The notes under the pieces: model-generated
Told to the model about the DNA's origin: nothing
The model's input: the letters and a program-made list of their open reading frames with translations, nothing else
Database searches by the model: none
Part shown: one piece after another, positions 1 to 64,000 of the stretch
Numbering within the stretch: position 1 is the first letter of the stretch
How the letters are laid out: every line of letters starts with the position of its first letter
Source of the DNA: Hyalangium gracile
GTDB taxonomy: Bacteria; Myxococcota; Myxococcia; Myxococcales; Myxococcaceae
Direction of reading: 5' to 3'
Length of the DNA stretch: 64,000 nt
NCBI RefSeq assembly: GCF_020103725.1
Contig: NZ_JAHXBG010000012.1
Location: 1 to 64,000 of the forward strand
Program-made: the position numbers and the translations under genes

Positions 1-80
1 GGCCTCGTCCCTTCTGCATCCCTCCAACGTAGGCCCCTCCCGGCTCTTGTGTCAGGAACTTTTGCCTACCTACTTAGGAG

Positions 81-797
81 GTGCGCGTCCGGCTGGAGCT
101 CCAGGGGCGCTCAGGAGAGGCGCTGTCGCTCCAGGTGCCGAGCTCTCTCGGGGCCGGCCATGACTTCCGGATCGTCTCGGACGTGGAGGCCCGGGATGGC
201 GCGGGAGCCCCTGTCCCGGTGGTCGTCCGCTCGCTCAATCACTGGGAGTTCCAGGTGCCGGCGGATGGTCGGCTCGTGGTCAGCTACCGGGTGAGGACCG
301 ATGTCGAGGCGCACGGGCTCCAGCTCGGCCAGTCGGGCGGCGGAGAGATGCCAGCGTTGGACGAGCGCCAGCTCTTCCTCCCGGGCGCCCTGGTGCTCCT
401 GGCTCCGCCGAAGACTCATGCCGTGCGGGGGCCCATCCCCGTCGAGTGGCAGCTGCCTCCCGGCTGGCAGGCCCTCACGCCCTTTGGGGACGCGGCGCCG
501 GATCTGCCTGCCCTCCTCGACAACTACCTGGCGGCCGGGAAGTTCAGCCTCGCGACGACGCAGGTGCCTGGAGGGCTTCAGCTCGACATCGCCTGGTTCG
601 GGGAGGGAGATGTGGCCCGGTCGGAGCTCTCTCCCAGGCCAGCGAGCGCTTCTTCGAGGACGGCCCTGCCCGTCGGCTCTCCTACGACGGTGGGATGGTG
701 GTGGCGTTCCTCTGTGACGTGGAGCTGCGCTCGCGAGGGCTCGGTTCGCTGGAGCGCTTCCTCGACGACCTTCCTCCAGGACGTCACGTCGAGGGAT
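81..797 (+). pseudogene. Remnant of an M61-family (glycyl aminopeptidase-like) peptidase
   Basis: The first 180 or so codons from the GTG at 81 read as the beta-rich N-terminal domain of M61 peptidases (for example 'VPADGRLVVSYRVRTDV' and the 'PPGWQALTPFG' stretch). Around base 620-630 the similarity jumps to the +2 frame, which reads 'FFEDGPARRLSYDGG' and then 'SLERFLDDLPP', the end of the M61 catalytic domain. The intervening zinc-binding HExxH region (expected on the order of 100-200 residues) is absent, and so is the C-terminal PDZ part, because the sequence runs straight into the 3' end of carG. A stop codon sits just upstream of the GTG, so the signal peptide is missing too. I infer an internal deletion plus truncation at both ends; no active enzyme can be made. 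The family call comes from reading the sequence only. Confidence 0.6.
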
Positions 798-803
798 GGG
801 GGC

Positions 804-1316
804 TCAGGACTTCGCCATGCGGATCTTCTGCTCGCTCTTCTCGCGGCAGAACGTGCAGAAGGTGGGCTCGCCCTGGCCGAACGACGGCGTCCAGGGCGGG
901 TACATCGAGCAGCGCGGATCCAGGCAGTGGTGCAGCTCCCACAGGTGCCCCAGCTGGTGCAGCGCGTGCCGCGCCACCGGCTTGAACCCCACCTCCAGGT
1001 CCTTGTACCCGGCGCTGGTGATGATCGCCTTGTCCTTGCCGAACTTCGAGAAGCCGTTGGTCGGCGCGGTGCCGCTCGGCAGCTCGCGCTCCTTCAGCTT
1101 CCGGGCCGTCAGGTACAGCACCTTGTCGTCCTTGTAGGCCCGAATGCCCTTCACCGCATCCAGCAGCTTCTCGGCGTCGAGCGGCTCGGGAAAGCCCGCC
1201 GGCAGCTCCACCTGGCCGGAGTGCTCGCTGCCCACGCCGAACGCCGTGTAGAGCGTTCGGCTGAACTTGGCCAGCTGCTTGTCATCGTAGGCGTCCAGCG
1301 TCACCACGCGAATCAC
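804..1316 (-). CDS. carG: CarG-like zinc-binding co-regulator (archaemetzincin-like fold, catalytic Glu replaced)
   Basis: This 170-residue protein carries the archaemetzincin signature but in an altered form: HQLGHLWELHHC, then C-x4-C-x-M and a final CTFC. The usual HExxH glutamate is a glutamine (codon CAG) and the usual glycine is a glutamate, so protease activity is not expected. In Myxococcus xanthus the same features define CarG, a zinc-bound protein that works with CarD in light-induced carotenogenesis and fruiting-body development. The gene lies 18 bp downstream of carD on the same strand, as in M. xanthus, which makes the assignment strong. The GTG start is preceded by GAGGAG at a usable distance. 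Confidence 0.9.
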   Translation of the reverse strand: MIRVVTLDAYDDKQLAKFSRTLYTAFGVGSEHSGQVELPAGFPEPLDAEKLLDAVKGIRAYKDDKVLYLTARKLKERELPSGTAPTNGFSKFGKDKAIITSAGYKDLEVGFKPVARHALHQLGHLWELHHCLDPRCSMYPPWTPSFGQGEPTFCTFCREKSEQKIRMAKS

Positions 1317-1334
1317 GGAGCATCTCCTCGGCCA

Positions 1335-2285
1335 CTACTCGGTCTCACCCTCGGGCTTCTTCTTCGGCGGACGGCCCCGCTTCTTCGGCGCCGCCGGCAC
1401 CGCGGCCTCACCCTCGGGCTTCGGCTTGGGCGGACGGCCCCGCTTCTTCGGCACCGCGGGCGCCGCCGCGGCCTCACCCTCGGGCTTCGGCTTGGGCGGA
1501 CGGCCTCGCTTGCGCTTCGGAGGCTCACCCTCCGCGCCCGCCTCGGCGGCGGCCGGCTCGCCCTCCGCCTTGGCCGTCTTCTTCTTGGTGGCCTTGGGCG
1601 CCTCCTCCTCGTCCTCGGAGGCGGCTTCCTCGCCAGAGGACTCCTCCTCCTCGGGCGGGGCCTCCTCCTCGTCCGGAGGCAGATCCAGCTCGCCGTCCAG
1701 CCCCAGCAGCCCGCCGTCCAGCCCCAGGTCCTCGTCATCCTCCCCGCGCGGCTTGAACTCGGCCACGGTGCGCTTGGGCCGCTCGCGGCCCGGCGGGAAG
1801 AGGACGATGTCGATCGAGTCCTCGGCGTTCACCTCGGGGATGTTGAGCGCGGCGGCGACCTCGGACACCAGCAGGTGGCGCGCGTTGTCGTAGAGCTCGC
1901 GCTCCTTGGTGGGCAGCGGCCGCAGCTCGCTGAGCACCTGCAGGCCCTTGACCACCTCGGCCAGGCCGAGGATGCCGCCCTGGGTCATCCGGTCCAGGTT
2001 CGTGCGGGCGCGCTGCTTCCAGTCCAGGTCCGCCTTGTCGCTGTCCGAGCGCAGGAAGGAGTAGATCTCCTCCACCTCCTCGGGCGTGGCCACCTTGCGC
2101 ACGCCAATGGTCTGCACCTTGGCCTGTGGCACCATCACCACCGCGCCGTCTTCCTCCCGGCGCATGGTGACGAAGGTCAGCTTCTGACCGGCCACCTCCT
2201 TCACGTCGATGGCCGAGACGAGGCAGACCCCCTGGTTCGGGTACACCACCCGGTCACCGACCGCGAGCTGAAGTCCTTCTGGCAT
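1335..2285 (-). CDS. carD: CarD, HMGA-like transcriptional regulator with RNA polymerase-interacting domain
   Basis: The 316-residue product has a CarD/TRCF RNA polymerase-binding domain at residues 1-60 ('LAVGDRVVYPNQGVCLV') and a helical domain to about residue 175. A strongly acidic region (about 180-225, runs of D and E) follows, then a basic C-terminus with three clear AT-hooks of the RGRPPK type. This HMGA-like tail is the hallmark of myxobacterial CarD; the CarD/CdnL proteins of most other bacteria lack it. Known role in Myxococcus: with CarG it activates the carQRS photo-response and early developmental genes, probably by helping ECF sigma-dependent promoters. The ATG start has a GAGGGGA ribosome site. 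carG follows after 18 bp and is probably co-transcribed. The repeated AT-hook units are nearly identical in DNA and could expand or contract. Confidence 0.95.
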   Translation of the reverse strand: MPEGLQLAVGDRVVYPNQGVCLVSAIDVKEVAGQKLTFVTMRREEDGAVVMVPQAKVQTIGVRKVATPEEVEEIYSFLRSDSDKADLDWKQRARTNLDRMTQGGILGLAEVVKGLQVLSELRPLPTKERELYDNARHLLVSEVAAALNIPEVNAEDSIDIVLFPPGRERPKRTVAEFKPRGEDDEDLGLDGGLLGLDGELDLPPDEEEAPPEEEESSGEEAASEDEEEAPKATKKKTAKAEGEPAAAEAGAEGEPPKRKRGRPPKPKPEGEAAAAPAVPKKRGRPPKPKPEGEAAVPAAPKKRGRPPKKKPEGETE

Positions 2286-2359
2286 GTCCCCCTCGAGGGC
2301 GAAAGCAACGAGCGCGCAAGCATCGGTCGTAGCACCGAGCGCCGCCGGATGCCACGAGT

Positions 2360-2563
2360 TTACCGAGCGAGGGCCGCCGTGCGCGCTTCAGAACGTTGGC
2401 CCGCCAGCACCGCCCGCATCACCTCGTGCAGGCGCGCGTCCACCTTGGCCTCGAGCTCCGCGTCGGTGGGCTCCCGCTCCGGCTGCGCCACCACCCGCGA
2501 GGACAGCCCCACCGTCCCCGCCACCGCCGCGCTGAACACCATGATCGTGAGCCACTTCTTTAT
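2360..2563 (-). CDS. Small exported protein, apparent ATA start codon
   Basis: From an ATG at 2542 only 60 residues would be made, beginning in mid-signal peptide without positive charges. Extending seven codons upstream in the same frame gives IKKWLTIMVFSAAVAG followed by VGLSSRVVAQ, a textbook signal peptide: two lysines, a hydrophobic core and a VVA cleavage site. The only strong ribosome site (AGGAGG, 2571-2576) lies six bases before an ATA codon and 27 bases before the ATG, so initiation at ATA fits best. No ATG, GTG or TTG occurs in frame between them. The mature part is about 42 residues, charged and helical (for example 'DAELEAKVDARLHEVMRAV'); I do not recognise it. carD lies 74 bp downstream on the same strand, so read-through into carD is possible. 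Confidence 0.55.
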   Translation of the reverse strand: MKKWLTIMVFSAAVAGTVGLSSRVVAQPEREPTDAELEAKVDARLHEVMRAVLAGQRSEARTAALAR

Positions 2564-2570
2564 ATGAGGC

Positions 2571-2611
2571 CTCCTGTCGCGCCCGCCGGGACGGGCTTTC
2601 CAAGCGACAGG
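2571..2611 (-). promoter_or_regulatory. Leader hairpin overlapping the ribosome binding site of the small exported gene
   Basis: In the minus-strand transcript CCTGTCGC (2604-2611) pairs exactly with GCGACAGG (2573-2580). A nested GCCCG/CGGGC stem lies inside. The 3' arm shares its last AGG with the AGGAGG ribosome site, so folding would compete with initiation. Seen directly; the regulatory role is inferred. Confidence 0.45.
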
Positions 2612-2636
2612 GTAGGGAAGGCGCTCGGTTGATCAA
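2609..2636 (-). promoter_or_regulatory. Candidate sigma-70-type promoter for the small exported gene
   Basis: On the minus strand TTGATC (2631-2636) is followed 16 bases later by TACCCT (2609-2614). Transcription would start inside or just before the leader hairpin. The -10 match is modest. Confidence 0.3.
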
Positions 2637-2693
2637 TTTTTCGGCTACAAGATGCTCCACATTGCTACAGGGGGCCACACCCCGCCCAGGCGC

Positions 2694-4901
2694 TCAGCAG
2701 CCCTGGGGGCGGCCACCCGGCACGGGCAGCACCTCCACCGCGAGTGCGCCCGCATTGTCCTCCAGGTCATCATCCGGGAAGGTGAAGCGCAGCCAGGAGG
2801 CGCCGGTGAAGCGGGTCGTCCGCCCGGTCTCCACCACCCGAGCAGCCCCTCGCTTCCAGGGCGCCCCCTCGTCCGCGCTGCACCCGCCTCCCTGGAGGAC
2901 GAGGGCCCTGCCCACCGCTTCACCCTGGATGCCCTGGGTGCGAGCGGGGCGGGCGGTGTCCCTCAGGCGGACCTCATAGGTGGTGGCCGCATCCAGGCCG
3001 TGCAGGGTGAAGCTCTGCTCGGGGCGAGGGGTGAGCGCGTGCTGCCGCGCGTCCACCATGACGGTGGCGCCGGTGCCGCTGCGCGTCTCCTGCACGCGCA
3101 CCTGGAGGCTGCCCACGCCGCCCTTCGGCGCCGCCTCCGGAACGAAGAGGTAGAGCGCGAACGCGTTGCTGATCTGGATCTCCTGGGGCCCCACCATGCC
3201 GAAGGAGGCCCGCGCCAGCAGCCCCGGGCCACCCTCCAGGAAGTAGATGACCGTGTCGCTCGGGCCCCCCGCGACATGGCTCGCCGCCAGCGTCCCCTCG
3301 GTCCTCAGGGAGTAGGTGCGCGAGGGATCCAGCCGCAGGCGGGCCGCGGTGGAGGGGGGCACCAGGAAGGCGTGCTGGGAGGGCCGCAGCTCGAAGGCGG
3401 GCAGCGGGAAGCGGCCCTCGGTGGGGACCCGGGGCGCGGAGGCCGAGGAGGGGGTGCCCGCCTGGGGCGGCGAGCTGGGGCGCGGGCGCGAGGGCAGCAG
3501 CTGCGCGCGCACGGCCAGGGTGGCGCCCTCGTCCGCCTTGACGCGCTGGCTCCAGGACTCCATGCCGATGGCGTGGACCTCGATGAGGTGCTCGCGGTCC
3601 GCCGTCAGGGGGATGAGCGTGGGCGTGTGGTCCGCGAGCAGCTGCCCGTCCACCCACACGGAGGCGCCCTGGGGCGTGGAGGTGAGCTCCACCGAGAACG
3701 TCTTGGCGTCCTCCCCGGTGAGGATGAGCACGGCGGCCAGGAGCGCGGCGAGCACGGGCGCGCCGAACAGCACCCAGGACAGGGGGGACAGCCGCCGGCG
3801 AGCAGGCTCCAGCGGCTCCGGGGGAGGCGGCGTCACCGCAGGCAGCGCGCGCCCGTACGAGGGCGTCCGGGGGCGGAGCGGATCCGCCGGCAGCCCCTTG
3901 CTCCACAGCTCGAGCTGGCCCAGGAAGTCCGGCGGCAGGCGCACCGGGCGCCCCTCGGCCACCAGCTCCGACTCGAAGAGGTAGCCCATGAAGTGCGCCA
4001 GGGCGCTGGCGGGGAAGTCCGGGGCCACCGTGTGCAGGTACGTCTCGAGCGCCTCGCCGAACGCCTCCGCCGAGGGGTAGCGCCGCTCGCGCTCCACCGC
4101 CAGCGCCGTGAGCAGGATGTTCTCCAGCTCCTGGGGCAGGCTGGGGTTGATGGCGCGCGGGGCGGGGAAGTCGCCGCTGGTGATGCGCCGCAGCACCTCC
4201 ATCCGCTCGCCCTCCCAGGGCAGCTTCCCGCAGAGCATCTCGTAGAGCACCACGCCCGCGGCGAAGATGTCCGCGCGCGCATCCAGCTCGCGGCCCCGGG
4301 CCTGCTCGGGCGCGAAGTACAGGTACTTGCCCTGGGCCGCCGTGGCCTCCGGCTCCATGCGGCTGGCGAGCCGGGCCCGGGCGATGCCGAAGTCCACCAG
4401 CTTCACCTGCCCCTCGTAGCCCAGCAGCACGTTCTGCGGACTCACATCCCGGTGGACGATGTTGAGCGGGCGCCCGGTGTCATCCAGCCGGTTGTGCGCG
4501 TACGCCAGCCCCTGGAGCATCTCCGTGGCGGCCAGCAGCGCCAGCGGCACCGGGAGCACCTCCAGGTGCTTCTCCTTGGCGCGGCGCAGCACCTTGGACA
4601 GCGGCTGGCCGTGCACCCACTCCATGGCCAGGTAGTACTCGCCGTCCACCTCGCCGAAGTCGAACACCTGGGCGATGTTGCCGTGGCTCAGCCCCACGGC
4701 GATGCGCGCCTCGTTGATGAACATCGAGATGAAGGCGGCGTTGTCGGCGTAGTGCGGGAGGATCTTCTTGATGACGACGTGCTTGGTGACGCCCGCGGCG
4801 GCCGTCATGCGCGCGAGATAGAGCTCCGACATTCCGCCCACCGCGATGCGGTCGAGCAGCAGGTACTTGCCGAACTCCTGGCCCCCGGCAGGCAACAGCA
4901 C
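2694..4901 (-). CDS. Membrane Ser/Thr protein kinase with PEGA-like extracytoplasmic domain
   Basis: The 735-residue protein starts with a Hanks-type kinase domain (about residues 10-285): a glycine-rich loop 'IAVGGMSELYLA', catalytic lysine in VVIKK, catalytic loop HRDVSPQNVLL, DFG motif 'VDFGIARA' and an APE segment. All catalytic residues are present, so it should be active. A proline-rich juxtamembrane stretch leads to one transmembrane helix near residue 370-390 ('VLFGAPVLAALLAAVLIL'), then a PEGA-like domain ('STPQGASVWVDGQLL'). The remaining C-terminus of about 250 residues is beta-rich and unrecognised. The layout predicts a cytoplasmic kinase with an extracytoplasmic, possibly envelope-sensing, part. 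Such kinases are abundant in myxobacteria; no substrate can be named. The GTG start is preceded by AAGGAG. Confidence 0.88.
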   Translation of the reverse strand: MLLPAGGQEFGKYLLLDRIAVGGMSELYLARMTAAAGVTKHVVIKKILPHYADNAAFISMFINEARIAVGLSHGNIAQVFDFGEVDGEYYLAMEWVHGQPLSKVLRRAKEKHLEVLPVPLALLAATEMLQGLAYAHNRLDDTGRPLNIVHRDVSPQNVLLGYEGQVKLVDFGIARARLASRMEPEATAAQGKYLYFAPEQARGRELDARADIFAAGVVLYEMLCGKLPWEGERMEVLRRITSGDFPAPRAINPSLPQELENILLTALAVERERRYPSAEAFGEALETYLHTVAPDFPASALAHFMGYLFESELVAEGRPVRLPPDFLGQLELWSKGLPADPLRPRTPSYGRALPAVTPPPPEPLEPARRRLSPLSWVLFGAPVLAALLAAVLILTGEDAKTFSVELTSTPQGASVWVDGQLLADHTPTLIPLTADREHLIEVHAIGMESWSQRVKADEGATLAVRAQLLPSRPRPSSPPQAGTPSSASAPRVPTEGRFPLPAFELRPSQHAFLVPPSTAARLRLDPSRTYSLRTEGTLAASHVAGGPSDTVIYFLEGGPGLLARASFGMVGPQEIQISNAFALYLFVPEAAPKGGVGSLQVRVQETRSGTGATVMVDARQHALTPRPEQSFTLHGLDAATTYEVRLRDTARPARTQGIQGEAVGRALVLQGGGCSADEGAPWKRGAARVVETGRTTRFTGASWLRFTFPDDDLEDNAGALAVEVLPVPGGRPQGC

Positions 4902-5020
4902 GTTCGTCTTGGCTCCTTACAGGCAGGCTCCGCGCAGGGCTTGCTTCACTGGATGACCCTCGCGCGGAGCCGGCAGACGCTATCATGCGGACCCGACCGA
5001 CCTGTCCTGAGAGATCTCCG

Positions 5021-6007
5021 GTGAACTTGCCTGCCCGCTTTCTATTGCTCGGCCTCCTGCTCGCCTCCTCCGGGGCGCTGGCTGGGCCCGCCGTCCTGCT
5101 CTTCCCCGCGCTGGGGCGGGGCACTGGGGTTTTCCTCCAGGGGCGGGTGCTGAAGGAGGCGCCCACCCGGGGCAGCTCCGTGCTGTCGCGCAACCTGCGC
5201 CGGCTCACCGCGCCCAACTGGAAGGGCGCCAAGGTGGAGGTGTCCTTCCAGGGCCTCACCACCACGGTGACGAGCGGGGATGACGGCAACTTCGAGGTGA
5301 CCCTCCAGCCCGTGCCGGGCGCCACCTTCCCCACGGGCTTCTACATGGCCGAGGCGAAGGTGGCCGGCGCCAGCGCCCAGGCGCGCGTCGAGGTCGTCTC
5401 GGACACCACGCCCTTTCTGGTGGTTTCGGACTTCGATGACACGCTGGCCGTCACACAGGTGGTGAAGAAGGCGAAGCTGCTCGAGTCCGCGTTCTTCAAG
5501 GACTCGGACACCCAGGAGGTGGTGGCGGGGATGTCGGCCTTCTATGGGTGCCTGAAGGCGCCGACGTCGCCGGCCTTCGCGCTGGTGAGCGGCTCGCCCC
5601 TCCAGTTCGTGCCGCGCGTGTCGGCGTTCCTCGGGCGGCATGGGTTCCCGCCGTTCGCGCTGTACCTGAGGGACCTCGGCCCGGGGACGCTCTCCAACTA
5701 CAAGCAGCCCGCCATCCGCCGGCTGCTGCAGCAGTTCCCCCAGCCGGTGGTGCTGGTGGGGGACTCGGGGGAGAAGGATCCGGAGGTGTACGCGCAGATC
5801 CGCGAGGAGTTCCCCGGGCGCGTGAAGGCCATCTACATCCGCGACGCGGGCCACGCCGAGGACGCCAGCCGCTTCAAGGACATGATCCTGTTCCGCGAGG
5901 CCAGCGATGCCGCCGCGCACGCCGCGACGAGCGGGCTGGCCAACGCCGAGTGCGTCGCCACGGCGTTCCCCGCGACGGCGCCCACGGTGGAGAAGACGGC
6001 TCCATGA
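5021..6007 (+). CDS. APP1-type (DUF2183) phosphatidate phosphatase-like secreted protein
   Basis: From the GTG at 5021 the product has 328 residues with a signal peptide (LPARFLLLGLLLASSGALA). A short beta domain ('TTTVTSGDDGNFEVTLQPV') precedes the HAD-like catalytic core: DFDDT supplies the nucleophile aspartates, 'FALVSGSP' the second motif and 'VLVGDSGEKDPE' the acidic motif. These are the landmarks of the APP1 catalytic domain, first known from yeast phosphatidate phosphatase App1. An upstream in-frame ATG at 4985 would bury the signal peptide behind 12 extra residues, so the GTG is preferred. Signal peptide and family suggest action on lipid phosphates in the envelope; this is inference. 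The next gene overlaps by 4 bp (ATGA), so the two are probably translationally coupled. Confidence 0.8.
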   Translation: MNLPARFLLLGLLLASSGALAGPAVLLFPALGRGTGVFLQGRVLKEAPTRGSSVLSRNLRRLTAPNWKGAKVEVSFQGLTTTVTSGDDGNFEVTLQPVPGATFPTGFYMAEAKVAGASAQARVEVVSDTTPFLVVSDFDDTLAVTQVVKKAKLLESAFFKDSDTQEVVAGMSAFYGCLKAPTSPAFALVSGSPLQFVPRVSAFLGRHGFPPFALYLRDLGPGTLSNYKQPAIRRLLQQFPQPVVLVGDSGEKDPEVYAQIREEFPGRVKAIYIRDAGHAEDASRFKDMILFREASDAAAHAATSGLANAECVATAFPATAPTVEKTAP

Positions 6008-6819
6008 GGAGAGCCGGGCCGGGACTGCTCCTGGCGGCGCTGGTGCTGGGGGCGGGGTGTCGGGAGGAGAAGCCGGCCGCGCCGCTCTCGTCCCTGGCGC
6101 CAGCACCGATGGCTCCGCTCGCCGCCGATCCGGTGGACGCGGGCGGACCACCGGATGATGCGCTGTTCCGCATCGCCCACGCGGAGGTGTACGGCGAGGA
6201 GGTGCCCGAGAAGGCGCTGCGGCTGGAGCTGGCGGGCGAGTCCGTCCGGCTCGCGGGAGAGGCGTTCCGGCCGGTGAACCCCGGCGAGCTGGCGCGGCTG
6301 ACCGAGCGCCTCCGGGGCAAGGCCGTGCTCGTCGTGCCGGACGCGGACACGTTCTTCGCGCAGGGCTCCGAGCTGCTGGAGGCGCTGCGGGACCAGGCGG
6401 GCGAGGTGTGGCTGAAGCACCCGGACGCGGCGGTGGCCTACCGGCTCGTCCTGAGGGACGAGGACGGCTTCCGCGCGTGGCTGGCGGAGGTGGCCCCGGG
6501 CAAGCTGCGCATCATCCAGCGCTCGGACGGCTTCGAGCTGTCCACGAGCGTGGGCAAGCTGCCCGGAGCAGACCCCAACGGCCCGTCCGTGCCCGTGCGA
6601 GGCGGCAAGCAGGACATCGCCACGCTGCGCAAGGGGCTGGAGCGGCTGAAGGGGCGCTTCAAGACGGCGGAGGACATCTGTCTGGTGCCGTCGTTCGGGA
6701 CGGAGGTGGCCCAGGCCGCGCGCGCGCTGAGCGGGGTGTACACGGCGCCGGGCGAGCCCCTCTTCGACACGCTCTGTCTGGTGTACCCCAACCCCCCGAG
6801 GCGCTCGGACGGGGGGTAG
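6004..6819 (+). CDS. Putative lipoprotein of unknown function
   Basis: The 271-residue product begins MRRAGPGLLLAALVLGAGC, a lipoprotein-like signal with cysteine at residue 19; the lipobox (GAGC) is not ideal. A proline/alanine linker of about 35 residues follows, then a mixed alpha/beta domain containing 'LRGKAVLVVPDADTFF' and 'RGGKQDIATLRKGLERLKG'. The repeated pattern of hydrophobic strands loosely recalls the periplasmic domain of ExbD-like proteins, but I would not assign it. It overlaps the APP1-type phosphatase gene by 4 bp, so it may support or anchor that enzyme. Confidence 0.75.
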   Translation: MRRAGPGLLLAALVLGAGCREEKPAAPLSSLAPAPMAPLAADPVDAGGPPDDALFRIAHAEVYGEEVPEKALRLELAGESVRLAGEAFRPVNPGELARLTERLRGKAVLVVPDADTFFAQGSELLEALRDQAGEVWLKHPDAAVAYRLVLRDEDGFRAWLAEVAPGKLRIIQRSDGFELSTSVGKLPGADPNGPSVPVRGGKQDIATLRKGLERLKGRFKTAEDICLVPSFGTEVAQAARALSGVYTAPGEPLFDTLCLVYPNPPRRSDGG

Positions 6820-6940
6820 GGGCCGAGGGCTCCGCCGCCTGCTGAAAGGGTTGAGACGGAAAGGCCCGGCGCTTACTGGCTCGGTGATGCGACGCGCCAC
6901 ACCTTGCCCGGGTTGCGGCGCATACCGAGGGAGGTTCCCG

Positions 6941-8737
6941 ATGGCCGTCGTCTCCGAGACTCCGCAGTCCACCGAGCTGCCCACGGGGGGCGCGTTCCTC
7001 CTGCAGGAGGTGGGCTCGCAGCGCATCGTCACGCCGGAGCTGTTCACCGAGGACCAGCGCCTGTACCTGAAGACGGCGCGACAGTTCATCCGTGAGCAGG
7101 TGCTGCCGCAGACGGACCGCATCGAGTCCAAGGATAACGCGCTGCTGAGGGAGCTGCTGCGTCGCGCGGGCGAGCTGGGGCTGTTGATGATCGACATCCC
7201 GGAGGCCTACGGCGGGCTCGGGCTGGACAAGACGACGTCGCTGCTGCTGGCGGAGGCCATGGGGGCGCAGGGCTCGTGGTCGGTGACGTTCGGGGCGCAC
7301 ACGGGCATCGGCTCGCTGCCCGTCGTGTGGTTCGGCAACGAGGCGCAGAAGGCGAAGTACCTGCCGAAGCTGGCCATCGCCGAGTGGGTGGCCGCGTACG
7401 CGCTGACGGAGCAGGGCAGCGGCAGCGACGCGCTGGGAGCGAAGACGAAGGCGGTGCTGTCTCCGGACGGCAAGCACTACGTGCTCAACGGCTCCAAGCT
7501 GTACATCACCAACGCGGCGTTCGCGGACGTGTTCGTGGTGTTCGCGAAGGTGAACGGGGACCGGTTCACGGGGTTCATCGTGGAGCGGGGGACGCCGGGG
7601 TTCACCGTGGGCCCGGAGGAGCACAAGATGGGCATCCGGGGCTCCTCGACGTGCCCGCTCTACTTCGAGGACGCGCGCGTGCCGGTGGAGAACGTGCTGG
7701 GCGAGGTGGGCCGGGGGCACAAGATCGCCTTCAACATCCTCAACTACGGGCGGCTCAAGCTGGGCGCGGGCGTCATTGGTCCCATGAAGTACCAGCTGGA
7801 GAACGCGCTGCGGTTCGCGCAGGAGCGCAAGCAGTTCGGCACGCCCGTCGCGCGCTTCCCGCTCACGCGCGAGAAGTTCGCGCGCATGGCCATGCTCACC
7901 TACGCGCTGGAGTCCATGACGTACCGCACGGCGGGGCTGGTGGACGCGCGGCTGACGGGGAGGGACAGGCACGCGAAGGACTACGACGCGCATGTGATTG
8001 CCTCGATCGAGGAGTACGCCATCGAGTCGTCGATCATGAAGGTGTTCGGCTCGGAGGCGCTGGGGCAGCTCGTGGATGACGCGGTGCAGATCCACGGCGG
8101 CGCGGGCTACATCGAGGAGTACCCGGTGGAGCGGGCCTATCGCGACGCGCGCATCAACCGCATCTTCGAGGGCACCAACGAGATCAACCGCATGCTCATC
8201 GCCGGGCTGCTGCTGAAGCGCTCGGTGAAGGGCGAGCTGCCGCTGCTGGCGGTGGCGCAGTCGGTGGAGGAGGAGCTCACCCAGGGGACGCTGCCTCGGG
8301 CGCGCCGGGAGGATGCGCTCGCCGCGGAGGAGCGGGCCGCCGAGTGCCTCAAGCGGATGGCGCTCTACGGCCTCAAGGTGGCGGCGGAGACGTTCGGCAC
8401 CGAGCTGGAGCAGCACCAGGAGGTGCTCGCCGGGCTGTCGGACGTGGTGATGGACGCGTTCGCGCTGGACTCGATGGTGACGCGCGCGAGGCAGGCGGGA
8501 GCGGACGGGGCGCTGGACGCCACCCAGGTGGCCATGACGCGGCTGTATGGGATGGACGCGATGGCGCGCTCCTTCGAGCGGACGCGGCGGGCGCTGTGCG
8601 GCTCGGCGCAGGGCGGGGCGCTCCAGGCCCACCTGGCGAAGGTGGCGCCGCTGCACCTCTTCACGCCGTACAACCCGGCGGAGCTGCGCGAGACGGTCGT
8701 CACCGCCCTCGAGCAGGCCGGCGGCTACCCGCTATAG
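6941..8737 (+). CDS. Acyl-CoA dehydrogenase (long form, FadE/VLCAD-like)
   Basis: A FAD-dependent dehydrogenase of 598 residues that would introduce the first double bond in fatty acyl-CoA beta-oxidation. The ATG at 6941 has a GAGGGAGG ribosome site; an earlier in-frame start lacks one. The N-terminal helical domain is followed by the FAD/substrate motif 'YALTEQGSGSDALGAK', the signature 'QIHGGAGYIEEYPVER', and 'IFEGTNEINR', which holds the likely catalytic glutamate. About 180 residues beyond the core form a helical C-terminal extension, as in very-long-chain dehydrogenases. The stop codon is one base from the stop of the convergent PIN gene, leaving no room for a terminator, so transcripts probably overlap. 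Confidence 0.92.
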   Translation: MAVVSETPQSTELPTGGAFLLQEVGSQRIVTPELFTEDQRLYLKTARQFIREQVLPQTDRIESKDNALLRELLRRAGELGLLMIDIPEAYGGLGLDKTTSLLLAEAMGAQGSWSVTFGAHTGIGSLPVVWFGNEAQKAKYLPKLAIAEWVAAYALTEQGSGSDALGAKTKAVLSPDGKHYVLNGSKLYITNAAFADVFVVFAKVNGDRFTGFIVERGTPGFTVGPEEHKMGIRGSSTCPLYFEDARVPVENVLGEVGRGHKIAFNILNYGRLKLGAGVIGPMKYQLENALRFAQERKQFGTPVARFPLTREKFARMAMLTYALESMTYRTAGLVDARLTGRDRHAKDYDAHVIASIEEYAIESSIMKVFGSEALGQLVDDAVQIHGGAGYIEEYPVERAYRDARINRIFEGTNEINRMLIAGLLLKRSVKGELPLLAVAQSVEEELTQGTLPRARREDALAAEERAAECLKRMALYGLKVAAETFGTELEQHQEVLAGLSDVVMDAFALDSMVTRARQAGADGALDATQVAMTRLYGMDAMARSFERTRRALCGSAQGGALQAHLAKVAPLHLFTPYNPAELRETVVTALEQAGGYPL

Positions 8738-8738
8738 C

Positions 8739-9266
8739 TCACGGTGAAGGCTGGGCATCCAGCCAGCGGAGGGCATCCTCGTAGGAGAAGGCCCTTCCCA
8801 GAGCGCGGAGTGCCCTCCACTCCTCTCCCTTGTCCTCGACAGCGATGACCGCATTGGCATCGCGCTCGACAGCAAGGGCCATCCACCAGTCCGTGGTCAT
8901 GGGGACGCGTGAGGCCGGGAGCGTCGTGCCCTCCGGGAGCTTCGCCTTGACGCTGGAGAGCTTGGCGGCCTTCCAGAGCTCGCTCGTGAGGAAGCGCTGG
9001 TTCAGCATCTCGGCCCATGTCTCGGCGGTGGTGCGATCGAGCCGCGCTTCGACGACCTCGATCCCATTCTGGGCGAGGAAGGTGTCGATGAGCTGCTGCG
9101 AGAATTGCGTGCCCGTCTTCTCACGCACCTGGCGGCAGATCTCCAGGTGGACCTGCGCGGGCACGACGACCCGGATCCCCTTGGGGCCAGCTCGCTTGAC
9201 GAGCTCGCGAATGTCCGCCGGGCTCCGAGCCACGTTGCTGTCGAGCCAGAGGGTCGGACTACTCAT
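8739..9266 (-). CDS. PIN-like nuclease, second gene of an ATPase-nuclease pair
   Basis: A 175-residue protein with the layout of a PIN domain: Asp9 in 'LWLDSN', Glu42 in 'VHLEICRQV', Asp126 in 'MTTDWWMALAV' and Glu144/Asp145 in 'IAVEDKGEEW'. These four acidic positions match the metal-binding set of PIN ribonucleases, which commonly act as toxins. The fold call is by pattern only; a diverged PIN-like (DUF) family is possible. The start ATG overlaps the end of the ATPase gene by 8 bp, so the pair is co-translated and probably works together. Base composition looks less GC-rich than the neighbours. No small antitoxin gene is adjacent, so the ATPase itself may control the nuclease. Confidence 0.65.
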   Translation of the reverse strand: MSSPTLWLDSNVARSPADIRELVKRAGPKGIRVVVPAQVHLEICRQVREKTGTQFSQQLIDTFLAQNGIEVVEARLDRTTAETWAEMLNQRFLTSELWKAAKLSSVKAKLPEGTTLPASRVPMTTDWWMALAVERDANAVIAVEDKGEEWRALRALGRAFSYEDALRWLDAQPSP

Positions 9267-10581
9267 CGCCCTTCTTCGCCTCCGGATCCGCCAGGAGGGC
9301 AGTGAGCTGGTCCTCGGGCCAGGCCTCCCAGGCGCGCTGTCCCTTGAGGAACCAGAGATGCCCACCGTTGGCGAGGTTCAAGTCGCCCCGCATGACGGCG
9401 GGGAGCTGGGTGTAGCCGTCACGCGTCACCCACTGCGCCTCGGCTCCCTGACCCTTTGCCCGCTCCTCCAGGTCACGTCGGTTCGTGTCGTCAGTGACAG
9501 GAGCGCGTGTGACCACGGTCTCCCCAGCGGCGCCCCGAGAGAAGCGGATGACGCTCGGCCCATCATCGAAGGTGGGAACGTGGCTCTCGATGATGACCTG
9601 ATCTCGAAGCCCTGCGTTGATCTGCTCGCGTAGCAGCTCCTTGAAGAGGCCTTGGTTGGTGCTATCGAGGCTGAGTTCCGGTTCTTCGATCGCCAGGATG
9701 CTGGACTTGAGCAGTACGGTGGCGGCGCAGAGCCGCACCAACTGTTGCTCGCCCGAGCTGAGCTCTCTCAGGGCCAGAACGGATCTTCCCCGCTCCTCGA
9801 AGGTCAGCTCCGCGGCACCGTTGGCGGTGAGCCGATCCACCGATACCTCCCGGCCACGGAGGGTCACGAACCGCTGCATGATCTGGGTGAAGGTGCGCCA
9901 GCGATCCCGCTCCTGGGGAGAGAAGGAGGTCCTCAACCGGAAGAGCGCTTCCGCGAGCCGGACATCAAAGCCTTCCGCCGTCCTTTCATGGCCTGGACGC
10001 ACCGAGCCACGACGGTGAGAGTCCAACCCCAGGTATGGAGCGCTGCCCGGACCGAAGGGGGTCTCGATCCAGGTCAGAAGCCGATCTCTTCTATCAGCCG
10101 GCTGCAGCATCATGGAGAAATCCGGGGGGGAATCCCCTTCTCGCTTGATGCCAAACGCTGCGTGCAGGCGGACTTGGTTGCCTGCGGGAGTGAACCTTAC
10201 GAGCAGCACTCCTAGCCGTTCATCCGCGAAGTGTGCCTCAAGATCGGTGGGGCCTTCGGCACCAGCAGGGCGATCCCTGAAGGCCAATCCCCACTCTTCA
10301 GCGCCCCCGGAGTGCCAGGCGAGCGTCAGATCGCGCCCCGACTTGGCCTCTTCTTGGCTCAGGTACTTCACTAGGGAGTCGAAGAACAGATCCAGCGCAG
10401 CCAAAGCATTGGATTTGCCTGTGCCGTTGTCCCCGTGAAACGTCGCGATCGCGTCCGGTTCTGCTGTGCCACCACGGAAAGGGATCACCGTCCGCGTGGT
10501 GAAGGTGCGGAAGTTGGTGATCGCGAACTGCTCGAGACGAAGCGAGGGACCTGTGCGTGCAATGGTCGGAGTGATCGACAC
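9259..10581 (-). CDS. AAA/ABC-type (RecF/OLD-like) ATPase, first gene of an ATPase-nuclease pair
   Basis: The 440-residue protein has an SMC/RecF-type nucleotide-binding core: Walker A 'GDNGTGKSNALAAL' near residue 50, ABC signature 'LSSGEQQLVRL', Walker B 'ILAIEEPELSLD' with the catalytic glutamate, and an 'ESHVPTF' H-loop. The N-terminus 'LRLEQFAITNFRTF' is typical of the AAA_15/AAA_21 group found in OLD nucleases, PARIS AriA and retron effectors. No TOPRIM domain follows; the partner is the PIN-like protein encoded 8 bp inside its 3' end. I infer a phage- or DNA-sensing ATPase that licenses the nuclease. GTG is the only well-placed start; its ribosome site is weak. Confidence 0.8.
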   Translation of the reverse strand: MSITPTIARTGPSLRLEQFAITNFRTFTTRTVIPFRGGTAEPDAIATFHGDNGTGKSNALAALDLFFDSLVKYLSQEEAKSGRDLTLAWHSGGAEEWGLAFRDRPAGAEGPTDLEAHFADERLGVLLVRFTPAGNQVRLHAAFGIKREGDSPPDFSMMLQPADRRDRLLTWIETPFGPGSAPYLGLDSHRRGSVRPGHERTAEGFDVRLAEALFRLRTSFSPQERDRWRTFTQIMQRFVTLRGREVSVDRLTANGAAELTFEERGRSVLALRELSSGEQQLVRLCAATVLLKSSILAIEEPELSLDSTNQGLFKELLREQINAGLRDQVIIESHVPTFDDGPSVIRFSRGAAGETVVTRAPVTDDTNRRDLEERAKGQGAEAQWVTRDGYTQLPAVMRGDLNLANGGHLWFLKGQRAWEAWPEDQLTALLADPEAKKGDE

Positions 10582-10612
10582 GTCGAGAGCATAGGCACGC
10601 TCCCATGGCTCG

Positions 10613-10625
10613 TCACGATTCGTGA
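10613..10625. promoter_or_regulatory. 13-bp perfect palindrome upstream of the ATPase-nuclease pair
   Basis: TCACGATTCGTGA is a perfect inverted repeat about 30 bp before the ATPase start. The flanks extend it imperfectly (GCTCG to the left, CGAGC to the right). It could be an operator for the divergent promoters or a leader hairpin. Confidence 0.35.
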
Positions 10626-10706
10626 TGGCGAGCAGGAAGCCCGTAGAGCGGTTGTTTTCATGCGTAAACTCCTGAAGTCACAGGGGTTCTTCTTTTCGTG
10701 TACCCG

Positions 10707-10733
10707 TGTCACGCCTGCGCGCGCTGACTCGTC
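10707..10733 (+). promoter_or_regulatory. Predicted ECF41-type promoter
   Basis: TGTCACG (10707-10713) and CGTC (10730-10733) are separated by exactly 16 bases. The published ECF41 consensus is TGTCACA-N16-CGTC, so one base differs. The site is 29 bp upstream of the oxidoreductase start, in the operon that encodes an ECF41 sigma factor, which predicts autoregulation. Confidence 0.75.
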
Positions 10734-10762
10734 TCCCGGGCGAAAAACAAGGAGAGAGCATC

Positions 10763-11932
10763 ATGCGCGTCGTCATCCTGGGGGGCGGTTATGCAGGGCT
10801 CAGCTGTGCACTTCGGCTCGCGCGTCGCACGCGCGGGCAGGTCGCGGTCACCCTGGTGAGTGCCAGCCCGTGGTTCGTGGATCGCATCCGGCTGCACCAG
10901 CAGGCAGCCGGGCAGCAGCTGGTGCAGCGGGAGCTCGCCGAGCTGGTGGCGGGCACGGGCGTCACCCTGAAGATTGGTCGCGTCACGCGCATCGAGCCCA
11001 GAGGCCAGGTGCTCCTGGGCGACGAGCGGCTGCCGTTCGATCAGCTCGTGGTGGCGCTCGGCTCGCAGGTGGACCGGGACGGCGTGCCCGGCGTTCGTGA
11101 GCACGCCTTCACGCTGGACGCGGCCTCCTCCGCGGAGCTGGCCGCGCGCCTGCCGTCCATCGCGGCGCGGGGCGGCCACCTGGTCGTCATCGGCGGAGGG
11201 CTCACCGGCATCGAGGGCTCGACCGAGCTGGCCGAGGCGTACCCAGGCCTCCGCGTGACGCTGCTCTCCTCGGGAGACGTGGGCGCGGACCTCTCGGAGG
11301 CCGGGCGCAACCACCTGCACGGAGCCCTGCGCCGGCTCGGCATCACCGCCGCGCAGGGGCAGGTGCGGCGGCTCCACTCAGGCTCCGTGGAGTTCGCGGA
11401 CCGCACCGTGCCGTTCGATGCCTGCCTGTGGGCCGGCGGCTTCGTCGCTCCGGAGGTGGTGCGCCAGTCCGGGCTGCCCGTGAACGCTCGAGGGCAGCTC
11501 CTGGTGGATCCGTCCCTGCGTGTCCTCGGACACGAGAACATCCACGGAGTCGGTGATGCGGCAACGCCCGTCGATCCGCCTTCCGCCATGCTCATGGGCT
11601 GCAAGACCGCCATCCCCATGGGCATTCATGTGGCCGAGAACCTCGCGCGGCTCGCCCGAGGCCAGGACGTACTGCCCTTCGACTACCTGGACGCGGCCTT
11701 CTGCATCAGCCTGGGTCGCCGGGATGGGCTCGTTCAGCCCTACCGGAAGGACCGCTCGCCCACGCCCTGGGTGATGTCGGGGCGCCCGGGCGCCTGGGTC
11801 AAGGAGGCGATCTGCCGCATCGTCATCGGCACCCTCCAGATCGAGCGGATGGGCCTGCGCCTCTACGCCTGGCGAAAGACGGGCCGGAAGCTCTCGCCTG
11901 TCGCCTCCGAGCAGAGGACACTGGCGGCATGA
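10763..11932 (+). CDS. FAD/NAD(P)-dependent oxidoreductase (NDH-2-like), partner of an ECF41 sigma factor
   Basis: A pyridine nucleotide-disulfide oxidoreductase-type flavoprotein of 389 residues. The N-terminus 'MRVVILGGGYAGLSCALRL' is the FAD-binding dinucleotide fold; a second fold, 'GGHLVVIGGGLTGIEGSTEL', binds NAD(P)H; 'NIHGVGDAA' is the conserved C-terminal FAD motif. Its domain order resembles type II NADH dehydrogenases and AIF-like proteins. The C-terminus lacks an obvious membrane helix but is basic and hydrophobic. ATG at 10763 follows GGAGAG. The ECF41 gene overlaps by 4 bp, and ECF41 genes are characteristically paired with an oxidoreductase, epimerase or carboxymuconolactone decarboxylase-like gene, presumably the regulated target. 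Confidence 0.85.
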   Translation: MRVVILGGGYAGLSCALRLARRTRGQVAVTLVSASPWFVDRIRLHQQAAGQQLVQRELAELVAGTGVTLKIGRVTRIEPRGQVLLGDERLPFDQLVVALGSQVDRDGVPGVREHAFTLDAASSAELAARLPSIAARGGHLVVIGGGLTGIEGSTELAEAYPGLRVTLLSSGDVGADLSEAGRNHLHGALRRLGITAAQGQVRRLHSGSVEFADRTVPFDACLWAGGFVAPEVVRQSGLPVNARGQLLVDPSLRVLGHENIHGVGDAATPVDPPSAMLMGCKTAIPMGIHVAENLARLARGQDVLPFDYLDAAFCISLGRRDGLVQPYRKDRSPTPWVMSGRPGAWVKEAICRIVIGTLQIERMGLRLYAWRKTGRKLSPVASEQRTLAA

Positions 11933-12774
11933 CGGACGGAGCCCTGCAATCGTTCGAGGCCCACCGGCCCTCGATGTTCGCCATCGCCTACCGGATGCTC
12001 GGCTCGGCCGCCGAGGCCGAGGACATCGTCCAGGAGGCCTGGCTGCGCTGGCAGGCCACGGACCGCGAAGGGGTGCGCTCGGAGGGGGCGTTCCTCTCCA
12101 CCGTGGTGACGCGGCTGTGCCTGGATCGCCTCAAGAGCGCTCGGGCCACTCGCGAGGAGTACGTCGGGCCGTGGCTCCCCGAGCCCGTGCGCACCGACAC
12201 GACGGTGGATCCCGAGTCGATCTCCCTCGCGTTCCTGGTGCTGCTCGAGAGCCTGTCGCCCGTCGAGCGCGCCGTGTACCTGCTGCACGAAGTCTTCGGC
12301 TACAGCCACGCCGAGGTGGCCGAGATGGTCGGCAAGGAGGAGGCCGCCTGCCGCCAGAGCCTGCACCGCGCCCGAGAGCACATCCGGTCGCGGCGCCCCC
12401 GCTTCGCTCCCTCCAAGGAGTCCCATGAGCGGCTGGTGACGGGCTTCATGTCGGCCTGCCTCAGCGGCGACCTCGAGGGCCTCAAGAGCCTGCTCGCCCA
12501 TGACGTGACGAGCTGGGCCGATGGCGGAGGCAAGGTCCGGGGCGCGGCCTCCAACGCCGTCCGGGGTGCCGATGCCGTGGCGCGCCTGTTCCTGGGAGTC
12601 ATGAAGAAGGCGCCCGCGGGCCTGGTGCCCGAATTGGCCGAGGTGAATGGCTGGCCCGCGCTGGTGATTCGGCTGAACGGCGCGGTCTTCGATGTCATCT
12701 CCTTCGAGACGGACGGCGAGCGCATCCACGCCATCCGCTCGGTCCTCAATCCGGACAAGCTTGCCCGGATGTGA
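11929..12774 (+). CDS. ECF41-family RNA polymerase sigma factor with SnoaL-like C-terminal domain
   Basis: The 281-residue protein has sigma region 2 ('FAIAYRMLGSAAEAEDIVQE') and region 4 ('LSPVERAVYLLHEVFGYSHA'), then a C-terminal SnoaL-like extension of about 110 residues. Three ECF41 hallmarks are visible: WLPEP in the linker between regions 2 and 4, DGGGK in the extension and NPDKL near the end. In this family the extension acts as a built-in regulator in place of a separate anti-sigma factor. The gene overlaps the upstream oxidoreductase by 4 bp, and the operon carries a matching promoter, so it probably transcribes itself. The inducing signal is unknown for most ECF41 factors. Confidence 0.93.
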   Translation: MTDGALQSFEAHRPSMFAIAYRMLGSAAEAEDIVQEAWLRWQATDREGVRSEGAFLSTVVTRLCLDRLKSARATREEYVGPWLPEPVRTDTTVDPESISLAFLVLLESLSPVERAVYLLHEVFGYSHAEVAEMVGKEEAACRQSLHRAREHIRSRRPRFAPSKESHERLVTGFMSACLSGDLEGLKSLLAHDVTSWADGGGKVRGAASNAVRGADAVARLFLGVMKKAPAGLVPELAEVNGWPALVIRLNGAVFDVISFETDGERIHAIRSVLNPDKLARM

Positions 12775-12794
12775 GCCTTTTTCTGGGATAGGAG

Positions 12795-13323
12795 GTGACG
12801 AGCCCGCGCATCGCCTTCACGGTGCCCAGCGGCGTCACGAGCGATCACGACGAGCCGGGCTGGTCCCACACCCAGAGCGGCACGACGTGCACGTCTCGCG
12901 GACCTCGGCGCTGACCGTGGCCAACAACACCACCACCCGCGCGGACTTCAAGAGCTGCCAGGATCGCATCGTCGACCAGCGCTACTACACGCCGTCGATC
13001 AACCTCGCGAAGCGGTGGGGCCTGACCAAGGCGCTCTCGAAGGCCGCGCTCTTCGACGCGTACATCAACCACGGAGAGAGCGGCATCGTCGCGCTCATCT
13101 CGGCCACGAACTCCGCGCTCGGCAACAGCGCGCAGGTGGCGCCCGCCGTCGGCTACAACTGCCTCACCGAGAGCTCCTGGCTGCGGAGGTTCCTCGAGAA
13201 GCGCCGCGACGTGCTCAAGAACGACTCGACGTGGGTGGAGTCCGTCGATCGCGTCGCCCGTGCGCAAGATCAACCCGGATGGGACGTGGAGCACGCCGGC
13301 CTCCTATCCGTTCTCGTGTAACT
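12795..13323 (+). pseudogene. Remnant of a chitosanase-like (GH46/GH80-type) gene
   Basis: The frame from about 12885 to 13260 reads 'CQDRIVDQRYYTPSINLAKR', 'ALFDAYINHGESGIVALI' and 'FLEKRRDVLKNDSTWVESV'. These resemble the C-terminal half of GH46 chitosanases, in which a 'QDRVVDE' helix and 'DARKAAM' helix occupy the same places. The N-terminal half with the catalytic Glu and Asp is missing, and no good start exists in this frame. After 13260 a plausible ending ('INPDGTWSTPASYPFSC') reads in another frame, so a frameshift is likely. A GTG with a strong GGAGG at 12791-12797 opens a third frame that stops after about 40 codons. I treat the stretch as decayed; the family call is tentative. Confidence 0.45.
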
Positions 13324-13407
13324 GGGCCCGGAGGTCCGGTGGCTCGAGCGGACGGCTCCTGTTCGGCGCGGGGCAGCTCTCGCCGAACAGGAGCGCATGG
13401 CCCGGCG

Positions 13408-15075
13408 CTACTGCACTCTGAGCAGCGCGCTGGAGGTCGTCGCGCTGGAGTACGGCACGGTGAGCGTGAACCACACGCGCTCCGGAGCGGTGACCCCCGG
13501 CGCGGCGTGCGTGGTGAGCCGCAGCACGTAGTCGTTGCCCGCGGTGAGCAGCCCCGCCGGCAGACGCACGCTGCGCTCACCCGGGCCCGTGTAGACGCGG
13601 GCGACGGTCTGGGTGCCGCTGAACTCGGCGTTGTAGCGAGAGATCAGCAGCGTGTAGCCCACGACAGTGCCCGTCGAGGGCGCCTCCCACGTCACCAGCG
13701 GCGTGGCCGAGGAGAGGATCCGGGGCGTCGTCGCCGCCACCCCGTCCACCTGGAAGTCTCGCGGCAGCGAGATGCGGGGGCGCACCGGCGTCGTGGCCAG
13801 AGTGCTCGCCGCCTCGGTCGTGACGAAGCTCTCCGTCACGCGCAGGGTGATGCTGCCATCATGGTTGGTGACGTTGTAGCCGTAGGTGTTGGTGAACTGG
13901 ACCATCGGCTCCCAGCTGGCGGGGTAGGGGTTGCCGTAGGACAGCTCCTTCACCAGCGGCGTCTGCGCCTCGTTGGTCCGGGGCAGGAACTGGAGCATCA
14001 TGTTGACGGAGTAGTCGATCCACCCGTCCTGGGCCGTCTTGTACGCGGGGAAGACGTCGACGCGCCCGCTGGTGAAGCTCGAGGTCGCGGAGGCGCTGCG
14101 CAGCGCGCTGAACTCATCGCGGCGCCAGTCGAAGCGCAGCGTCTGCTGCGGCGCCGGCTGCAGGGCGGCCTGGACGGAGAACGTCCCACCGTCATAGGCG
14201 AAGGGGTTCAGGTGCGCCGCGCGCACGAGCGAGTCGTAGCCGCGGGGCGAGCCACCATCCAGCTCGACACCCGCGTCGCGAGTGACGGTCTGGACCACCC
14301 AGGCGCTGTCGCCCGCGGCGGCGTTGAACTGGGGCACGTTGCCATAGTCCGACAGGTACTCGGCCTCGGTCGTCGCCACCGTGGTCTGTCCTTCCTTCAG
14401 CCCCTGAGGAAGCATCAAGTGGCCGCTCTCCTCGACGTCCAGCGAGTGGAAGCTCAGCTCGGAGAAGTAGGGGAAGAACGGGTCCGTGGTCGACGCGAGC
14501 CCCGTGAGGTCGAGGCTGGCGGGGGTCGGAGACTGGAAGAACACGTCTCCCCGGTAGGCCCGGCCGTACCGCCGGCCGCTGATGTCCAGCGAGCGCTGGG
14601 AGAAGAGCAGGTACTGGGTGTTGGAGTTCTTCACCAGGTAGGTGCCCGGCGGAACATCGAAGCGGACGCGGCCCGGCTCCAGCACGGTCCCCGTGATGGG
14701 CGTCCCACCGTCGTGGAGGTACAGCATGGCGGGCGAGGAGGCGAAGTTCCGCGGCCGAGGCTCGACGCCGTTGCGGGTGTAGAAGGTGTCCACGGACCGG
14801 AGGACGATCGACGTGGCGGGATCGATGCTCGCGTCGGGAGTGCCGGAATCCGGGCTGCCGCCGTCCGGGCTGCCCGAGTCGGGAGTGCCTGAATCCGGAG
14901 TGCCCCCGTCCGTGCCTCCGTCACCTTCGTTGATGGGCGGATCGCAAGCCTCGGGCTGCTCGTCGCACTTGCTCTCATCGTCGTCGGGGCAGCCGAGGAC
15001 GCCGACGGAGAGTGCCGCGGCGAGGAGCCAGGCAAAGGGTGAGGACAGACGGCGCGGGTGTGGTGTGTAAGGCAT
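13408..15075 (-). CDS. Lipoprotein with PDSG-repeat linker and C-terminal fibronectin III-like domain
   Basis: The 555-residue protein has a lipoprotein signal (WLLAAALSVGVLGC, cysteine at about residue 29). Next comes an acidic, Cys-containing stretch and a low-complexity linker of repeated PDSG/PDGG units (about residues 55-80). The large middle region is beta-rich and has no motif I recognise. The last 100 residues ('LVTWEAPSTGTVVGYTLLIS' onward) look like a fibronectin type III or related beta-sandwich. Myxobacterial genomes hold many such surface lipoproteins of unknown role. It lies upstream, on the same strand, of the chitosanase remnant and downstream of the LamG-like gene. Confidence 0.8.
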   Translation of the reverse strand: MPYTPHPRRLSSPFAWLLAAALSVGVLGCPDDDESKCDEQPEACDPPINEGDGGTDGGTPDSGTPDSGSPDGGSPDSGTPDASIDPATSIVLRSVDTFYTRNGVEPRPRNFASSPAMLYLHDGGTPITGTVLEPGRVRFDVPPGTYLVKNSNTQYLLFSQRSLDISGRRYGRAYRGDVFFQSPTPASLDLTGLASTTDPFFPYFSELSFHSLDVEESGHLMLPQGLKEGQTTVATTEAEYLSDYGNVPQFNAAAGDSAWVVQTVTRDAGVELDGGSPRGYDSLVRAAHLNPFAYDGGTFSVQAALQPAPQQTLRFDWRRDEFSALRSASATSSFTSGRVDVFPAYKTAQDGWIDYSVNMMLQFLPRTNEAQTPLVKELSYGNPYPASWEPMVQFTNTYGYNVTNHDGSITLRVTESFVTTEAASTLATTPVRPRISLPRDFQVDGVAATTPRILSSATPLVTWEAPSTGTVVGYTLLISRYNAEFSGTQTVARVYTGPGERSVRLPAGLLTAGNDYVLRLTTHAAPGVTAPERVWFTLTVPYSSATTSSALLRVQ

Positions 15076-15165
15076 GAAGACGTATCCCTCTTGTGGAACG
15101 GGGCGCGGAGGATAGTCATGTTGGGCGTAAAGCCCAGTTGCTGCGGGTGTGGGCCCGGGTGCTCG

Positions 15166-15786
15166 CTACGGTGTCGTCAGGCGGATGTTCACGTCGTCGA
15201 ACCAGCCCGCGCCGATGCCCGTCCACACGGTCTCCGCCCACACGTCGCCGATGCTGATGGACTCGGGCAGGAACGTGTAGGCGCCGTTGAAGGCGAGCTG
15301 CCCGTCGATGGAGAGGGTGAGCGAGCCGCCGCTCCAGACGAAGCGGAACTCATGCCAGCCCAGTGAGCGGGCAATGGTCGTGGTGCTGTACGTCGTCCCG
15401 ACGCGGCGGCTGTAGTGGCACGTGGCGTTGTTGGTGATGACGCCGAGCATCGCGGTGGACGCCCCTCCGGAGCCCGTCTGGATGAAGGCCACCTGGCTCT
15501 TGGGGACGTTGTTCGAGCATCCGCCCATGTCGTCGTAGAACCAGAGGGAGACTTCGCCGTCGGCGACGCCCGTGAAGAAGGTGTTGACGGCGCCGCGCTT
15601 GCGCGGGTCCCCGGCCGGGTCGGACTTGAGGCTGGTGGAGCCGATGTGCGCGCGCTCGTTGGTGTACTCCATGCGGCCCACGGTCTCGTAGCCATCCGCG
15701 ACGGAGACGGTTCCCGCCAGCGCGGAGCCGGAGACCAGGGCCGTGGCGGCGAAGACGGCGAGGGCCGTGCGCGGAGTGGCGTTCAT
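15166..15786 (-). CDS. Secreted concanavalin/LamG-like beta-sandwich protein
   Basis: The 206-residue product starts MNATPRTALAVFAATALVSG and is cleaved probably after SALA. The mature protein resembles a jelly-roll carbohydrate-binding or lyase-type domain: 'VSLWFYDDMGG', 'GWHEFRFVWSGGSLTLSIDG' and the end 'GIGAGWFDDVNIRL', where the last strand 'W(F/Y)DDV' is typical of LamG/concanavalin-like folds. No catalytic residues can be named. The ATG at 15786 has a GAGGA ribosome site; longer in-frame extensions upstream lack one. A role in binding extracellular polysaccharide is inference. Confidence 0.75.
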   Translation of the reverse strand: MNATPRTALAVFAATALVSGSALAGTVSVADGYETVGRMEYTNERAHIGSTSLKSDPAGDPRKRGAVNTFFTGVADGEVSLWFYDDMGGCSNNVPKSQVAFIQTGSGGASTAMLGVITNNATCHYSRRVGTTYSTTTIARSLGWHEFRFVWSGGSLTLSIDGQLAFNGAYTFLPESISIGDVWAETVWTGIGAGWFDDVNIRLTTP

Positions 15787-15966
15787 GTCGTTTCCTCGCG
15801 CCCTGAACGTCCCGTGGGGGGAGCACGGAGGGCTGGATGGGGCCGTACGCTGGGAGGAGCACCTGCTCGGAGTGCGTAAATTACCGGTCTTGCGGGGAAA
15901 GTCGAGTGCCCCCCCTTCCCGCGCCACGGGCCTCGCGCTCGATAGGCAACACACCCGCCGCTTCGC

Positions 15967-18271
15967 TCAGGGCACGGCGCCGCCGTCGAAGAAGCGCCGG
16001 GCGCGCTCGATGGCGACGAGCCCCACGCGCTGGCCGAGCCTGCGGCCCACGAAGTCATCCGGCTGCACGTGGATGCCGCCCCACAGGCGGGACTGTCCGG
16101 CCTGGTCCGCTGCGTCATGGTAGGTGGTCCACTGCAGCTCGCACCTCGGTGGAGGGGCCCTTCTCGAAGGTGAGGGCAGTGTCCCTGGGAGCGACGTACT
16201 CGCCCATTCCCCCGGGGAAGTACGGGCTGCCGGTGAGCGAGGTGCGCACCTCGGAGGAGGCTCGGCTGAAGGTGCTGTGGCCGGAGACGAAGCCGGGGAA
16301 GGCCGGCGTCACGAAGGTGCGCAGCTGGTAGGGCATCCACTCGACGGCGCGCACCCAGCCGGAGCCGCTCACCTCGCGCTTGCGATCGGCCGGCTCGCCT
16401 CGCCAGGCGTGCACCACCTGGCCCTGGAAGCGGGCCAGGTGCTCATGGCGGGCGCCGGGCGCGGAGCTCTCGGCGGTGACGAGCTCGATGAGGCCGGGGA
16501 GGAGCGGCAGGCCCGAGGGGTGGTAGGCCGGGCCGCTGGGGTTCGAGGCCTGGCCCAGGCCGCCCATGTAGCGGATGAGCGAGACGGGGCGCGCGGTGAG
16601 GAAGGTGCGTTTGCCTTCCCAGGCGGTGATGGCCGCGTCGTGCACGGCGCCGTTGAGCGCCAGGTACACCTTCACGTCCCACTCGAGCGCGTCCACCGGC
16701 TCGCCCGAGCCGAACAGGCGGCGACTGAAGCCCGGGGCATCCGCCACCTGGTTGGCGATGACGTTCCAGTGGCCGGGAGGCGTCTCGGCCTTGGGGCCGT
16801 CCGCCCAGAACTCGGCCAGCACGCGGCCGAAGTCTCCCCGCTTCACCACCTGCGGCGCGTAGGGCTGATCGGTGATGGGGTTGAGCGGGTAGCCCGCTCC
16901 GTCGTTGGCGCCCAGGCTGTTGTTGCCGAGCGCGCCGGGCGAGATGTCCATGGCGTCGGTGCTGCCAAGCCCGCTGGCCTTGCGCACGATGTCCACCGCG
17001 TGGTCTCGCAGCTCGGCGCCGAAGGCGGGGGCGGGGCCTGGGTCGAGGTACAGCTCGCCGACGCCGGGCCGCACCAGGGCGAAGGGCGTGACGCGTCCCC
17101 AGTGCGCGCCGATGTAGCCCTGCACGCCCGAGCTCGTGACGATGCCGTTCTGCGTCACGGCCACCGCGAGGTTGAGCGGCTGCCAGCGCGAGGGGTTGTT
17201 CAGCGTCACCCTGGGGTTCTCCACCACGAGAGGTCCATTCTCCGACGCGAAGCCGGTGGTGTCCTTGGAGTCCTGCCGCTCGTTGGCGCCGTCGTCCGCG
17301 CCGAAGCTGAGCACGGTCCGGGCGATGCGGTTGCCCACGGCGCGGGGGCTTGTGCCCTCGGAGTTCGTATCGTCCGGGTCGTACCCCAGCTTCCGCATGA
17401 AGGCGCGGAAGCACGCCATCGACGTGGCGCCGCCCACCGCGGGGGCATAGCGCTGGGCGAGCACTCCATACGCGGCGTAGCGGATCGCTTCGGAGCGCGC
17501 GGCCGCCACATCCGCGGCGGTGTGCTTCTCGCGGAGGAAGGTGCCGTCCGCGGTCGCGTCATAGGCGGCCCACGCGTCCCACATGGCGGCGGACAGGTGG
17601 TACAGGTTGCGCGCGTGCACCGTGGGCCTGGGGAGATCCCGGCGGATGGCGCCGAGAAGCTGCTCGTCCCAGCGGCGAGCGATGGAGCGCGAGGGGGCCG
17701 GATCCACCTCCTTCTCCGCGCAGACCACGGGCGGAGTCGGAGGCGTGACGGGGGCGGGCACCGCGGGCACCTCGGGCCCGAGCTGCAGGAGCGCGCCGCC
17801 GGAGAGGCCGCCGGACAGGACGTTGCCGCCCGCCATCAGCACGGGACCCTGTTCGAAGGCGTGCACCCACCACAGGTCGCCCCGGTGGCCGGTCTCCAGT
17901 TTCCGCCACTCGATGCCGTCATAGTGCAGCACCTCGGGCCCGCTGCCCTTGTCCGCTCCCACGGCCCAGACATCGGAGCGCGAGCGGCCCGTGATGGACA
18001 GGAGCGCCGCGGGACGGCCCTGGGCCAGGGCGCTCCAGCTCGCCGGCGTGGGCTCCGGGGGCTTCTCCTCATCGCAGCCGCTCAGCAGGACTCCCAGCAG
18101 CGCGACCAGCAGCCAGCCGCGGAGCAGGCCCGCGCGCGGCTCGAACGACGTGGATGCACACCCATGGATGATGAATCTCCTCGTGTGTCCGGGGCTCGAA
18201 GAGCACCACTCGAACAGGCGCGAGACGTTACCAGGGGGGCCCCGAACACCGGCCAGGGCCAGGTGCGGCAA
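15967..18271 (-). pseudogene. Vanadium haloperoxidase-like lipoprotein, interrupted by a frameshift
   Basis: The main frame (718 codons to the stop at 16115) encodes a lipoprotein-like signal ('WLLVALLGVLLSGC'), one blade of a propeller-type repeat ('SRSDVWAVGADKGSGPEVL'), a proline-rich linker and a PAP2/vanadium-dependent haloperoxidase domain with 'KRTFLTARP' and 'PGFVSGHSTFSRA'. At about 16141 one extra base throws the frame off. In the adjacent frame the expected end follows at once: ELQWTTYHDAADQAG, then 'SRLWGGIHVQPDDFVGRRLG' with the catalytic histidine, ending at 15967. Without it the enzyme lacks an essential residue. The start is also unclear: only a TTG at 18271 is in frame. A sequencing error at 16141 would restore the gene. 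Confidence 0.75.
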
Positions 18272-18483
18272 CTGCGCTGATCAGCGGATACAGCAGTGGT
18301 CACCCCGGCTGGTCTCCGCAGTGATCAGCCCTCCGGCACTGCCGGGCACAGTGTGGGGCAACTCCCTGAAAATACCTGCCTTCGCCAACACACCCTTGCC
18401 TCCATTTCGTGGCAGAGGGGGGGCGGTAGGGCCAGGACACACCCGCCGGGCTCCTCCGGCGCGCTCCTCAAAGGAAACGTCCC

Positions 18484-19029
18484 ATGGCCTCGATCACTGG
18501 CACCGTCAGCTCCGTCGCGCTCAACACCTCCCCCCTCACCGCAAACCAGAAGAAGATGTTGGAGCCGGCCGTGCCTGGCACCGTCGCCCGGGCGGCGGAG
18601 GCGCAGAACAAGCCGCTCTCGGTTGGAGTGGGCCGGGTCGCCGACACCTTCACGTGCCGGCCGCCGGGCCTGAGCACGAACGCCACGCAGCCCCGGCAGC
18701 TGCACGCCATCGACGCGGCGCTCCAGGGCGGCGGGCGGAACCTGGGTTCGATCTTCGGCCTCAACAAGGACGGCCAGCAGCAGGCGGCCCAGATCCACAA
18801 GCTGGCTGACGGCATCTCGCGGGGCACCATCACCCAGGCCGAGACCGGGCACCTGCTGGGACAGCAGGTAGCGATCGCGCATGCCCGTGGCGACTCCGAC
18901 ACGAAGGCCGAGAAGTCCGATGTCAGCGCTCAGCTGGAGCGGGCAGGCAAGGAGCTCGACAAGCACGGCAAGCCGGGCACCCAGCTCGACAAGATCCGGA
19001 TCGTGGGCGCTCACGTCGCGCGCGGCTGA
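18484..19029 (+). CDS. Hypothetical protein, no signal peptide
   Basis: A 181-residue protein with an AAAGGA ribosome site upstream of the ATG. I do not recognise the first 90 residues (small, polar, with 'VGRVADTFTCRPPGLSTNA'). The centre 'IHKLADGISRGTITQAETGH' followed by LLGQQVAIAHARGDSD resembles a short helix-loop-helix repeat seen in myxobacterial cytoplasmic and secreted proteins, of the form GI..G.LT..E...L...q..I....D. The end is charged and helical. Neighbours give no hint: a broken haloperoxidase gene upstream and a convergent GntR-type regulator downstream. Confidence 0.65.
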   Translation: MASITGTVSSVALNTSPLTANQKKMLEPAVPGTVARAAEAQNKPLSVGVGRVADTFTCRPPGLSTNATQPRQLHAIDAALQGGGRNLGSIFGLNKDGQQQAAQIHKLADGISRGTITQAETGHLLGQQVAIAHARGDSDTKAEKSDVSAQLERAGKELDKHGKPGTQLDKIRIVGAHVARG

Positions 19030-19065
19030 GCCCACCGTCTTGCGCGCGGCGCTCCCGGCATCGCT

Positions 19066-20397
19066 CTAACTCCCTTCAAAGCCAGGCTCCCAAGAAGACG
19101 TGGGCCAACGGGTAGGCTGGTGGTGTCGTGGACAGGAGGGGGTCGTCGCCTCGTGCTCAGGGGGCTCACCTGGTCGCTGGCAAGCGCCCACTCCTGGCGC
19201 GCCGCCGGGAGCAGCGACGCAGGCCTCCCCCGCATCCATCGACAGAGCAGTCTGGCTCTGACCAAGGACAGCTCCCCCTGCCACGGCAGCTGCCCCGTCA
19301 GAGGACGGGGGAGGTGGGGCTGCCGCTTCTGCTGCCGGTACTCCCAACGAGGAAGAAGGCGCCCAGGCAAGGAACTGGGTGGACGCAGCACAGGAGCAGC
19401 CAGGACCCCCCCCGGTGGAGGCGCGAGGAGCGGCTGAGTCCGCAATGGGTTCGGGGCTGCAGGAGGCCGCCTGGAAATCGCCAGTGGAGAGCGGAGCGGG
19501 GAGGGCCGAAGGAGCGTCTCGGCTCGAAGTGGCACACGCGGTGGCGCCTCCTTCCTCGTGGTCCGAGCCCCTGCCTGTCGGCTGGACTTGTTGCGAACTG
19601 GTATGACAAGCAGACCAGTTGCTGGCGTTCTCGCCCGACACGGGCACCTCCCCGTGAGGAGGTGGGGGCTTGGGCACGGTATGTGCGTCGCGCACCGGGG
19701 CCAGCCGGTCGAGCAGCGGCTCATCGGCAGCCTTCAGCAGCGCCGGCAACTGTTGGCGAAGGGCCTGGGCGTCACGGTCGGCCAGAGCGTTGAACACGCA
19801 CTGGGCCCACTGCTGGAGGGCCTCCGGTTGCAGCGCAGGGAGCAGCGCGTCCGCCAAGCCTCGGAAAGCCTTCTCCAACGACATCAGGAGCAGCAGGTGG
19901 CCGGGACGGTCCGCTGCTTGGGCTGCCAGCCGCAGCAGGTCGAACTCTCGCTCCACCCACCGGGTGCGCTTCTCCTGCCAGCGGGCCTCATCTCTCAACG
20001 CGAAGCTGGCATTGAGCAGCTGCTCCACAGCGGGCTGGCTGGCGTGCTCGCAGCAGGCGGCCAGTAGTTCCACCGTCACCTCCCGCTTGAGGGCGAAGTA
20101 CCCCTCGAGCAGCGGCCGGCGATCCATGTCTTGGCGGCCCTCGGGAAGCAGCAGCTTCAGGCTCTCGAGCGACAGTGCTTCACCGAGTGGCACCGTGCGG
20201 CTCTGTCTCCCCGGGTGTTGAACGATGAGTCCTCTGGCGGCCAGCCCCTGGAGGGCTCCTCGGATGGTGGTGCGCGACACCCCATAGCGCTGGGCCATCT
20301 GCCGCTCGGAAGGCAGCCGGCCCTTGGGCCACTGCCCCAGGGCAATCGTTTGCTCCAACTGCTCCGCCACCCTCGACACGAGCCCCTTGTGTTCCAT
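19066..20397 (-). CDS. GntR/FadR-family transcriptional regulator with long disordered C-terminal tail
   Basis: From the ATG at 20397 the product has 443 residues. Residues 5-70 form a GntR winged helix ('LGQWPKGRLPSERQMAQRYG', 'VSRTTIRGALQGLAARGLIV'). Residues 90-235 form an all-helical ligand domain of the FCD (FadR) type. The remaining 200 residues are Ala/Ser/Pro/Gly-rich with no visible domain, unlike normal FadR regulators, which end after about 240 residues. The tail may be a read-through product of a lost stop, or a real disordered region. An upstream in-frame extension lacks a ribosome site; GAGGAG precedes the chosen ATG. No obvious target gene is adjacent. Confidence 0.75.
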   Translation of the reverse strand: MEHKGLVSRVAEQLEQTIALGQWPKGRLPSERQMAQRYGVSRTTIRGALQGLAARGLIVQHPGRQSRTVPLGEALSLESLKLLLPEGRQDMDRRPLLEGYFALKREVTVELLAACCEHASQPAVEQLLNASFALRDEARWQEKRTRWVEREFDLLRLAAQAADRPGHLLLLMSLEKAFRGLADALLPALQPEALQQWAQCVFNALADRDAQALRQQLPALLKAADEPLLDRLAPVRDAHTVPKPPPPHGEVPVSGENASNWSACHTSSQQVQPTGRGSDHEEGGATACATSSRDAPSALPAPLSTGDFQAASCSPEPIADSAAPRASTGGGPGCSCAASTQFLAWAPSSSLGVPAAEAAAPPPPSSDGAAAVAGGAVLGQSQTALSMDAGEACVAAPGGAPGVGACQRPGEPPEHEATTPSCPRHHQPTRWPTSSWEPGFEGS

Positions 20398-20530
20398 CCT
20401 CGCCGCCCTCCTCGTTGCACGCCTCCTCCATCCAAGCAGAGGCCTCTGACAACGCGTGCGGCAGTCCGAATGGGTAGCTGCGTTCATCTCCGCCACATGC
20501 TTGCGCCTGACCGGACTGCCCTGAAGCAGC

Positions 20531-21037
20531 TCAGGGAGCGTGCTCCGCCAGCCATCGGGAGGACGGCTCGGCATCGGCCTTCCGGCCCTGCTGGCTCCAG
20601 TCCTCTCGGGCCTGGGTGGCCGGCTCTCGGGCTCGGGGACGATTCTTCCGCGTCTCCCAGAGCGCAGGGGCCAGCAGGATGCGTGTCTCGGCGCGCAGGC
20701 CCTCCGGAGCCAGCTTCAACGCGCGCTCCAGGAAGGGGAGGGCGTCGGCGGGCCGGTGCTCCTCCAGCCCAAGGCGGCCCATCCCCAGGAGGATCTCGGC
20801 GTGATCCAGGTGCTCGGGGGGCAGCACCTTCTCCTGAAGGGCCAGGGCGCGCGTGTACTGCTCACGAGCCTCCGCGAACCGGCCCAGCTCGCGGAGGGCG
20901 TTGCCCAGGTTGTTGAGCGTGTTGGCGATCTCCGGGTGCTCCGGCCCCAGCGCCTTCTGCTGCAGCGCCAGGGCGCGCTCGTGCATCTGGCGGGCGTCGT
21001 CGTACCGGCCGAGCTCTCCGGAGATGACACCCGGGTT
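20531..21037 (-). pseudogene. C-terminal TPR fragment of a larger protein (kinase-TPR type)
   Basis: The frame reads two clear tetratricopeptide repeats ('ALGPEHPEIANTLNNLGNAL', then 'ALALQEKVLPPEHLDHAEIL') and a basic tail. This is the usual C-terminus of myxobacterial Ser/Thr kinases with kinesin-light-chain-like TPRs. Upstream it continues in frame only through 'GVISGELGRYDDARQ' before a stop at 21038, exactly where a nitrilase-like fragment begins on the other strand. The rest of the protein is gone. An internal ATG at 20986 could start a 151-residue product, but it has no ribosome site. Confidence 0.6.
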
Positions 21038-21620
21038 TCACCGCCGCGAAGGCCTTGAGCGCCGCGAACCCGGACTGGCTCATCGTGCCGGGCACCACGT
21101 ATTGGGAGGCCGTCTCGGGGATCCGGCGCAACCGCACGCCCTACAACACCGCAGGCACCTGGCTCAACGTGTTCATGGGGCCGGAGTTCTTCTTCGCGTC
21201 CCCGGCCGGCCTGCCGCTGAACGAGGACGAGAAGGAGCACGCCTTGAGGAGCAGGACCTGGAGGGCGTCTTCACCATCCGCCACGTCCGCTTCGGCATCG
21301 AGATCTGCAACGACTACCGCCAGCGCAACTTCGGGGACTACTACGATCAGCACTTCGGCGGGCAGCAGGGCGTGGACGTCCACCTGCTGCCGACGCACTC
21401 CGTCAACGTCAAGACGGTGAATCACGACGGCCGGCTGGGCGCGAACGGCACCCCCATCCGCTTCACCCACAGCCGCTCGCGCCAGCGAGCGCCGCTCGAC
21501 GTCGATCACTCCGTCTACGTGCAGCGCACGGGAGTCCTGCGGGGCGCCGCCCCCGCGCATGCGGCGAACGGCCCCTTCGAGCAGTTCGTGGCCTTCACGG
21601 AGCTGTTGCTGCCCCCGTGA
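21037..21620 (+). pseudogene. Nitrilase-like (carbon-nitrogen hydrolase) remnant with frameshift
   Basis: Bases 21037-21243 read 'ALSAANPDWLIVPGTTYWEA' and 'VFMGPEFFFASPAGLPLNED' in one frame. From about 21243 the similarity moves to the next frame with 'LEGVFTIRHVRFGIEICNDY', which contains the nucleophile-type cysteine of nitrilases (EICND), and continues to a TGA at 21620. One missing base at about 21243 explains the shift. The N-terminus, with the catalytic glutamate, is cut off at 21037 where the sequence meets the TPR fragment. Both ends of this junction are truncated genes, so a deletion or rearrangement occurred here. Confidence 0.6.
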
Positions 21621-21629
21621 GCGCTGGCC

Positions 21630-22349
21630 TCAGGGAATGCGCGTGAGCGCTTCCTGCCCGAAGCTCACGCGGGCCCACCACGGGCCGGGGGGCAGCGCAT
21701 CCAGCCCCAGCAGCGCCTCCAGCCGCTGGGCGGTGTCCGCGGGCAGGTTCTCCCGGAAGGCCACCCCGAAGATGGGCGTCACCGGCGAGTGCGCCCGGAA
21801 GGCCGTGGACGTCCACACCACCTCGCCCGGCAGCAGCAGCGGGCCGGGCGCCAGCTCCATCTCCAGCAGGAACGGCGTGCCCACCTTCACGATGGGCGGC
21901 AGCGACGGAGCGTCCACCTCCATGCCCACGCCGCCGCGCGAGATGTCCCGCACGTAGAACGCCGGCGAGAAGGGCGTCGCCTCGATGGCGCGCACGTTCA
22001 GCGGCACGCGCGGGTAGCGCCGCAGCTTCTCGTGCTCCTGCGCGAAGATGCGCTGCAGCACCGCGTCCAGCGCCGCGCGGTCCACGTCCGTCGCGTACTT
22101 CACCGTCAGGTGGTAGCGCCCGCCGGGCCGCGGCGTCACGTTGATCACCTCGCCCACCACCTCCACGGGCTGCGCCACTCCCTCCGCCTGCATCTCGAAG
22201 ACGAAGCGCGTGCCGCGCGCCAGGCTGCGCCGCGTCTCGAGGGTGACGCTCCCCTGACCGACACTCCGGGTGTACTCGTCGATGAGCGCCTCGGGAGTCT
22301 TGTAGCTCACCTTCAGGCGAACACTGGAATCGTGCGGGGAGATCTGCAT
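21630..22349 (-). CDS. PilZ-domain protein, double-domain myxobacterial type
   Basis: The 239-residue product from ATG 22349 carries two related beta-barrel domains. The first (about 5-110, 'TRSVGQGSVTLETRRSLARG') is a PilZ-like domain of the Myxococcus paralogous type. The second (about 120-225) begins RYPRVPLNVRAIEA and contains 'YVRDISRGGVGMEVD', which matches the PilZ pattern RxxxR followed by D/NxSxxG closely: R-Y-P-R and D-I-S-R-G-G. PilZ domains bind cyclic di-GMP, so this protein may link that signal to motility or matrix output. An earlier in-frame ATG (22394) lies inside the terminator of the gene upstream and is rejected. Confidence 0.82.
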   Translation of the reverse strand: MQISPHDSSVRLKVSYKTPEALIDEYTRSVGQGSVTLETRRSLARGTRFVFEMQAEGVAQPVEVVGEVINVTPRPGGRYHLTVKYATDVDRAALDAVLQRIFAQEHEKLRRYPRVPLNVRAIEATPFSPAFYVRDISRGGVGMEVDAPSLPPIVKVGTPFLLEMELAPGPLLLPGEVVWTSTAFRAHSPVTPIFGVAFRENLPADTAQRLEALLGLDALPPGPWWARVSFGQEALTRIP

Positions 22350-22392
22350 GCGCGGGCTCACCCATATGGTCGGGCGAGCGAGCCAAAAAGAC

Positions 22393-22426
22393 AAGGCCGG
22401 GCCTCCCTCACGGGTAGCCCGGCCTT
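22393..22426 (-). terminator. Rho-independent terminator after the lipoprotein gene
   Basis: AAGGCCGGGC (22393-22402) pairs perfectly with GCCCGGCCTT (22417-22426) across a 14-base loop. On the minus strand a T-rich run follows, ending transcription from the lipoprotein gene before the PilZ gene. Confidence 0.8.
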
Positions 22427-22454
22427 TTCGTGTTCAGCGGTCAGGCCCGGGTGA

Positions 22455-23084
22455 TCACGACTTGCCGCTGTTGTCCGCAGGGATGGCGCCATCCACGGTG
22501 ATGGACAGCGACTCGTTGGCGTAGACGTAGCTGCCGTCGGACGTCTTGATGGTGCCGTCGAGCTTGATGCTCACCGTGCCCGAGGTGGCGCTGGTGGCCG
22601 TGGCGGAGATCGTCTCGGTGATGTCCGCGTCGATGTAGTCGTTGATGTCGCCGGTCAGCTCCAGCTTCCCCTTGAGGCGCATGGACAGCTGCCCCGAGGA
22701 GAGGATGGCGGACATGTCGATCTCCGTCGTCATCTTGCCGTCGAAGCTGTTGACGCCGTCCTGGTTGCAGTCCTTGTACTCGGTCTCGTACTTGAACTTG
22801 CCCTGGTTGCCGGTAGCCGTGACATCCAGCTTCATCGAGACCGTGCCGCCCTTGGCGCAGTCGACCTTGAAATCGAGGGCGCCGGTGGCGGCGCCGCTGG
22901 CCAGCTGACGCAGCAGCGACTGGCTGTTGGTGCTGCCTCCCTGGCCCACCGGCTGGCTGGCGGCGAACAGGGCCTTGGCGGCGCCCTCCTTGCCACCCCC
23001 GAGCTTCGCGCCATCCCCGCCGCCACAGGCAACGAGGGCGGTGGTGGCGGCGGTGAGGAGCGAGAGACGAACGATGCGGAACAT
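22455..23084 (-). CDS. Lipoprotein of unknown function
   Basis: The 209-residue protein starts MFRIVRLSLLTAATTALVAC, a lipoprotein signal with cysteine at residue 20, followed by a Gly-rich spacer. The mature part is beta-rich with alternating polar and hydrophobic residues ('MKLDVTATGNQGKFKYETEY', 'SGTVSIKLDGTIKTSDGSYV'), which suggests a beta-barrel or lipocalin-like sandwich. Two cysteines ('VDCAKGG', 'YKDCNQDG') could form a disulfide. AGGAGG lies eight bases before the ATG, and a palindrome sits in the leader. A clear terminator follows, so the gene is monocistronic. Confidence 0.78.
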   Translation of the reverse strand: MFRIVRLSLLTAATTALVACGGGDGAKLGGGKEGAAKALFAASQPVGQGGSTNSQSLLRQLASGAATGALDFKVDCAKGGTVSMKLDVTATGNQGKFKYETEYKDCNQDGVNSFDGKMTTEIDMSAILSSGQLSMRLKGKLELTGDINDYIDADITETISATATSATSGTVSIKLDGTIKTSDGSYVYANESLSITVDGAIPADNSGKS

Positions 23085-23102
23085 GTGCTGAGCCTCCTGG
23101 AA

Positions 23103-23123
23103 GGAGGGTGCCTGGCACCCTCC
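23103..23123 (-). promoter_or_regulatory. 21-nt perfect palindrome in the lipoprotein leader
   Basis: GGAGGGTGCC and GGCACCCTCC flank a single T, only 19 bp before the lipoprotein ATG. As DNA it could be an operator; as RNA the loop would have to open to a few bases. Seen directly; the function is inferred. Confidence 0.4.
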
Positions 23124-23288
23124 CATGCGGCCCGTCCTCCCGGCGAGGACGAGCGGCTTCCCCCGGTGGGGAAGGCCTCGCCGGCTTAGCAGAGCGCCGA
23201 ACTCCCGCTCAATCCGAACTCCCCCGTAGCGGGCGCTGTGGGTCCACCGGCGCCACCGAGCGGGGCCGATCCATGCCTGTTGCATTTC

Positions 23289-23317
23289 TTGACCCGGTGG
23301 GAGGCCGCGCGTATTTT
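23289..23317 (+). promoter_or_regulatory. Sigma-70-type promoter of the dcw operon
   Basis: TTGACC (23289-23294) and TATTTT (23312-23317) are 17 bases apart, close to the housekeeping consensus. The expected transcription start (about 23324) falls just before the MraZ operator, which would leave a leader of about 85 bases before mraZ. The 323 bp between the divergent lipoprotein gene and mraZ hold nothing else that I can identify. Confidence 0.6.
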
Positions 23318-23328
23318 CCGCGCCGAAG

Positions 23329-23353
23329 TGGCAAGGAGTGGGAAGCAGTGGCG
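23329..23353 (+). promoter_or_regulatory. Predicted MraZ operator, three direct repeats
   Basis: TGGCA (23329), TGGGA (23339) and TGGCG (23349) recur with exactly 10-bp spacing. MraZ of Escherichia coli binds direct TGGGN repeats separated by five bases in front of its own gene; this array matches in spacing and position. It predicts MraZ autoregulation of the cluster. Confidence 0.7.
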
Positions 23354-23407
23354 GGAAATCCCGTACCGTGGTGGGGCGGCGCACGCTCCTGAGGGGAAGC
23401 GCTCCCG

Positions 23408-23857
23408 GTGTTCCGTGGCGTCTATGAGCACCAGATCGACGCGAAGGGGCGGACCAGCCTCCCGGCCAGGCTGCGGGAGACGCTGGTGGGCGCGTACGAC
23501 GAGCGCCTCATCCTCACCACCGCGCTGGATCCCTGCCTGCACGCCTATCCGGTGCGGGAGTGGGAGGCGCTCGAGACGGCGCTGGGCAAGCGCAACCCCA
23601 TGGAGCCAGGGGTGAAGACGCTGATGCGGCTCTACGTGGCCAGCGCCCAGGAGTGCCCGCTCGACAAGATGGGGCGTGTCCTCGTGCCGCCCTCGCTGCG
23701 CGCGCACGCGGCGCTGGAGAAGGAAGTGGTGTGGGTGGGGATGGTGAAGGTGATCGAGCTGTGGAGCCGCGCCGGCTGGGCCAAGGCCCAGGAGGACGCT
23801 CGCGCCGCGGCGGACTCGGCGGATGTCGCCCGCGTGCTCTCCGAGCTGCGGCAGTAG
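23408..23857 (+). CDS. mraZ: MraZ, transcriptional regulator of the division and cell-wall cluster
   Basis: The 149-residue protein has two MraZ/AbrB-like half domains: '[20 protein letters not shown]' at the N-terminus and '[20 protein letters not shown]' in the middle, each with the conserved D-x-K/M-G-R core. It is the first gene of the dcw cluster, as in most bacteria. MraZ forms ring-shaped oligomers and represses its own operon through direct repeats, which are present upstream. The GTG start has a GGGGAAG ribosome site. The product should therefore set the level of all genes up to ddl. Confidence 0.96.
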
Positions 23858-23904
23858 CCAATTTCTCGACGGACTACGGAAAACCCGGGAATGTGGGGAG
23901 GTGT

Positions 23905-24288
23905 ATGAACCAGGTATCGGAGGCGAGGCGGGTTCTCACGTCGGTGGCGAGCACCGGCCGCGTGGAGACGCTGATGCTGGAGGGCGAGCTGGGCGAGCAG
24001 GCCCTGGCGCAGGTGTGCGAGGAGCTCGCCGGCCGGCTGCACCGGGGCGTGCGCCAGGTGGTGGTGGACTTCAGCGAGGTGGCGCACCTGGACTACCGCG
24101 GCGTGAAGCCGCTGATGGCGCGCGCCGAGGCCTTCCGCCGCGCCGGTGGGGACATCAAGCTTGCGGGCCTGTCGCCGTACCTGGCCGCCATCTTCCGGGC
24201 CGCCGGAGCGCACGACCGGTTCGAGATGTACCCGCATATGAACGATGCCCGGGCGGCCTTCGCCCTCATGCGGGCTCCCTTCGTCTAG
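23905..24288 (+). CDS. STAS-domain protein inserted between mraZ and rsmH
   Basis: The 127-residue protein is a single STAS domain: '[20 protein letters not shown]', '[20 protein letters not shown]' and '[20 protein letters not shown]'. In classical anti-sigma antagonists (SpoIIAA) the central motif is D-S-S-G with a phosphorylated serine; here it is D-Y-R-G, so the usual kinase switch cannot operate. It lies 47 bp after mraZ and 14 bp before rsmH on the same strand, hence in the operon. A scaffold or partner-binding role in division is possible, but unproven. The ATG has GGGGAGG six bases upstream. Confidence 0.85.
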
Positions 24289-24302
24289 CGCCAGGGCTCC
24301 CT

Positions 24303-25208
24303 TTGGCCTTCAGCCACCAGACCGTCCTCCTGGAAGAGACGGTGGAGCTGCTGCACCCCGGAGCGGGCAAGGTGATCGTCGACGGCACATTGGGGGGCGG
24401 TGGCCACACGGAGGCGCTCCTGGCTCGGGGCGCCACCGTCATTGGCGTGGACCGCGACCCGGTGGCGCTCGAGGCGGCCACGGCCCGGCTGGGGGCCAAC
24501 CCGCGCTTCCAGGCGCGCGCCGGCAACTTCGGCGAGCTGCCCCGGGTGGTGGCGGACGTGCTGCCGGTGGACGGGGTGCTGGTGGATCTGGGCGTGTCCT
24601 CTCCGCAGCTGGATGTGGCCGAGCGCGGCTTCTCCTTCATGAAGGACGGGCCGCTGGACATGCGCATGGGCGCCGAGGGGCGCACCGCCGCGGAGCTGAT
24701 CGCCGAGGAGGACGAGCGCGAGCTGGCCCGCATCATCTATGAGCTGGGCGAGGAGTCCTTCTCGCGGCCCATCGCCCGGGAGCTCAAGCGCGCCCTGCCC
24801 ACGCGCACGCTGGAGGCCGCCGAGGTGGTGAAGCGCGCGGTGCCTCGCAAGGCGTGGCCGAAGAAGATCCACGTGGCGACGAAGACTTTCCAGGCGCTGC
24901 GCATGGCCGTCAATGGCGAGCTGGAGGCGCTGGACGCGCTGCTCGGCGCGCTGCCCTCGCTGCTCAAGGTGGGCGGGCGCGCGGCCGTCATCGCGTTCCA
25001 CTCGCTCGAGGATCGCAAGGTGAAGGAGGCGTTCCGCGCGCTGGTGGGGCAGTGCCGTTGCCCGCCGGGCCTGCCGGTGTGCGCCTGTGGCGGCCAGGGC
25101 GACTTCGCCCCGGTGACGAAGAAGGCCGTCTCCGCCTCGGAAGCCGAGGTGGAGGCCAACCCCCGCTCTCGCAGCGCGCACCTGCGCGTGGTGGAGAAGA
25201 TCCGATGA
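24303..25208 (+). CDS. rsmH: RsmH (MraW), 16S rRNA N4-methylcytidine methyltransferase
   Basis: The enzyme methylates N4 of cytidine 1402 in 16S rRNA with S-adenosylmethionine. The 301-residue sequence begins [16 protein letters not shown] after a TTG start, which is the best-placed initiation codon. The SAM-binding motif '[17 protein letters not shown]' and the conserved '[14 protein letters not shown]' and '[17 protein letters not shown]' are all present. The order mraZ - rsmH - ftsL is standard apart from the STAS gene between the first two. It overlaps ftsL by 4 bp. Confidence 0.95.
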
Positions 25209-25603
25209 CCCAGGTGAGTCCGCGCAACAATGGAGTGTCGGTGGGCCGCGTGCTGCTGCACCTGCTGCCGGCGGTGCTGCTGGCCGCGCTCTTCGCGGCG
25301 GTGGGCATCCTCCACGTCACCAGCCGGGTGCTGGTGGTGGACATGGGCTACCGGCTGTCCAAGGCGGAGGCCGAGAGCCGCGGCCTGACGCGCGAGAATG
25401 ATCGGCTCAAGCTGGAGCTGGCCACGCTCCGGGCTCCGGCGCGCCTGGAGCGGCTGGCGCGCGAGCAGCTGGGGATGATGATGCCCCCGGGCTCGGCCGT
25501 GGTGGCGCTGCAGCCGGAGCTGCCGAGCGCGCGCCGCAACGGCAAGGCCGCGGCCCGCACGCCCGCGGGGGTTCGCGTGGCCGATCGGGAGAGCGCCCGG
25601 TGA
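25205..25603 (+). CDS. ftsL: FtsL-like divisome protein
   Basis: A 132-residue bitopic membrane protein: short cytoplasmic N-terminus, one transmembrane helix ('[20 protein letters not shown]', about residues 17-38), then a periplasmic coiled coil ('[20 protein letters not shown]'). This is the FtsL layout, which pairs with FtsB and FtsQ to control FtsWI activity. Sequence conservation of FtsL is low, so the call relies on topology and position between rsmH and ftsI, both overlapping it by 4 bp (ATGA and GTGA). The C-terminal 40 residues are polar and basic, a little longer than in the E. coli protein. Confidence 0.85.
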
Positions 25604-27621
25604 GGGACCTGAAGGCGGCGCGCGTTCCCGAGTCCAACACCCGGTGGCTGCGGCTCCGGGTGATGCTGATGGGCGGGTTCTTCCTGAGCCTGCTCGCGCT
25701 GGCGTTCGGCCGTGCCGTCTACCTGCAGGTCTACGAGCAGGACAAGCTGCGCGGGCTCGCGCAGGACCAATACGTCCGGCAGATCGAGATCCCCGCGCGG
25801 CGCGGCGACATCTTCGATCGGCGTGGCACGCCGCTGGCGCAGAGCGTGGAGGTGGACTCCATCTGGGTGGATCCCTCCATGCTGCCGGATGTGAAGAAGG
25901 GCGCGCGCTCGCTGGCCAAGGCGCTCAAGCTCAACGGCGGGGACACGGAGGACTTGCAGGCCCGGCTGCAGCGCGCCAAGCGCTTCGCCTGGGTGAAGCG
26001 CCAGGCCAGGCCGCAGGAGGTGGAGGCGGTGAAGGCGCTGGGGCTGCCCGGGATGGGCTTCACCAAGGAGCCCAAGCGCTTCTATCCGCAGCGCGAGCTG
26101 GCGGCGCAGGTGGTGGGCGTGGTGGGCACCGACGGGCGCGGCCTGGAGGGGCTGGAGCTGGCCTTCGACGACGAGCTGTCGGGGCAGAACTCGCGCCTGT
26201 CCGGCTTCCGCGACGCCAAGGGCCGCAAGCTGCTGGTGCAGGGCACGTTGGACCCCATCGAGCGCGAGGGCGCCGCCGTCACCCTGACGCTGGATCGCCA
26301 CCTCCAGTACGTGTCCGAGAAGGCGCTCTACCGCGCGGTGGAGGACGCCAAGGCGGTGGCGGGCATGGTGGTGGTGCTGGATCCGAAGACGGGCGAGCTG
26401 CTCGCCCTGGCCAGCTCGCCGGGCTTCAACCCCAACACCCCCGAGGCGCTGCAGCGCGAGGCCATCCGCAACCGCGCCGCGCTGGACACCTTCGAGCCGG
26501 GCTCGACGATGAAGTCCTTCGTCGTCGCCGCGGCCCTCGAGGAGAAGGTCCTCAAGACGGACGACGTCTTCTTCTGCGAGAACGGCGCGTGGAAGATTGG
26601 CCGCTACACCATCAACGACACGCACTCGTACGGCTGGCTGGCGCCCAAGGCCATCCTCCAGCTGTCCTCCAACATCTGCTCGGCCAAGGTGGCCCAGGTG
26701 CTGGGGCGTGAGAAGCTGGTGGCCTACTACCACGCGTTCGGCTTCGCCGAGCGCACCGGCCTGGCGCTGCCCGGCGAGGGCAAGGGCGTCATTCCCTTCC
26801 CCAAGGCCGAAGTCTCCCTGGCCACCCAGTCGTTCGGCCAGGGCATGACGGCCACCGCCGTGCAGCTGGCCTCCGCCTATGGCGCGCTGGCCAATGATGG
26901 CGTGCTGATGCGGCCCTACCTCATCTCCAAGGTGGTGGACCCCGACGGCGTGGTGCTGCTGGAGAACCGCCCCACGGAGGTTCGCCGCGTCGTGTCATCC
27001 AAGGTCGCTCGCCAGGTGGTGGGCATGCTCGAGAGCGTGGTGACCAAGGAAGGCACCGCTCCCAAGGCCGCCATGGAGGAATACCGTGTCGCCGGAAAGA
27101 CAGGCACCGCACAGAAAGCGGATCCCGTTGCACGCGGGTACTCAGACAAGCGGATCGCTTCCTTCGTCGGCATGGTACCGGCCGACAATCCGCGCGCTGT
27201 CATACTCGTAGTGGTGGACGAGCCCAAGACGGACGTGTACGGGGGTCTTGTGGCTGCCCCCGCTTTCAAGGAAATCGCTACCGCCGCCATGGCTCATCTC
27301 GCCGTGCCTCCTTCGCGCCCGCTCGCGCCAGAGGTGGCGGTAGCACCGGTCGTGTCCCCGGTGGCGGCAAAAGCCCCTGTACCTCCCAAGCCCGCGCCGG
27401 CTCGGCCCATGGTGGCCGAGCAGGAGGGGGCGGGGGAGGGCACGGTCCGTGTTCCGGACGTGCAGGGGCAGGTCGGACGCGAGGCCGTGGTGAAACTGCT
27501 CGCCGCGGCTTTGGAGCCACAATTGTTGGGCAGTGGACGCGTGGTATCGCAGACCCCCGCCGCCGGTGCTCTGGTGGAGAAGGGGGCACGGGTGACGCTG
27601 GAGCTGGCGACGCGGCCATGA
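25600..27621 (+). CDS. ftsI: FtsI/PBP3, septal peptidoglycan transpeptidase with C-terminal PASTA domain
   Basis: A class B penicillin-binding protein of 673 residues that cross-links septal peptidoglycan with FtsW. An N-terminal helix ('VMLMGGFFLSLLALAFGRAV') anchors it. The pedestal starts with 'RRGDIFDRRGTPLAQSVEVD'. The transpeptidase active site is complete: STMK near residue 302, SSN in 'QLSSNICSAK' and KTGT near residue 500. After an Ala/Pro linker (about 570-610) comes a PASTA domain ('VRVPDVQGQVGREAVVKLLA'), absent from E. coli FtsI but seen in related class B proteins. The GTG start overlaps ftsL by 4 bp. Confidence 0.95.
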   Translation: MRDLKAARVPESNTRWLRLRVMLMGGFFLSLLALAFGRAVYLQVYEQDKLRGLAQDQYVRQIEIPARRGDIFDRRGTPLAQSVEVDSIWVDPSMLPDVKKGARSLAKALKLNGGDTEDLQARLQRAKRFAWVKRQARPQEVEAVKALGLPGMGFTKEPKRFYPQRELAAQVVGVVGTDGRGLEGLELAFDDELSGQNSRLSGFRDAKGRKLLVQGTLDPIEREGAAVTLTLDRHLQYVSEKALYRAVEDAKAVAGMVVVLDPKTGELLALASSPGFNPNTPEALQREAIRNRAALDTFEPGSTMKSFVVAAALEEKVLKTDDVFFCENGAWKIGRYTINDTHSYGWLAPKAILQLSSNICSAKVAQVLGREKLVAYYHAFGFAERTGLALPGEGKGVIPFPKAEVSLATQSFGQGMTATAVQLASAYGALANDGVLMRPYLISKVVDPDGVVLLENRPTEVRRVVSSKVARQVVGMLESVVTKEGTAPKAAMEEYRVAGKTGTAQKADPVARGYSDKRIASFVGMVPADNPRAVILVVVDEPKTDVYGGLVAAPAFKEIATAAMAHLAVPPSRPLAPEVAVAPVVSPVAAKAPVPPKPAPARPMVAEQEGAGEGTVRVPDVQGQVGREAVVKLLAAALEPQLLGSGRVVSQTPAAGALVEKGARVTLELATRP

Positions 27622-27672
27622 GGCCGCACCAGTCCGGGCCCCGCGCTTGCAGTTGCGTTTGAAGGGGAAACG

Positions 27673-29196
27673 ATGAAGCTGACGGATGTCCTCGCAGGGT
27701 GTGGAGCCGAGCAGATCTCGGGCGGTAGGTCCTCGGTTGATGTCACGGGGGTGACGCAGGACTCTCGCCGGGTGAAGGCGGGCGATCTCTTCCTGGCTGT
27801 GCCAGGGACGAAGGAAGATGGGGCCCAGTACATCGGTGAGGCGGTCTCTCGTGGGGCCGTGGCCGTGGTCTCCGAGAAGCCCGTGGGCTCCTCGCAGGTG
27901 CCGTTCTTCGAGGTGAGCAGCGCGCGCAAGGCGCTGGCGCTCATCGCCGCCAACTTCTACGGGCGCCCCGCGCAGCAGCTCACGCTGCTGGGCGTCACCG
28001 GCACCAATGGGAAGACGACGACGACGTACCTGCTGGAGGCCATGAGCACCGCGGCGTACGCCTCCACGGGCGTCATCGGCACGCTGGGCTACAAGGTCGC
28101 CGGCCGCACGGTGGAGCTTGCCAACACCACGCCGGACGCGCTGGAGCTGCACCGCATCCTCAAGGAGATGGTGGACTCGGGCGTGGAGACGGTGGTGATG
28201 GAGGTGTCCAGCCACGCGCTGGTGCAGGAGCGCGTGCACGGGCTGACGTTCAAGGCCGCGGCCTTCACCAACCTGAGCCGCGACCACCTGGACTACCACA
28301 AGGACATCGAGGACTACTTCCAGGCCAAGCGGAAGCTCTTCGGCGAGCACCTGTCGCCCACCGGCGTGGCGGTGGTGAACGGGGACGACACCTACGCCTC
28401 GCGCATCTACAACGAGCTGCGCGGCCAGAAGCGCATGGCGTGGAAGTTCAGCCGCCTGGGCAACGGGGAGATCTCCGCCACGGACGTCTCGTACTCGCTG
28501 CAGGGCATCAAGGCGACGCTGAAGACGCCCGCGGGCGACATCCCCGTGAAGAGCCGCCTGATGGGGCCGCACAACCTGGAGAACATCCTGGCGGCGGCCG
28601 GCGTGGCGCTGGGCGCGGGCATGGCCCGGCGCGACGTGCAGACGGGCATCGAGCGCATGACGAAGGTGCCCGGCCGCATGGAGCGCGTGGAGAACTACAT
28701 GCCGGGCCCCGCGCCCGCGGTGCTGGTGGACTACGCGCACACGGATGACGCGCTCAAGCGCGCCCTGGAGGCCACGCGCTCGCTGGCCAAGGGCCGCGTC
28801 ATCGTCGTGTTCGGCTGCGGCGGAGACCGGGACAAGGGCAAGCGCCCGCTGATGGGCACCGCGGCGGCCGAGGGCGCCGACCTGGTGGTCGTCACCAGCG
28901 ACAACCCGCGCACGGAGGATCCGGAGGAGATCATCTCCCAGGTGACGCCGGGCCTGGAGAAGGGCGGGCTGCGGCGCATCTCGGCGGGCAAGGCCAAGAG
29001 CGGCGAGAAGGGCTACCTGGTGGACGTGGACCGGCGCGCCGCCATCGAGACGGCCATCGGCATGGCGAGCGCGGACGACGTGGTGCTCATCGCCGGCAAG
29101 GGCCACGAGGCGTACCAGATCATCGGCGGCGAGAAGCGCTCGTTCGATGACCGCGAGGCGGCCACCAAGGCGCTCGCGAGCCGTCCCCAGGGCTGA
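27673..29196 (+). CDS. murE: MurE, UDP-MurNAc-L-Ala-D-Glu:meso-diaminopimelate ligase
   Basis: Adds the third amino acid of the peptidoglycan stem peptide, using ATP, in the cytoplasm. The 507-residue protein has the Mur ligase ATP loop 'GVTGTNGKTTTTYLLEAM', central 'NLSRDHLDYHKDIEDYFQAK' and C-terminal 'VVVTSDNPRTEDP'. The DNPR motif is the signature for meso-diaminopimelate rather than lysine, which fits a Gram-negative wall. The ATG follows 51 bp after ftsI and has a GGGGAAA-type ribosome site. It starts the run of Mur ligases. Confidence 0.95.
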   Translation: MKLTDVLAGCGAEQISGGRSSVDVTGVTQDSRRVKAGDLFLAVPGTKEDGAQYIGEAVSRGAVAVVSEKPVGSSQVPFFEVSSARKALALIAANFYGRPAQQLTLLGVTGTNGKTTTTYLLEAMSTAAYASTGVIGTLGYKVAGRTVELANTTPDALELHRILKEMVDSGVETVVMEVSSHALVQERVHGLTFKAAAFTNLSRDHLDYHKDIEDYFQAKRKLFGEHLSPTGVAVVNGDDTYASRIYNELRGQKRMAWKFSRLGNGEISATDVSYSLQGIKATLKTPAGDIPVKSRLMGPHNLENILAAAGVALGAGMARRDVQTGIERMTKVPGRMERVENYMPGPAPAVLVDYAHTDDALKRALEATRSLAKGRVIVVFGCGGDRDKGKRPLMGTAAAEGADLVVVTSDNPRTEDPEEIISQVTPGLEKGGLRRISAGKAKSGEKGYLVDVDRRAAIETAIGMASADDVVLIAGKGHEAYQIIGGEKRSFDDREAATKALASRPQG

Positions 29197-29220
29197 GCCC
29201 AGCGCGACGCCGGAGCCCTC

Positions 29221-30624
29221 ATGGCCGCTCGATTCACCGACGAAGAAGTGGCGAAGGCAACCGGGGCGCAGCGGCGCTCCGGGTTCGCTCCGGCGACGTA
29301 CACGGACGTCTGCACCGACACGCGGGCGCTCAAGCCGGGCTGCCTCTTCGTGGCGCTCCAGGGCGAGCGCTTCGACGCGCACACCTTCCTGGCGCAGGCC
29401 CGGGCCGGTGGCGCGGCGGCCGCGGTGGTCCGGGATGACCGGACGCTGCCGCCGCTGCCGGGCAGCTTCCCGCTCTACGCGGTGCCGGACACGCTGGAGG
29501 CGCTGGGGGCCCTGGCCCGCCTGCACCGCCAGCGCTTCCGCATCCCCGTGGCGGCGGTGGGCGGCTCCAACGGGAAGACGACGACCAAGGAGATGGTGGG
29601 GGCCATCCTCGCCACGCGCGGCCCGGCGCTGAAGACGGAGGGCAACCTCAACAACGAGATCGGCGTGCCGCTCACGCTCTTCCGGCTCGAGCCGGAGCAC
29701 GTGGCGGCCGTCATCGAGGTGGGGATGAACCACCCGGGGGAGATCACCCGCCTGGCGCGCATCGTCGAGCCGGACGCGGGCCTCATCACCGTGGTGCAGC
29801 CCGAGCACCTCGAGGGGCTGGGCAGCATCGAGGGCGTGGCGGAGGCCGAGGGCGAGCTGTTCCGCGAGCTGAGCGCCGAGGCCGTGGCGGTGGTGAACCT
29901 GGATGACGCGCTCATCCCCGCGCAGGCGGCGCGCAGCAAGGCCCGCAAGCTGACGTTCGGACGCGCGGAGGCGGCGGACGTGCGGCTGGCGAAGGTGGAG
30001 ACGCTGGGCCGCGACGGCCTGCGCGCCACGGTGAGCCACCAGGGCAGGGACTGGCCGGTGCGGCTGCACTTCATCGGCGAGCACAACGCGCTCAACGCCA
30101 CCGGGGCGTTCGCGGTGGGGCTGGCGCTGGGCTACTCGCCCGAGGAGTGCACGCGGGGCCTGGAGGCGGCGCGGCCCTACGCGCGGCGCCTCAACGTGGT
30201 GGACGGGCTGGGCGGCATCACGGTGGTGGACGACTGCTACAACGCCAACCCGGCCTCCATGGACGCGGCGCTGGACACGCTGCGCACGCTGGTGCCCGCC
30301 CATGGGCGCGCGGTGGCGGTGCTCGGAGACATGCTGGAGCTGGGCCCGGGCGAGCTGGAGGACCACAAGGCGCTGGGCTCGAAGGTGACGGACAAGGCGC
30401 GGCTGGTGGCCTTCTTCGGCCCGCGCTCGGAGCACGGCTTCCGGGCCGCCTCCAGCCTGGGGGACTCGGCGGCGCACTTCGTCGAGGTGGAGGCGCTGGT
30501 GGCCTGGCTGAAGCCCCGGCTGAAGGCGGGGGATGTGGTCCTGGTGAAGGGCAGCCGCGGCATGCGGCTGGAGCGGGTGGTGGCGGCCCTCACGGGAGCC
30601 GCGGCACCCGGAGGAGCGCACTAG
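29221..30624 (+). CDS. murF: MurF, UDP-MurNAc-tripeptide:D-Ala-D-Ala ligase
   Basis: Joins D-Ala-D-Ala to the tripeptide precursor; Ddl, encoded further down, supplies the dipeptide. The 467-residue sequence shows the ATP loop 'VGGSNGKTTTKEMVGAIL', 'EVGMNHPGEITRLARIVEPD' and C-terminal 'VVDDCYNANPASMDAALDTL', all typical of MurF. The 24 bp gap after murE and the 1-base overlap with mraY (TAGTG) show a continuous operon. Confidence 0.95.
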   Translation: MAARFTDEEVAKATGAQRRSGFAPATYTDVCTDTRALKPGCLFVALQGERFDAHTFLAQARAGGAAAAVVRDDRTLPPLPGSFPLYAVPDTLEALGALARLHRQRFRIPVAAVGGSNGKTTTKEMVGAILATRGPALKTEGNLNNEIGVPLTLFRLEPEHVAAVIEVGMNHPGEITRLARIVEPDAGLITVVQPEHLEGLGSIEGVAEAEGELFRELSAEAVAVVNLDDALIPAQAARSKARKLTFGRAEAADVRLAKVETLGRDGLRATVSHQGRDWPVRLHFIGEHNALNATGAFAVGLALGYSPEECTRGLEAARPYARRLNVVDGLGGITVVDDCYNANPASMDAALDTLRTLVPAHGRAVAVLGDMLELGPGELEDHKALGSKVTDKARLVAFFGPRSEHGFRAASSLGDSAAHFVEVEALVAWLKPRLKAGDVVLVKGSRGMRLERVVAALTGAAAPGGAH

Positions 30625-31802
30625 TGCTGTTCCTGCTTTACGAGTGGCTCAAGGACACGGGAGCAGGGCGGATCCTCAACTTCCTGCGCTACCCCACCTT
30701 CCGCATCATCGCGGCGGGGGTGTTCGCCCTGCTCCTGGGGATGCTGGTGGGGCCCAAGCTCATTGCCCGGCTGCGGCTGAAGCAGCACGGGCAGAGCAAC
30801 GTCCGCGAGGACACCCCGGACACCCACCAGAAGAAGAAGGGCACGCCCACCATGGGCGGCCAGCTCATCCTGCTGTGCATCGGCGCGGGCACGCTGCTGT
30901 TCGCGGACCTGAAGAGCCGCGCGGTGTGGGTGATGCTGCTGCTCACCTTCGGCTACGGCTTCATCGGCTTCCTGGATGACTGGCTCAAGCTGTCCAAGCG
31001 CAACTCCAAGGGCCTGGCCGGGCGCAAGAAGATGGTGCTGCAGACCTTCTTCTACCTGGTGGCCATCTTCGGGCTGATGTGCACGTGGACGAAGGCGGAC
31101 GGCTCCTTCGGGCCCACGCTGCTCATCAGCACGAAGGTGACGCTGCCCTTCATCCCCTCGCACTGGTTCAGCCCGGACCTGGGCTGGTTCTACGTGCTGT
31201 TCGGCTGGATCGTCGTGGTGGGCACCTCCAACGCGGTGAACCTCACGGACGGCCTGGACGGCCTGGCCATCGTGCCCACCATCGTCGCGGCCACCACCTT
31301 CGCCATCCTCTGCTACGTGGCGGGCACCACGCTGAACATCGCGGACTCGGCCACGGTGGACGGGGTGACGCGCACGGTGGCCACGCCGCTCTACCAGTAC
31401 CTGGGCATCCTCCAGGTGCCGGGCGGCGCGGAGCTGTCCGTCTTCTGCGCCAGCATCGTGGGCGCGGGCATCGCCTTCCTCTGGTTCAACACCTACCCGG
31501 CGTCCGTCTTCATGGGCGACGTGGGCTCGCTGGCCCTGGGGGGCGCGCTGGGCGGGCTGGCGGTGCTGTCCAAGAACGAGGTGGTCTCCGCCATCATCCA
31601 CGGCATCTTCTTCGCGGAGATCCTCAGTGTGATGATTCAGGTCGTCTCCTTCAAGACGACGGGCAAGCGCGTCTTCAAGATGGCCCCGGTGCACCACCAC
31701 TTCGAGCTCAAGGGTATGGCCGAGCCGAAGATCATCGTCCGTTTCTGGATCGTCGCCATCCTGTGTGGTGGCGTGGCGCTGCTGTCCCTCAAGCTGCGCT
31801 AG
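30624..31802 (+). CDS. mraY: MraY, phospho-MurNAc-pentapeptide translocase (lipid I synthase)
   Basis: Transfers phospho-MurNAc-pentapeptide to undecaprenyl phosphate at the inner membrane. The 392-residue protein is strongly hydrophobic with about ten predicted helices. Diagnostic motifs are visible: 'DTHQKKKGTPTMGG' near the N-terminus, 'AVNLTDGLDGLAI' with catalytic aspartates and 'MAPVHHHFELKGM' near the end. The GTG start overlaps the murF stop by one base and is preceded by GGAGG at 30611-30615. The protein is slightly longer than E. coli MraY (360), with the extra length in one loop around residues 235-260. Confidence 0.95.
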   Translation: MLFLLYEWLKDTGAGRILNFLRYPTFRIIAAGVFALLLGMLVGPKLIARLRLKQHGQSNVREDTPDTHQKKKGTPTMGGQLILLCIGAGTLLFADLKSRAVWVMLLLTFGYGFIGFLDDWLKLSKRNSKGLAGRKKMVLQTFFYLVAIFGLMCTWTKADGSFGPTLLISTKVTLPFIPSHWFSPDLGWFYVLFGWIVVVGTSNAVNLTDGLDGLAIVPTIVAATTFAILCYVAGTTLNIADSATVDGVTRTVATPLYQYLGILQVPGGAELSVFCASIVGAGIAFLWFNTYPASVFMGDVGSLALGGALGGLAVLSKNEVVSAIIHGIFFAEILSVMIQVVSFKTTGKRVFKMAPVHHHFELKGMAEPKIIVRFWIVAILCGGVALLSLKLR

Positions 31803-31814
31803 GAGTCGCATCCC

Positions 31815-33182
31815 ATGCCATCCGCGCTGTCCGGTCAGAAGGTGCTGGTGTTCGGGCTGGCGAAGAGTGGAGTGGCGGCCATCCGGCTGCTGCTCTCGCA
31901 AGGAGCCCACGTCACCGCGCTCGACGCGCGCGACGAGCAGCAGCTGGGCGACGTGGCCCGCGAGCTCAAGGCGCAGGGCGTGAAGCTGGTGACGGGGCCG
32001 ACGCCGCCGGGGCTGCTCGAGGAGCAGTTCCTCATCGTGGTGAGCCCGGGCGTGCCGCTGTCGCTGCCGGAGCTGAAGGCCGCGCGCAAGGCGGGCATCC
32101 CGCTGTGGGGCGAGATCGAGCTGGCCTGGCGCTCGCTGTCCACCGTGCCGCTGTTCGGCATCACCGGCACCAACGGCAAGAGCACCACCACGGCGCTCAC
32201 CGGCGAGCTCTTCAAGCGCGGCGGCGGCCGGACCTTCGTCGGCGGCAACCTGGGGCTGCCGCTGGCCGAGGCGGCGCTCAAGCCTCGGGACTGGGACACG
32301 CTGGTGGTGGAACTCTCCAGCTTCCAGCTCGAGGGCATCCTCCAGATGAAGGCCCGGGGCGCCGTCATCCTCAACCTCACGCCTGACCACCTGGACCGGT
32401 ACCCGAACCACGAGGCCTACGGCCAGGCCAAGGCGCGCATCTTCCTCAACCAGAACCTGGGGGACTTCGCGGTGCTGAACGCGGAGGACGCGCACGTGAT
32501 GCGGCTGGGCAACCACGCCAACGTGCCCGCCTACGGCTTCAGCCTCTCGGGGACCGTGGAGCCGGGAGGCCCCCGCCTGAAGGGGCTGGCGGTGGCGAAG
32601 GAGGGCGGCTTCCGCCTGGACTTCCTGGGCGAGGACTACACGCTGACGAACCGGGCGCTGCGCGGGGCGCACAACACGCAGAACGCCATGGCGGCCACGC
32701 TGCTGGCCCGGCTGGGCGGCGTGTCGCGCGAGGCGGTGCAGGCGGGGCTCGACAGCTACCCGGGCCTGCCCCACCGTCTGGAGAGCGTGCGAGTGCTGGA
32801 CGGCGTGGAGTGGGTGAACGACTCCAAGGCCACCAACGTGGACTCGGTGCTGGTGGCGCTCAAGGCCTTCCCGGGCAACCTGCTGCTCATCGCGGGAGGG
32901 AAGGGGAAGGGCGCGCCCTACCAGCCCATGGTGGACGCGAGCCGAGGCAAGGTGAAGGCGGTGCTCACCATCGGCCAGGACGCGGAGACGGTGGCCGCGG
33001 CGTACGCCGGCCAGGCTCCCGTGCACCCCTGCGGCACGCTGGACGTGGCCGTGCGCAGGGCACGCGAGCTGGCGAAGTCGGGGGACACGGTGCTGCTGTC
33101 TCCCGCGTGCGCGTCATACGATCAGTTCAAGAACTTCGAGGACCGCGGCGACACGTTCAAGCGGCTCGTGCAGGCGCTCTGA
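31815..33182 (+). CDS. murD: MurD, UDP-MurNAc-L-Ala:D-Glu ligase
   Basis: Adds D-glutamate to UDP-MurNAc-L-Ala in the cytoplasm. The 455-residue protein starts with the Rossmann-type motif 'KVLVFGLAKSGVAAIRLL'; the ATP loop reads 'GITGTNGKSTTTALTGEL', the central region 'VILNLTPDHLDRYPNHEAYG' and the C-terminal domain 'LIAGGKGKGAPYQPM'. Length and motifs are normal for the family. It follows mraY by 12 bp and precedes ftsW by 10 bp. Confidence 0.95.
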   Translation: MPSALSGQKVLVFGLAKSGVAAIRLLLSQGAHVTALDARDEQQLGDVARELKAQGVKLVTGPTPPGLLEEQFLIVVSPGVPLSLPELKAARKAGIPLWGEIELAWRSLSTVPLFGITGTNGKSTTTALTGELFKRGGGRTFVGGNLGLPLAEAALKPRDWDTLVVELSSFQLEGILQMKARGAVILNLTPDHLDRYPNHEAYGQAKARIFLNQNLGDFAVLNAEDAHVMRLGNHANVPAYGFSLSGTVEPGGPRLKGLAVAKEGGFRLDFLGEDYTLTNRALRGAHNTQNAMAATLLARLGGVSREAVQAGLDSYPGLPHRLESVRVLDGVEWVNDSKATNVDSVLVALKAFPGNLLLIAGGKGKGAPYQPMVDASRGKVKAVLTIGQDAETVAAAYAGQAPVHPCGTLDVAVRRARELAKSGDTVLLSPACASYDQFKNFEDRGDTFKRLVQAL

Positions 33183-33192
33183 GAGACAGGCC

Positions 33193-34350
33193 ATGAAGAC
33201 ACCCGCGGCGCCCGCAGTCCGGTTCGATCCCATCCTCCTGTGTGCCGTGCTGGCGCTCGTGGCGCTGGGGCTGGTGATGGTCTACTCGGCCAGCGCCATC
33301 CTCGCGCAGGACAAGCTGGGCGACAGCCTCTACTTCCTCAAGCGCCAGCTGATGGCCGCCGGCATGGGCGTGGTGGCCATGGCCGTGGCCATGAAGCTGG
33401 GCTGGCGCCGGCTGGCGCGCCTGGCATGGCCGCTGCTCATCGTCACCCTGGTGCTGCTGGTGGCCGTGTTGATTCCGGGCATCGGCACCACGGCGGGCGG
33501 CGCTCGGCGGTGGATCCGCTTCCCGGGCTTCGGCCTGCAGCCGGCCGAGGTGGCCAAGTTCGCCTGGGTCGTCTACCTGTCCTACTCGCTGGCCAAGAAG
33601 CGCGAGAAGGTGGCCACCTTCTCCGTGGGCTTCCTGCCGCACCTGCTCTTGTGCGGCGTGCTGGTGCTCTTGTGCATGCGCCAGCCGGACTTCGGCAGCT
33701 CCGTGCTGCTGGTGTTCCTGCTCTTCGTGCTGCTGTTCGCCGCCGGCACGAAGCTCAGCTACCTGGTGGGCTCGGTGCTGCTGGCGCTGCCGCTGGCGTA
33801 CGTGGCGATTGCCTCCAGCCCCTACCGCATGAAGCGCGTGATGGCCTTCCTGGACCCCTGGGCCCACCGCCATGACGTGGGCTACCAGGTGGCCGAGTCG
33901 CTCATGTCCATCGGCTCGGGAGGGCTCACCGGCCTGGGGCTGGGAGACGGGCGGCAGAAGCTCTTCTTCCTGCCCGAGGCCCACACCGACTTCATCTTCG
34001 CCATCATCGGCGAGGAGCTGGGCCTGGTGGGCGTGACGCTGCTGGTGGCGCTCTACGCGGTGGTCATCTGGCGCGGGGTGCGCATCGCCATGGCGTCGCC
34101 GGAGCCGTTCGGCACGTACCTGGGGCTGGGCCTCACCTCCATCATCGCCTTCCAGGCGGCGGTGAACATGTGCGTGGCCATGGGGTTGCTGCCCACGAAG
34201 GGCCTGACGCTCCCGTTCGTCTCCTATGGCGGCACCTCGCTGCTGGTGTTGATGGGAGCCGCGGGGGTGTTGCTGTCACTGAGCACCGCCTCGCAGCCGG
34301 CGGGCCGGACGGCCCGGGCGGGCATGGACATGCGGGAGGTGGCGGCGTGA
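33193..34350 (+). CDS. ftsW: FtsW, septal peptidoglycan glycosyltransferase (SEDS family)
   Basis: Polymerises lipid II at the septum in complex with FtsI. The 385-residue protein has about ten transmembrane helices. Family landmarks are 'LGLVMVYSASAILAQ', 'GARRWIRFPGFGLQPAEVAK' near residue 100, 'MRQPDFGSSVLLVFLL' and the end 'LPFVSYGGTSLLVLMGAAGV'. The catalytic-type aspartate of SEDS proteins is in the long periplasmic loop near 'LDPWAHRHDVGYQV'. It overlaps murG by 4 bp (GTGA). Its position between murD and murG separates it from rodA paralogues. Confidence 0.95.
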   Translation: MKTPAAPAVRFDPILLCAVLALVALGLVMVYSASAILAQDKLGDSLYFLKRQLMAAGMGVVAMAVAMKLGWRRLARLAWPLLIVTLVLLVAVLIPGIGTTAGGARRWIRFPGFGLQPAEVAKFAWVVYLSYSLAKKREKVATFSVGFLPHLLLCGVLVLLCMRQPDFGSSVLLVFLLFVLLFAAGTKLSYLVGSVLLALPLAYVAIASSPYRMKRVMAFLDPWAHRHDVGYQVAESLMSIGSGGLTGLGLGDGRQKLFFLPEAHTDFIFAIIGEELGLVGVTLLVALYAVVIWRGVRIAMASPEPFGTYLGLGLTSIIAFQAAVNMCVAMGLLPTKGLTLPFVSYGGTSLLVLMGAAGVLLSLSTASQPAGRTARAGMDMREVAA

Positions 34351-35492
34351 AGGTGCTCATCGCGGGTGGCGGAACGGGTGGTCATCTCTTCCCGGGCATT
34401 GCCCTGGCCGAGGAGGTGACGACGCGTCACCACAAGAATGAAGTGGTCTTCGTCGGCACCGAGCGAGGCCTCGAGGCGCGCGTGGTGCCGAAGGAGGGCT
34501 ACCCGCTGGAGTTCATTCGCGCGCAGGGACTCAAGGGCAAGGGCCTGTGGCAGCTCATCAAGGGCCTGCTGGCGCTGCCGCTGGCCTTCATCGAGTCCTT
34601 TCGCATCCTCTCGCGCCACAAGCCGGACGTGGTGGTGGGCGTGGGCGGCTATGCCAGCGGGCCGGTGGTGATGGCCGCCTGGCTGATGGGCATCCCCACC
34701 GCGGTGCAGGAGCAGAACGCGCTGCCGGGCTTCACCAACAAGACGCTGGGCAGGTTCGTCAAGGTGGTCTTCACCGCCTTCGAGGAGGCCAGGCGCTTCT
34801 TCCCCGAGGGCAAGGTGCACCTGGTGGGCAACCCCATCCGCCGCAAGCTGATGGACAACTACCTGCGCTCGCACGTGGCGCACGAGCGCTTCTCCATCCT
34901 CGTGTTCGGCGGCAGCCTGGGCGCCAAGGGCATCAACCAGCGGGTGGTGGAGGCGCTCGACTTCCTGGGGGACTTGAAGGACCAGATCACCTTCGTGCAC
35001 CAGACGGGGAAGAACGACCTGGAGATGGTGCGCAAGGGCTACGCGGACAAGGGCTTCCAGGCCGACGTGCGCGAGTTCATCGACGACATGTCGGACGCCT
35101 ACGCCCGGTCGGACCTCGTCGTGTGCCGGGCGGGCGCCACCACGCTGGCCGAGCTCACGGTGTGCAAGAAGGCCAGCATCCTCATCCCCTTTCCGTACGC
35201 GACGGATGATCACCAGGCGGTGAATGCCCGCGCGATGGTGGAGGCCGGCGCCGCGATCATGTTCCGCGAGTCGGAGCTCACCGGGCAGAAGCTGGCCGAG
35301 CAGATCCGCCTGCTGAAGACGGAGCCGGCGCGCCTCAAGCAGATGGAGAAGAAGGCGGGCCTGCTGGGCCGCCCCGAGGCCTCCAAGGAGCTGGCGGACG
35401 TGTGCGTGGAGCTGATGGTGGCGGCGTACGGGCCCAATGGCCGCGATCGCCCGGCCAAGGATGAGGCGCCCAAGGCCTCCAGGAGCGAGTGA
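34347..35492 (+). CDS. murG: MurG, lipid II synthase (GlcNAc transferase)
   Basis: Transfers GlcNAc from UDP-GlcNAc to lipid I on the inner face of the membrane. The 381-residue sequence has the N-terminal glycine loop 'LIAGGGTGGHLFPGIALAEE', the membrane-associated 'GGYASGPVVMAAWLMGIPT', 'LVFGGSLGAKGINQRVVEAL' and the UDP-GlcNAc motif 'VVCRAGATTLAELTVCKKAS'. A polar tail of about 20 residues ('RDRPAKDEAPKASRSE') extends past the usual end. The GTG start overlaps ftsW by 4 bp; murC starts 3 bp after the stop. Confidence 0.95.
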   Translation: MKVLIAGGGTGGHLFPGIALAEEVTTRHHKNEVVFVGTERGLEARVVPKEGYPLEFIRAQGLKGKGLWQLIKGLLALPLAFIESFRILSRHKPDVVVGVGGYASGPVVMAAWLMGIPTAVQEQNALPGFTNKTLGRFVKVVFTAFEEARRFFPEGKVHLVGNPIRRKLMDNYLRSHVAHERFSILVFGGSLGAKGINQRVVEALDFLGDLKDQITFVHQTGKNDLEMVRKGYADKGFQADVREFIDDMSDAYARSDLVVCRAGATTLAELTVCKKASILIPFPYATDDHQAVNARAMVEAGAAIMFRESELTGQKLAEQIRLLKTEPARLKQMEKKAGLLGRPEASKELADVCVELMVAAYGPNGRDRPAKDEAPKASRSE

Positions 35493-35495
35493 GTC

Positions 35496-36919
<1,424 letters not shown>

Positions 36920-36923
<4 letters not shown>

Positions 36924-37858
36924 GCATGACGGCGCGCATCGCATCCTCCCTCCCGGAGCGGGTGTCGCTCCTGGGCGGCTGTGAGGTGAAGGCGGGCGAG
37001 CCGCTCGCGCCCCTCACCAGCGTCCGGGTCGGTGGCCCGGCGGAGGCGCTCGTGCGTCCGCGCAGCCCCGAGGCGCTCGTGGCGCTGCTGCGGCTGGCTC
37101 GGGAGGAGGGCGCTCCGGTCACCATCCTCGGAGGTGGCGCCAACACGCTCGTGGGAGACGGGGGCGTGAAGGGCATCACCCTGCGCCTGCCGGGAGACCT
37201 CTTCCCGGAGGTGGTCGAGCCCGGCGCGGAGGAGGGGACGCTCACCCTGGGCGCGGGCGCAGCCATCGTCCGGCTCATCAACCTGATGCGCGCCAACGGC
37301 CTGGTGGGCGCCGAGTTCCTCGCGGGCATCCCCGGCACGCTCGGCGGCGCGGTGTCCATGAACGCCGGCACCAAGAACGGCGAGTGCTTCCGCGTCGTGG
37401 AGGCGGTGGAAGTGGCCACCGTGGACGGGGTGGGGTGGCTCACCAAGGCGCGGATTCCGCACGCCTACCGTCACTCGGAACTGCCCCCGGGCGCCGTGGT
37501 GACGCGGGTGCGCTTCCGGCTGCCCAAGGGGGACCTGGTGGCCTCCAAGGCGGCCATGGACAAGGACCTGGGCTACCGCAAGAGCACGCAGCCGCTCAGC
37601 CAGCCGAACTTCGGCAGCGTCTTCACCAACCCGCCGGGCGACTTCGCCGGGCGGCTCATCGAACTGGTGAAGCTCAAGGGCCACACCCTGGGCCGCGCCC
37701 AGGTGTCCACGCTGCACGCCAACTGGATCGTCAACCTGGGCGGTGCCGCCGCCCGCGACGTCCTCGGGCTCATCACCCTGATGCAGGAGCGGGTGAAGGC
37801 CGAGACGGGCGTCGAGCTCAAACCCGAAGTCAAACGCGTAGGGGAGTTCCTTCCGTGA
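36920..37858 (+). CDS. murB: MurB, UDP-N-acetylenolpyruvoylglucosamine reductase
   Basis: FAD- and NADPH-dependent reductase that completes UDP-MurNAc. The 312-residue protein shows '[16 protein letters not shown]', the FAD loop '[20 protein letters not shown]', '[20 protein letters not shown]' and the C-terminal catalytic segment '[12 protein letters not shown]', whose serine is the proton donor. The short type II form (about 300 residues) is seen. A GTG at 36920 overlaps murC; an ATG six bases later is an alternative start. The gene overlaps ddl by 4 bp. Confidence 0.95.
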
Positions 37859-38799
37859 GCGTCCTGTCCAAGTCCGATCTGAAGAACAAGCGCGTGGGCG
37901 TGCTGATGGGTGGCCTGTCCGCGGAGCGCGACGTGTCGCTGCGCACCGGAGCCGCCGTGTCCAAGGCGCTGCGCTCTCTCGGCTACGACGTGGTGGAGAT
38001 CGACGTGGGCAAGGACATCGCCGCGCGCCTGGCCGCGGAGAAGGTGGATGTGGCGTGGATCGCCCTCCACGGCCGCTACGGCGAGGACGGCTCCATCCAG
38101 GGGCTGCTCGAGTCGCTCTTCATCCCCTACACCGGCAGCGGCGTGCTCGCCTCGGCGCTGGGCATGGAGAAGGTCTACGCCAAGCAGGTCTTCACCCACC
38201 ACGGCATCCCCACGCCTCCTTATAAGGTGTTCACCGACGCCGCGACCGCCCGCGCCGCCGTGGACTCGCTGCCCTTCCCGTTCCCCGTCGTCGTCAAGCC
38301 CAGCCGCGAGGGCAGCAGCGTGGGCGTCCACGTCTGCAAGACGAAGGAGGCCTACCTGGCCGCCGTGGACGACGCCTCGAAGTTCGCCGGCTTCCTCCTG
38401 GTGGAGCAGTTCATCAAGGGCCGCGAGGTGCAGGGCGCCGTGCTGGACAACGAGGCCCTGGGCGTCATCGAAGTCGTCGTCGCCCGCGAGTTCTACGACG
38501 CGGAGGCCAAGTACAAGGCCGGCAGCGGGACGAAGTACCTCTTCCCCGCGCCGCTGCCCGAGGCCCAGTACACCCGCGTCAACGAGGTGTGCCTGGCCGT
38601 CCACAAGGCGCTGGGGTGCTCCGGAGCGTCGCGCTCGGACGTCATCGCCACCGAGTCCGGGGACGTCTACGTTCTGGAAATCAACACCCTGCCAGGTATG
38701 ACGGAGACGAGCCTGCTGCCGAAGATCGCCGCCGGAAGGGGTATCGACTTCCCCGCCCTGTGCGAGCGCATCCTCCTGACGGCCTCGCTCAAGTCCTGA
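37855..38799 (+). CDS. ddl: D-alanine--D-alanine ligase
   Basis: ATP-grasp enzyme that makes the D-Ala-D-Ala dipeptide used by MurF. The 314-residue protein has 'RVGVLMGGLSAERDVSLRTG' at the N-terminus, 'WIALHGRYGEDGSIQGLLES', the ATP-grasp segment 'FPVVVKPSREGSSVGVHVCK' and 'VYVLEINTLPGMTETSLLPK' with metal ligands. It is the DdlB-type location inside the dcw cluster. The GTG start overlaps murB by 4 bp. A terminator begins at the last base of the stop codon, so ddl ends this operon. Confidence 0.95.
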   Translation: MSVLSKSDLKNKRVGVLMGGLSAERDVSLRTGAAVSKALRSLGYDVVEIDVGKDIAARLAAEKVDVAWIALHGRYGEDGSIQGLLESLFIPYTGSGVLASALGMEKVYAKQVFTHHGIPTPPYKVFTDAATARAAVDSLPFPFPVVVKPSREGSSVGVHVCKTKEAYLAAVDDASKFAGFLLVEQFIKGREVQGAVLDNEALGVIEVVVAREFYDAEAKYKAGSGTKYLFPAPLPEAQYTRVNEVCLAVHKALGCSGASRSDVIATESGDVYVLEINTLPGMTETSLLPKIAAGRGIDFPALCERILLTASLKS

Positions 38800-38819
38800 G
38801 AGCGCGCCGGCGCTCTTTT
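38799..38819 (+). terminator. Rho-independent terminator ending the mraZ-ddl operon
   Basis: AGAGCGC (38799-38805), loop GCCG and GCGCTCT (38810-38816) form a perfect seven-pair stem followed by T residues. The hairpin begins on the last base of the ddl TGA. It implies that ftsQ and ftsA depend at least partly on their own promoter. Confidence 0.75.
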
Positions 38820-38855
38820 CCCCCAGGAAGATAAGGGGTTTCCCTGAGCCCCTCC

Positions 38856-38877
38856 GCTACAGCCACGTACCTGTAGC
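38856..38877. promoter_or_regulatory. Inverted repeat upstream of ftsQ
   Basis: GCTACAG and CTGTAGC are separated by 8 bp, a dyad suited to a dimeric regulator. It lies 52 bp before the ftsQ ATG, downstream of the ddl terminator. A second, weaker repeat (AGGGG/CCCCT) sits at 38834-38853. No clear -35/-10 pair is seen between the terminator and ftsQ. Confidence 0.4.
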
Positions 38878-38928
38878 CAAAAACTGGCGCGCCGATCCAA
38901 CCCGGCGCAGCATGCGGACCTGTTTTCC

Positions 38929-39783
38929 ATGGCCTTTGGGAAGTCCAAGAACCGTCGCCGCGTCGACACCGCCCAGAAGAAGGAGGCGGTGAAAGGCGTC
39001 GTGCGGACGCACGGGGCACCCGTGCTCAAGGGCCTGCTCGCCGCGGCGCTGACGGCGGGGCTCATCTGGGGCGGCATCGAGCTGCGCGCCTGGGCGCTGA
39101 GCTCCCCGCGCTTCCAGCTGCAGGACGTGAACTTCTCGGGCCTCACGCGGGCCTCGCGCCCGGAGCTGGTGAAGCTGTCCGGCCTGGCGCTCGGACAGAA
39201 CCTCTTCTCCATGGAAGTGCCGCTGCTGGAGAAGGCCATGCTCCAGCACCCGTGGGTGCGCAGCGTGGAGGTGACGCGGCACTTCCCGGCCTCCGTGTCC
39301 GTCCAGGTGGTGGAGCACACCCCCGAGGCGCTGGTGGTGCTGGGCGACTTGTACGTGCTGGACGCGGAGGGCGAGCCCTTCAAGCGGGTGACGCCCGGAG
39401 ACGGGCTGGACCTGCCGCTCGTCACTGGCGTGGAGCGCGATGCGTACGTGAAGGATCCCGCCGTGGTGCGCGAGCGCCTGAAGGCGGCGCTGGAGGTGGC
39501 GCGCTCGTACTCGGCGCTCAAGCTCGGCCGCCACGAGCGGCTGTCCGAGGTGAGGGTGGAGGGCACGTCCCTGGCGCTGGTGACGGTGGCCGGCCAGGAG
39601 GTGCTGATGGGGGAGGGGAACACGGAGGCCAAGCTGACGCGCCTGGCGCGCGTGCGGCGCGAGCTGAGCGCCAAGGGGCTGGCCGCGGATGTCATCCACC
39701 TGGACAACCGGGCTCGGCCCGGCTGGGTGGCAGTGAAGCTTTCGAGCCCCGTCTCCGAGAGGAACGGGAGCTCGGCGCAGTAG
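38929..39783 (+). CDS. ftsQ: FtsQ (DivIB-like) divisome protein
   Basis: The 284-residue protein has a basic cytoplasmic N-terminus ('GKSKNRRRVDTAQKK'), one transmembrane helix ('VLKGLLAAALTAGLIWGGIE'), a POTRA domain ('FQLQDVNFSGLTRASRPELV', 'AMLQHPWVRSVEVTRHFPAS') and the beta domain that contacts FtsL/FtsB. It links early and late divisome components. ftsA follows after 44 bp. It is separated from ddl by 129 bp with a terminator and a dyad, unlike the tight packing upstream, so it likely starts a transcription unit. Confidence 0.94.
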   Translation: MAFGKSKNRRRVDTAQKKEAVKGVVRTHGAPVLKGLLAAALTAGLIWGGIELRAWALSSPRFQLQDVNFSGLTRASRPELVKLSGLALGQNLFSMEVPLLEKAMLQHPWVRSVEVTRHFPASVSVQVVEHTPEALVVLGDLYVLDAEGEPFKRVTPGDGLDLPLVTGVERDAYVKDPAVVRERLKAALEVARSYSALKLGRHERLSEVRVEGTSLALVTVAGQEVLMGEGNTEAKLTRLARVRRELSAKGLAADVIHLDNRARPGWVAVKLSSPVSERNGSSAQ

Positions 39784-39827
39784 GGAACGCCCTTTCACGA
39801 GAGTGGGGGCACCGGGAGGCAGTGGTC

Positions 39828-41060
39828 ATGGCGAAGCAGAAGTCTGGGGAGATCATCGTCGGCCTCGACATCGGCACGACGAAGATCTGCGCGATCGTCG
39901 GTGAGCTCACCGACAGCGGGATCGACATCATCGGAATCGGCACCCACCCCTCCAAGGGGTTGCGCAAGGGCGTCGTGGTCAACATCGAGGCGACCGTGTC
40001 CTCCATCCGCCGGGCGGTGGAAGAGGCCGAGCTGATGGCGGGGGCGGAGATCTCCCACGTCTACACGGGCATCGCCGGAGGCCACATCAAGGGCTTCAAC
40101 TCCCAGGGCATCGTCGCGGTGAAGGACAAGGAGGTGCGCGAGGCGGACATCGCCCGCGTCATCGACGCCGCCAAGGCGGTGGCCATCCCGCTGGACCGGG
40201 AGGTCATCCACGTCCTGCCGCAGGAGTTCATCATCGACGACCAGGGCGGCATCAAGGAGCCGCTGGGCATGGCGGGCGTGCGGCTGGAGGCCAAGGTGCA
40301 CATCGTCACCGGCGCCGTCTCCAGCGCGCAGAACATCGTCAAGTGCGCCAACCGCACCGGGCTGAACGTCGCCGACATCGTCCTGCAGCCGCTGGCCTCC
40401 GCCGAGGCCGTGCTCAGCGACGACGAGAAGGAGCTGGGCGTGTGCCTGGTGGACATCGGCGGCGGCACCACGGACATCGCCATCTTCTCCGGCGGCGCCA
40501 TCGTCCACACCGCCGTCATCGCCCTGGGCGGCAACAACCTCACCAGCGACATCGCCATCGGCCTGCGCACCCCGGCGCACGAGGCCGAGCGCATCAAGCA
40601 GAAGTTCGGCTGCGCGCTCGCCTCCATGGTGAACAAGGACGAGACCATCGAGGTGCCCAGCGTGGGCGGCCGCCAGCCGCGCGTGCTCGGCCGGCAGATC
40701 CTCTGCGAGATCCTCGAGCCGCGCGTGGAGGAGATCTTCCAGCTCGTCCACCGGGAGATCCAGAAGTGCGGCTACGAGGACCTGCTCGCCTCGGGCGTCG
40801 TCATCACCGGCGGCTCCACGCTGCTGGCGGGCATGCCCGAGCTGGCCGAGGAGGTGCTCGGACTGCCCGTGCGGCGCGGTATGCCTCGCGGTATCGGTGG
40901 CCTGGTGGACGTGGTGAAGAGCCCCATGTACGCCACCGGCGTGGGCTTGGTCGTCTACGGCGCTCGCCACCTCGACCGGCGAATGTTCCGGATTCGCGAA
41001 GAGAACGTGTACAAGAAAGTGAAAGGCCGGATGCGCGAGTGGCTGGAGGAAATTTTCTAG
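39828..41060 (+). CDS. ftsA: FtsA, actin-like membrane tether of the Z ring
   Basis: The 410-residue protein carries actin-fold phosphate motifs 'IIVGLDIGTTKICAIVGEL' and 'VCLVDIGGGTTDIAIFSGG', an SHS2/1C domain between them, 'GVVITGGSTLLAGMPELAEE', and a short amphipathic C-terminal helix (MREWLEEIF) that binds the membrane. It recruits FtsZ and late divisome proteins. The ATG has a GGGAGG site. A strong terminator follows at 41093. In most bacteria ftsZ is next; here a 15-kb gene intervenes. Confidence 0.96.
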   Translation: MAKQKSGEIIVGLDIGTTKICAIVGELTDSGIDIIGIGTHPSKGLRKGVVVNIEATVSSIRRAVEEAELMAGAEISHVYTGIAGGHIKGFNSQGIVAVKDKEVREADIARVIDAAKAVAIPLDREVIHVLPQEFIIDDQGGIKEPLGMAGVRLEAKVHIVTGAVSSAQNIVKCANRTGLNVADIVLQPLASAEAVLSDDEKELGVCLVDIGGGTTDIAIFSGGAIVHTAVIALGGNNLTSDIAIGLRTPAHEAERIKQKFGCALASMVNKDETIEVPSVGGRQPRVLGRQILCEILEPRVEEIFQLVHREIQKCGYEDLLASGVVITGGSTLLAGMPELAEEVLGLPVRRGMPRGIGGLVDVVKSPMYATGVGLVVYGARHLDRRMFRIREENVYKKVKGRMREWLEEIF

Positions 41061-41092
41061 CCTGACTGCGCGCCCGAAACCCGGAAAGCAAG

Positions 41093-41126
41093 AAGAGGGA
41101 TCCCGAATGGGATCCCTCTTTTTTTT
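41093..41126 (+). terminator. Strong Rho-independent terminator after ftsA
   Basis: AAGAGGGATCCC and GGGATCCCTCTT form a perfect 12-pair stem with loop GAAT, followed by a run of T residues. It is the strongest terminator in the window and cuts ftsQA from the giant gene. Confidence 0.92.
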
Positions 41127-41225
41127 GATCAACATTCCTCGGGTACAATCGTTAACGCAACGCTTCGGGTAGGCCGCAGTAGTCCAACTGATCACGTCGT
41201 TACCCAGATCCGACACGACCGCAGC

Positions 41226-44200
41226 ATGAGGCCGCTCCCCGGAGTGGCCCCGTCCCGGTCCGGAACATCCACCATGATGGGTTCCTCTTCGTCCTCTTTG
41301 TGCTCCGTGAACGCTCGCTTGCTGATGCCCCTGCTCCTGATGGGAGTGATGGGAGTCGGCTGCGGCCCGGAGTCGCTGAACGCTCCCGAGACTTCTCCCG
41401 AGCCATCCACCGTTCCGCAGCAGCTGGTCGCTCCGCGCGAGCAGCCGAGCAAGGCTGACTGGATGGTGGAGCCCGACGCGCACGTGTCGTGGATGATGGC
41501 CGACAGCGCGAACCTGCAGCTGTTCCTCGCGGACTCGGCCGATCCGATCGCGGAGCTGTCCTCGGTCACCTACTCGATCGACGTGGTGAACCTGGGGCCC
41601 AACGCGGCGGCCGACGTCGCGGTGGCGATCACCCTGCCCACCCAGGCCTTCTTCCAGTCGTTCGATCCGGCGGGCTTCGCCTGTAGCCCGAACGCCAATG
41701 TGTGGACGTGCCGGCTCTTCACGCCGTGGGCGGTGAACCAGCCGGCGACCATCAAGTTCACCATGCAGGCGCCCAACCAGGATGACATCCTGCTGCAGGC
41801 GAGCGCCACCATCTCCTCGACGACGGCGGACCCCACGCCGGGCAACAACTCGGATGCGGAGGAGACGGTCATCGGCATCAACGACGCGCCGTCGATCACC
41901 GCGCCCATCCCGGTGCCGCCGCAGACGGCCCCCGAGGACACCGACATCATCTTCTCGGCGGCCAACGGCAACCGCATCGCCCTGGCGGACCCGGACGTCT
42001 TCAACCGCAAGCTCAACCTGACCCTGGACATCACGGGCGGCGCGGTCCGCGGCTCGCTGTCGCTCAGCCAGACCACGGGGCTGACCTTCATCAAGGGTGA
42101 CGGCTCGTTCGACTCGTCCATGCAGTTCGAAGGCACGCTCGCCAACATGAACGCCGCCCTGAACGGGCTGCGCTTCACCCCGGCGCCCAACTACTACGGA
42201 GAGACGGGCATCATCCTGTTGGTCAACGACCTGGGCAACAGCGGCCTCCAGGGGATCAAGGCGGTCTCCCGCATCGTCCCCATCAGCGTCTCGCCCGAGG
42301 TCAATGACCCGCCGGACGCGGTGGACGACAACTACGCGGTGCCGGGTGATGCCGTGGCCTACGCGCTGGACGTGCTGGCCAACGACACGTACCTGCCGGA
42401 TCCGCCCGAGACCCTGACGATTACCGCCGTCACCCAGCCGGCCAATGGCTCGGTGACCTTCACCCCGACCGGGGTGAGCTTCACTCCGACCGCCGGCTTC
42501 CGAGGCACCACGACGTTCACGTACACGATCTCGGATGGGCACGGGCTCTTCGACACGGCCACGGTGACGTGCGTCGTCGGACAGCCGAACAACCCGCCCA
42601 CGGCCGCCAACGACAGCTACACCGTGGCCGAGGACAGCGGCGCCACGAACATGTTCGTGCTGGCCAACGACAGCACGGCGCCGGACGCCAATGAGACGCT
42701 GACCATCACCGCGCTGACGCAGCCGGCGGGGGGCACGGTGACGCACTCGAACGGCATCGTCCAGTTCACGCCGACGCCCAACTTCTTCGGCACCACGACG
42801 TTCACCTACACGATCTCGGACGGTCGAGGCGGCACGGCGACGGGCACGGTGACGGTGACGGTGACGGGCTCGAATGATCCTCCGACGGCCAACGCCGACA
42901 CCTTCGTGGTGCAGGAGGACACCCCCACGCCGCTGGATGTGCTGGCCAACGACTCGAGCGCGCCGGACGGCCCGGAGGCGCTGACCCTCACGGGGGTGAC
43001 CCAGCCGACCAACGGCACGGCGACCATCACCGGCGCCACCGTGCTGTTCACGCCCGCCGCGGAGTTCAGCGGGAGCACGACGTTCACCTATACGATCTCG
43101 GATGGCACGGCGACGGCCACGGCCACGGTGACGGTGAACGTGGCGCCGGTGAACGACCCGCCGGTGGCCAACCCGGACAGCTTCACGGTGGCCGAGGACA
43201 GCGCGGCCACGCCGCTCAACGTGCTGGCCAACGACAACTCCGGGCCGGAGACGGGCGAGACGCTGACCATCACCGGCGTGACGCAGCCGACGGCGGGCGG
43301 CTCGGTGACCTTCACGGCCACGAGCGTGAGCTTTACGCCGACGGGCAACTTCTTCGGCACGGCGACGTTCACGTACACGCTCTCGGACGGCAATGGCGGC
43401 ACGGCGACGGGCACGGTGACGGTGACGGTGACCGGGACGAACGACCCGCCGGATGCCGTCGAGGACAGCTTCATGGTGGGTGCCAACACCAGCGGCACGG
43501 TGCTGGACGTGCTGGCCAACGACACGAGCGCGCCGGACGGTCCGGAGACGCTGACGATCACCGCCACCACGCAGCCGGCCAACGGCACGGTGACGCGTAC
43601 GCCCACCAACGTCAGCTTCACTCCCACGGCGAACTTCCGTGGGACGACGACGTTCCAGTACACGATCTCCGACGGCAACGGCGGCACCGACACGGCCACC
43701 GTCACGGTGGTGGTGGGCAACAACCCGCCGGTGGCCACCGCAGACAGCTTCACGGTGAACGAGGACAGCGGGTTCACCGATCTGAACGTGCTGGCCAATG
43801 ACAACACGGCGCCGGACACGGGCGAGACGCTGAGCCTCATTGGCGTGACCCAGCCCGCCAATGGCCAGGTCACCTTCGACACGAACATCGCCAGGTTCAG
43901 GCCCGCGAACAACTTCCACGGCACCACGACGTTCACGTACACGGTGTCGGACGGCAGCGGCGGCACGGCGACGGCCACGGTGACGGTGACGGTGACGCCG
44001 GTGAACGATCCGCCGGTCGCGGTGAACGACAGCTTCACCGTGCCCCGGAACAGCGGGGCGACGGTGCTGAACGTGCTGGCCAACGACACGTTCGCGCCGG
44101 ACACGGGCGAGACGCTCACCGTCGCGACCGTGACCCAGCCGGCCACGGGCGGTACGGTGACTCTCAACGCGGGCGTGGTGAGCTTCACCCCGACGACCAA

Positions 44201-47200
44201 CTTCACGGGGACCGTGACGTTCCAGTACACGGTGTCGGACGGCAACGGCGGCACGGCGACGGGCACGGTGACGGTGGTGGTGGAGCAGGTGAACGCGCCG
44301 CCCAACGCTGTGGACGACACCTTCACGGTGGCCGAGGACAGCTCGGTCACGACGTTCGACGTGCTGGCCAACGACTCGATCGCCCCGGACACGGGCGAGA
44401 CGCTGACCGTCACCGCGGCGACCCAGCCGGCCACGGGCGGCACGGTGACCTTCAACACCTCCAACGTGCGCTTCACCCCGACGGCCAACTTCAACGGGAC
44501 GGCGACGTTCCAGTACACGGTGTCGGACGGCAACGGCGGCACCGACACGGCGACGGTGACGGTGACGGTGACGCCGGTGAACGACCCGCCGGACGCGGTG
44601 AACGACACCTTCTCGGTGGCCGAGAGCAGCTCGAACAACCCGCTGGACGTGCTGCTCAACGACACCACGGCGCCGGACACGGGCGAGACGCTCACGGTGG
44701 CCTCCGTCACGCAGCCGGCCAGCGGCACGGTGACGCTCACCGGCGGGGTGGTGCGCTACACGCCGCCCGCGGGCTTCAACGGCACCGTGACGTTCACCTA
44801 CACGGTGTCCGACGGCAACAGCGGCACGGACACGGCGACGGTGGCGGTGACGGTGACGCCGGTGAACGATCCGCCGACGGCCAACAACGACAGCTTCGCG
44901 GTGGCCGAGGACAGCGGCGCCACGCCGCTCAACGTGCTGGCCAACGACAGCACGGCGCCGGACACCGGTGAGACGCTGACCATCACCTCCGTCACCCAGC
45001 CGGCCAACGGCACGGTGACGTTCGCGGCCTCCAACGTCACCTTCACGCCGGCCCCCAACTTCAACGGCACCACGACGTTCCAGTACACGGTGTCGGATGG
45101 CAACGGCGGCACGGCCACCGCCACGGTCACCGTCACGGTCGACCCGGTGAACGACCCGCCGACGGCCGTCAACGACGCGCTCACCGTGGCCGAGGACAGC
45201 GGCGCCACGGTGGTGACCGTGCTGAGCAACGACTCGAGCACGCCGGACACGGGCGAGACGCTCACGGTGACGGCGGTGACCCAGCCGGCCAACGGCACGG
45301 TGACGCTCACCGCGGGCGTGGTGCGCTTCACGCCGGCCCCCAACTTCAACGGGACGACGACGTTCCAGTACACGGTGTCCGACGGCAACGGCGGCACGGC
45401 GACGGCCACGGTGACGGTGACGGTGACGCCGACGAACGATCCTCCCGACGCGCTGGACGATGCCTTCACGGTGGCCGAGGACAGCGGCGCCACGACGCTG
45501 GACGTGCTGGCCAACGACTCCATCAACGGGGACGTGGGCGAGACGCTCACGGTGACGGCGGTGACCCAGCCGGCCAACGGCACGGTGACGCTCACCGCGG
45601 GCGTGGTGCGCTACACGCCGCCCTCCAACTTCAGCGGCACCACGACGTTCACGTACACGATCTCGGATGGCAACAGCGGCACGGACACGGCGACCGTCAC
45701 GGTGACGGTGACGCCGGCGAACGATCCGCCCGACGCGGTGGACGACACGGCCACGGTGGCCGAGGACAGCGGCCCCACGGCGCTGGACGTGCTGACCAAC
45801 GACACCACGGCGCCGGACACCGGCGAGACGCTGGCCATCACCTCCACCACCCAGCCGCTCAACGGCTCGACGACGTTCACCTCCACCCAGGTGCGCTTCA
45901 CGCCGGCGGCCAACTTCTTCGGCACCACGACGTTCCAGTACACGGTGTCCGACGGCAACGGCGGCTCCGACACGGCGACCGTCACGGTGACGGTGACGCC
46001 GGTCAACGACGCGCCCTCGGCCAACGATGACACCTTCACGGTGGCGGAGGACAGCGGCGCCACGTCGCTCAACGTGCTGGCCAACGACTCGTTCGCGCCG
46101 GATGCGGCGGAGACGCTGACCATCTCCGCCATCGTGACCCAGCCGACGGGCGGGACGGTGACCAACACCCCCACGAGCGTGAGCTTCACGCCCGACGCCA
46201 ACTTCACCGGCACCACGACGTTCTCGTACCGGATCTCGGATGGGAATGGCGGCACCGACACGGCGACCGTCACGGTCACGGTCTCCCCGGTCAACGATCC
46301 GCCCGACGCGGTCAACGACGCCGTCACGGTGGCCGAGGACAGCAGCGCCACGGTCGTGAACGTGCTGGCCAATGACAGCACGGCGCCGGACACCGGCGAG
46401 ACGCTGACCATCACCTCCGTCACCCAGCCGGCCAACGGCACGGTGACGAACACGCCGACGAACGTGAGCTTCACGCCGGCGGCGAACTTCAACGGCACCA
46501 CGACGTTCCAGTACACGGTGTCGGACGGCAATGGTGGCTCCGACACGGCGACCGTCACGGTGACGGTGACGCCGGTGAACGACAACCCGACGGCCAACGC
46601 CGACACCTTCACGGTGGCCGAGAACAGCGGCCCCTCCCCGCTGGCCGTGCTGGCCAACGACACGGCCGTGCCGGACACGGGCGAGACGCTCACGGTGACG
46701 GGTGTCACCCAGCCGACCACGGGCGGCACGACGTCCTTCTCGGCGGCGGGAGTGACCTTCACCCCCACGCCTGGCTTCGTGGGGCTCGCGACGTTCCAGT
46801 ACACGATCTCCGATGGCAACGGCGGCACGGCGACGGCCACCGTCACGGTGAACGTCAGCAACTCGAACGATCCGCCGACGGCCAACGACGACGCCTTCAC
46901 GGTGGCCGAGGACAGCGGCCCCACGCCGATGAGCGTGCTGGCCAACGACACGACGCTGCCGGACACCAGCGAGACGCTGACGATCGTCTCCGTCACCCAG
47001 CCGGCCAGCGGCACGGTGACCTTCACGGCCACCGAGCTCACCTTCACGCCCGCGCTCAACTTCAACGGCACCGTGACGTTCTCGTACACGGTGGACGACG
47101 GCAACGGCGCGACGGACACGGCGCAGGTGACGGTGACGGTGACGCCGGTCAACGATCCGCCCACGGCCGGCAATGACGCCTTCACGGTGGGCGAGGACAG

Positions 47201-50200
47201 CGCCGCCACGGTGTTCAACGTGCTGGCCAACGACTCGACGGCGCCCGAGCTGTCCGAGACGCTGACGATCGCCTCCACCACCCAGCCGGCCAACGGCACG
47301 GTGACGAGCACGCCCACGAGCGTGAGCTTCACGCCGGCGCCCAACTTCAGTGGCACCACGTCGTTCCAGTACACGGTGGACGACGGCAACGGCGGCACGG
47401 CGACGGCCACCGTCACGGTGACGGTGACGCCGGTGAACGACCCGCCGGACGCGGTGAACGACACCTTCGTGGTGCAGGAGAACAGCTCGGACACCCCGCT
47501 GGACGTGCTGGCCAACGACACGACGACGCCGGACACGGGCGAGACGCTCACGGTGGCCTCCGTCACGCAGCCGGCCAGCGGCACGGTGACGCTCACCGGT
47601 GGAGTGGTGCGCTACACGCCGCCCGCGGGCTTCAACGGCACCGTGACGTTCACCTACGAGGTGTCGGACGGCAATGGTGGCTTCGACACGGCGACGGTGG
47701 TGGTGACGGTGACGGCGGTGAACGATCCGCCGACGGCCGCGGACGACAGCTTCACGGTGGCCGAGGACAGCCAGGACAACGCGCTGGACGTGCTGGCCAA
47801 CGACACCACGGCGCCCGACACGGGTGAGACGTTGACCATCACCGCCGTGACGCAGCCGGCCAGCGGCACGGTGAGCTTCACGGCCTCCGGCGTGAGCTTC
47901 ACGCCCGTGGCGGACTTCAACGGCACCGTGACGTTCCAGTACACGGTGTCGGATGGCAACGGCGGCACGGACACGGCGACCGTCACGGTGACGGTGACGC
48001 CGGCGAACGATGCGCCCACGGCCGTGGACGACAGCTTCACGGTGGCAGAGGACAGCGGCGCCACGGTGTTCGACGTGCTGGCCAACGACTCGTTCGCTCC
48101 GGACACGGGCGAGACGCTGACGATCACCTCGGTGACGCAGCCCGCGGCCGGCGCGGTGACCTTCACCGCGTCCAACATCAGCTTCACGCCGGCGCCGAAC
48201 TTCAACGGCACCACGTCGTTCACGTACCGGCTCCTCGACGGCAACGGGGGCTCCGACTCGGCGACGGTGACGGTGACGGTGACGCCCGCGAACGATGCGC
48301 CCACGGCGAACGACGACGGCTTCATCGTCGCCGAGGACAGCGGTGCCTCGGAGCTGGACGTGCTCTTCAACGACAGCTCGGCGCCGGACGACAGTGAGAC
48401 GCTCACGGTGACGTCGGTGACGCAGGCGCTCGAGGGCACGGTGACGCTCACCGGCGGGGTGGTGCGCTTCACGCCGGCGCCCAACTTCTTCGGCACCACG
48501 TCGTTCACCTACACGGTGTCCGACGGCAATGGCGGCACCGACACGGCGACGGTGGTGATGACGGTGACGCCGGTGAACGACAACCCGACGGCCAACAACG
48601 ACAGCTTCCTGGTGGCCAAGGACAGCCCGGCCCAGGCGCTGGACGTGCTGGTCAACGACTCGGCCGTGCCGGACGTGGGCGAGACGCTCGTCATCACCTC
48701 GGTGACGCAGCCGGCCAGCGGCGGCACGGTGAGCTTCACGGGCTCCAGCGTCAGCTTCACGCCGACGGCCGGCTTCGAGGGCATCGTGACGTTCACGTAC
48801 ACGATCTCCGACGGCAACGGCGGCTCGGCGTCCGCGACGGTGACGGTCAACGTCGGCAGCGCGAACCGCCCGCCGACGGCCAACGACGACAGCTACACGG
48901 TGGCCGAGGACAGCGGCGACACGGTGCTGGATGTGCTGGCCAACGACAGCACGGCGCCGGACACGGGCGAGACGCTCACGGTGACGGCCGTCACGCAGCC
49001 GGCCAGCGGCACGGTGACGGTGTCTCCGGCCAGCGTCACCTTCAGGCCCGCGGCCAACTTCAACGGCACCGTGAGCTTCTCCTACACGGTCTCGGATGGG
49101 AACGGCGGCTCCGACACGGCGACGGTGACGGTGGTGGTGACGCCGGTGAACGACAACCCGACGGCCACGGATGACAGCTTCACGGTGGCCGAGGACAGCG
49201 TCGCCACGGTGCTCGACGTGCTGACCAATGACAGGGCGGCGCCGGACACGGGCGAGACGCTCACGGTGACGGCCGTCACGCAGCCGACCAACGGCACGGT
49301 GACGCTCACCAGCGGGGTGGTGCGCTTCACGCCCGCGGCCAACTTCAGCGGCACCACGACGTTCCAGTACACGGTGTCGGACGGCAATGGCGGCACGGCG
49401 ACGGCGACCGTCACGGTGACGGTGACGCCGGCGAACGATGCGCCCACGGCCGTCAACGACGCCATCACGGTGGCCGAGGACAGCAGCGCCACCGTGGTGG
49501 ACGTGCTGGCCAACGACTCGTTCGCGCCGGATGTGGGCGAGACGCTGACGGTGGTGTCCGTCACCCAGCCGGCCAATGGCACGGCGACGCTCACCGGTGG
49601 GGTGGTGAGCTTCACGCCCGCGCCCGACTTCTTCGGCACGACGACGTTCCGGTACACGGTGTCGGACGGCAGCGGCGGCACGGCCACGGCCACCGTCACG
49701 GTGACGGTGACGCCGGTGAACGACAACCCGACGGCCAACGCCGACAGCTTCACGGTGGCGGTGGACAGCCCGGCCACTGCGCTGGACGTGCTGTTCAACG
49801 ACTCCAGCGCGCCGGACGTGGGTGAGACGCTCACGGTGACGGCCGTCACGCAGCCGGCCAATGGCACGGTGACGCTCACCGGCGGGGTGGTGCGCTTCGC
49901 TCCGGCCGCCGGCTTCTCCGGGACCACGACGTTCACCTACACGGTGTCCGACGGCAATGGCGGCACGGCCACGGGCACGGTCACCGTCACCGTCACGGGC
50001 AGCAACAGGCCTCCGACGGCGGTGGACGACGCCTTCACGGTGGCCGAGGACAGCGCCGCCACGTCGTTCGACGTGCTGGCCAACGACTCGTTCGCGCCGG
50101 ACGTGGGCGAGACGCTGACGGTGACGGCGGTGACGCAGACGACGGGCGGCTCGGTGACCTTCACGGCCTCCGAGGTGCGCTTCACGCCTGCGCCGAACTT

Positions 50201-53200
50201 CAACGGCACGACGACGTTCCGGTACACGGTGTCGGACGGCAACGGTGGCACGGCCACGGCGGCCGTCACGGTGACGGTGACGCCGGTGAACGACAACCCG
50301 ACGGCCGGCGACGACAGCTTCACGGTGGCCGAGGACAGCGGCGGCACGGTGTTCGACGTGCTGGCCAATGACTCGAGCGCGCCGGACACGGGCGAGACGC
50401 TGACGGTGACGGCGGTGACCCAGCCGACGGGCGGCTCGGTGACGCTCAGCGCGGGCGTGGTGCGCTTCACGCCGGCGGCCAACTTCAACGGCACCGCGAC
50501 GTTCCAGTACACGGTGTCGGATGGCAATGGCGGGACGAGCACGGCCACGGTGACGGTGGTGGTGACGCCGGTGAACGACCCGCCCAACGCGGTGGACGAC
50601 TTCACCTCGATGCCCGAGGACTACCCGCTCACGCTGGTGGGCGTGCAGGTCAACGACACCACGTCGCCGGACACGGGCGAGACGCTGACCATCACCGCGG
50701 TGACCCAGCCGGCCAACGGCACGGTGACGCTCACCAACGGCCTGGTCCGCTTCTCTCCGACGCCCAACTTCTTCGGCACCACGACGTTCACGTACACCAT
50801 CTCCGACGGCAACGGCGGCACGGACACGGCGACGGTGCACATGACGGTGACGCCGGTGAACGACCCGCCGACGGTCGTGGACGACAGCTTCCTGGTCGCG
50901 GTGAACAGCTCGGCCACGGAACTGGACGTGCTCATCAACGACACGTACCTGCCGGACGCGCCCGAGACGCTCACCCTCACGGCGGTGACGCAGCCGATCA
51001 ATGGCTCGGTGACGCTCATCGGCGGGGTGGTGCGCTTCACGCCGATGCCGGACTTCAGCGGCACCACGTCCTTCCAGTACACGGTGTCCGACGGCAATGG
51101 CGGCACGGCGACTGGCACGGTCACCGTGACGGTCTCCGGGACCAACAACCCGCCGGATGCGGTGGACGACACCTTCACGGTGGACGAGGACAGCAGCGCC
51201 ACGGTGCTCAACGTGCTGGCCAACGACACGACGACGCCGGACACGGGCGAGACGCTCACGGTGGTGTCCGTCACGCAGCCCGCCAACGGCGCGGTGACGC
51301 TCAACGCGGGCGTGGTGAGCTTCACGCCGGCGCCGAACTTCAACGGCACCACGACGTTCCAGTACACGGTGTCCGACGGTCGCGGTGGCACGAATGCCGG
51401 CCGCGTCACCGTCAACGTCACGCCGGTCAATGATCCTCCGGACGCGGTGGACGACAGCTTCGTGGTGGCGGTGAACAGCCCGGCCCGGGCGCTCGACGTG
51501 CTGTCCAACGACACGATTGCGCCGGACACGGGTGAGACGCTGACGGTGACGGCGGTGACTCAGCCGGCCAACGGCACGGTGACGCTCACGGGCGGCGTGG
51601 TGAGCTTCACGCCGGCCGCGGGCTTCACGGGTACCACGACGTTCACGTACACCGTCTCCGACGGCAACGGTGGCACGGACACGGCCACGGTGACGGTGAC
51701 GATCGCCGGGGCCAATCCTCCGCCGACGGCCAACGACGACAGCTTCGCGGTGGCGAAGAACAGCCCGGCCCAGGTGCTCAACGTGCTGGCCAACGACACC
51801 ACGGCGCCGGACACGGGTGAGACGCTGACGGTCATTGCGGTGACCCAGCCGGCCATCGGCGGCACGGTGACGCTCTCGGGTGGGGTGGTGAGCTTCACGC
51901 CCGCGACGGACTTCCTGGGTACGACGGTGTTCACGTACACCATCTCCGACGGCAACGGCGGCACGGACACCGCCACGGTGACGATCACGGTCGGCGAGCC
52001 GAACAACCCGCCGAACGCGGTGGACGACACCTTCACGGTGGACGAGGACAGCGGGCCGACGACGCTCACCGTGCTGGCCAACGACACGACGGCGCCGGAC
52101 ACGGGCGAGACGCTCACGGTGACGGCGGTGACCCAGCCGCTCAACGGCCTGGTGACGCTCACCGGCGGCGTGGTGCGGTTCTCGCCGGCGGCCAACTTCA
52201 ACGGCACCACGACGTTCCAGTACACGGTGTCCGACGGTCGCGGTGGCAACGACACGGCGACGGTGACCGTGACGGTGACGCCGGTGAACGATCCTCCGGA
52301 CGCGGTGAACGACACGTACACGGTGCTCGCGGACGGCGGAGCCCAGGTGCTCAACGTGCTGCTCAACGACACGTTCGCGCCGGACACGGGCGAGACGCTG
52401 ACGGTGACGGCGGTGACGCAGCCGGCCACGGGCGGCACGGTGACGCTCACCGGCGGCGTGGTGAGCTTCACGCCGGCCGCGGGCTACACGGGCACCACGA
52501 CGTTCACGTACACCCTCTCCGACGGCAACGGCGGCACGGACACGGCCACGGTGACCGTGAACGTGAGCAACACGGCGAACAACCCGCCGAACGCGGTGGA
52601 CGACACCTTCACGGTGGATGAGGACAGCAGCGGCAACATCCTGGCCGTGCTGGCCAACGACACGTTCGCGCCGGACACGGGCGAGACGCTGACGGTGATC
52701 TCGGTGACCCAGCCGGCCACGGGCGGCTCGGTGACGCTCAACGCGGGCGTGGTGCGGTTCACGCCCACGGCCGACTTCAACGGCACCGTGACGTTCCAGT
52801 ACACGATCTCCGACGGCAACGGCGGCGACGACACGGCCACGGTGACCGTGACGGTGGCGCCGGTGAACGATCAGCCCAACGCGGTGAACGACACGTACAC
52901 GGTGCTCAGGGACAGCGGGGCGACGGTGCTGGACGTGCTGGCCAACGACACGTTCACGCCGGACACGAACGAGACGCTGACGGTGACGGCGGTGACCCAG
53001 CCGGCCAATGGCACGGTGGCGCTCGCCGGCGGCGTGGTGAGCTTCACGCCGGCGCCCAGCTTCTTCGGCACCACGACGTTCACGTACACCATCTCCGATG
53101 GTAACGGCGGCAGCGACACGGCCACGGTGACCGTGATCGTGAACGACACGCAGAACAACCCGCCGGATGCGGTGGCCGATACCTTCACGGTGGCCGAGGA

Positions 53201-56200
53201 CAGCGGGGCCACGGTGCTGGACGTGCTGGCCAACGACACGTTCGCTCCGGACACGGGCGAGACGCTGACGGTGGTGAACGTGACCCAGCCGGCCACGGGG
53301 GGCACGGTGACGCTCGACGCGGCGGGCGTGGTGAGCTTCACCCCGGCGCTCAACTTCTTCGGCACCGTGACGTTCGACTACATCATCTCCGACGGCCGTG
53401 GCGGTAACGACACGGCGACGGTGACGGTGACGGTGACGCCGGTGAACGACGACCCGACGGCCAACGATGACACCTTCACGGTCCTCACCGACAGCTCGGC
53501 GAATGTGCTCGACGTACTGCTCAACGACACGATCGCGCCGGACACGGGCGAGACGCTGATGATCACCTCCACCACCCAGCCGGCCAGTGGCACGGTGACC
53601 CATACGAGCACGAACGTCAGCTTCACGCCGGCGGCGGGCTTCACCGGCACCGTGACGTTCGACTACACCATCTCGGACGGCAACGGTGGCAGCGACACGG
53701 CCACGGTGACCGTGATCGTCAGCGACACGCCGAACAACCCGCCGGATGCGGTGGCCGACACCTTCACAGTGGCCGAGGACAGCGGGGCCACGGTGCTGGA
53801 CGTGCTGGCCAACGACAGCACCGAGCCGGACACGGGCGAGACGCTGTCGGTGGTGAACGTGACGCAGCCGACCAACGGCACGGTGACGCTCACCGGTGGC
53901 GTGGTGCGGTTCACGCCGGCGCCGAACTTCAACGGCACCACGACGTTCCAGTACACGGCCTCCGACGGCCGTGGTGGCACGGACACGGCGACGGTGACGG
54001 TGACGGTGACGCCGGTGAACGACGACCCGACGGCCAACGACGACACCTTCACGGTGCTCGCCAACAGCGGGGCCAACGTGCTCGACGTGCTCGTCAACGA
54101 CACGTTCACGCCGGACACGGGCGAGACGCTGACGGTGACGGCGGTGACGCAGCCGGCCACGGGCGGCACGGTGACGCTCACCGGCGGCGTGGTGAGCTTC
54201 ACGCCGGCCACGGACTTCATCGGCACCGCGACGTTCACGTACACCCTCTCCGACGGCAACGGTGGCAGCGACACGGCCACCGTGACCGTGAACGTGGGCG
54301 AGAACCCGAACAACCCGCCGGACGCGGTGGATGATGCCTTCACGGTCGTGGAGAACAGCGGGGCCACGGTGCTCAACGTGCTGGCCAATGACACGTCCGC
54401 TCCGGACGTGGGCGAGACGCTGACGGTCGTGGCGGTGACCCAGCCCGCGACGGGCGGCACGGTGACGCTCACGGGCGGCGTGGTGAGCTTCACGCCGGCC
54501 ACGGACTTCGCGGGCACCGCGACGTTCACGTACACCATCTCCGACGGCAGGGGTGGTAACGACACGGCCACGGTGACGGTCACCGTGACCAAGGCCCCGG
54601 ATGTCGACACCGACGGCGATGGCCTGACCGATGAGCAGGAGGCCGAGCTCGGCACCGACCCGAACGATCGCGACACCGACAACGGCGGCGTGGAGGACGG
54701 CGCCGAGGTCGCCGGCGGTACCAACCCGCTGGACGACACCGACGACTTCCTCGTCGGCGGCAGTGGCTGCGCCTCCACGGGCACCACCAGCCTGATGCCG
54801 CTGCTGCTGCTGCTCGGCCTGCCGCTGCTGCGGCGGCGCCATGCGGCGGTGGGCTCGCACCCGGCTTCTCGAGCCGGCGTGTGGGGCGTGCTGGCCGTCC
54901 TCGTGGCGGCTCCGGCGAAGGCCCAGTCCGACATCGTCACCAGCCCCACGTCCGAGAAGATCGACGTGCAGCAGTACAAGCCGGCCCCTGGTGCCTACGA
55001 CGTGCTGGGCCTCCACAGTCCGAGGGTAGCCCGGAACTTCGAGTGGAACCTGGGCGTGTCGGTCAACTACGCGAAGGACCCGCTCACCTTTCTCGACCCC
55101 CGCCAGGACAACAAGGCCGTCTACAAGCTGGTGGAGAGCCAGCTCACCGTGGACCTGATGGGTGCCATCGCCCTGTTCGACCGGTTCGAGCTGGGCCTGG
55201 CGCTGCCCATCACCTCGCAGACCTCCCAGTCGTCGCCAGAGGTGGCGCCGGCCTTCGAGGAAGGCGTGGGGAAGACCGGCCTCGGAGACCTGCGCGTGAT
55301 TCCCAAGGCGAGCCTGTACTCCTCGGGCGGTCTGAGCGTGGGCGCCGCGCTGCCCATCCACCTGCCCACCGGCGGGTCCACGGGCTTCCTCGGGGGCGGG
55401 TTCTCCGTCCGCCCGAGGGTGCTCGGTGAGTGGAGCAGCAGCGGGGGAGTTCGCGTGCTGGCCAACGTGGGCCTCAACCTCCGCTCCAAGCAACAGCTGC
55501 GCAACCTGGTCGTCTCCAACGAGCTGGCCTACGGCATCGGCGCGGAGGTGCCCTTCAGCGTGGCCGGCAGCGAGCTGTCCGCGGGCGGCACGCTGATGGG
55601 CGCGATGGGGCTCGGCGAGTCGGGCTCCGAGGAGAAGCCGATGGAGTTCCTGGCCACGCTGAAGTACCGCGTCTCGGAGGCCTTCTCGGCGCACCTGGGC
55701 GGTGGCCCGGGCATCGGGCAGGGCTACGGCACGCCGGGCTTCCGCGTGTTCGCGGGCATCGCCTACGCGCCGTCCGACCGCGGCACCGAGTCTCGGCCGA
55801 CGCCCGTGGCCACCCCCGCGCCGATCAAGCCCTCCAAGCCCGTGCCCGAGCAGCTGGTGGACACGGACGGGGACGGCCTGCCGGACGTGCAGGACCGCTG
55901 CCCGATCGCCGCCGAGGACAAGGACAGCTTCCAGGACGACGACGGCTGCCCGGACCCGGACAACGACAACGACACCCTGGCGGACGCCAGCGACAAGTGC
56001 CCCAACGAGCCGGAGACGAAGAACGCCTTCGAGGACGAGGACGGCTGCCCGGACCAGGCGCCGCCGCCGCCGCCCGTGGACACCGACGGAGACCTCCTCA
56101 CGGACGACAAGGACCGCTGCCCACAGGAGGCCGAGGACAAGGACGGCTTCCAGGACGAGGACGGCTGCCCGGACCCGGACAACGACCGGGACGGCGTGGC

Positions 56201-56681
56201 GGACGCGGACGACAAGTGCGCCAACGAGCCGGAGACGATCAACGGCGTGAAGGACGAGGACGGCTGCCCGGACAAGGGCAAGGTGAAGGTGCTCGTCCAG
56301 GGCGAGAAGATCGTCATCACCGAGACGATCTTCTTCGCCAACAGCAAGGCCACCATCCTCCCCAAGTCCTTCCCGCTGCTGAAGCAGGTGGCGCAGGTGC
56401 TCAAGGCCAACACGCAGATCGAGAAGCTCCGCATCGAGGGCCACACGGACGACAAGGGTGACGACGGGGCCAACCTGGTCCTCTCCCGCACCCGCGCCGA
56501 GGCCGTGCGCGATCGCCTCGCCCTCGAGGGTGTCGATGCAGCCCGGCTGGAGGCGGTGGGTTACGGCGAGGCCAGGCCGATTGCCCCCAACAAGACCGCC
56601 AAGGGCCGCGAGAAGAACCGCCGCGTGGAGTTCAACGTCGTCAAGATGAGGGCCCAGGAGGTGGAGGTCGTCCAGCCCTGA
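41226..56681 (+). CDS. Giant repeat adhesin fused to an OmpA-type beta-barrel protein
   Basis: One frame of 5151 codons. A lipoprotein-like signal ('LMPLLLMGVMGVGC', residues 34-47) leads to a DUF11-like domain (about 112-218), a cadherin-like domain (about 220-355) and 43 Ig-like repeats of about 95 residues (359-4457). An Asp-rich calcium-type repeat (DTDGDGLTDEQE) follows, then a MYXO-CTERM-like motif (GSGC, hydrophobic helix, RRR; about 4511-4541) and a second signal-peptide-like helix ending APAKAQS. The last 580 residues resemble a separate OmpA protein: a beta-barrel (about 4580-4850), TSP3 repeats ('DTDGDGLPDVQDRCP') and an OmpA peptidoglycan-binding domain ('LRIEGHTDDKGDDGANLVLS'). 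No clear ribosome site precedes 41226; ATGs at 41274 and 41277 are alternatives. I infer a cell-surface adhesin anchored to outer membrane and wall. Confidence 0.9.
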   Translation: MRPLPGVAPSRSGTSTMMGSSSSSLCSVNARLLMPLLLMGVMGVGCGPESLNAPETSPEPSTVPQQLVAPREQPSKADWMVEPDAHVSWMMADSANLQLFLADSADPIAELSSVTYSIDVVNLGPNAAADVAVAITLPTQAFFQSFDPAGFACSPNANVWTCRLFTPWAVNQPATIKFTMQAPNQDDILLQASATISSTTADPTPGNNSDAEETVIGINDAPSITAPIPVPPQTAPEDTDIIFSAANGNRIALADPDVFNRKLNLTLDITGGAVRGSLSLSQTTGLTFIKGDGSFDSSMQFEGTLANMNAALNGLRFTPAPNYYGETGIILLVNDLGNSGLQGIKAVSRIVPISVSPEVNDPPDAVDDNYAVPGDAVAYALDVLANDTYLPDPPETLTITAVTQPANGSVTFTPTGVSFTPTAGFRGTTTFTYTISDGHGLFDTATVTCVVGQPNNPPTAANDSYTVAEDSGATNMFVLANDSTAPDANETLTITALTQPAGGTVTHSNGIVQFTPTPNFFGTTTFTYTISDGRGGTATGTVTVTVTGSNDPPTANADTFVVQEDTPTPLDVLANDSSAPDGPEALTLTGVTQPTNGTATITGATVLFTPAAEFSGSTTFTYTISDGTATATATVTVNVAPVNDPPVANPDSFTVAEDSAATPLNVLANDNSGPETGETLTITGVTQPTAGGSVTFTATSVSFTPTGNFFGTATFTYTLSDGNGGTATGTVTVTVTGTNDPPDAVEDSFMVGANTSGTVLDVLANDTSAPDGPETLTITATTQPANGTVTRTPTNVSFTPTANFRGTTTFQYTISDGNGGTDTATVTVVVGNNPPVATADSFTVNEDSGFTDLNVLANDNTAPDTGETLSLIGVTQPANGQVTFDTNIARFRPANNFHGTTTFTYTVSDGSGGTATATVTVTVTPVNDPPVAVNDSFTVPRNSGATVLNVLANDTFAPDTGETLTVATVTQPATGGTVTLNAGVVSFTPTTNFTGTVTFQYTVSDGNGGTATGTVTVVVEQVNAPPNAVDDTFTVAEDSSVTTFDVLANDSIAPDTGETLTVTAATQPATGGTVTFNTSNVRFTPTANFNGTATFQYTVSDGNGGTDTATVTVTVTPVNDPPDAVNDTFSVAESSSNNPLDVLLNDTTAPDTGETLTVASVTQPASGTVTLTGGVVRYTPPAGFNGTVTFTYTVSDGNSGTDTATVAVTVTPVNDPPTANNDSFAVAEDSGATPLNVLANDSTAPDTGETLTITSVTQPANGTVTFAASNVTFTPAPNFNGTTTFQYTVSDGNGGTATATVTVTVDPVNDPPTAVNDALTVAEDSGATVVTVLSNDSSTPDTGETLTVTAVTQPANGTVTLTAGVVRFTPAPNFNGTTTFQYTVSDGNGGTATATVTVTVTPTNDPPDALDDAFTVAEDSGATTLDVLANDSINGDVGETLTVTAVTQPANGTVTLTAGVVRYTPPSNFSGTTTFTYTISDGNSGTDTATVTVTVTPANDPPDAVDDTATVAEDSGPTALDVLTNDTTAPDTGETLAITSTTQPLNGSTTFTSTQVRFTPAANFFGTTTFQYTVSDGNGGSDTATVTVTVTPVNDAPSANDDTFTVAEDSGATSLNVLANDSFAPDAAETLTISAIVTQPTGGTVTNTPTSVSFTPDANFTGTTTFSYRISDGNGGTDTATVTVTVSPVNDPPDAVNDAVTVAEDSSATVVNVLANDSTAPDTGETLTITSVTQPANGTVTNTPTNVSFTPAANFNGTTTFQYTVSDGNGGSDTATVTVTVTPVNDNPTANADTFTVAENSGPSPLAVLANDTAVPDTGETLTVTGVTQPTTGGTTSFSAAGVTFTPTPGFVGLATFQYTISDGNGGTATATVTVNVSNSNDPPTANDDAFTVAEDSGPTPMSVLANDTTLPDTSETLTIVSVTQPASGTVTFTATELTFTPALNFNGTVTFSYTVDDGNGATDTAQVTVTVTPVNDPPTAGNDAFTVGEDSAATVFNVLANDSTAPELSETLTIASTTQPANGTVTSTPTSVSFTPAPNFSGTTSFQYTVDDGNGGTATATVTVTVTPVNDPPDAVNDTFVVQENSSDTPLDVLANDTTTPDTGETLTVASVTQPASGTVTLTGGVVRYTPPAGFNGTVTFTYEVSDGNGGFDTATVVVTVTAVNDPPTAADDSFTVAEDSQDNALDVLANDTTAPDTGETLTITAVTQPASGTVSFTASGVSFTPVADFNGTVTFQYTVSDGNGGTDTATVTVTVTPANDAPTAVDDSFTVAEDSGATVFDVLANDSFAPDTGETLTITSVTQPAAGAVTFTASNISFTPAPNFNGTTSFTYRLLDGNGGSDSATVTVTVTPANDAPTANDDGFIVAEDSGASELDVLFNDSSAPDDSETLTVTSVTQALEGTVTLTGGVVRFTPAPNFFGTTSFTYTVSDGNGGTDTATVVMTVTPVNDNPTANNDSFLVAKDSPAQALDVLVNDSAVPDVGETLVITSVTQPASGGTVSFTGSSVSFTPTAGFEGIVTFTYTISDGNGGSASATVTVNVGSANRPPTANDDSYTVAEDSGDTVLDVLANDSTAPDTGETLTVTAVTQPASGTVTVSPASVTFRPAANFNGTVSFSYTVSDGNGGSDTATVTVVVTPVNDNPTATDDSFTVAEDSVATVLDVLTNDRAAPDTGETLTVTAVTQPTNGTVTLTSGVVRFTPAANFSGTTTFQYTVSDGNGGTATATVTVTVTPANDAPTAVNDAITVAEDSSATVVDVLANDSFAPDVGETLTVVSVTQPANGTATLTGGVVSFTPAPDFFGTTTFRYTVSDGSGGTATATVTVTVTPVNDNPTANADSFTVAVDSPATALDVLFNDSSAPDVGETLTVTAVTQPANGTVTLTGGVVRFAPAAGFSGTTTFTYTVSDGNGGTATGTVTVTVTGSNRPPTAVDDAFTVAEDSAATSFDVLANDSFAPDVGETLTVTAVTQTTGGSVTFTASEVRFTPAPNFNGTTTFRYTVSDGNGGTATAAVTVTVTPVNDNPTAGDDSFTVAEDSGGTVFDVLANDSSAPDTGETLTVTAVTQPTGGSVTLSAGVVRFTPAANFNGTATFQYTVSDGNGGTSTATVTVVVTPVNDPPNAVDDFTSMPEDYPLTLVGVQVNDTTSPDTGETLTITAVTQPANGTVTLTNGLVRFSPTPNFFGTTTFTYTISDGNGGTDTATVHMTVTPVNDPPTVVDDSFLVAVNSSATELDVLINDTYLPDAPETLTLTAVTQPINGSVTLIGGVVRFTPMPDFSGTTSFQYTVSDGNGGTATGTVTVTVSGTNNPPDAVDDTFTVDEDSSATVLNVLANDTTTPDTGETLTVVSVTQPANGAVTLNAGVVSFTPAPNFNGTTTFQYTVSDGRGGTNAGRVTVNVTPVNDPPDAVDDSFVVAVNSPARALDVLSNDTIAPDTGETLTVTAVTQPANGTVTLTGGVVSFTPAAGFTGTTTFTYTVSDGNGGTDTATVTVTIAGANPPPTANDDSFAVAKNSPAQVLNVLANDTTAPDTGETLTVIAVTQPAIGGTVTLSGGVVSFTPATDFLGTTVFTYTISDGNGGTDTATVTITVGEPNNPPNAVDDTFTVDEDSGPTTLTVLANDTTAPDTGETLTVTAVTQPLNGLVTLTGGVVRFSPAANFNGTTTFQYTVSDGRGGNDTATVTVTVTPVNDPPDAVNDTYTVLADGGAQVLNVLLNDTFAPDTGETLTVTAVTQPATGGTVTLTGGVVSFTPAAGYTGTTTFTYTLSDGNGGTDTATVTVNVSNTANNPPNAVDDTFTVDEDSSGNILAVLANDTFAPDTGETLTVISVTQPATGGSVTLNAGVVRFTPTADFNGTVTFQYTISDGNGGDDTATVTVTVAPVNDQPNAVNDTYTVLRDSGATVLDVLANDTFTPDTNETLTVTAVTQPANGTVALAGGVVSFTPAPSFFGTTTFTYTISDGNGGSDTATVTVIVNDTQNNPPDAVADTFTVAEDSGATVLDVLANDTFAPDTGETLTVVNVTQPATGGTVTLDAAGVVSFTPALNFFGTVTFDYIISDGRGGNDTATVTVTVTPVNDDPTANDDTFTVLTDSSANVLDVLLNDTIAPDTGETLMITSTTQPASGTVTHTSTNVSFTPAAGFTGTVTFDYTISDGNGGSDTATVTVIVSDTPNNPPDAVADTFTVAEDSGATVLDVLANDSTEPDTGETLSVVNVTQPTNGTVTLTGGVVRFTPAPNFNGTTTFQYTASDGRGGTDTATVTVTVTPVNDDPTANDDTFTVLANSGANVLDVLVNDTFTPDTGETLTVTAVTQPATGGTVTLTGGVVSFTPATDFIGTATFTYTLSDGNGGSDTATVTVNVGENPNNPPDAVDDAFTVVENSGATVLNVLANDTSAPDVGETLTVVAVTQPATGGTVTLTGGVVSFTPATDFAGTATFTYTISDGRGGNDTATVTVTVTKAPDVDTDGDGLTDEQEAELGTDPNDRDTDNGGVEDGAEVAGGTNPLDDTDDFLVGGSGCASTGTTSLMPLLLLLGLPLLRRRHAAVGSHPASRAGVWGVLAVLVAAPAKAQSDIVTSPTSEKIDVQQYKPAPGAYDVLGLHSPRVARNFEWNLGVSVNYAKDPLTFLDPRQDNKAVYKLVESQLTVDLMGAIALFDRFELGLALPITSQTSQSSPEVAPAFEEGVGKTGLGDLRVIPKASLYSSGGLSVGAALPIHLPTGGSTGFLGGGFSVRPRVLGEWSSSGGVRVLANVGLNLRSKQQLRNLVVSNELAYGIGAEVPFSVAGSELSAGGTLMGAMGLGESGSEEKPMEFLATLKYRVSEAFSAHLGGGPGIGQGYGTPGFRVFAGIAYAPSDRGTESRPTPVATPAPIKPSKPVPEQLVDTDGDGLPDVQDRCPIAAEDKDSFQDDDGCPDPDNDNDTLADASDKCPNEPETKNAFEDEDGCPDQAPPPPPVDTDGDLLTDDKDRCPQEAEDKDGFQDEDGCPDPDNDRDGVADADDKCANEPETINGVKDEDGCPDKGKVKVLVQGEKIVITETIFFANSKATILPKSFPLLKQVAQVLKANTQIEKLRIEGHTDDKGDDGANLVLSRTRAEAVRDRLALEGVDAARLEAVGYGEARPIAPNKTAKGREKNRRVEFNVVKMRAQEVEVVQP
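42302..54595 (+). repeat. 43 tandem Ig-like (Big_9/VCBS-type) coding repeats, about 286 bp each
   Basis: Each unit begins N-D/N-x-P-x-A and carries 'VLANDTTAPDTGETLTVTAV', 'FTPAPNFNGTTTFQYTVSDG' and 'GTDTATVTVTV'. I counted 43 units by their N-x-x-P starts; the span divided by 43 gives about 286 bp. Units vary enough to be distinguished over most of the array. The last eight alternate between two types, which points to duplication of a two-unit block. Long near-identical DNA stretches make copy number prone to change and assembly error. Confidence 0.93.
54757..54930 (+). other. Internal MYXO-CTERM-like motif followed by an internal signal-peptide-like helix
   Basis: Codons here read GGSGC, a short linker, the hydrophobic stretch LMPLLLLLGLPLL, RRRHAA, a 13-residue spacer, then GVWGVLAVLVAAPAKAQS. 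The first part has the cysteine, helix and arginine cluster of MYXO-CTERM sorting signals, normally the extreme C-terminus of exported myxobacterial proteins. The second looks like a signal peptide core with an AKA cleavage site. An in-frame GTG at 54849 could start a separate protein, but it has no ribosome site. Together they form a predicted helical hairpin across the inner membrane. Confidence 0.7.
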
Positions 56682-56985
56682 GCCTCACCGGGCGGCATGT
56701 CAGACCCCTGATCGACACTGCCGCTCGTGACCGTCCTGCGGTCCGCGCCTCGGGGTGGATCTCCGGAGCGCGACCGCCAGGGCGGTCATGCGGTGCCGCG
56801 TGAGCGCGGGACAAAATCCGGATCGCGAGTCAAGGTCCGACAAGGCCACATCCCGCGACACGGAATGGATGTTCAGGCCGCCGCGTAAGTGCCTGTCAGG
56901 ACTTGGGGGAACCGAGGCCTGCTACAGGCAGGTAGCGGAATACTTGCCAAAGATCTCGACTTGCTGATGATGGGTGACCTTGGGG

Positions 56986-57009
56986 ACTCGCACCAAAAGG
57001 TGCGTGAGT
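56986..57009 (+). promoter_or_regulatory. Leader hairpin upstream of ftsZ
   Basis: ACTCGCACC pairs with GGTGCGTGAGT around an AAAA loop, with a two-base bulge. It ends six bases before the GAAAGGA ribosome site of ftsZ, so it could modulate translation. The remaining part of the 346-bp gap (56682-57027) is GC-rich and presumably holds the ftsZ promoter; I could not identify a convincing -35/-10 pair. Confidence 0.4.
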
Positions 57010-57027
57010 TCCGCTGAAAGGATCACC

Positions 57028-58257
57028 ATGGACCAGTTCGAGCAGAACAAGCAGGCCGCGAAGATCCGTGTTGTCGGCGTGGGTGGAGCCGGCTGCAACG
57101 CGGTGAACACGATGATCCTGGCCAAGCTGGAACGGGTCGACTTCATTGCTGCGAACACCGACGTGCAGGCGCTCGCCGCCAACAAGTCTCCGACGCGGCT
57201 GCAGCTCGGACAGACGCTGACCAAGGGCCTGGGCGCGGGCGCCAACCCGGAGATGGGCCGCGAGGCGGCGCTCGAGTCCAAGGAGCAGATCGCCGCGGTG
57301 CTCGAGGGCGCGGACATGGTGTTCGTCACCGCGGGCATGGGCGGTGGCACCGGCACGGGCGCCGCGCCCATCATCGCGGACATCGCCAAGAGCCTGGGCT
57401 GCCTCACGGTGGGCGTGGTGACCAAGCCCTTCCTCTTCGAGGGCAACAAGCGCCGCAAGCAGGCCGAGCAGGGCCTGGTGGAGCTCAAGGCCGCGGTGGA
57501 CACGCTCATCACCATCCCCAACCAGCGGCTGCTCACCCTGAGCACCGAGCCCATGCCGCTGCTGGAGACCTTCAAGCGCGCCGACGAGGTGCTCCTCAAC
57601 GCCGTGCAGGGCATCTCGGACCTCATCCAGTACCACGGCTACATCAACGTGGACTTCGCGGACGTGAAGACCATCATGAGCGACAAGGGCCTGGCGCTCA
57701 TGGGCACCGGCCGCGCCTCGGGCACCTCGCGCGCCCTGTCCGCCATGCAGCAGGCCATCTCCAGCCCGCTGCTGGAGGACATCTCCATCGACGGCGCCAC
57801 GGGCCTGCTCATCAACATCACCGGCGGCCGGGACATGACGCTGCAGGAAGTCAACGAGGCCCTCACGCTGGTGCACGACGCGGCCGACAGCGAGGCGGAG
57901 ATCATCTTCGGCTCGCTCATCGACGAGCAGATCCAGGACGAGGTGAAGATCACCATCATCGCCACCGGCTTCGTGCACCGCGACACCCGGCAGCCCCAGC
58001 GCGTGGTGGCGGTGCCGGCCACCCCGGTGCCGCTCGTCAGCCGCCCCGCGCCGTCGGTGCTGTCCGCCGCCCGCGAGGAGGTGGCCAGCCTGGTGCCCTC
58101 CAAGGCCGGTGCGCGCGCCATGTCCTCCACGGAGAACAAGGCGGTGACGACTCCGCCGCGCACCGCGGTGGTGAAGGACGCGGCGCTGCCCCTGGACGAG
58201 GATCAGTTCGACATCCCCACCTTCCTGCGCCGGCAGGGCCAGACCGAGATGCCCTGA
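57028..58257 (+). CDS. ftsZ: FtsZ, tubulin-like cell division GTPase
   Basis: Forms the Z ring. The 409-residue protein has '[18 protein letters not shown]' at the N-terminus, the tubulin signature [10 protein letters not shown], and the T7-loop region '[17 protein letters not shown]' with catalytic aspartate. A variable linker of about 70 residues ends in the conserved peptide '[10 protein letters not shown]' that binds FtsA and other partners. The ATG at 57028 has GAAAGGA at six bases; an upstream in-frame start would add 18 unusual residues. The gene has its own 346-bp leader and terminator, so it is expressed separately from ftsA. Confidence 0.97.
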
Positions 58258-58293
58258 GCGGGCCCGCGGGGCCCCAGGCCCCGCTGAAGCACC

Positions 58294-58329
58294 CGAGGCA
58301 CCTCTCGCCATCGCGCGTGAGGTGCCTCG
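58294..58329. terminator. Bidirectional terminator between ftsZ and the convergent small gene
   Basis: CGAGGCACCTC (58294-58304) pairs perfectly with GAGGTGCCTCG (58319-58329) over a 14-base loop, with T-rich sequence after it on the plus strand. It ends ftsZ and can serve the converging gene on the other strand. Confidence 0.75.
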
Positions 58330-58359
58330 TTCTGTCTCGACAGGGCTGGAGGCGTGGGC

Positions 58360-58776
58360 TCAGCCGCGGGGGAGGCGGGCCACGCTGGCCCCGTCCCGGC
58401 CGGACAGCGCGTCGCTGCGCGCCAGCAGGGTGTCCAGCTCCGCATACACCTCTTCCACGCGCTCCGGGATGCGCGGAGGAGGCGTCACACCCTCACCGGC
58501 GAGCAGCTCCACGAGCGTGTTGACGCGCTGCAGCATCTGGCGCGCCTTCAGGAGGGCGCGGCCCGTCCGGGTGCCCTCGGGGGAGAAGAGGGTGCCGCCC
58601 TGGTAGAGGGTCTCCAGCGCCAGTCGATTGGCCGCCAGCCGATCCGAGAGCCGGGCGCGGTAGAGGTCCAGCCTCCGCTCACGCCGAGCTCCCTGCAGAT
58701 CCACCACCGTCCCCGGGCTCGTGTCGTTCCGCTTCAAGGTGCAGGCAAGGTACGCCAGGGCCGCGAACGATCGCAA
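58360..58776 (-). CDS. Hypothetical helical protein
   Basis: A protein of up to 138 residues from a TTG at 58776; a second TTG 13 codons later is an equally possible start, and neither has a good ribosome site. The sequence is rich in Arg, Leu and Glu with heptad-like spacing ('RRERRLDLYRARLSDRLAAN', 'RTGRALLKARQMLQRVNTLV', 'RVEEVYAELDTLLARSDALS'), so it is probably an all-helical or coiled-coil cytoplasmic protein. I do not recognise it. It converges on ftsZ across a shared terminator. Confidence 0.6.
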   Translation of the reverse strand: MRSFAALAYLACTLKRNDTSPGTVVDLQGARRERRLDLYRARLSDRLAANRLALETLYQGGTLFSPEGTRTGRALLKARQMLQRVNTLVELLAGEGVTPPPRIPERVEEVYAELDTLLARSDALSGRDGASVARLPRG

Positions 58777-58892
58777 CGGTGTGACGTGGTTGTGGAAACC
58801 TGTACGGTCCTGTGGCGAGCCCTCGGCTGGCAGCTTGTCAGTCCAGGGGGCGGGGATTAGGTTGGCCGCCCTCCCGAGCCAGGGTGCCAGCC

Positions 58893-60242
58893 ATGTTCAA
58901 GAAGCTGCTCATCGCCAACCGGGGTGAGATCTCCCGCCGCATCGGAGCGGTGGCCCGTGCCATGGGGATCTCCACCGTCGCCGTCTATTCGGACGCGGAT
59001 GCGGACCTGCCCTTCGTCAAGGAGGCGGACGAGGCCGTGCGCCTGGGGCCCGCGCCGGCCAAGGACAGCTACCTCAACATCCCCGCCATCCTCGAGGCGG
59101 CGAAGAAGACGGGCGCCCAGGCGGTGCACCCGGGCTACGGCTTCGTGTCGGAGAACGCCGAGTTCGCCCGGGCCTGCACGGAGGCGGGCATCACCTTCGT
59201 GGGCCCGCCGCCCGAGGCCATGCTGCGGATGAAGGACAAGAGCCAGGCGCGCAAGCTGGTGATGGCCGCGGGCGTGCCGGTGGTGCCGGGCACCGAGGAC
59301 GTGGTGCCGGACGTGGCCAGCGCGCTCGCGGCGGCCGAGCGCATCGGCTACCCGGTGCTCTGCAAGGCGGCCGGCGGCGGCGGCGGCATCGGCATGGCCG
59401 CGGCGAAGGACCCGGCCGAGCTGGAGAAGGTGTTCCGCCAGTGCACGGACCGGGCGAAGGCGGCCTTCGGGCGCGAGGGCGTGTACCTGGAGCGCTACTT
59501 CCCGGCCCCGCGCCACATCGAGGTGCAGATCCTCGGCGATCACCACGGAAACCTCATCCACTGCCTGGAGCGCGAGTGCTCCATCCAGCGGCGCCACCAG
59601 AAGGTGGTGGAGGAGGCGCCCTCGCCGCTGTTCGCGGACGGCAGGAACGCGGACGTGGCCCAGAAGCTGTTCACCGCGGCCGTCACGGCGGCCAGGGCCT
59701 TCGGCTACGCCAACGCGGGCACGGTGGAGTTCCTCTACTCGGACGGCGACGTCTACTTCATCGAGATGAACGCCCGGCTCCAGGTGGAGCACCCGGTGAC
59801 GGAGCTGACCACGGGGCTGGACCTGATTGGCTGGCAGCTGCGCATCGCCGCCGGGGAGAAGCTCACGGTGCGGCAGGAGGACGTGAAGCGGCGCGGGGCG
59901 GCGCTGGAGTTCCGCATCTACGCGGAGGATCCGGTGAAGTTCTTCCCGTCGCCCGGGCCGCTCAAGGTCTACGTGCCGCCCACGGGCGAGGGCGTGCGCC
60001 TGGACTCGGGCTACGCCGAGGGCAACACCGTCACCCCGAACTACGATCCCATGATTGCCAAGCTCATCGTCACCGGCGCCACCCGCGCGGAGGCCATCGA
60101 GCGCTCGATCAAGGCGCTGGAGCAGTACCGCATCGAGGGCATCAAGACGAACATCCCGCTGCACCTGCGCATCCTGAAGGCTCCGGCCTTCAGCGCCGGA
60201 GAGCTGGATACGCGCTTCCTGGAGAACCACGCGAAGCCTTAG
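58893..60242 (+). CDS. Biotin carboxylase subunit of an acyl-CoA carboxylase
   Basis: Uses ATP and bicarbonate to carboxylate biotin on a carrier protein. The 449-residue protein shows 'MFKKLLIANRGEISRRI', 'HPGYGFVSENAEFARAC', the ATP-grasp glycine loop 'CKAAGGGGGIGMAAAKD' and 'EMNARLQVEHPVTELTTGLD' with catalytic arginine. It resembles AccC and the BC domain of propionyl/methylcrotonyl carboxylases. The biotin carrier is encoded next as a 70-residue protein and a crotonase-fold gene follows. No carboxyltransferase gene is nearby, so I infer a role in acyl-CoA (perhaps branched-chain) metabolism and leave the symbol blank. Confidence 0.9.
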   Translation: MFKKLLIANRGEISRRIGAVARAMGISTVAVYSDADADLPFVKEADEAVRLGPAPAKDSYLNIPAILEAAKKTGAQAVHPGYGFVSENAEFARACTEAGITFVGPPPEAMLRMKDKSQARKLVMAAGVPVVPGTEDVVPDVASALAAAERIGYPVLCKAAGGGGGIGMAAAKDPAELEKVFRQCTDRAKAAFGREGVYLERYFPAPRHIEVQILGDHHGNLIHCLERECSIQRRHQKVVEEAPSPLFADGRNADVAQKLFTAAVTAARAFGYANAGTVEFLYSDGDVYFIEMNARLQVEHPVTELTTGLDLIGWQLRIAAGEKLTVRQEDVKRRGAALEFRIYAEDPVKFFPSPGPLKVYVPPTGEGVRLDSGYAEGNTVTPNYDPMIAKLIVTGATRAEAIERSIKALEQYRIEGIKTNIPLHLRILKAPAFSAGELDTRFLENHAKP

Positions 60243-60304
60243 GCTGCGCGCGGCAGCGGACCTTCCAACTTCGGCGCTTCGGGCGCGCGAGGAGGCAACA
60301 CGGT

Positions 60305-60517
60305 ATGGCGGACGTGGCGGCGCACATCACGGGCACGGTGTGGAAGATCGAGGTGAAGGTGGGGCAGACGGTCTCCGCCGGAGAGACCCTGGTCATCCTC
60401 GAGTCCATGAAGATGGAGATGCCGGTGGAGGCCCCCGAGGGCGGCACGGTGAAGGAGATCCGCTGCAAGGAGTCCCAGCCGGTGAACGAGGGTGACGTCC
60501 TCGTGGTGCTCGGCTAG
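60305..60517 (+). CDS. Small biotin carboxyl carrier protein
   Basis: A 70-residue protein that is only a biotinyl domain: 'GTVWKIEVKVGQTVSAGETL', then VILESMKMEMPVEAPEGG, whose lysine (MKM) is biotinylated, and VNEGDVLVVLG. AccB-type carriers have an additional N-terminal extension, absent here; similar stand-alone domains occur with propionyl- and methylcrotonyl-type carboxylases. It lies 62 bp after the biotin carboxylase gene and should be its substrate. Confidence 0.9.
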   Translation: MADVAAHITGTVWKIEVKVGQTVSAGETLVILESMKMEMPVEAPEGGTVKEIRCKESQPVNEGDVLVVLG

Positions 60518-60532
60518 GCGCGAGCTTCCGCC

Positions 60533-61309
60533 ATGCAGCCCACGGTGGAGGTGGAGGACCGCGAGGGCGGCGTCCGCGTGCTGACGCTCGCCAACCCGGC
60601 GCGGAAGAACGCGCTGGATGACCGGCTCCTGGGGCTGCTGGACGCGGCGCTCTCCCCGCCGCCGGACGTGCCCGTGCGCGCCTTCCTGGTGCGCGGGGCG
60701 GGCGGCACCTTCTGCTCCGGCTACGACTTGACGAACCTGGGGCCGCCCACGCCGGAGGGGCGGCTGCCGGACGATGCGCTGATGGCGCTGCTGTCCCGGC
60801 TGGAGCGCCACCCGGTGCCCAGCGTGGCGCTGGTGCAGGGGGCCGCGTTCGGCGCGGGGTTCGACCTGGCGTGCGCCTGTGACTTCCGCGTGGGGACGCC
60901 CGAGACGGTGTTCTGCATGCCGGCGGCGCGGCTGGGGCTCGTCTACTCCGTGGACGGGATGGCGCGGGCCTCGCGGCTGGTGGGGCCGGCCCGGGCTCGG
61001 GCGCTCTTCCTCACCGCGCGCAAGCTGGACGGAGCGACGGCGCTCGGCTGGGGCCTGCTGGACGAGTGCGCGAAGGCGGCCGAGGCGGAGGCGCGCGCCC
61101 TGGCGCTGTGCCAGACGCTGGCCTCGCACGCGCCGCTGGCGGTGGCGGGGATGAAGGAGGTGTTCGGGCTGGTGGGCCGGCCGGCGCTCTCGGACGAGGA
61201 GCGGGCGCACGCGCGGGCACTGCGGGCCCAGGCCTTCGGCAGCGAGGACGCCAAGGAGGGCAGGGCGGCGTTCCTCGAGAAACGCCCGCCCCGCTTCCGG
61301 GGCCGCTAG
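60533..61309 (+). CDS. Enoyl-CoA hydratase/isomerase (crotonase) superfamily protein
   Basis: The 258-residue protein has the crotonase fold: 'VRVLTLANPARKNALDDRLL', oxyanion segments 'RGAGGTFCSGYDLTNLG' and 'VQGAAFGAGFDLACACDFRV'. The usual catalytic motif 'PE..LG' reads PAARLG here, so the glutamate is replaced by alanine; the second glutamate position also lacks a clear acid. It may therefore be an isomerase, hydrolase or other crotonase rather than a typical hydratase. It follows the biotin carrier by 15 bp and probably belongs to the same acyl-CoA operon. It converges with the response regulator gene, 9 bp away. Confidence 0.82.
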   Translation: MQPTVEVEDREGGVRVLTLANPARKNALDDRLLGLLDAALSPPPDVPVRAFLVRGAGGTFCSGYDLTNLGPPTPEGRLPDDALMALLSRLERHPVPSVALVQGAAFGAGFDLACACDFRVGTPETVFCMPAARLGLVYSVDGMARASRLVGPARARALFLTARKLDGATALGWGLLDECAKAAEAEARALALCQTLASHAPLAVAGMKEVFGLVGRPALSDEERAHARALRAQAFGSEDAKEGRAAFLEKRPPRFRGR

Positions 61310-61318
61310 CCCGGCGGC

Positions 61319-61912
61319 TCAGGTGTCGCCGAACAGCTCGCCCATGCGCAGCTGCAGCGCGGAGGCGATCTTGTAGAGCGACGAGATGGACGCCGAGGAC
61401 TCGGCGCGCTCGATCTGCGACAGCAGCGACACGGACAGGCCGGTGCGCCGCGCCAGCTGCTTGAGCGTGAGCTCCTGCGTCTTGCGCGCGTCGCGGATGA
61501 CGCGGCCGATGGCGCGGTGCAGGTCCGCCTCCGGGTCCTGCGACAGGCCCTTCTTCTGCAGGGCGTTGCGGACCGCGGTGATGAACTGCTCCGGCTCCAT
61601 CGGCTTCTTCACGTAGTCGGAGGCCTGCGCCTTGAGCGAGGCGACCGCCGTGTCCACCGTGGGGTATGCCGTGGCGACGATGACCGCCACGTCCGTGTCG
61701 TACTTCCGGATCTGGTCCAGCACCTCGGTGCCGGACATCTGCGGCATCATCATGTCGAGGATGACGAGGTGGAAGTCGGACCCCCGGAGGATCTCCACCG
61801 TCTGGGTGGGGTCCGTGGTGGTGACGACCTCATAGCCCTCGCGGGTCAGCACCAGCTTCAGGTAGTCGCAGTTGTCCTGCTCGTCATCGACCACCAGGAT
61901 GCGAATCTGCAC
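61319..61912 (-). CDS. Response regulator with REC domain and XRE-type (Cro/CI) DNA-binding domain
   Basis: The 197-residue protein combines a phosphoreceiver domain (about 1-125: acidic pair in 'ILVVDDEQDN', phosphorylation site in 'LVILDMMMPQMSG', 'VATAYPT' and VKKP) with a helix-turn-helix of the Cro/CI type ('LTLKQLARRTGLSVSLLSQI', about 135-195). Most response regulators use OmpR, NarL or NtrC outputs; a REC-XRE arrangement is uncommon. No histidine kinase gene is adjacent, so it is an orphan here. The GTG start has a GGAGAGG ribosome site; the frame extends upstream without one. It lies 71 bp after the FHA/TPR gene on the same strand. Confidence 0.88.
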   Translation of the reverse strand: MQIRILVVDDEQDNCDYLKLVLTREGYEVVTTTDPTQTVEILRGSDFHLVILDMMMPQMSGTEVLDQIRKYDTDVAVIVATAYPTVDTAVASLKAQASDYVKKPMEPEQFITAVRNALQKKGLSQDPEADLHRAIGRVIRDARKTQELTLKQLARRTGLSVSLLSQIERAESSASISSLYKIASALQLRMGELFGDT

Positions 61913-61983
61913 AGCCTCTCCTCGCCTGCGGTTGGGAACCTCTGGGTTGGAATCGCGCGCCCCGGAACCGAGCCGGGCTCGCG

Positions 61984-63696
61984 CTATTGCGCCTTGGTCT
62001 TCTCGTAATTCTCCACGGACTGCCGGACCTTGGTCGCGTTGGGGTGATTGGGCGCCAGCTTCAGGAACTCGCGGTAGTGCCTGGCCGCCATGTCCCACTT
62101 GGAGACGCCTGCATACGCGGCGCCCAGCACCATCTGGCACTCGGCCTTGTCCGGAGCCAGCTCCACGCACCGCAGGGCCCGGTTGAGCGCCGCATCATAC
62201 TGCTTACCGCGCAGCGCCGTAGCGGCTTCGTTGTAGGCGAGCCGGGCCTCCTCCTCGGTGTCTTCCTGGGTCCGGGTGGGCGTCTTGTTCGGCGGTGGCG
62301 TCGTCACCTTGACGGGCTCGGTCTTGGGCTGCGCCTTGCGAGCCTGCGCGATGGCGCCCATGAGCTTGTCGTACTCGGTGCCGGAGAACCGCGAGCCCTT
62401 GGCGGGCCCGGCCAGGGACTCGGCCTCGTCGAGGTTCTTCGCCTCGAAGGCGGCCTGGGCCGCCTCCAGGGCCTTGGCGGCTTCCTGCTCGAGGGCGATC
62501 TTGTCGGCGAGCTCCTCGCCCTCGGGCGGCAGCTTGCCGGCGAAGTTCTTCAGCTCGTCGGCGGCCCGCTCCAGCTTGCCCTCTTCGTAGGCCTTCCTGG
62601 CGCTCTGGATGCGCGCCTTGCCCGCGTCCGCCACGGCGGTGTCCGGAGGCGCGCGGGGGGTGCCGGGGTCGGCCTCGGGAGGCTCGGGCTGCGCCGGCTC
62701 GGGCGGCTTCTGGACCGGATCCTCCTGGGTGAGCTCGGGCGGCTTCTGCGGCTGCTCGGGCTGCTGGAAGGGGCCCACCTTGAGGAACCACGCGGCGCCG
62801 GCGCCACCGCCCACCAGCAGCACGCCGAGCGCCAGCACCAGCGGCAGCTTCGAGCGGCCGGCCGAGCTCACCGAGCCCGCGGACTCGCCCGCGCCGACGA
62901 AGCGCAGCTTCACGTGGCCCAGCTCGACGACGTCCCCGTTGCTGAGCGGCGCCTGGGCGTACGTCTCACCGTTGACGGTGAGCCCGTTGGCCGACTGCAT
63001 GTCGATGATCTTCCACTCGCCGTTGTCCTCGCGGACGACCTTGGCGTGGGTGCGCGACAGGGAGCGATGGTCGATGACGATGTCGTTGTCGTCGGTGCGA
63101 CCGATCTTCATCTCCGTGCGGATGCAGGCGTACTCCTGGCCCTTGAGCTCCGCGCTCACCACGACGAAGCGGGGAGCCTCCTCGGCCTCGAGCTCGACGA
63201 CCTTGCGGTTGCGGTTGCCCTCCACGTGCTCCATCTTGATGATGGCGGTGGAGTGACGGCGCTCGGCGGAGGCCGGCGCGGCCTCCTCCTCGACGGGGGC
63301 CTCCGTCTCCGTCTCCGGCTCGGAGTGGCCGTCCGCGTCGCCGGAGTCCTGAGGGGCGGGCGCGGGGGCGGGACGGGCGGCGGCGCGAGGGGCGGCGGCG
63401 ACGGCCGCGTCGCTCTGCAGCGCCAGATCGTAGTCACCGATCTGGATCAGATCGCCGTCCTTGACGGGCGACTGGCCGCTGATCCGCTCGCCGTTGATGC
63501 GAGTCCCATTGGAACTGCCCAGATCCTCCACCACGACATGCCCGTTCAGGCGCATGAGGCGAGCGTGGCGGCGGGACACGTTTCGTTCCGTCAGGCGGAT
63601 GGTGTTGCCTTCCTGACGGCCGATCGTGATCTCTTCGCGCACGAAGGGAACAACGGTCTTGCGCCCCTCGTCGTCTTCGATGATGAGCTTCAGCAC
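61984..63696 (-). CDS. Double-FHA, single-pass membrane, TPR protein
   Basis: The 570-residue protein has two forkhead-associated domains that should bind phosphothreonine: residues 1-90 ('EITIGRQEGNTIRLTERNVS', 'VVEDLGSSNGTRINGERI') and about 175-265 ('EMKIGRTDDNDIVIDHRSLS', 'IIDMQSANGLTVNGETY'). A Pro/Glu linker joins them. One transmembrane helix follows ('KLPLVLALGVLLVGGGAGAA', about 285-310), then a proline-rich region and TPR-like helices (about 380-570) on the other side of the membrane. It could relay Ser/Thr kinase signals to an envelope complex. The GTG start is used. Confidence 0.88.
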   Translation of the reverse strand: MLKLIIEDDEGRKTVVPFVREEITIGRQEGNTIRLTERNVSRRHARLMRLNGHVVVEDLGSSNGTRINGERISGQSPVKDGDLIQIGDYDLALQSDAAVAAAPRAAARPAPAPAPQDSGDADGHSEPETETEAPVEEEAAPASAERRHSTAIIKMEHVEGNRNRKVVELEAEEAPRFVVVSAELKGQEYACIRTEMKIGRTDDNDIVIDHRSLSRTHAKVVREDNGEWKIIDMQSANGLTVNGETYAQAPLSNGDVVELGHVKLRFVGAGESAGSVSSAGRSKLPLVLALGVLLVGGGAGAAWFLKVGPFQQPEQPQKPPELTQEDPVQKPPEPAQPEPPEADPGTPRAPPDTAVADAGKARIQSARKAYEEGKLERAADELKNFAGKLPPEGEELADKIALEQEAAKALEAAQAAFEAKNLDEAESLAGPAKGSRFSGTEYDKLMGAIAQARKAQPKTEPVKVTTPPPNKTPTRTQEDTEEEARLAYNEAATALRGKQYDAALNRALRCVELAPDKAECQMVLGAAYAGVSKWDMAARHYREFLKLAPNHPNATKVRQSVENYEKTKAQ

Positions 63697-63747
63697 GGGT
63701 CGGATCCGCTTACAGCTATAGCAGAAGGGGCAGAAGCGTTACAAGGT

Positions 63748-63873
63748 ATGCATCCCCCGCAAAACACAGAGGAATTCGGCACGGTTGGCGCGAAGAGGCC
63801 ACCGTTGTCCATCGGACAGGTGGCCGCTGCGGCCGTCTTCCTGGGGGGGGAGCAGGAGGACCAACCCGCGTGA
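63748..63873 (+). CDS. Possible 41-residue leader or small protein
   Basis: An ATG at 63748 opens a frame of 41 codons ending at a TGA that overlaps the start of the next gene by 4 bp (GTGA), the same coupling used throughout this genome. The sequence (MHPPQNTEEFGTVG at the start, 'LSIGQVAAAAVFLGGEQEDQ' at the end) is not recognised. The ribosome site is poor. It may be spurious, but the overlap makes it worth listing. Confidence 0.3.
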   Translation: MHPPQNTEEFGTVGAKRPPLSIGQVAAAAVFLGGEQEDQPA

Positions 63874-64000
63874 GCTCTCCGGTGCCAGGCCCCGGCGACG
63901 CCCGATCAGGCGACACCGTCCGAGGGCGGCTGGGGCGGGTGCCGTGGGTGACGCTGGGGTTGGCGCTGGTGCTGGTGGCCACCTATGGGTGGAGCGCGCT
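63870..64000 (+). CDS. N-terminal fragment of a membrane protein (cut by window end)
   Basis: A GTG at 63870 with AGGAGGA nine bases upstream opens a frame that runs off the window. The visible 43 residues comprise a polar leader (VSSPVPGPGDARSGDTVRGR) and a transmembrane helix starting 'VPWVTLGLALVLVATYGW'. The family cannot be decided from this part. Confidence 0.6.
   Translation, partial: MSSPVPGPGDARSGDTVRGRLGRVPWVTLGLALVLVATYGWSA

Follow-up and report, generated by a model that had tools for sequence, protein, structure and literature searches.

The closest described relatives of the protein considered here are the single-domain STAS proteins SpoIIAA and RsbV (PF01740, TIGR00377), which carry a phosphorylatable Ser/Thr in a D-[ST]-[SA]-G motif where helix 2 begins. 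This end of helix 2, together with the corresponding end of helix 3, lies on the side by which SpoIIAA-type proteins contact their kinases. Several STAS-only proteins have already been placed outside sigma control, namely MlaB (YrbB), the STAS subunit of MlaFEDB, SypA (PMC4517449) and VapS (PMC13373217). According to PMC4517449, the Vibrio protein SypA consists of a single STAS domain, shows no evidence of a sigma-factor role and retains a phosphorylated serine (S56). For CapS and VapS, PMC13373217 likewise describes a STAS domain that is used beyond sigma control, with the switch face of VapS buried against its toxin. In both proteins a Ser/Thr is absolutely conserved, and CapS contains a wHTH domain as well; their genes are described beside immune or toxin genes rather than in a dcw operon. 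The STAS protein of Hyalangium gracile that is the subject of this analysis is encoded in the dcw operon. It shares the single-domain build and the motif position with SpoIIAA and RsbV, but lacks the phosphorylatable residue, has an Asp within the motif that is not conserved among its homologs, and is not adjoined by a kinase gene. It equally differs from the stressosome protein RsbS, with which its model matches best together with SpoIIAA, as it has no switch serine and is flanked by mraZ and rsmH rather than by genes for RsbR and RsbT. Like MlaB it is a small STAS protein; however, MlaB ranks low in its match lists and no Mla genes adjoin it. It differs from SypA, CapS and VapS in the absence of the conserved serine or threonine.

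The gene content of the dcw operon is generally regarded as almost invariable. In the window, i.e. the whole stretch of 64,000 nucleotides that was analyzed, the operon contains an additional gene (23905..24288, + strand) with an ATG start preceded by GGGGAGG, and on the basis of Pfam matches, a predicted model and a fold search its product of 127 aa was identified as a STAS-only protein. Upstream lies mraZ (23408..23857, +, GTG start; PF02381, 106.9 bits; NF001482, 188.6 bits against a cut-off of 168), which we take from its known family to encode the repressor of the operon. Downstream follow rsmH, also known as mraW (24303..25208, +, TTG start; PF01795, 326.4 bits; TIGR00006, 297.4 bits against a cut-off of 154.3), and ftsL (25205..25603, +; TIGR02209, 43.7 bits against a cut-off of 42.45). 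The gene is separated from mraZ by 47 nt and its stop codon from rsmH by 14 nt. After rsmH, family matches yielded the order ftsL, ftsI, murE, murF, mraY, murD, ftsW, murG, murC, murB, ftsQ and ftsA, where the individual mur genes were named on basis of both domain and gene order. Because it is set between mraZ and the series rsmH-ftsL...ftsA, the STAS gene belongs to the dcw operon, which is ordinary in all other respects. The initial annotation had a STAS gene separating mraZ from rsmH, and this was confirmed by both Pfam STAS models (see below) and by the MraZ (NF001482) and RsmH (TIGR00006) matches of the flanking genes.

Among the genomes of the window's order (Myxococcales), rsmH was recovered in 144, and all but one of these (143 of 144) have the STAS gene next to it in the same orientation. 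This bears out the conservation in relatives on which the initial annotation had made its proposal depend. The sample comprised 145 genomes, including one that is 85% complete (G134) and showed neither rsmH nor the STAS gene. The junction sequence was read in 110 genomes, 108 of which had the STAS ORF beside rsmH, while in one (G023) the end of the gene fell in a run of N and in another (G020) the gene was absent. The other 34 were placed by the coordinates of the STAS and rsmH matches, which follow each other at a distance of 19-133 nt. A search with one STAS sequence by itself listed 137 of the 145 genomes; the diverged members that it missed, or matched elsewhere, were recovered by reading the junction or with a query from family f3. 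In G020 (L055, 1744-1804; a genome of 3.0 Mb that is 66% complete) mraZ directly abuts rsmH, and considering this combination of mraZ and rsmH without a STAS gene, the gene does not appear to be strictly required. A single-protein search of the named collection returned 26 records with the gene, all from close relatives; the closest named homolog is that of Hyalangium versicolor (85% identity), and that of Myxococcus xanthus shares 73% identity. A record under the name Comamonas sp. KCTC 72670 (L140), which is probably mislabelled or mixed, contains a dcw STAS gene resembling that of Myxococcus (71% identity).

In the Myxococcota outside the order the situation is different, as 36 of 40 genomes with a usable rsmH have no STAS gene beside it. 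These 40 were the ones included in the tree, out of a sample of 50 from which six lacked an rsmH match and two (G174, G177) were left out; in another two that are not in the tree (G176, G184) the junction was inspected and no STAS gene was found. In 34 of the 36 STAS-less genomes a distance of 5-206 nt separates the stop codon of mraZ from the rsmH match, which is too short to accommodate the gene; the two excepted from this figure are L174 and L176, the latter of which has no mraZ. How rarely this junction is interrupted was examined within the Myxococcota, with the above 36 of 40 genomes outside the order as the result. The four outside genomes with a STAS gene beside rsmH were G163, G165, G166 and G167, the first of which is the sole usable genome of the window's class outside the order. 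When mapped onto a 96-row RsmH tree, the presence of the STAS gene requires 4 changes, compared to a mean of 29.8 after shuffling, and the order forms one group of 56 rows (support 87), with 55 STAS-positive rows and one loss. This fits a single insertion before the ancestor of the order, on a tree that was rooted at the midpoint and with counts that cannot separate gain from loss; the reading covers the order, and the four outside cases may share this origin or have another. The additional dcw member was apparently inherited from the ancestor of the order.

The presence or absence of mraZ bears on the question whether the STAS protein acts through the repressor. A promoter-like site (TTGACC-17 nt-TATTTT; 23289..23317, +), which is a match to the consensus only, precedes the operon and is followed by MraZ-box-like repeats, with three TGG in 10-nt steps (23329..23353, +). 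Judged from their pattern, these repeats are likely the MraZ operator, and they resemble the AAAGTG[T/G] direct repeats that are reported for Mollicutes in PMC8475190. Of the 58 mraZ-bearing loci of the family, 38 have the three-repeat pattern upstream of mraZ and 20 lack it. The fact that the two genes adjoin each other within one operon, with such repeats upstream, could suggest that the STAS protein binds the repressor and thereby tunes dcw transcription. Among the 110 read genomes, however, mraZ is located upstream of the STAS gene in 107 and missing in three (G073, G074 and G075; L163, L164 and L165, genus code g7), which have no MraZ match, yet keep a near-identical promoter block around 240 nt upstream of the STAS start, the STAS gene itself and rsmH. 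In these three the dcw repressor has been lost naturally. The lack of the three-repeat operator in them says little, since 20 of the 58 mraZ-bearing loci lack the pattern as well. MraZ can be ruled out as an obligate partner on basis of the three genomes that retain the STAS gene without it, and a role of the STAS protein as co-regulator of MraZ must be regarded as very improbable.

To the Pfam models the assignment of the protein is clear, as it scored 50.5 bits with PF13466 (cut-off 29.2) and 46.5 bits with PF01740 (cut-off 22.6), and thus passed both curated cut-offs. All 27 members of the dcw STAS alignment (A1) matched STAS models at E <= 0.01, and out of 10 diverged members that were scanned, 7 were above a Pfam cut-off and three (L048 and L063 of family f3, and L073 of family f5) just under. 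The similarity to SpoIIAA was recovered by phmmer with an E-value of 2e-4. The NCBIfam cut-offs of the more specific families were all missed: 33.3 versus 53.45 bits for TIGR00377, 26.7 versus 114.75 bits for TIGR02886 (spore_II_AA) and 19.4 versus 90 bits for NF033618 (mlaB). AlphaFold2, run with 27 sequences, yielded a model with a mean pLDDT of 84.7, and blocks at 91-96 for residues 21-120. The predicted fold is that of a STAS domain, with RsbS (Z 16.5, rmsd 1.6 over 113 residues, 18% identity) and SpoIIAA (Z 16.3) as top matches, tied within 1. This closeness to RsbS and SpoIIAA could point to a constitutive anti-sigma antagonist, which would bind a SpoIIAB/RsbW-type kinase, could not be switched off and would feed a sigma factor at any time when the dcw operon is expressed. 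The genome indeed contains many HATPase_c_2 matches, the best of which is found on contig C38 (101 bits), with another on contig C4 (47.6 bits). These two contigs, however, carry STAS genes of their own, with the motifs VDSSG and VDT. Of 204 HATPase_c_2 candidates 150 were scored, and the 82 matches listed from these include none on C12, the contig of the dcw STAS gene. The neighbors of the dcw STAS gene are mraZ, rsmH and ftsL, and not a kinase or sigma factor gene; both NCBIfam anti-sigma-antagonist cut-offs were missed, the motif Asp is present in only 56 of 116 distinct sequences, and a bulky Tyr has taken the place of the serine. We consider such an antagonist unlikely, and the sigma-pathway input that was initially suggested is not supported by the gene neighborhood, by the family cut-offs, or by the location of the canonical partner-switch pairs of STAS and HATPase_c_2 on C38 and C4. 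On C4 (204500-209500; L205) two STAS genes are followed by two HATPase_c_2 matches, an arrangement that resembles an RsbR/RsbS/RsbT/RsbX-type cluster.

Another possibility outside sigma control is that the protein serves, like MlaB, as the STAS subunit of an MlaE/MlaF lipid transporter that is encoded elsewhere. The genome has two MlaE loci, on contigs C24 and C20, and no STAS match was listed on either contig, with 150 of 294 candidates scored. Within 1.5 kb of these loci no STAS gene was recovered with a dcw-STAS profile that is narrow and barely sees the STAS gene on contig C30. MlaB itself is a STAS protein that acts outside sigma control. Nevertheless, the mlaB model reached only 19.4 of the 90 bits mentioned above, and the dcw STAS gene is missing from 36 of the 40 Myxococcota genomes outside the order, so that we attach hardly any probability to this function.

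The alignment with SpoIIAA places D63-Y64-R65-G66 on the D-S-S-G sequence, and thereby Tyr64 in the column of the phosphorylated serine. The altered motif H61-L62-D63-Y64-R65-G66 is encoded by 24085..24102 (+), and Y92, a tyrosine that hardly varies and with which the following helix of the predicted model begins, by 24178..24180 (+). Conservation was counted in 116 distinct sequences among 141 rows, over a core that corresponds to window residues 18-120; the 34 genomes placed by coordinates are outside this alignment, save those with a named record of the same genome. In column 64 we found Tyr 104 times, Phe 6, Arg 2, and Cys, Gly, His and Ser once each, and Thr not at all. Column 63, that of the motif Asp, holds D in 56, N in 33, H in 21 and another residue in 6 sequences, and is therefore unconserved, while H61 (115/116), Y92 (113/116) and D55 (115/116) are nearly invariant. 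The replacement of D-S-S-G by D-Y-R-G, as originally proposed, is thus supported with respect to the tyrosine, and not family-wide with respect to the Asp. Considering that H61, Y64 and Y92 are kept and the Asp is not, the motif is better written as H-[LV]-x-Y-x-G, followed by another tyrosine 28 residues further along. The exceptions are an f5 member without H61, Y64 and an aligned Y92, two f19 members without Y64 and Y92, and three f2 members that have C, G or S at position 64. In family f3 (L048-L071) the STAS protein is only around 100 aa long and several helix 2 residues are missing in the alignment. The 20 distinct f3 sequences nevertheless have H61 and Y92 in all cases and Y64 in 18, with F in the other two, despite the shorter aligned helix 2. 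At the five other places in the genome where a STAS sequence was found, the switch column contained no tyrosine (VDTR, VDTF, VDSS, VDHT and KDTA).

The position of Tyr64, exactly at the switch site in 104 of the 116 sequences, raises the question whether the tyrosine has replaced the serine as the phosphorylated residue, so that the protein would still be a switch, operated by a bacterial tyrosine kinase. BY-kinases are present in myxobacteria, although they usually target tyrosine-rich tails, and the occurrence of Phe in 6 and other residues in a further 6 sequences speaks against a phosphorylation site. We therefore judge a tyrosine switch to be rather unlikely. A different alternative, in which the protein itself would matter little, is that the gene is a passenger or leader that mainly sets the spacing or the translational coupling of rsmH. 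The 14-nt gap to rsmH in the window and the single loss of the gene (G020) are in line with this. So is the rate of evolution, for which the comparison with H. versicolor yielded a dN/dS of 0.30 (dN 0.096, dS 0.319), looser than that of mraZ (about 0.035) and ftsI (0.21). The same value, however, signifies purifying selection, meaning that amino-acid changes are selected against, and H61 and Y92 are near-invariant between families; the passenger role is consequently a doubtful explanation as well.

Our preferred reading, to which we assign a probability of roughly 40%, is that the dcw STAS protein is an ancestral, order-wide member of the operon that lost its serine switch and acts as a constitutive protein-binding adaptor. 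In the model, helix 2 comprises residues 64-79 and helix 3 residues 91-99, so that Y64 and Y92 are predicted to lie at helix starts, and presumably close to each other in space. Together with H61 they would form a binding face where helices 2 and 3 begin, which is also the face by which SpoIIAA-type proteins meet their kinases, and since there is no serine to phosphorylate this face would always be 'on'. PMC13373217 provides a precedent in the VapS-VapC pair, where the STAS switch face is buried in a partner that is not a kinase. The fixed-state STAS scaffold that had been proposed earlier is in agreement with this as far as sequence goes, considering that position 64 holds a Ser in only one of 116 sequences and that the substituted face is conserved.

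With lesser weight, we suggest that the partner of such an adaptor might be the product of a neighboring gene, i.e. RsmH or an early division or cell-wall protein, or a factor that acts on these. It is by location that we lean towards RsmH or another neighboring dcw product, as genomes that lack mraZ still have the STAS gene next to rsmH. The adaptor would then set the activity or the assembly of its partner in fixed proportion to the expression of the operon. A more specific version, which we regard as a long shot, is that via its tyrosine face the protein physically links RsmH (16S rRNA methylation, and hence translation) or the early assembly of the divisome to dcw expression, maybe with tyrosine phosphorylation as a switch in place of that of the serine. 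If true, this link would add a regulator to one of the most conserved bacterial operons. The suggested tie to cell division, for its part, stands with respect to the membership of the dcw operon and the long retention of the gene, and reaches as far as these two. FtsW was considered as a partner on basis of rate covariation and rejected, as the partial correlation of 0.557 that was obtained from pairwise distances in 29 species fell to 0.057 when calculated over 75 branches of a fixed tree of 39 species. The branch-wise values with murG (0.34) and rsmH (0.18 Pearson, 0.33 Spearman) revealed no stable partner among the proteins compared, and the highest pairs that do not involve the STAS protein reach 0.47-0.56. 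Since the FtsW signal vanished by branch and other pairs scored as high, rate covariation was dismissed as evidence for a partner.

Among the matches listed in a search of the open-licence literature, no paper described a STAS gene that separates mraZ from rsmH, nor a myxobacterial dcw STAS protein, and as far as that literature is concerned an order-wide dcw STAS member with a tyrosine fixed in the place of the serine looks new. It means that almost every genome examined of the order, including that of the model organism Myxococcus xanthus, has one extra member in its dcw operon. It also shows that a STAS protein can be retained for long after the loss of its serine switch, with a tyrosine fixed instead.

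Two further ORFs were observed in the dcw stretch of the window. Between murB and ftsQ lies an ORF of 263 aa (37910-38698, +) that has no Pfam match at E 1e-5 and a phmmer match within the dcw stretch of 17 out of 40 relatives. Between ftsA (39816-41060) and ftsZ (56974-58257) there is a giant ORF of 5151 aa (41226-56681, +), the product of which contains numerous Big_9/cadherin-like repeats in tandem and, at its C-terminus, an OmpA domain. A homolog of 2568 to 5105 aa was present in five of the seven core-family genomes that were followed past ftsA (L248, L249, L251, L252 and L254); that of L254 measures 3642 aa and is open to the edge, and ftsZ was found behind the homolog in four of the five. 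In L250 the match is limited to 96 aa and the 20 kb of sequence that was followed contains no ftsZ; L253 has no homolog, and ftsZ is located around 4.6 kb behind ftsA. In 17 relatives in which both genes were seen, the gap between ftsA and ftsZ measures 13-178 nt.
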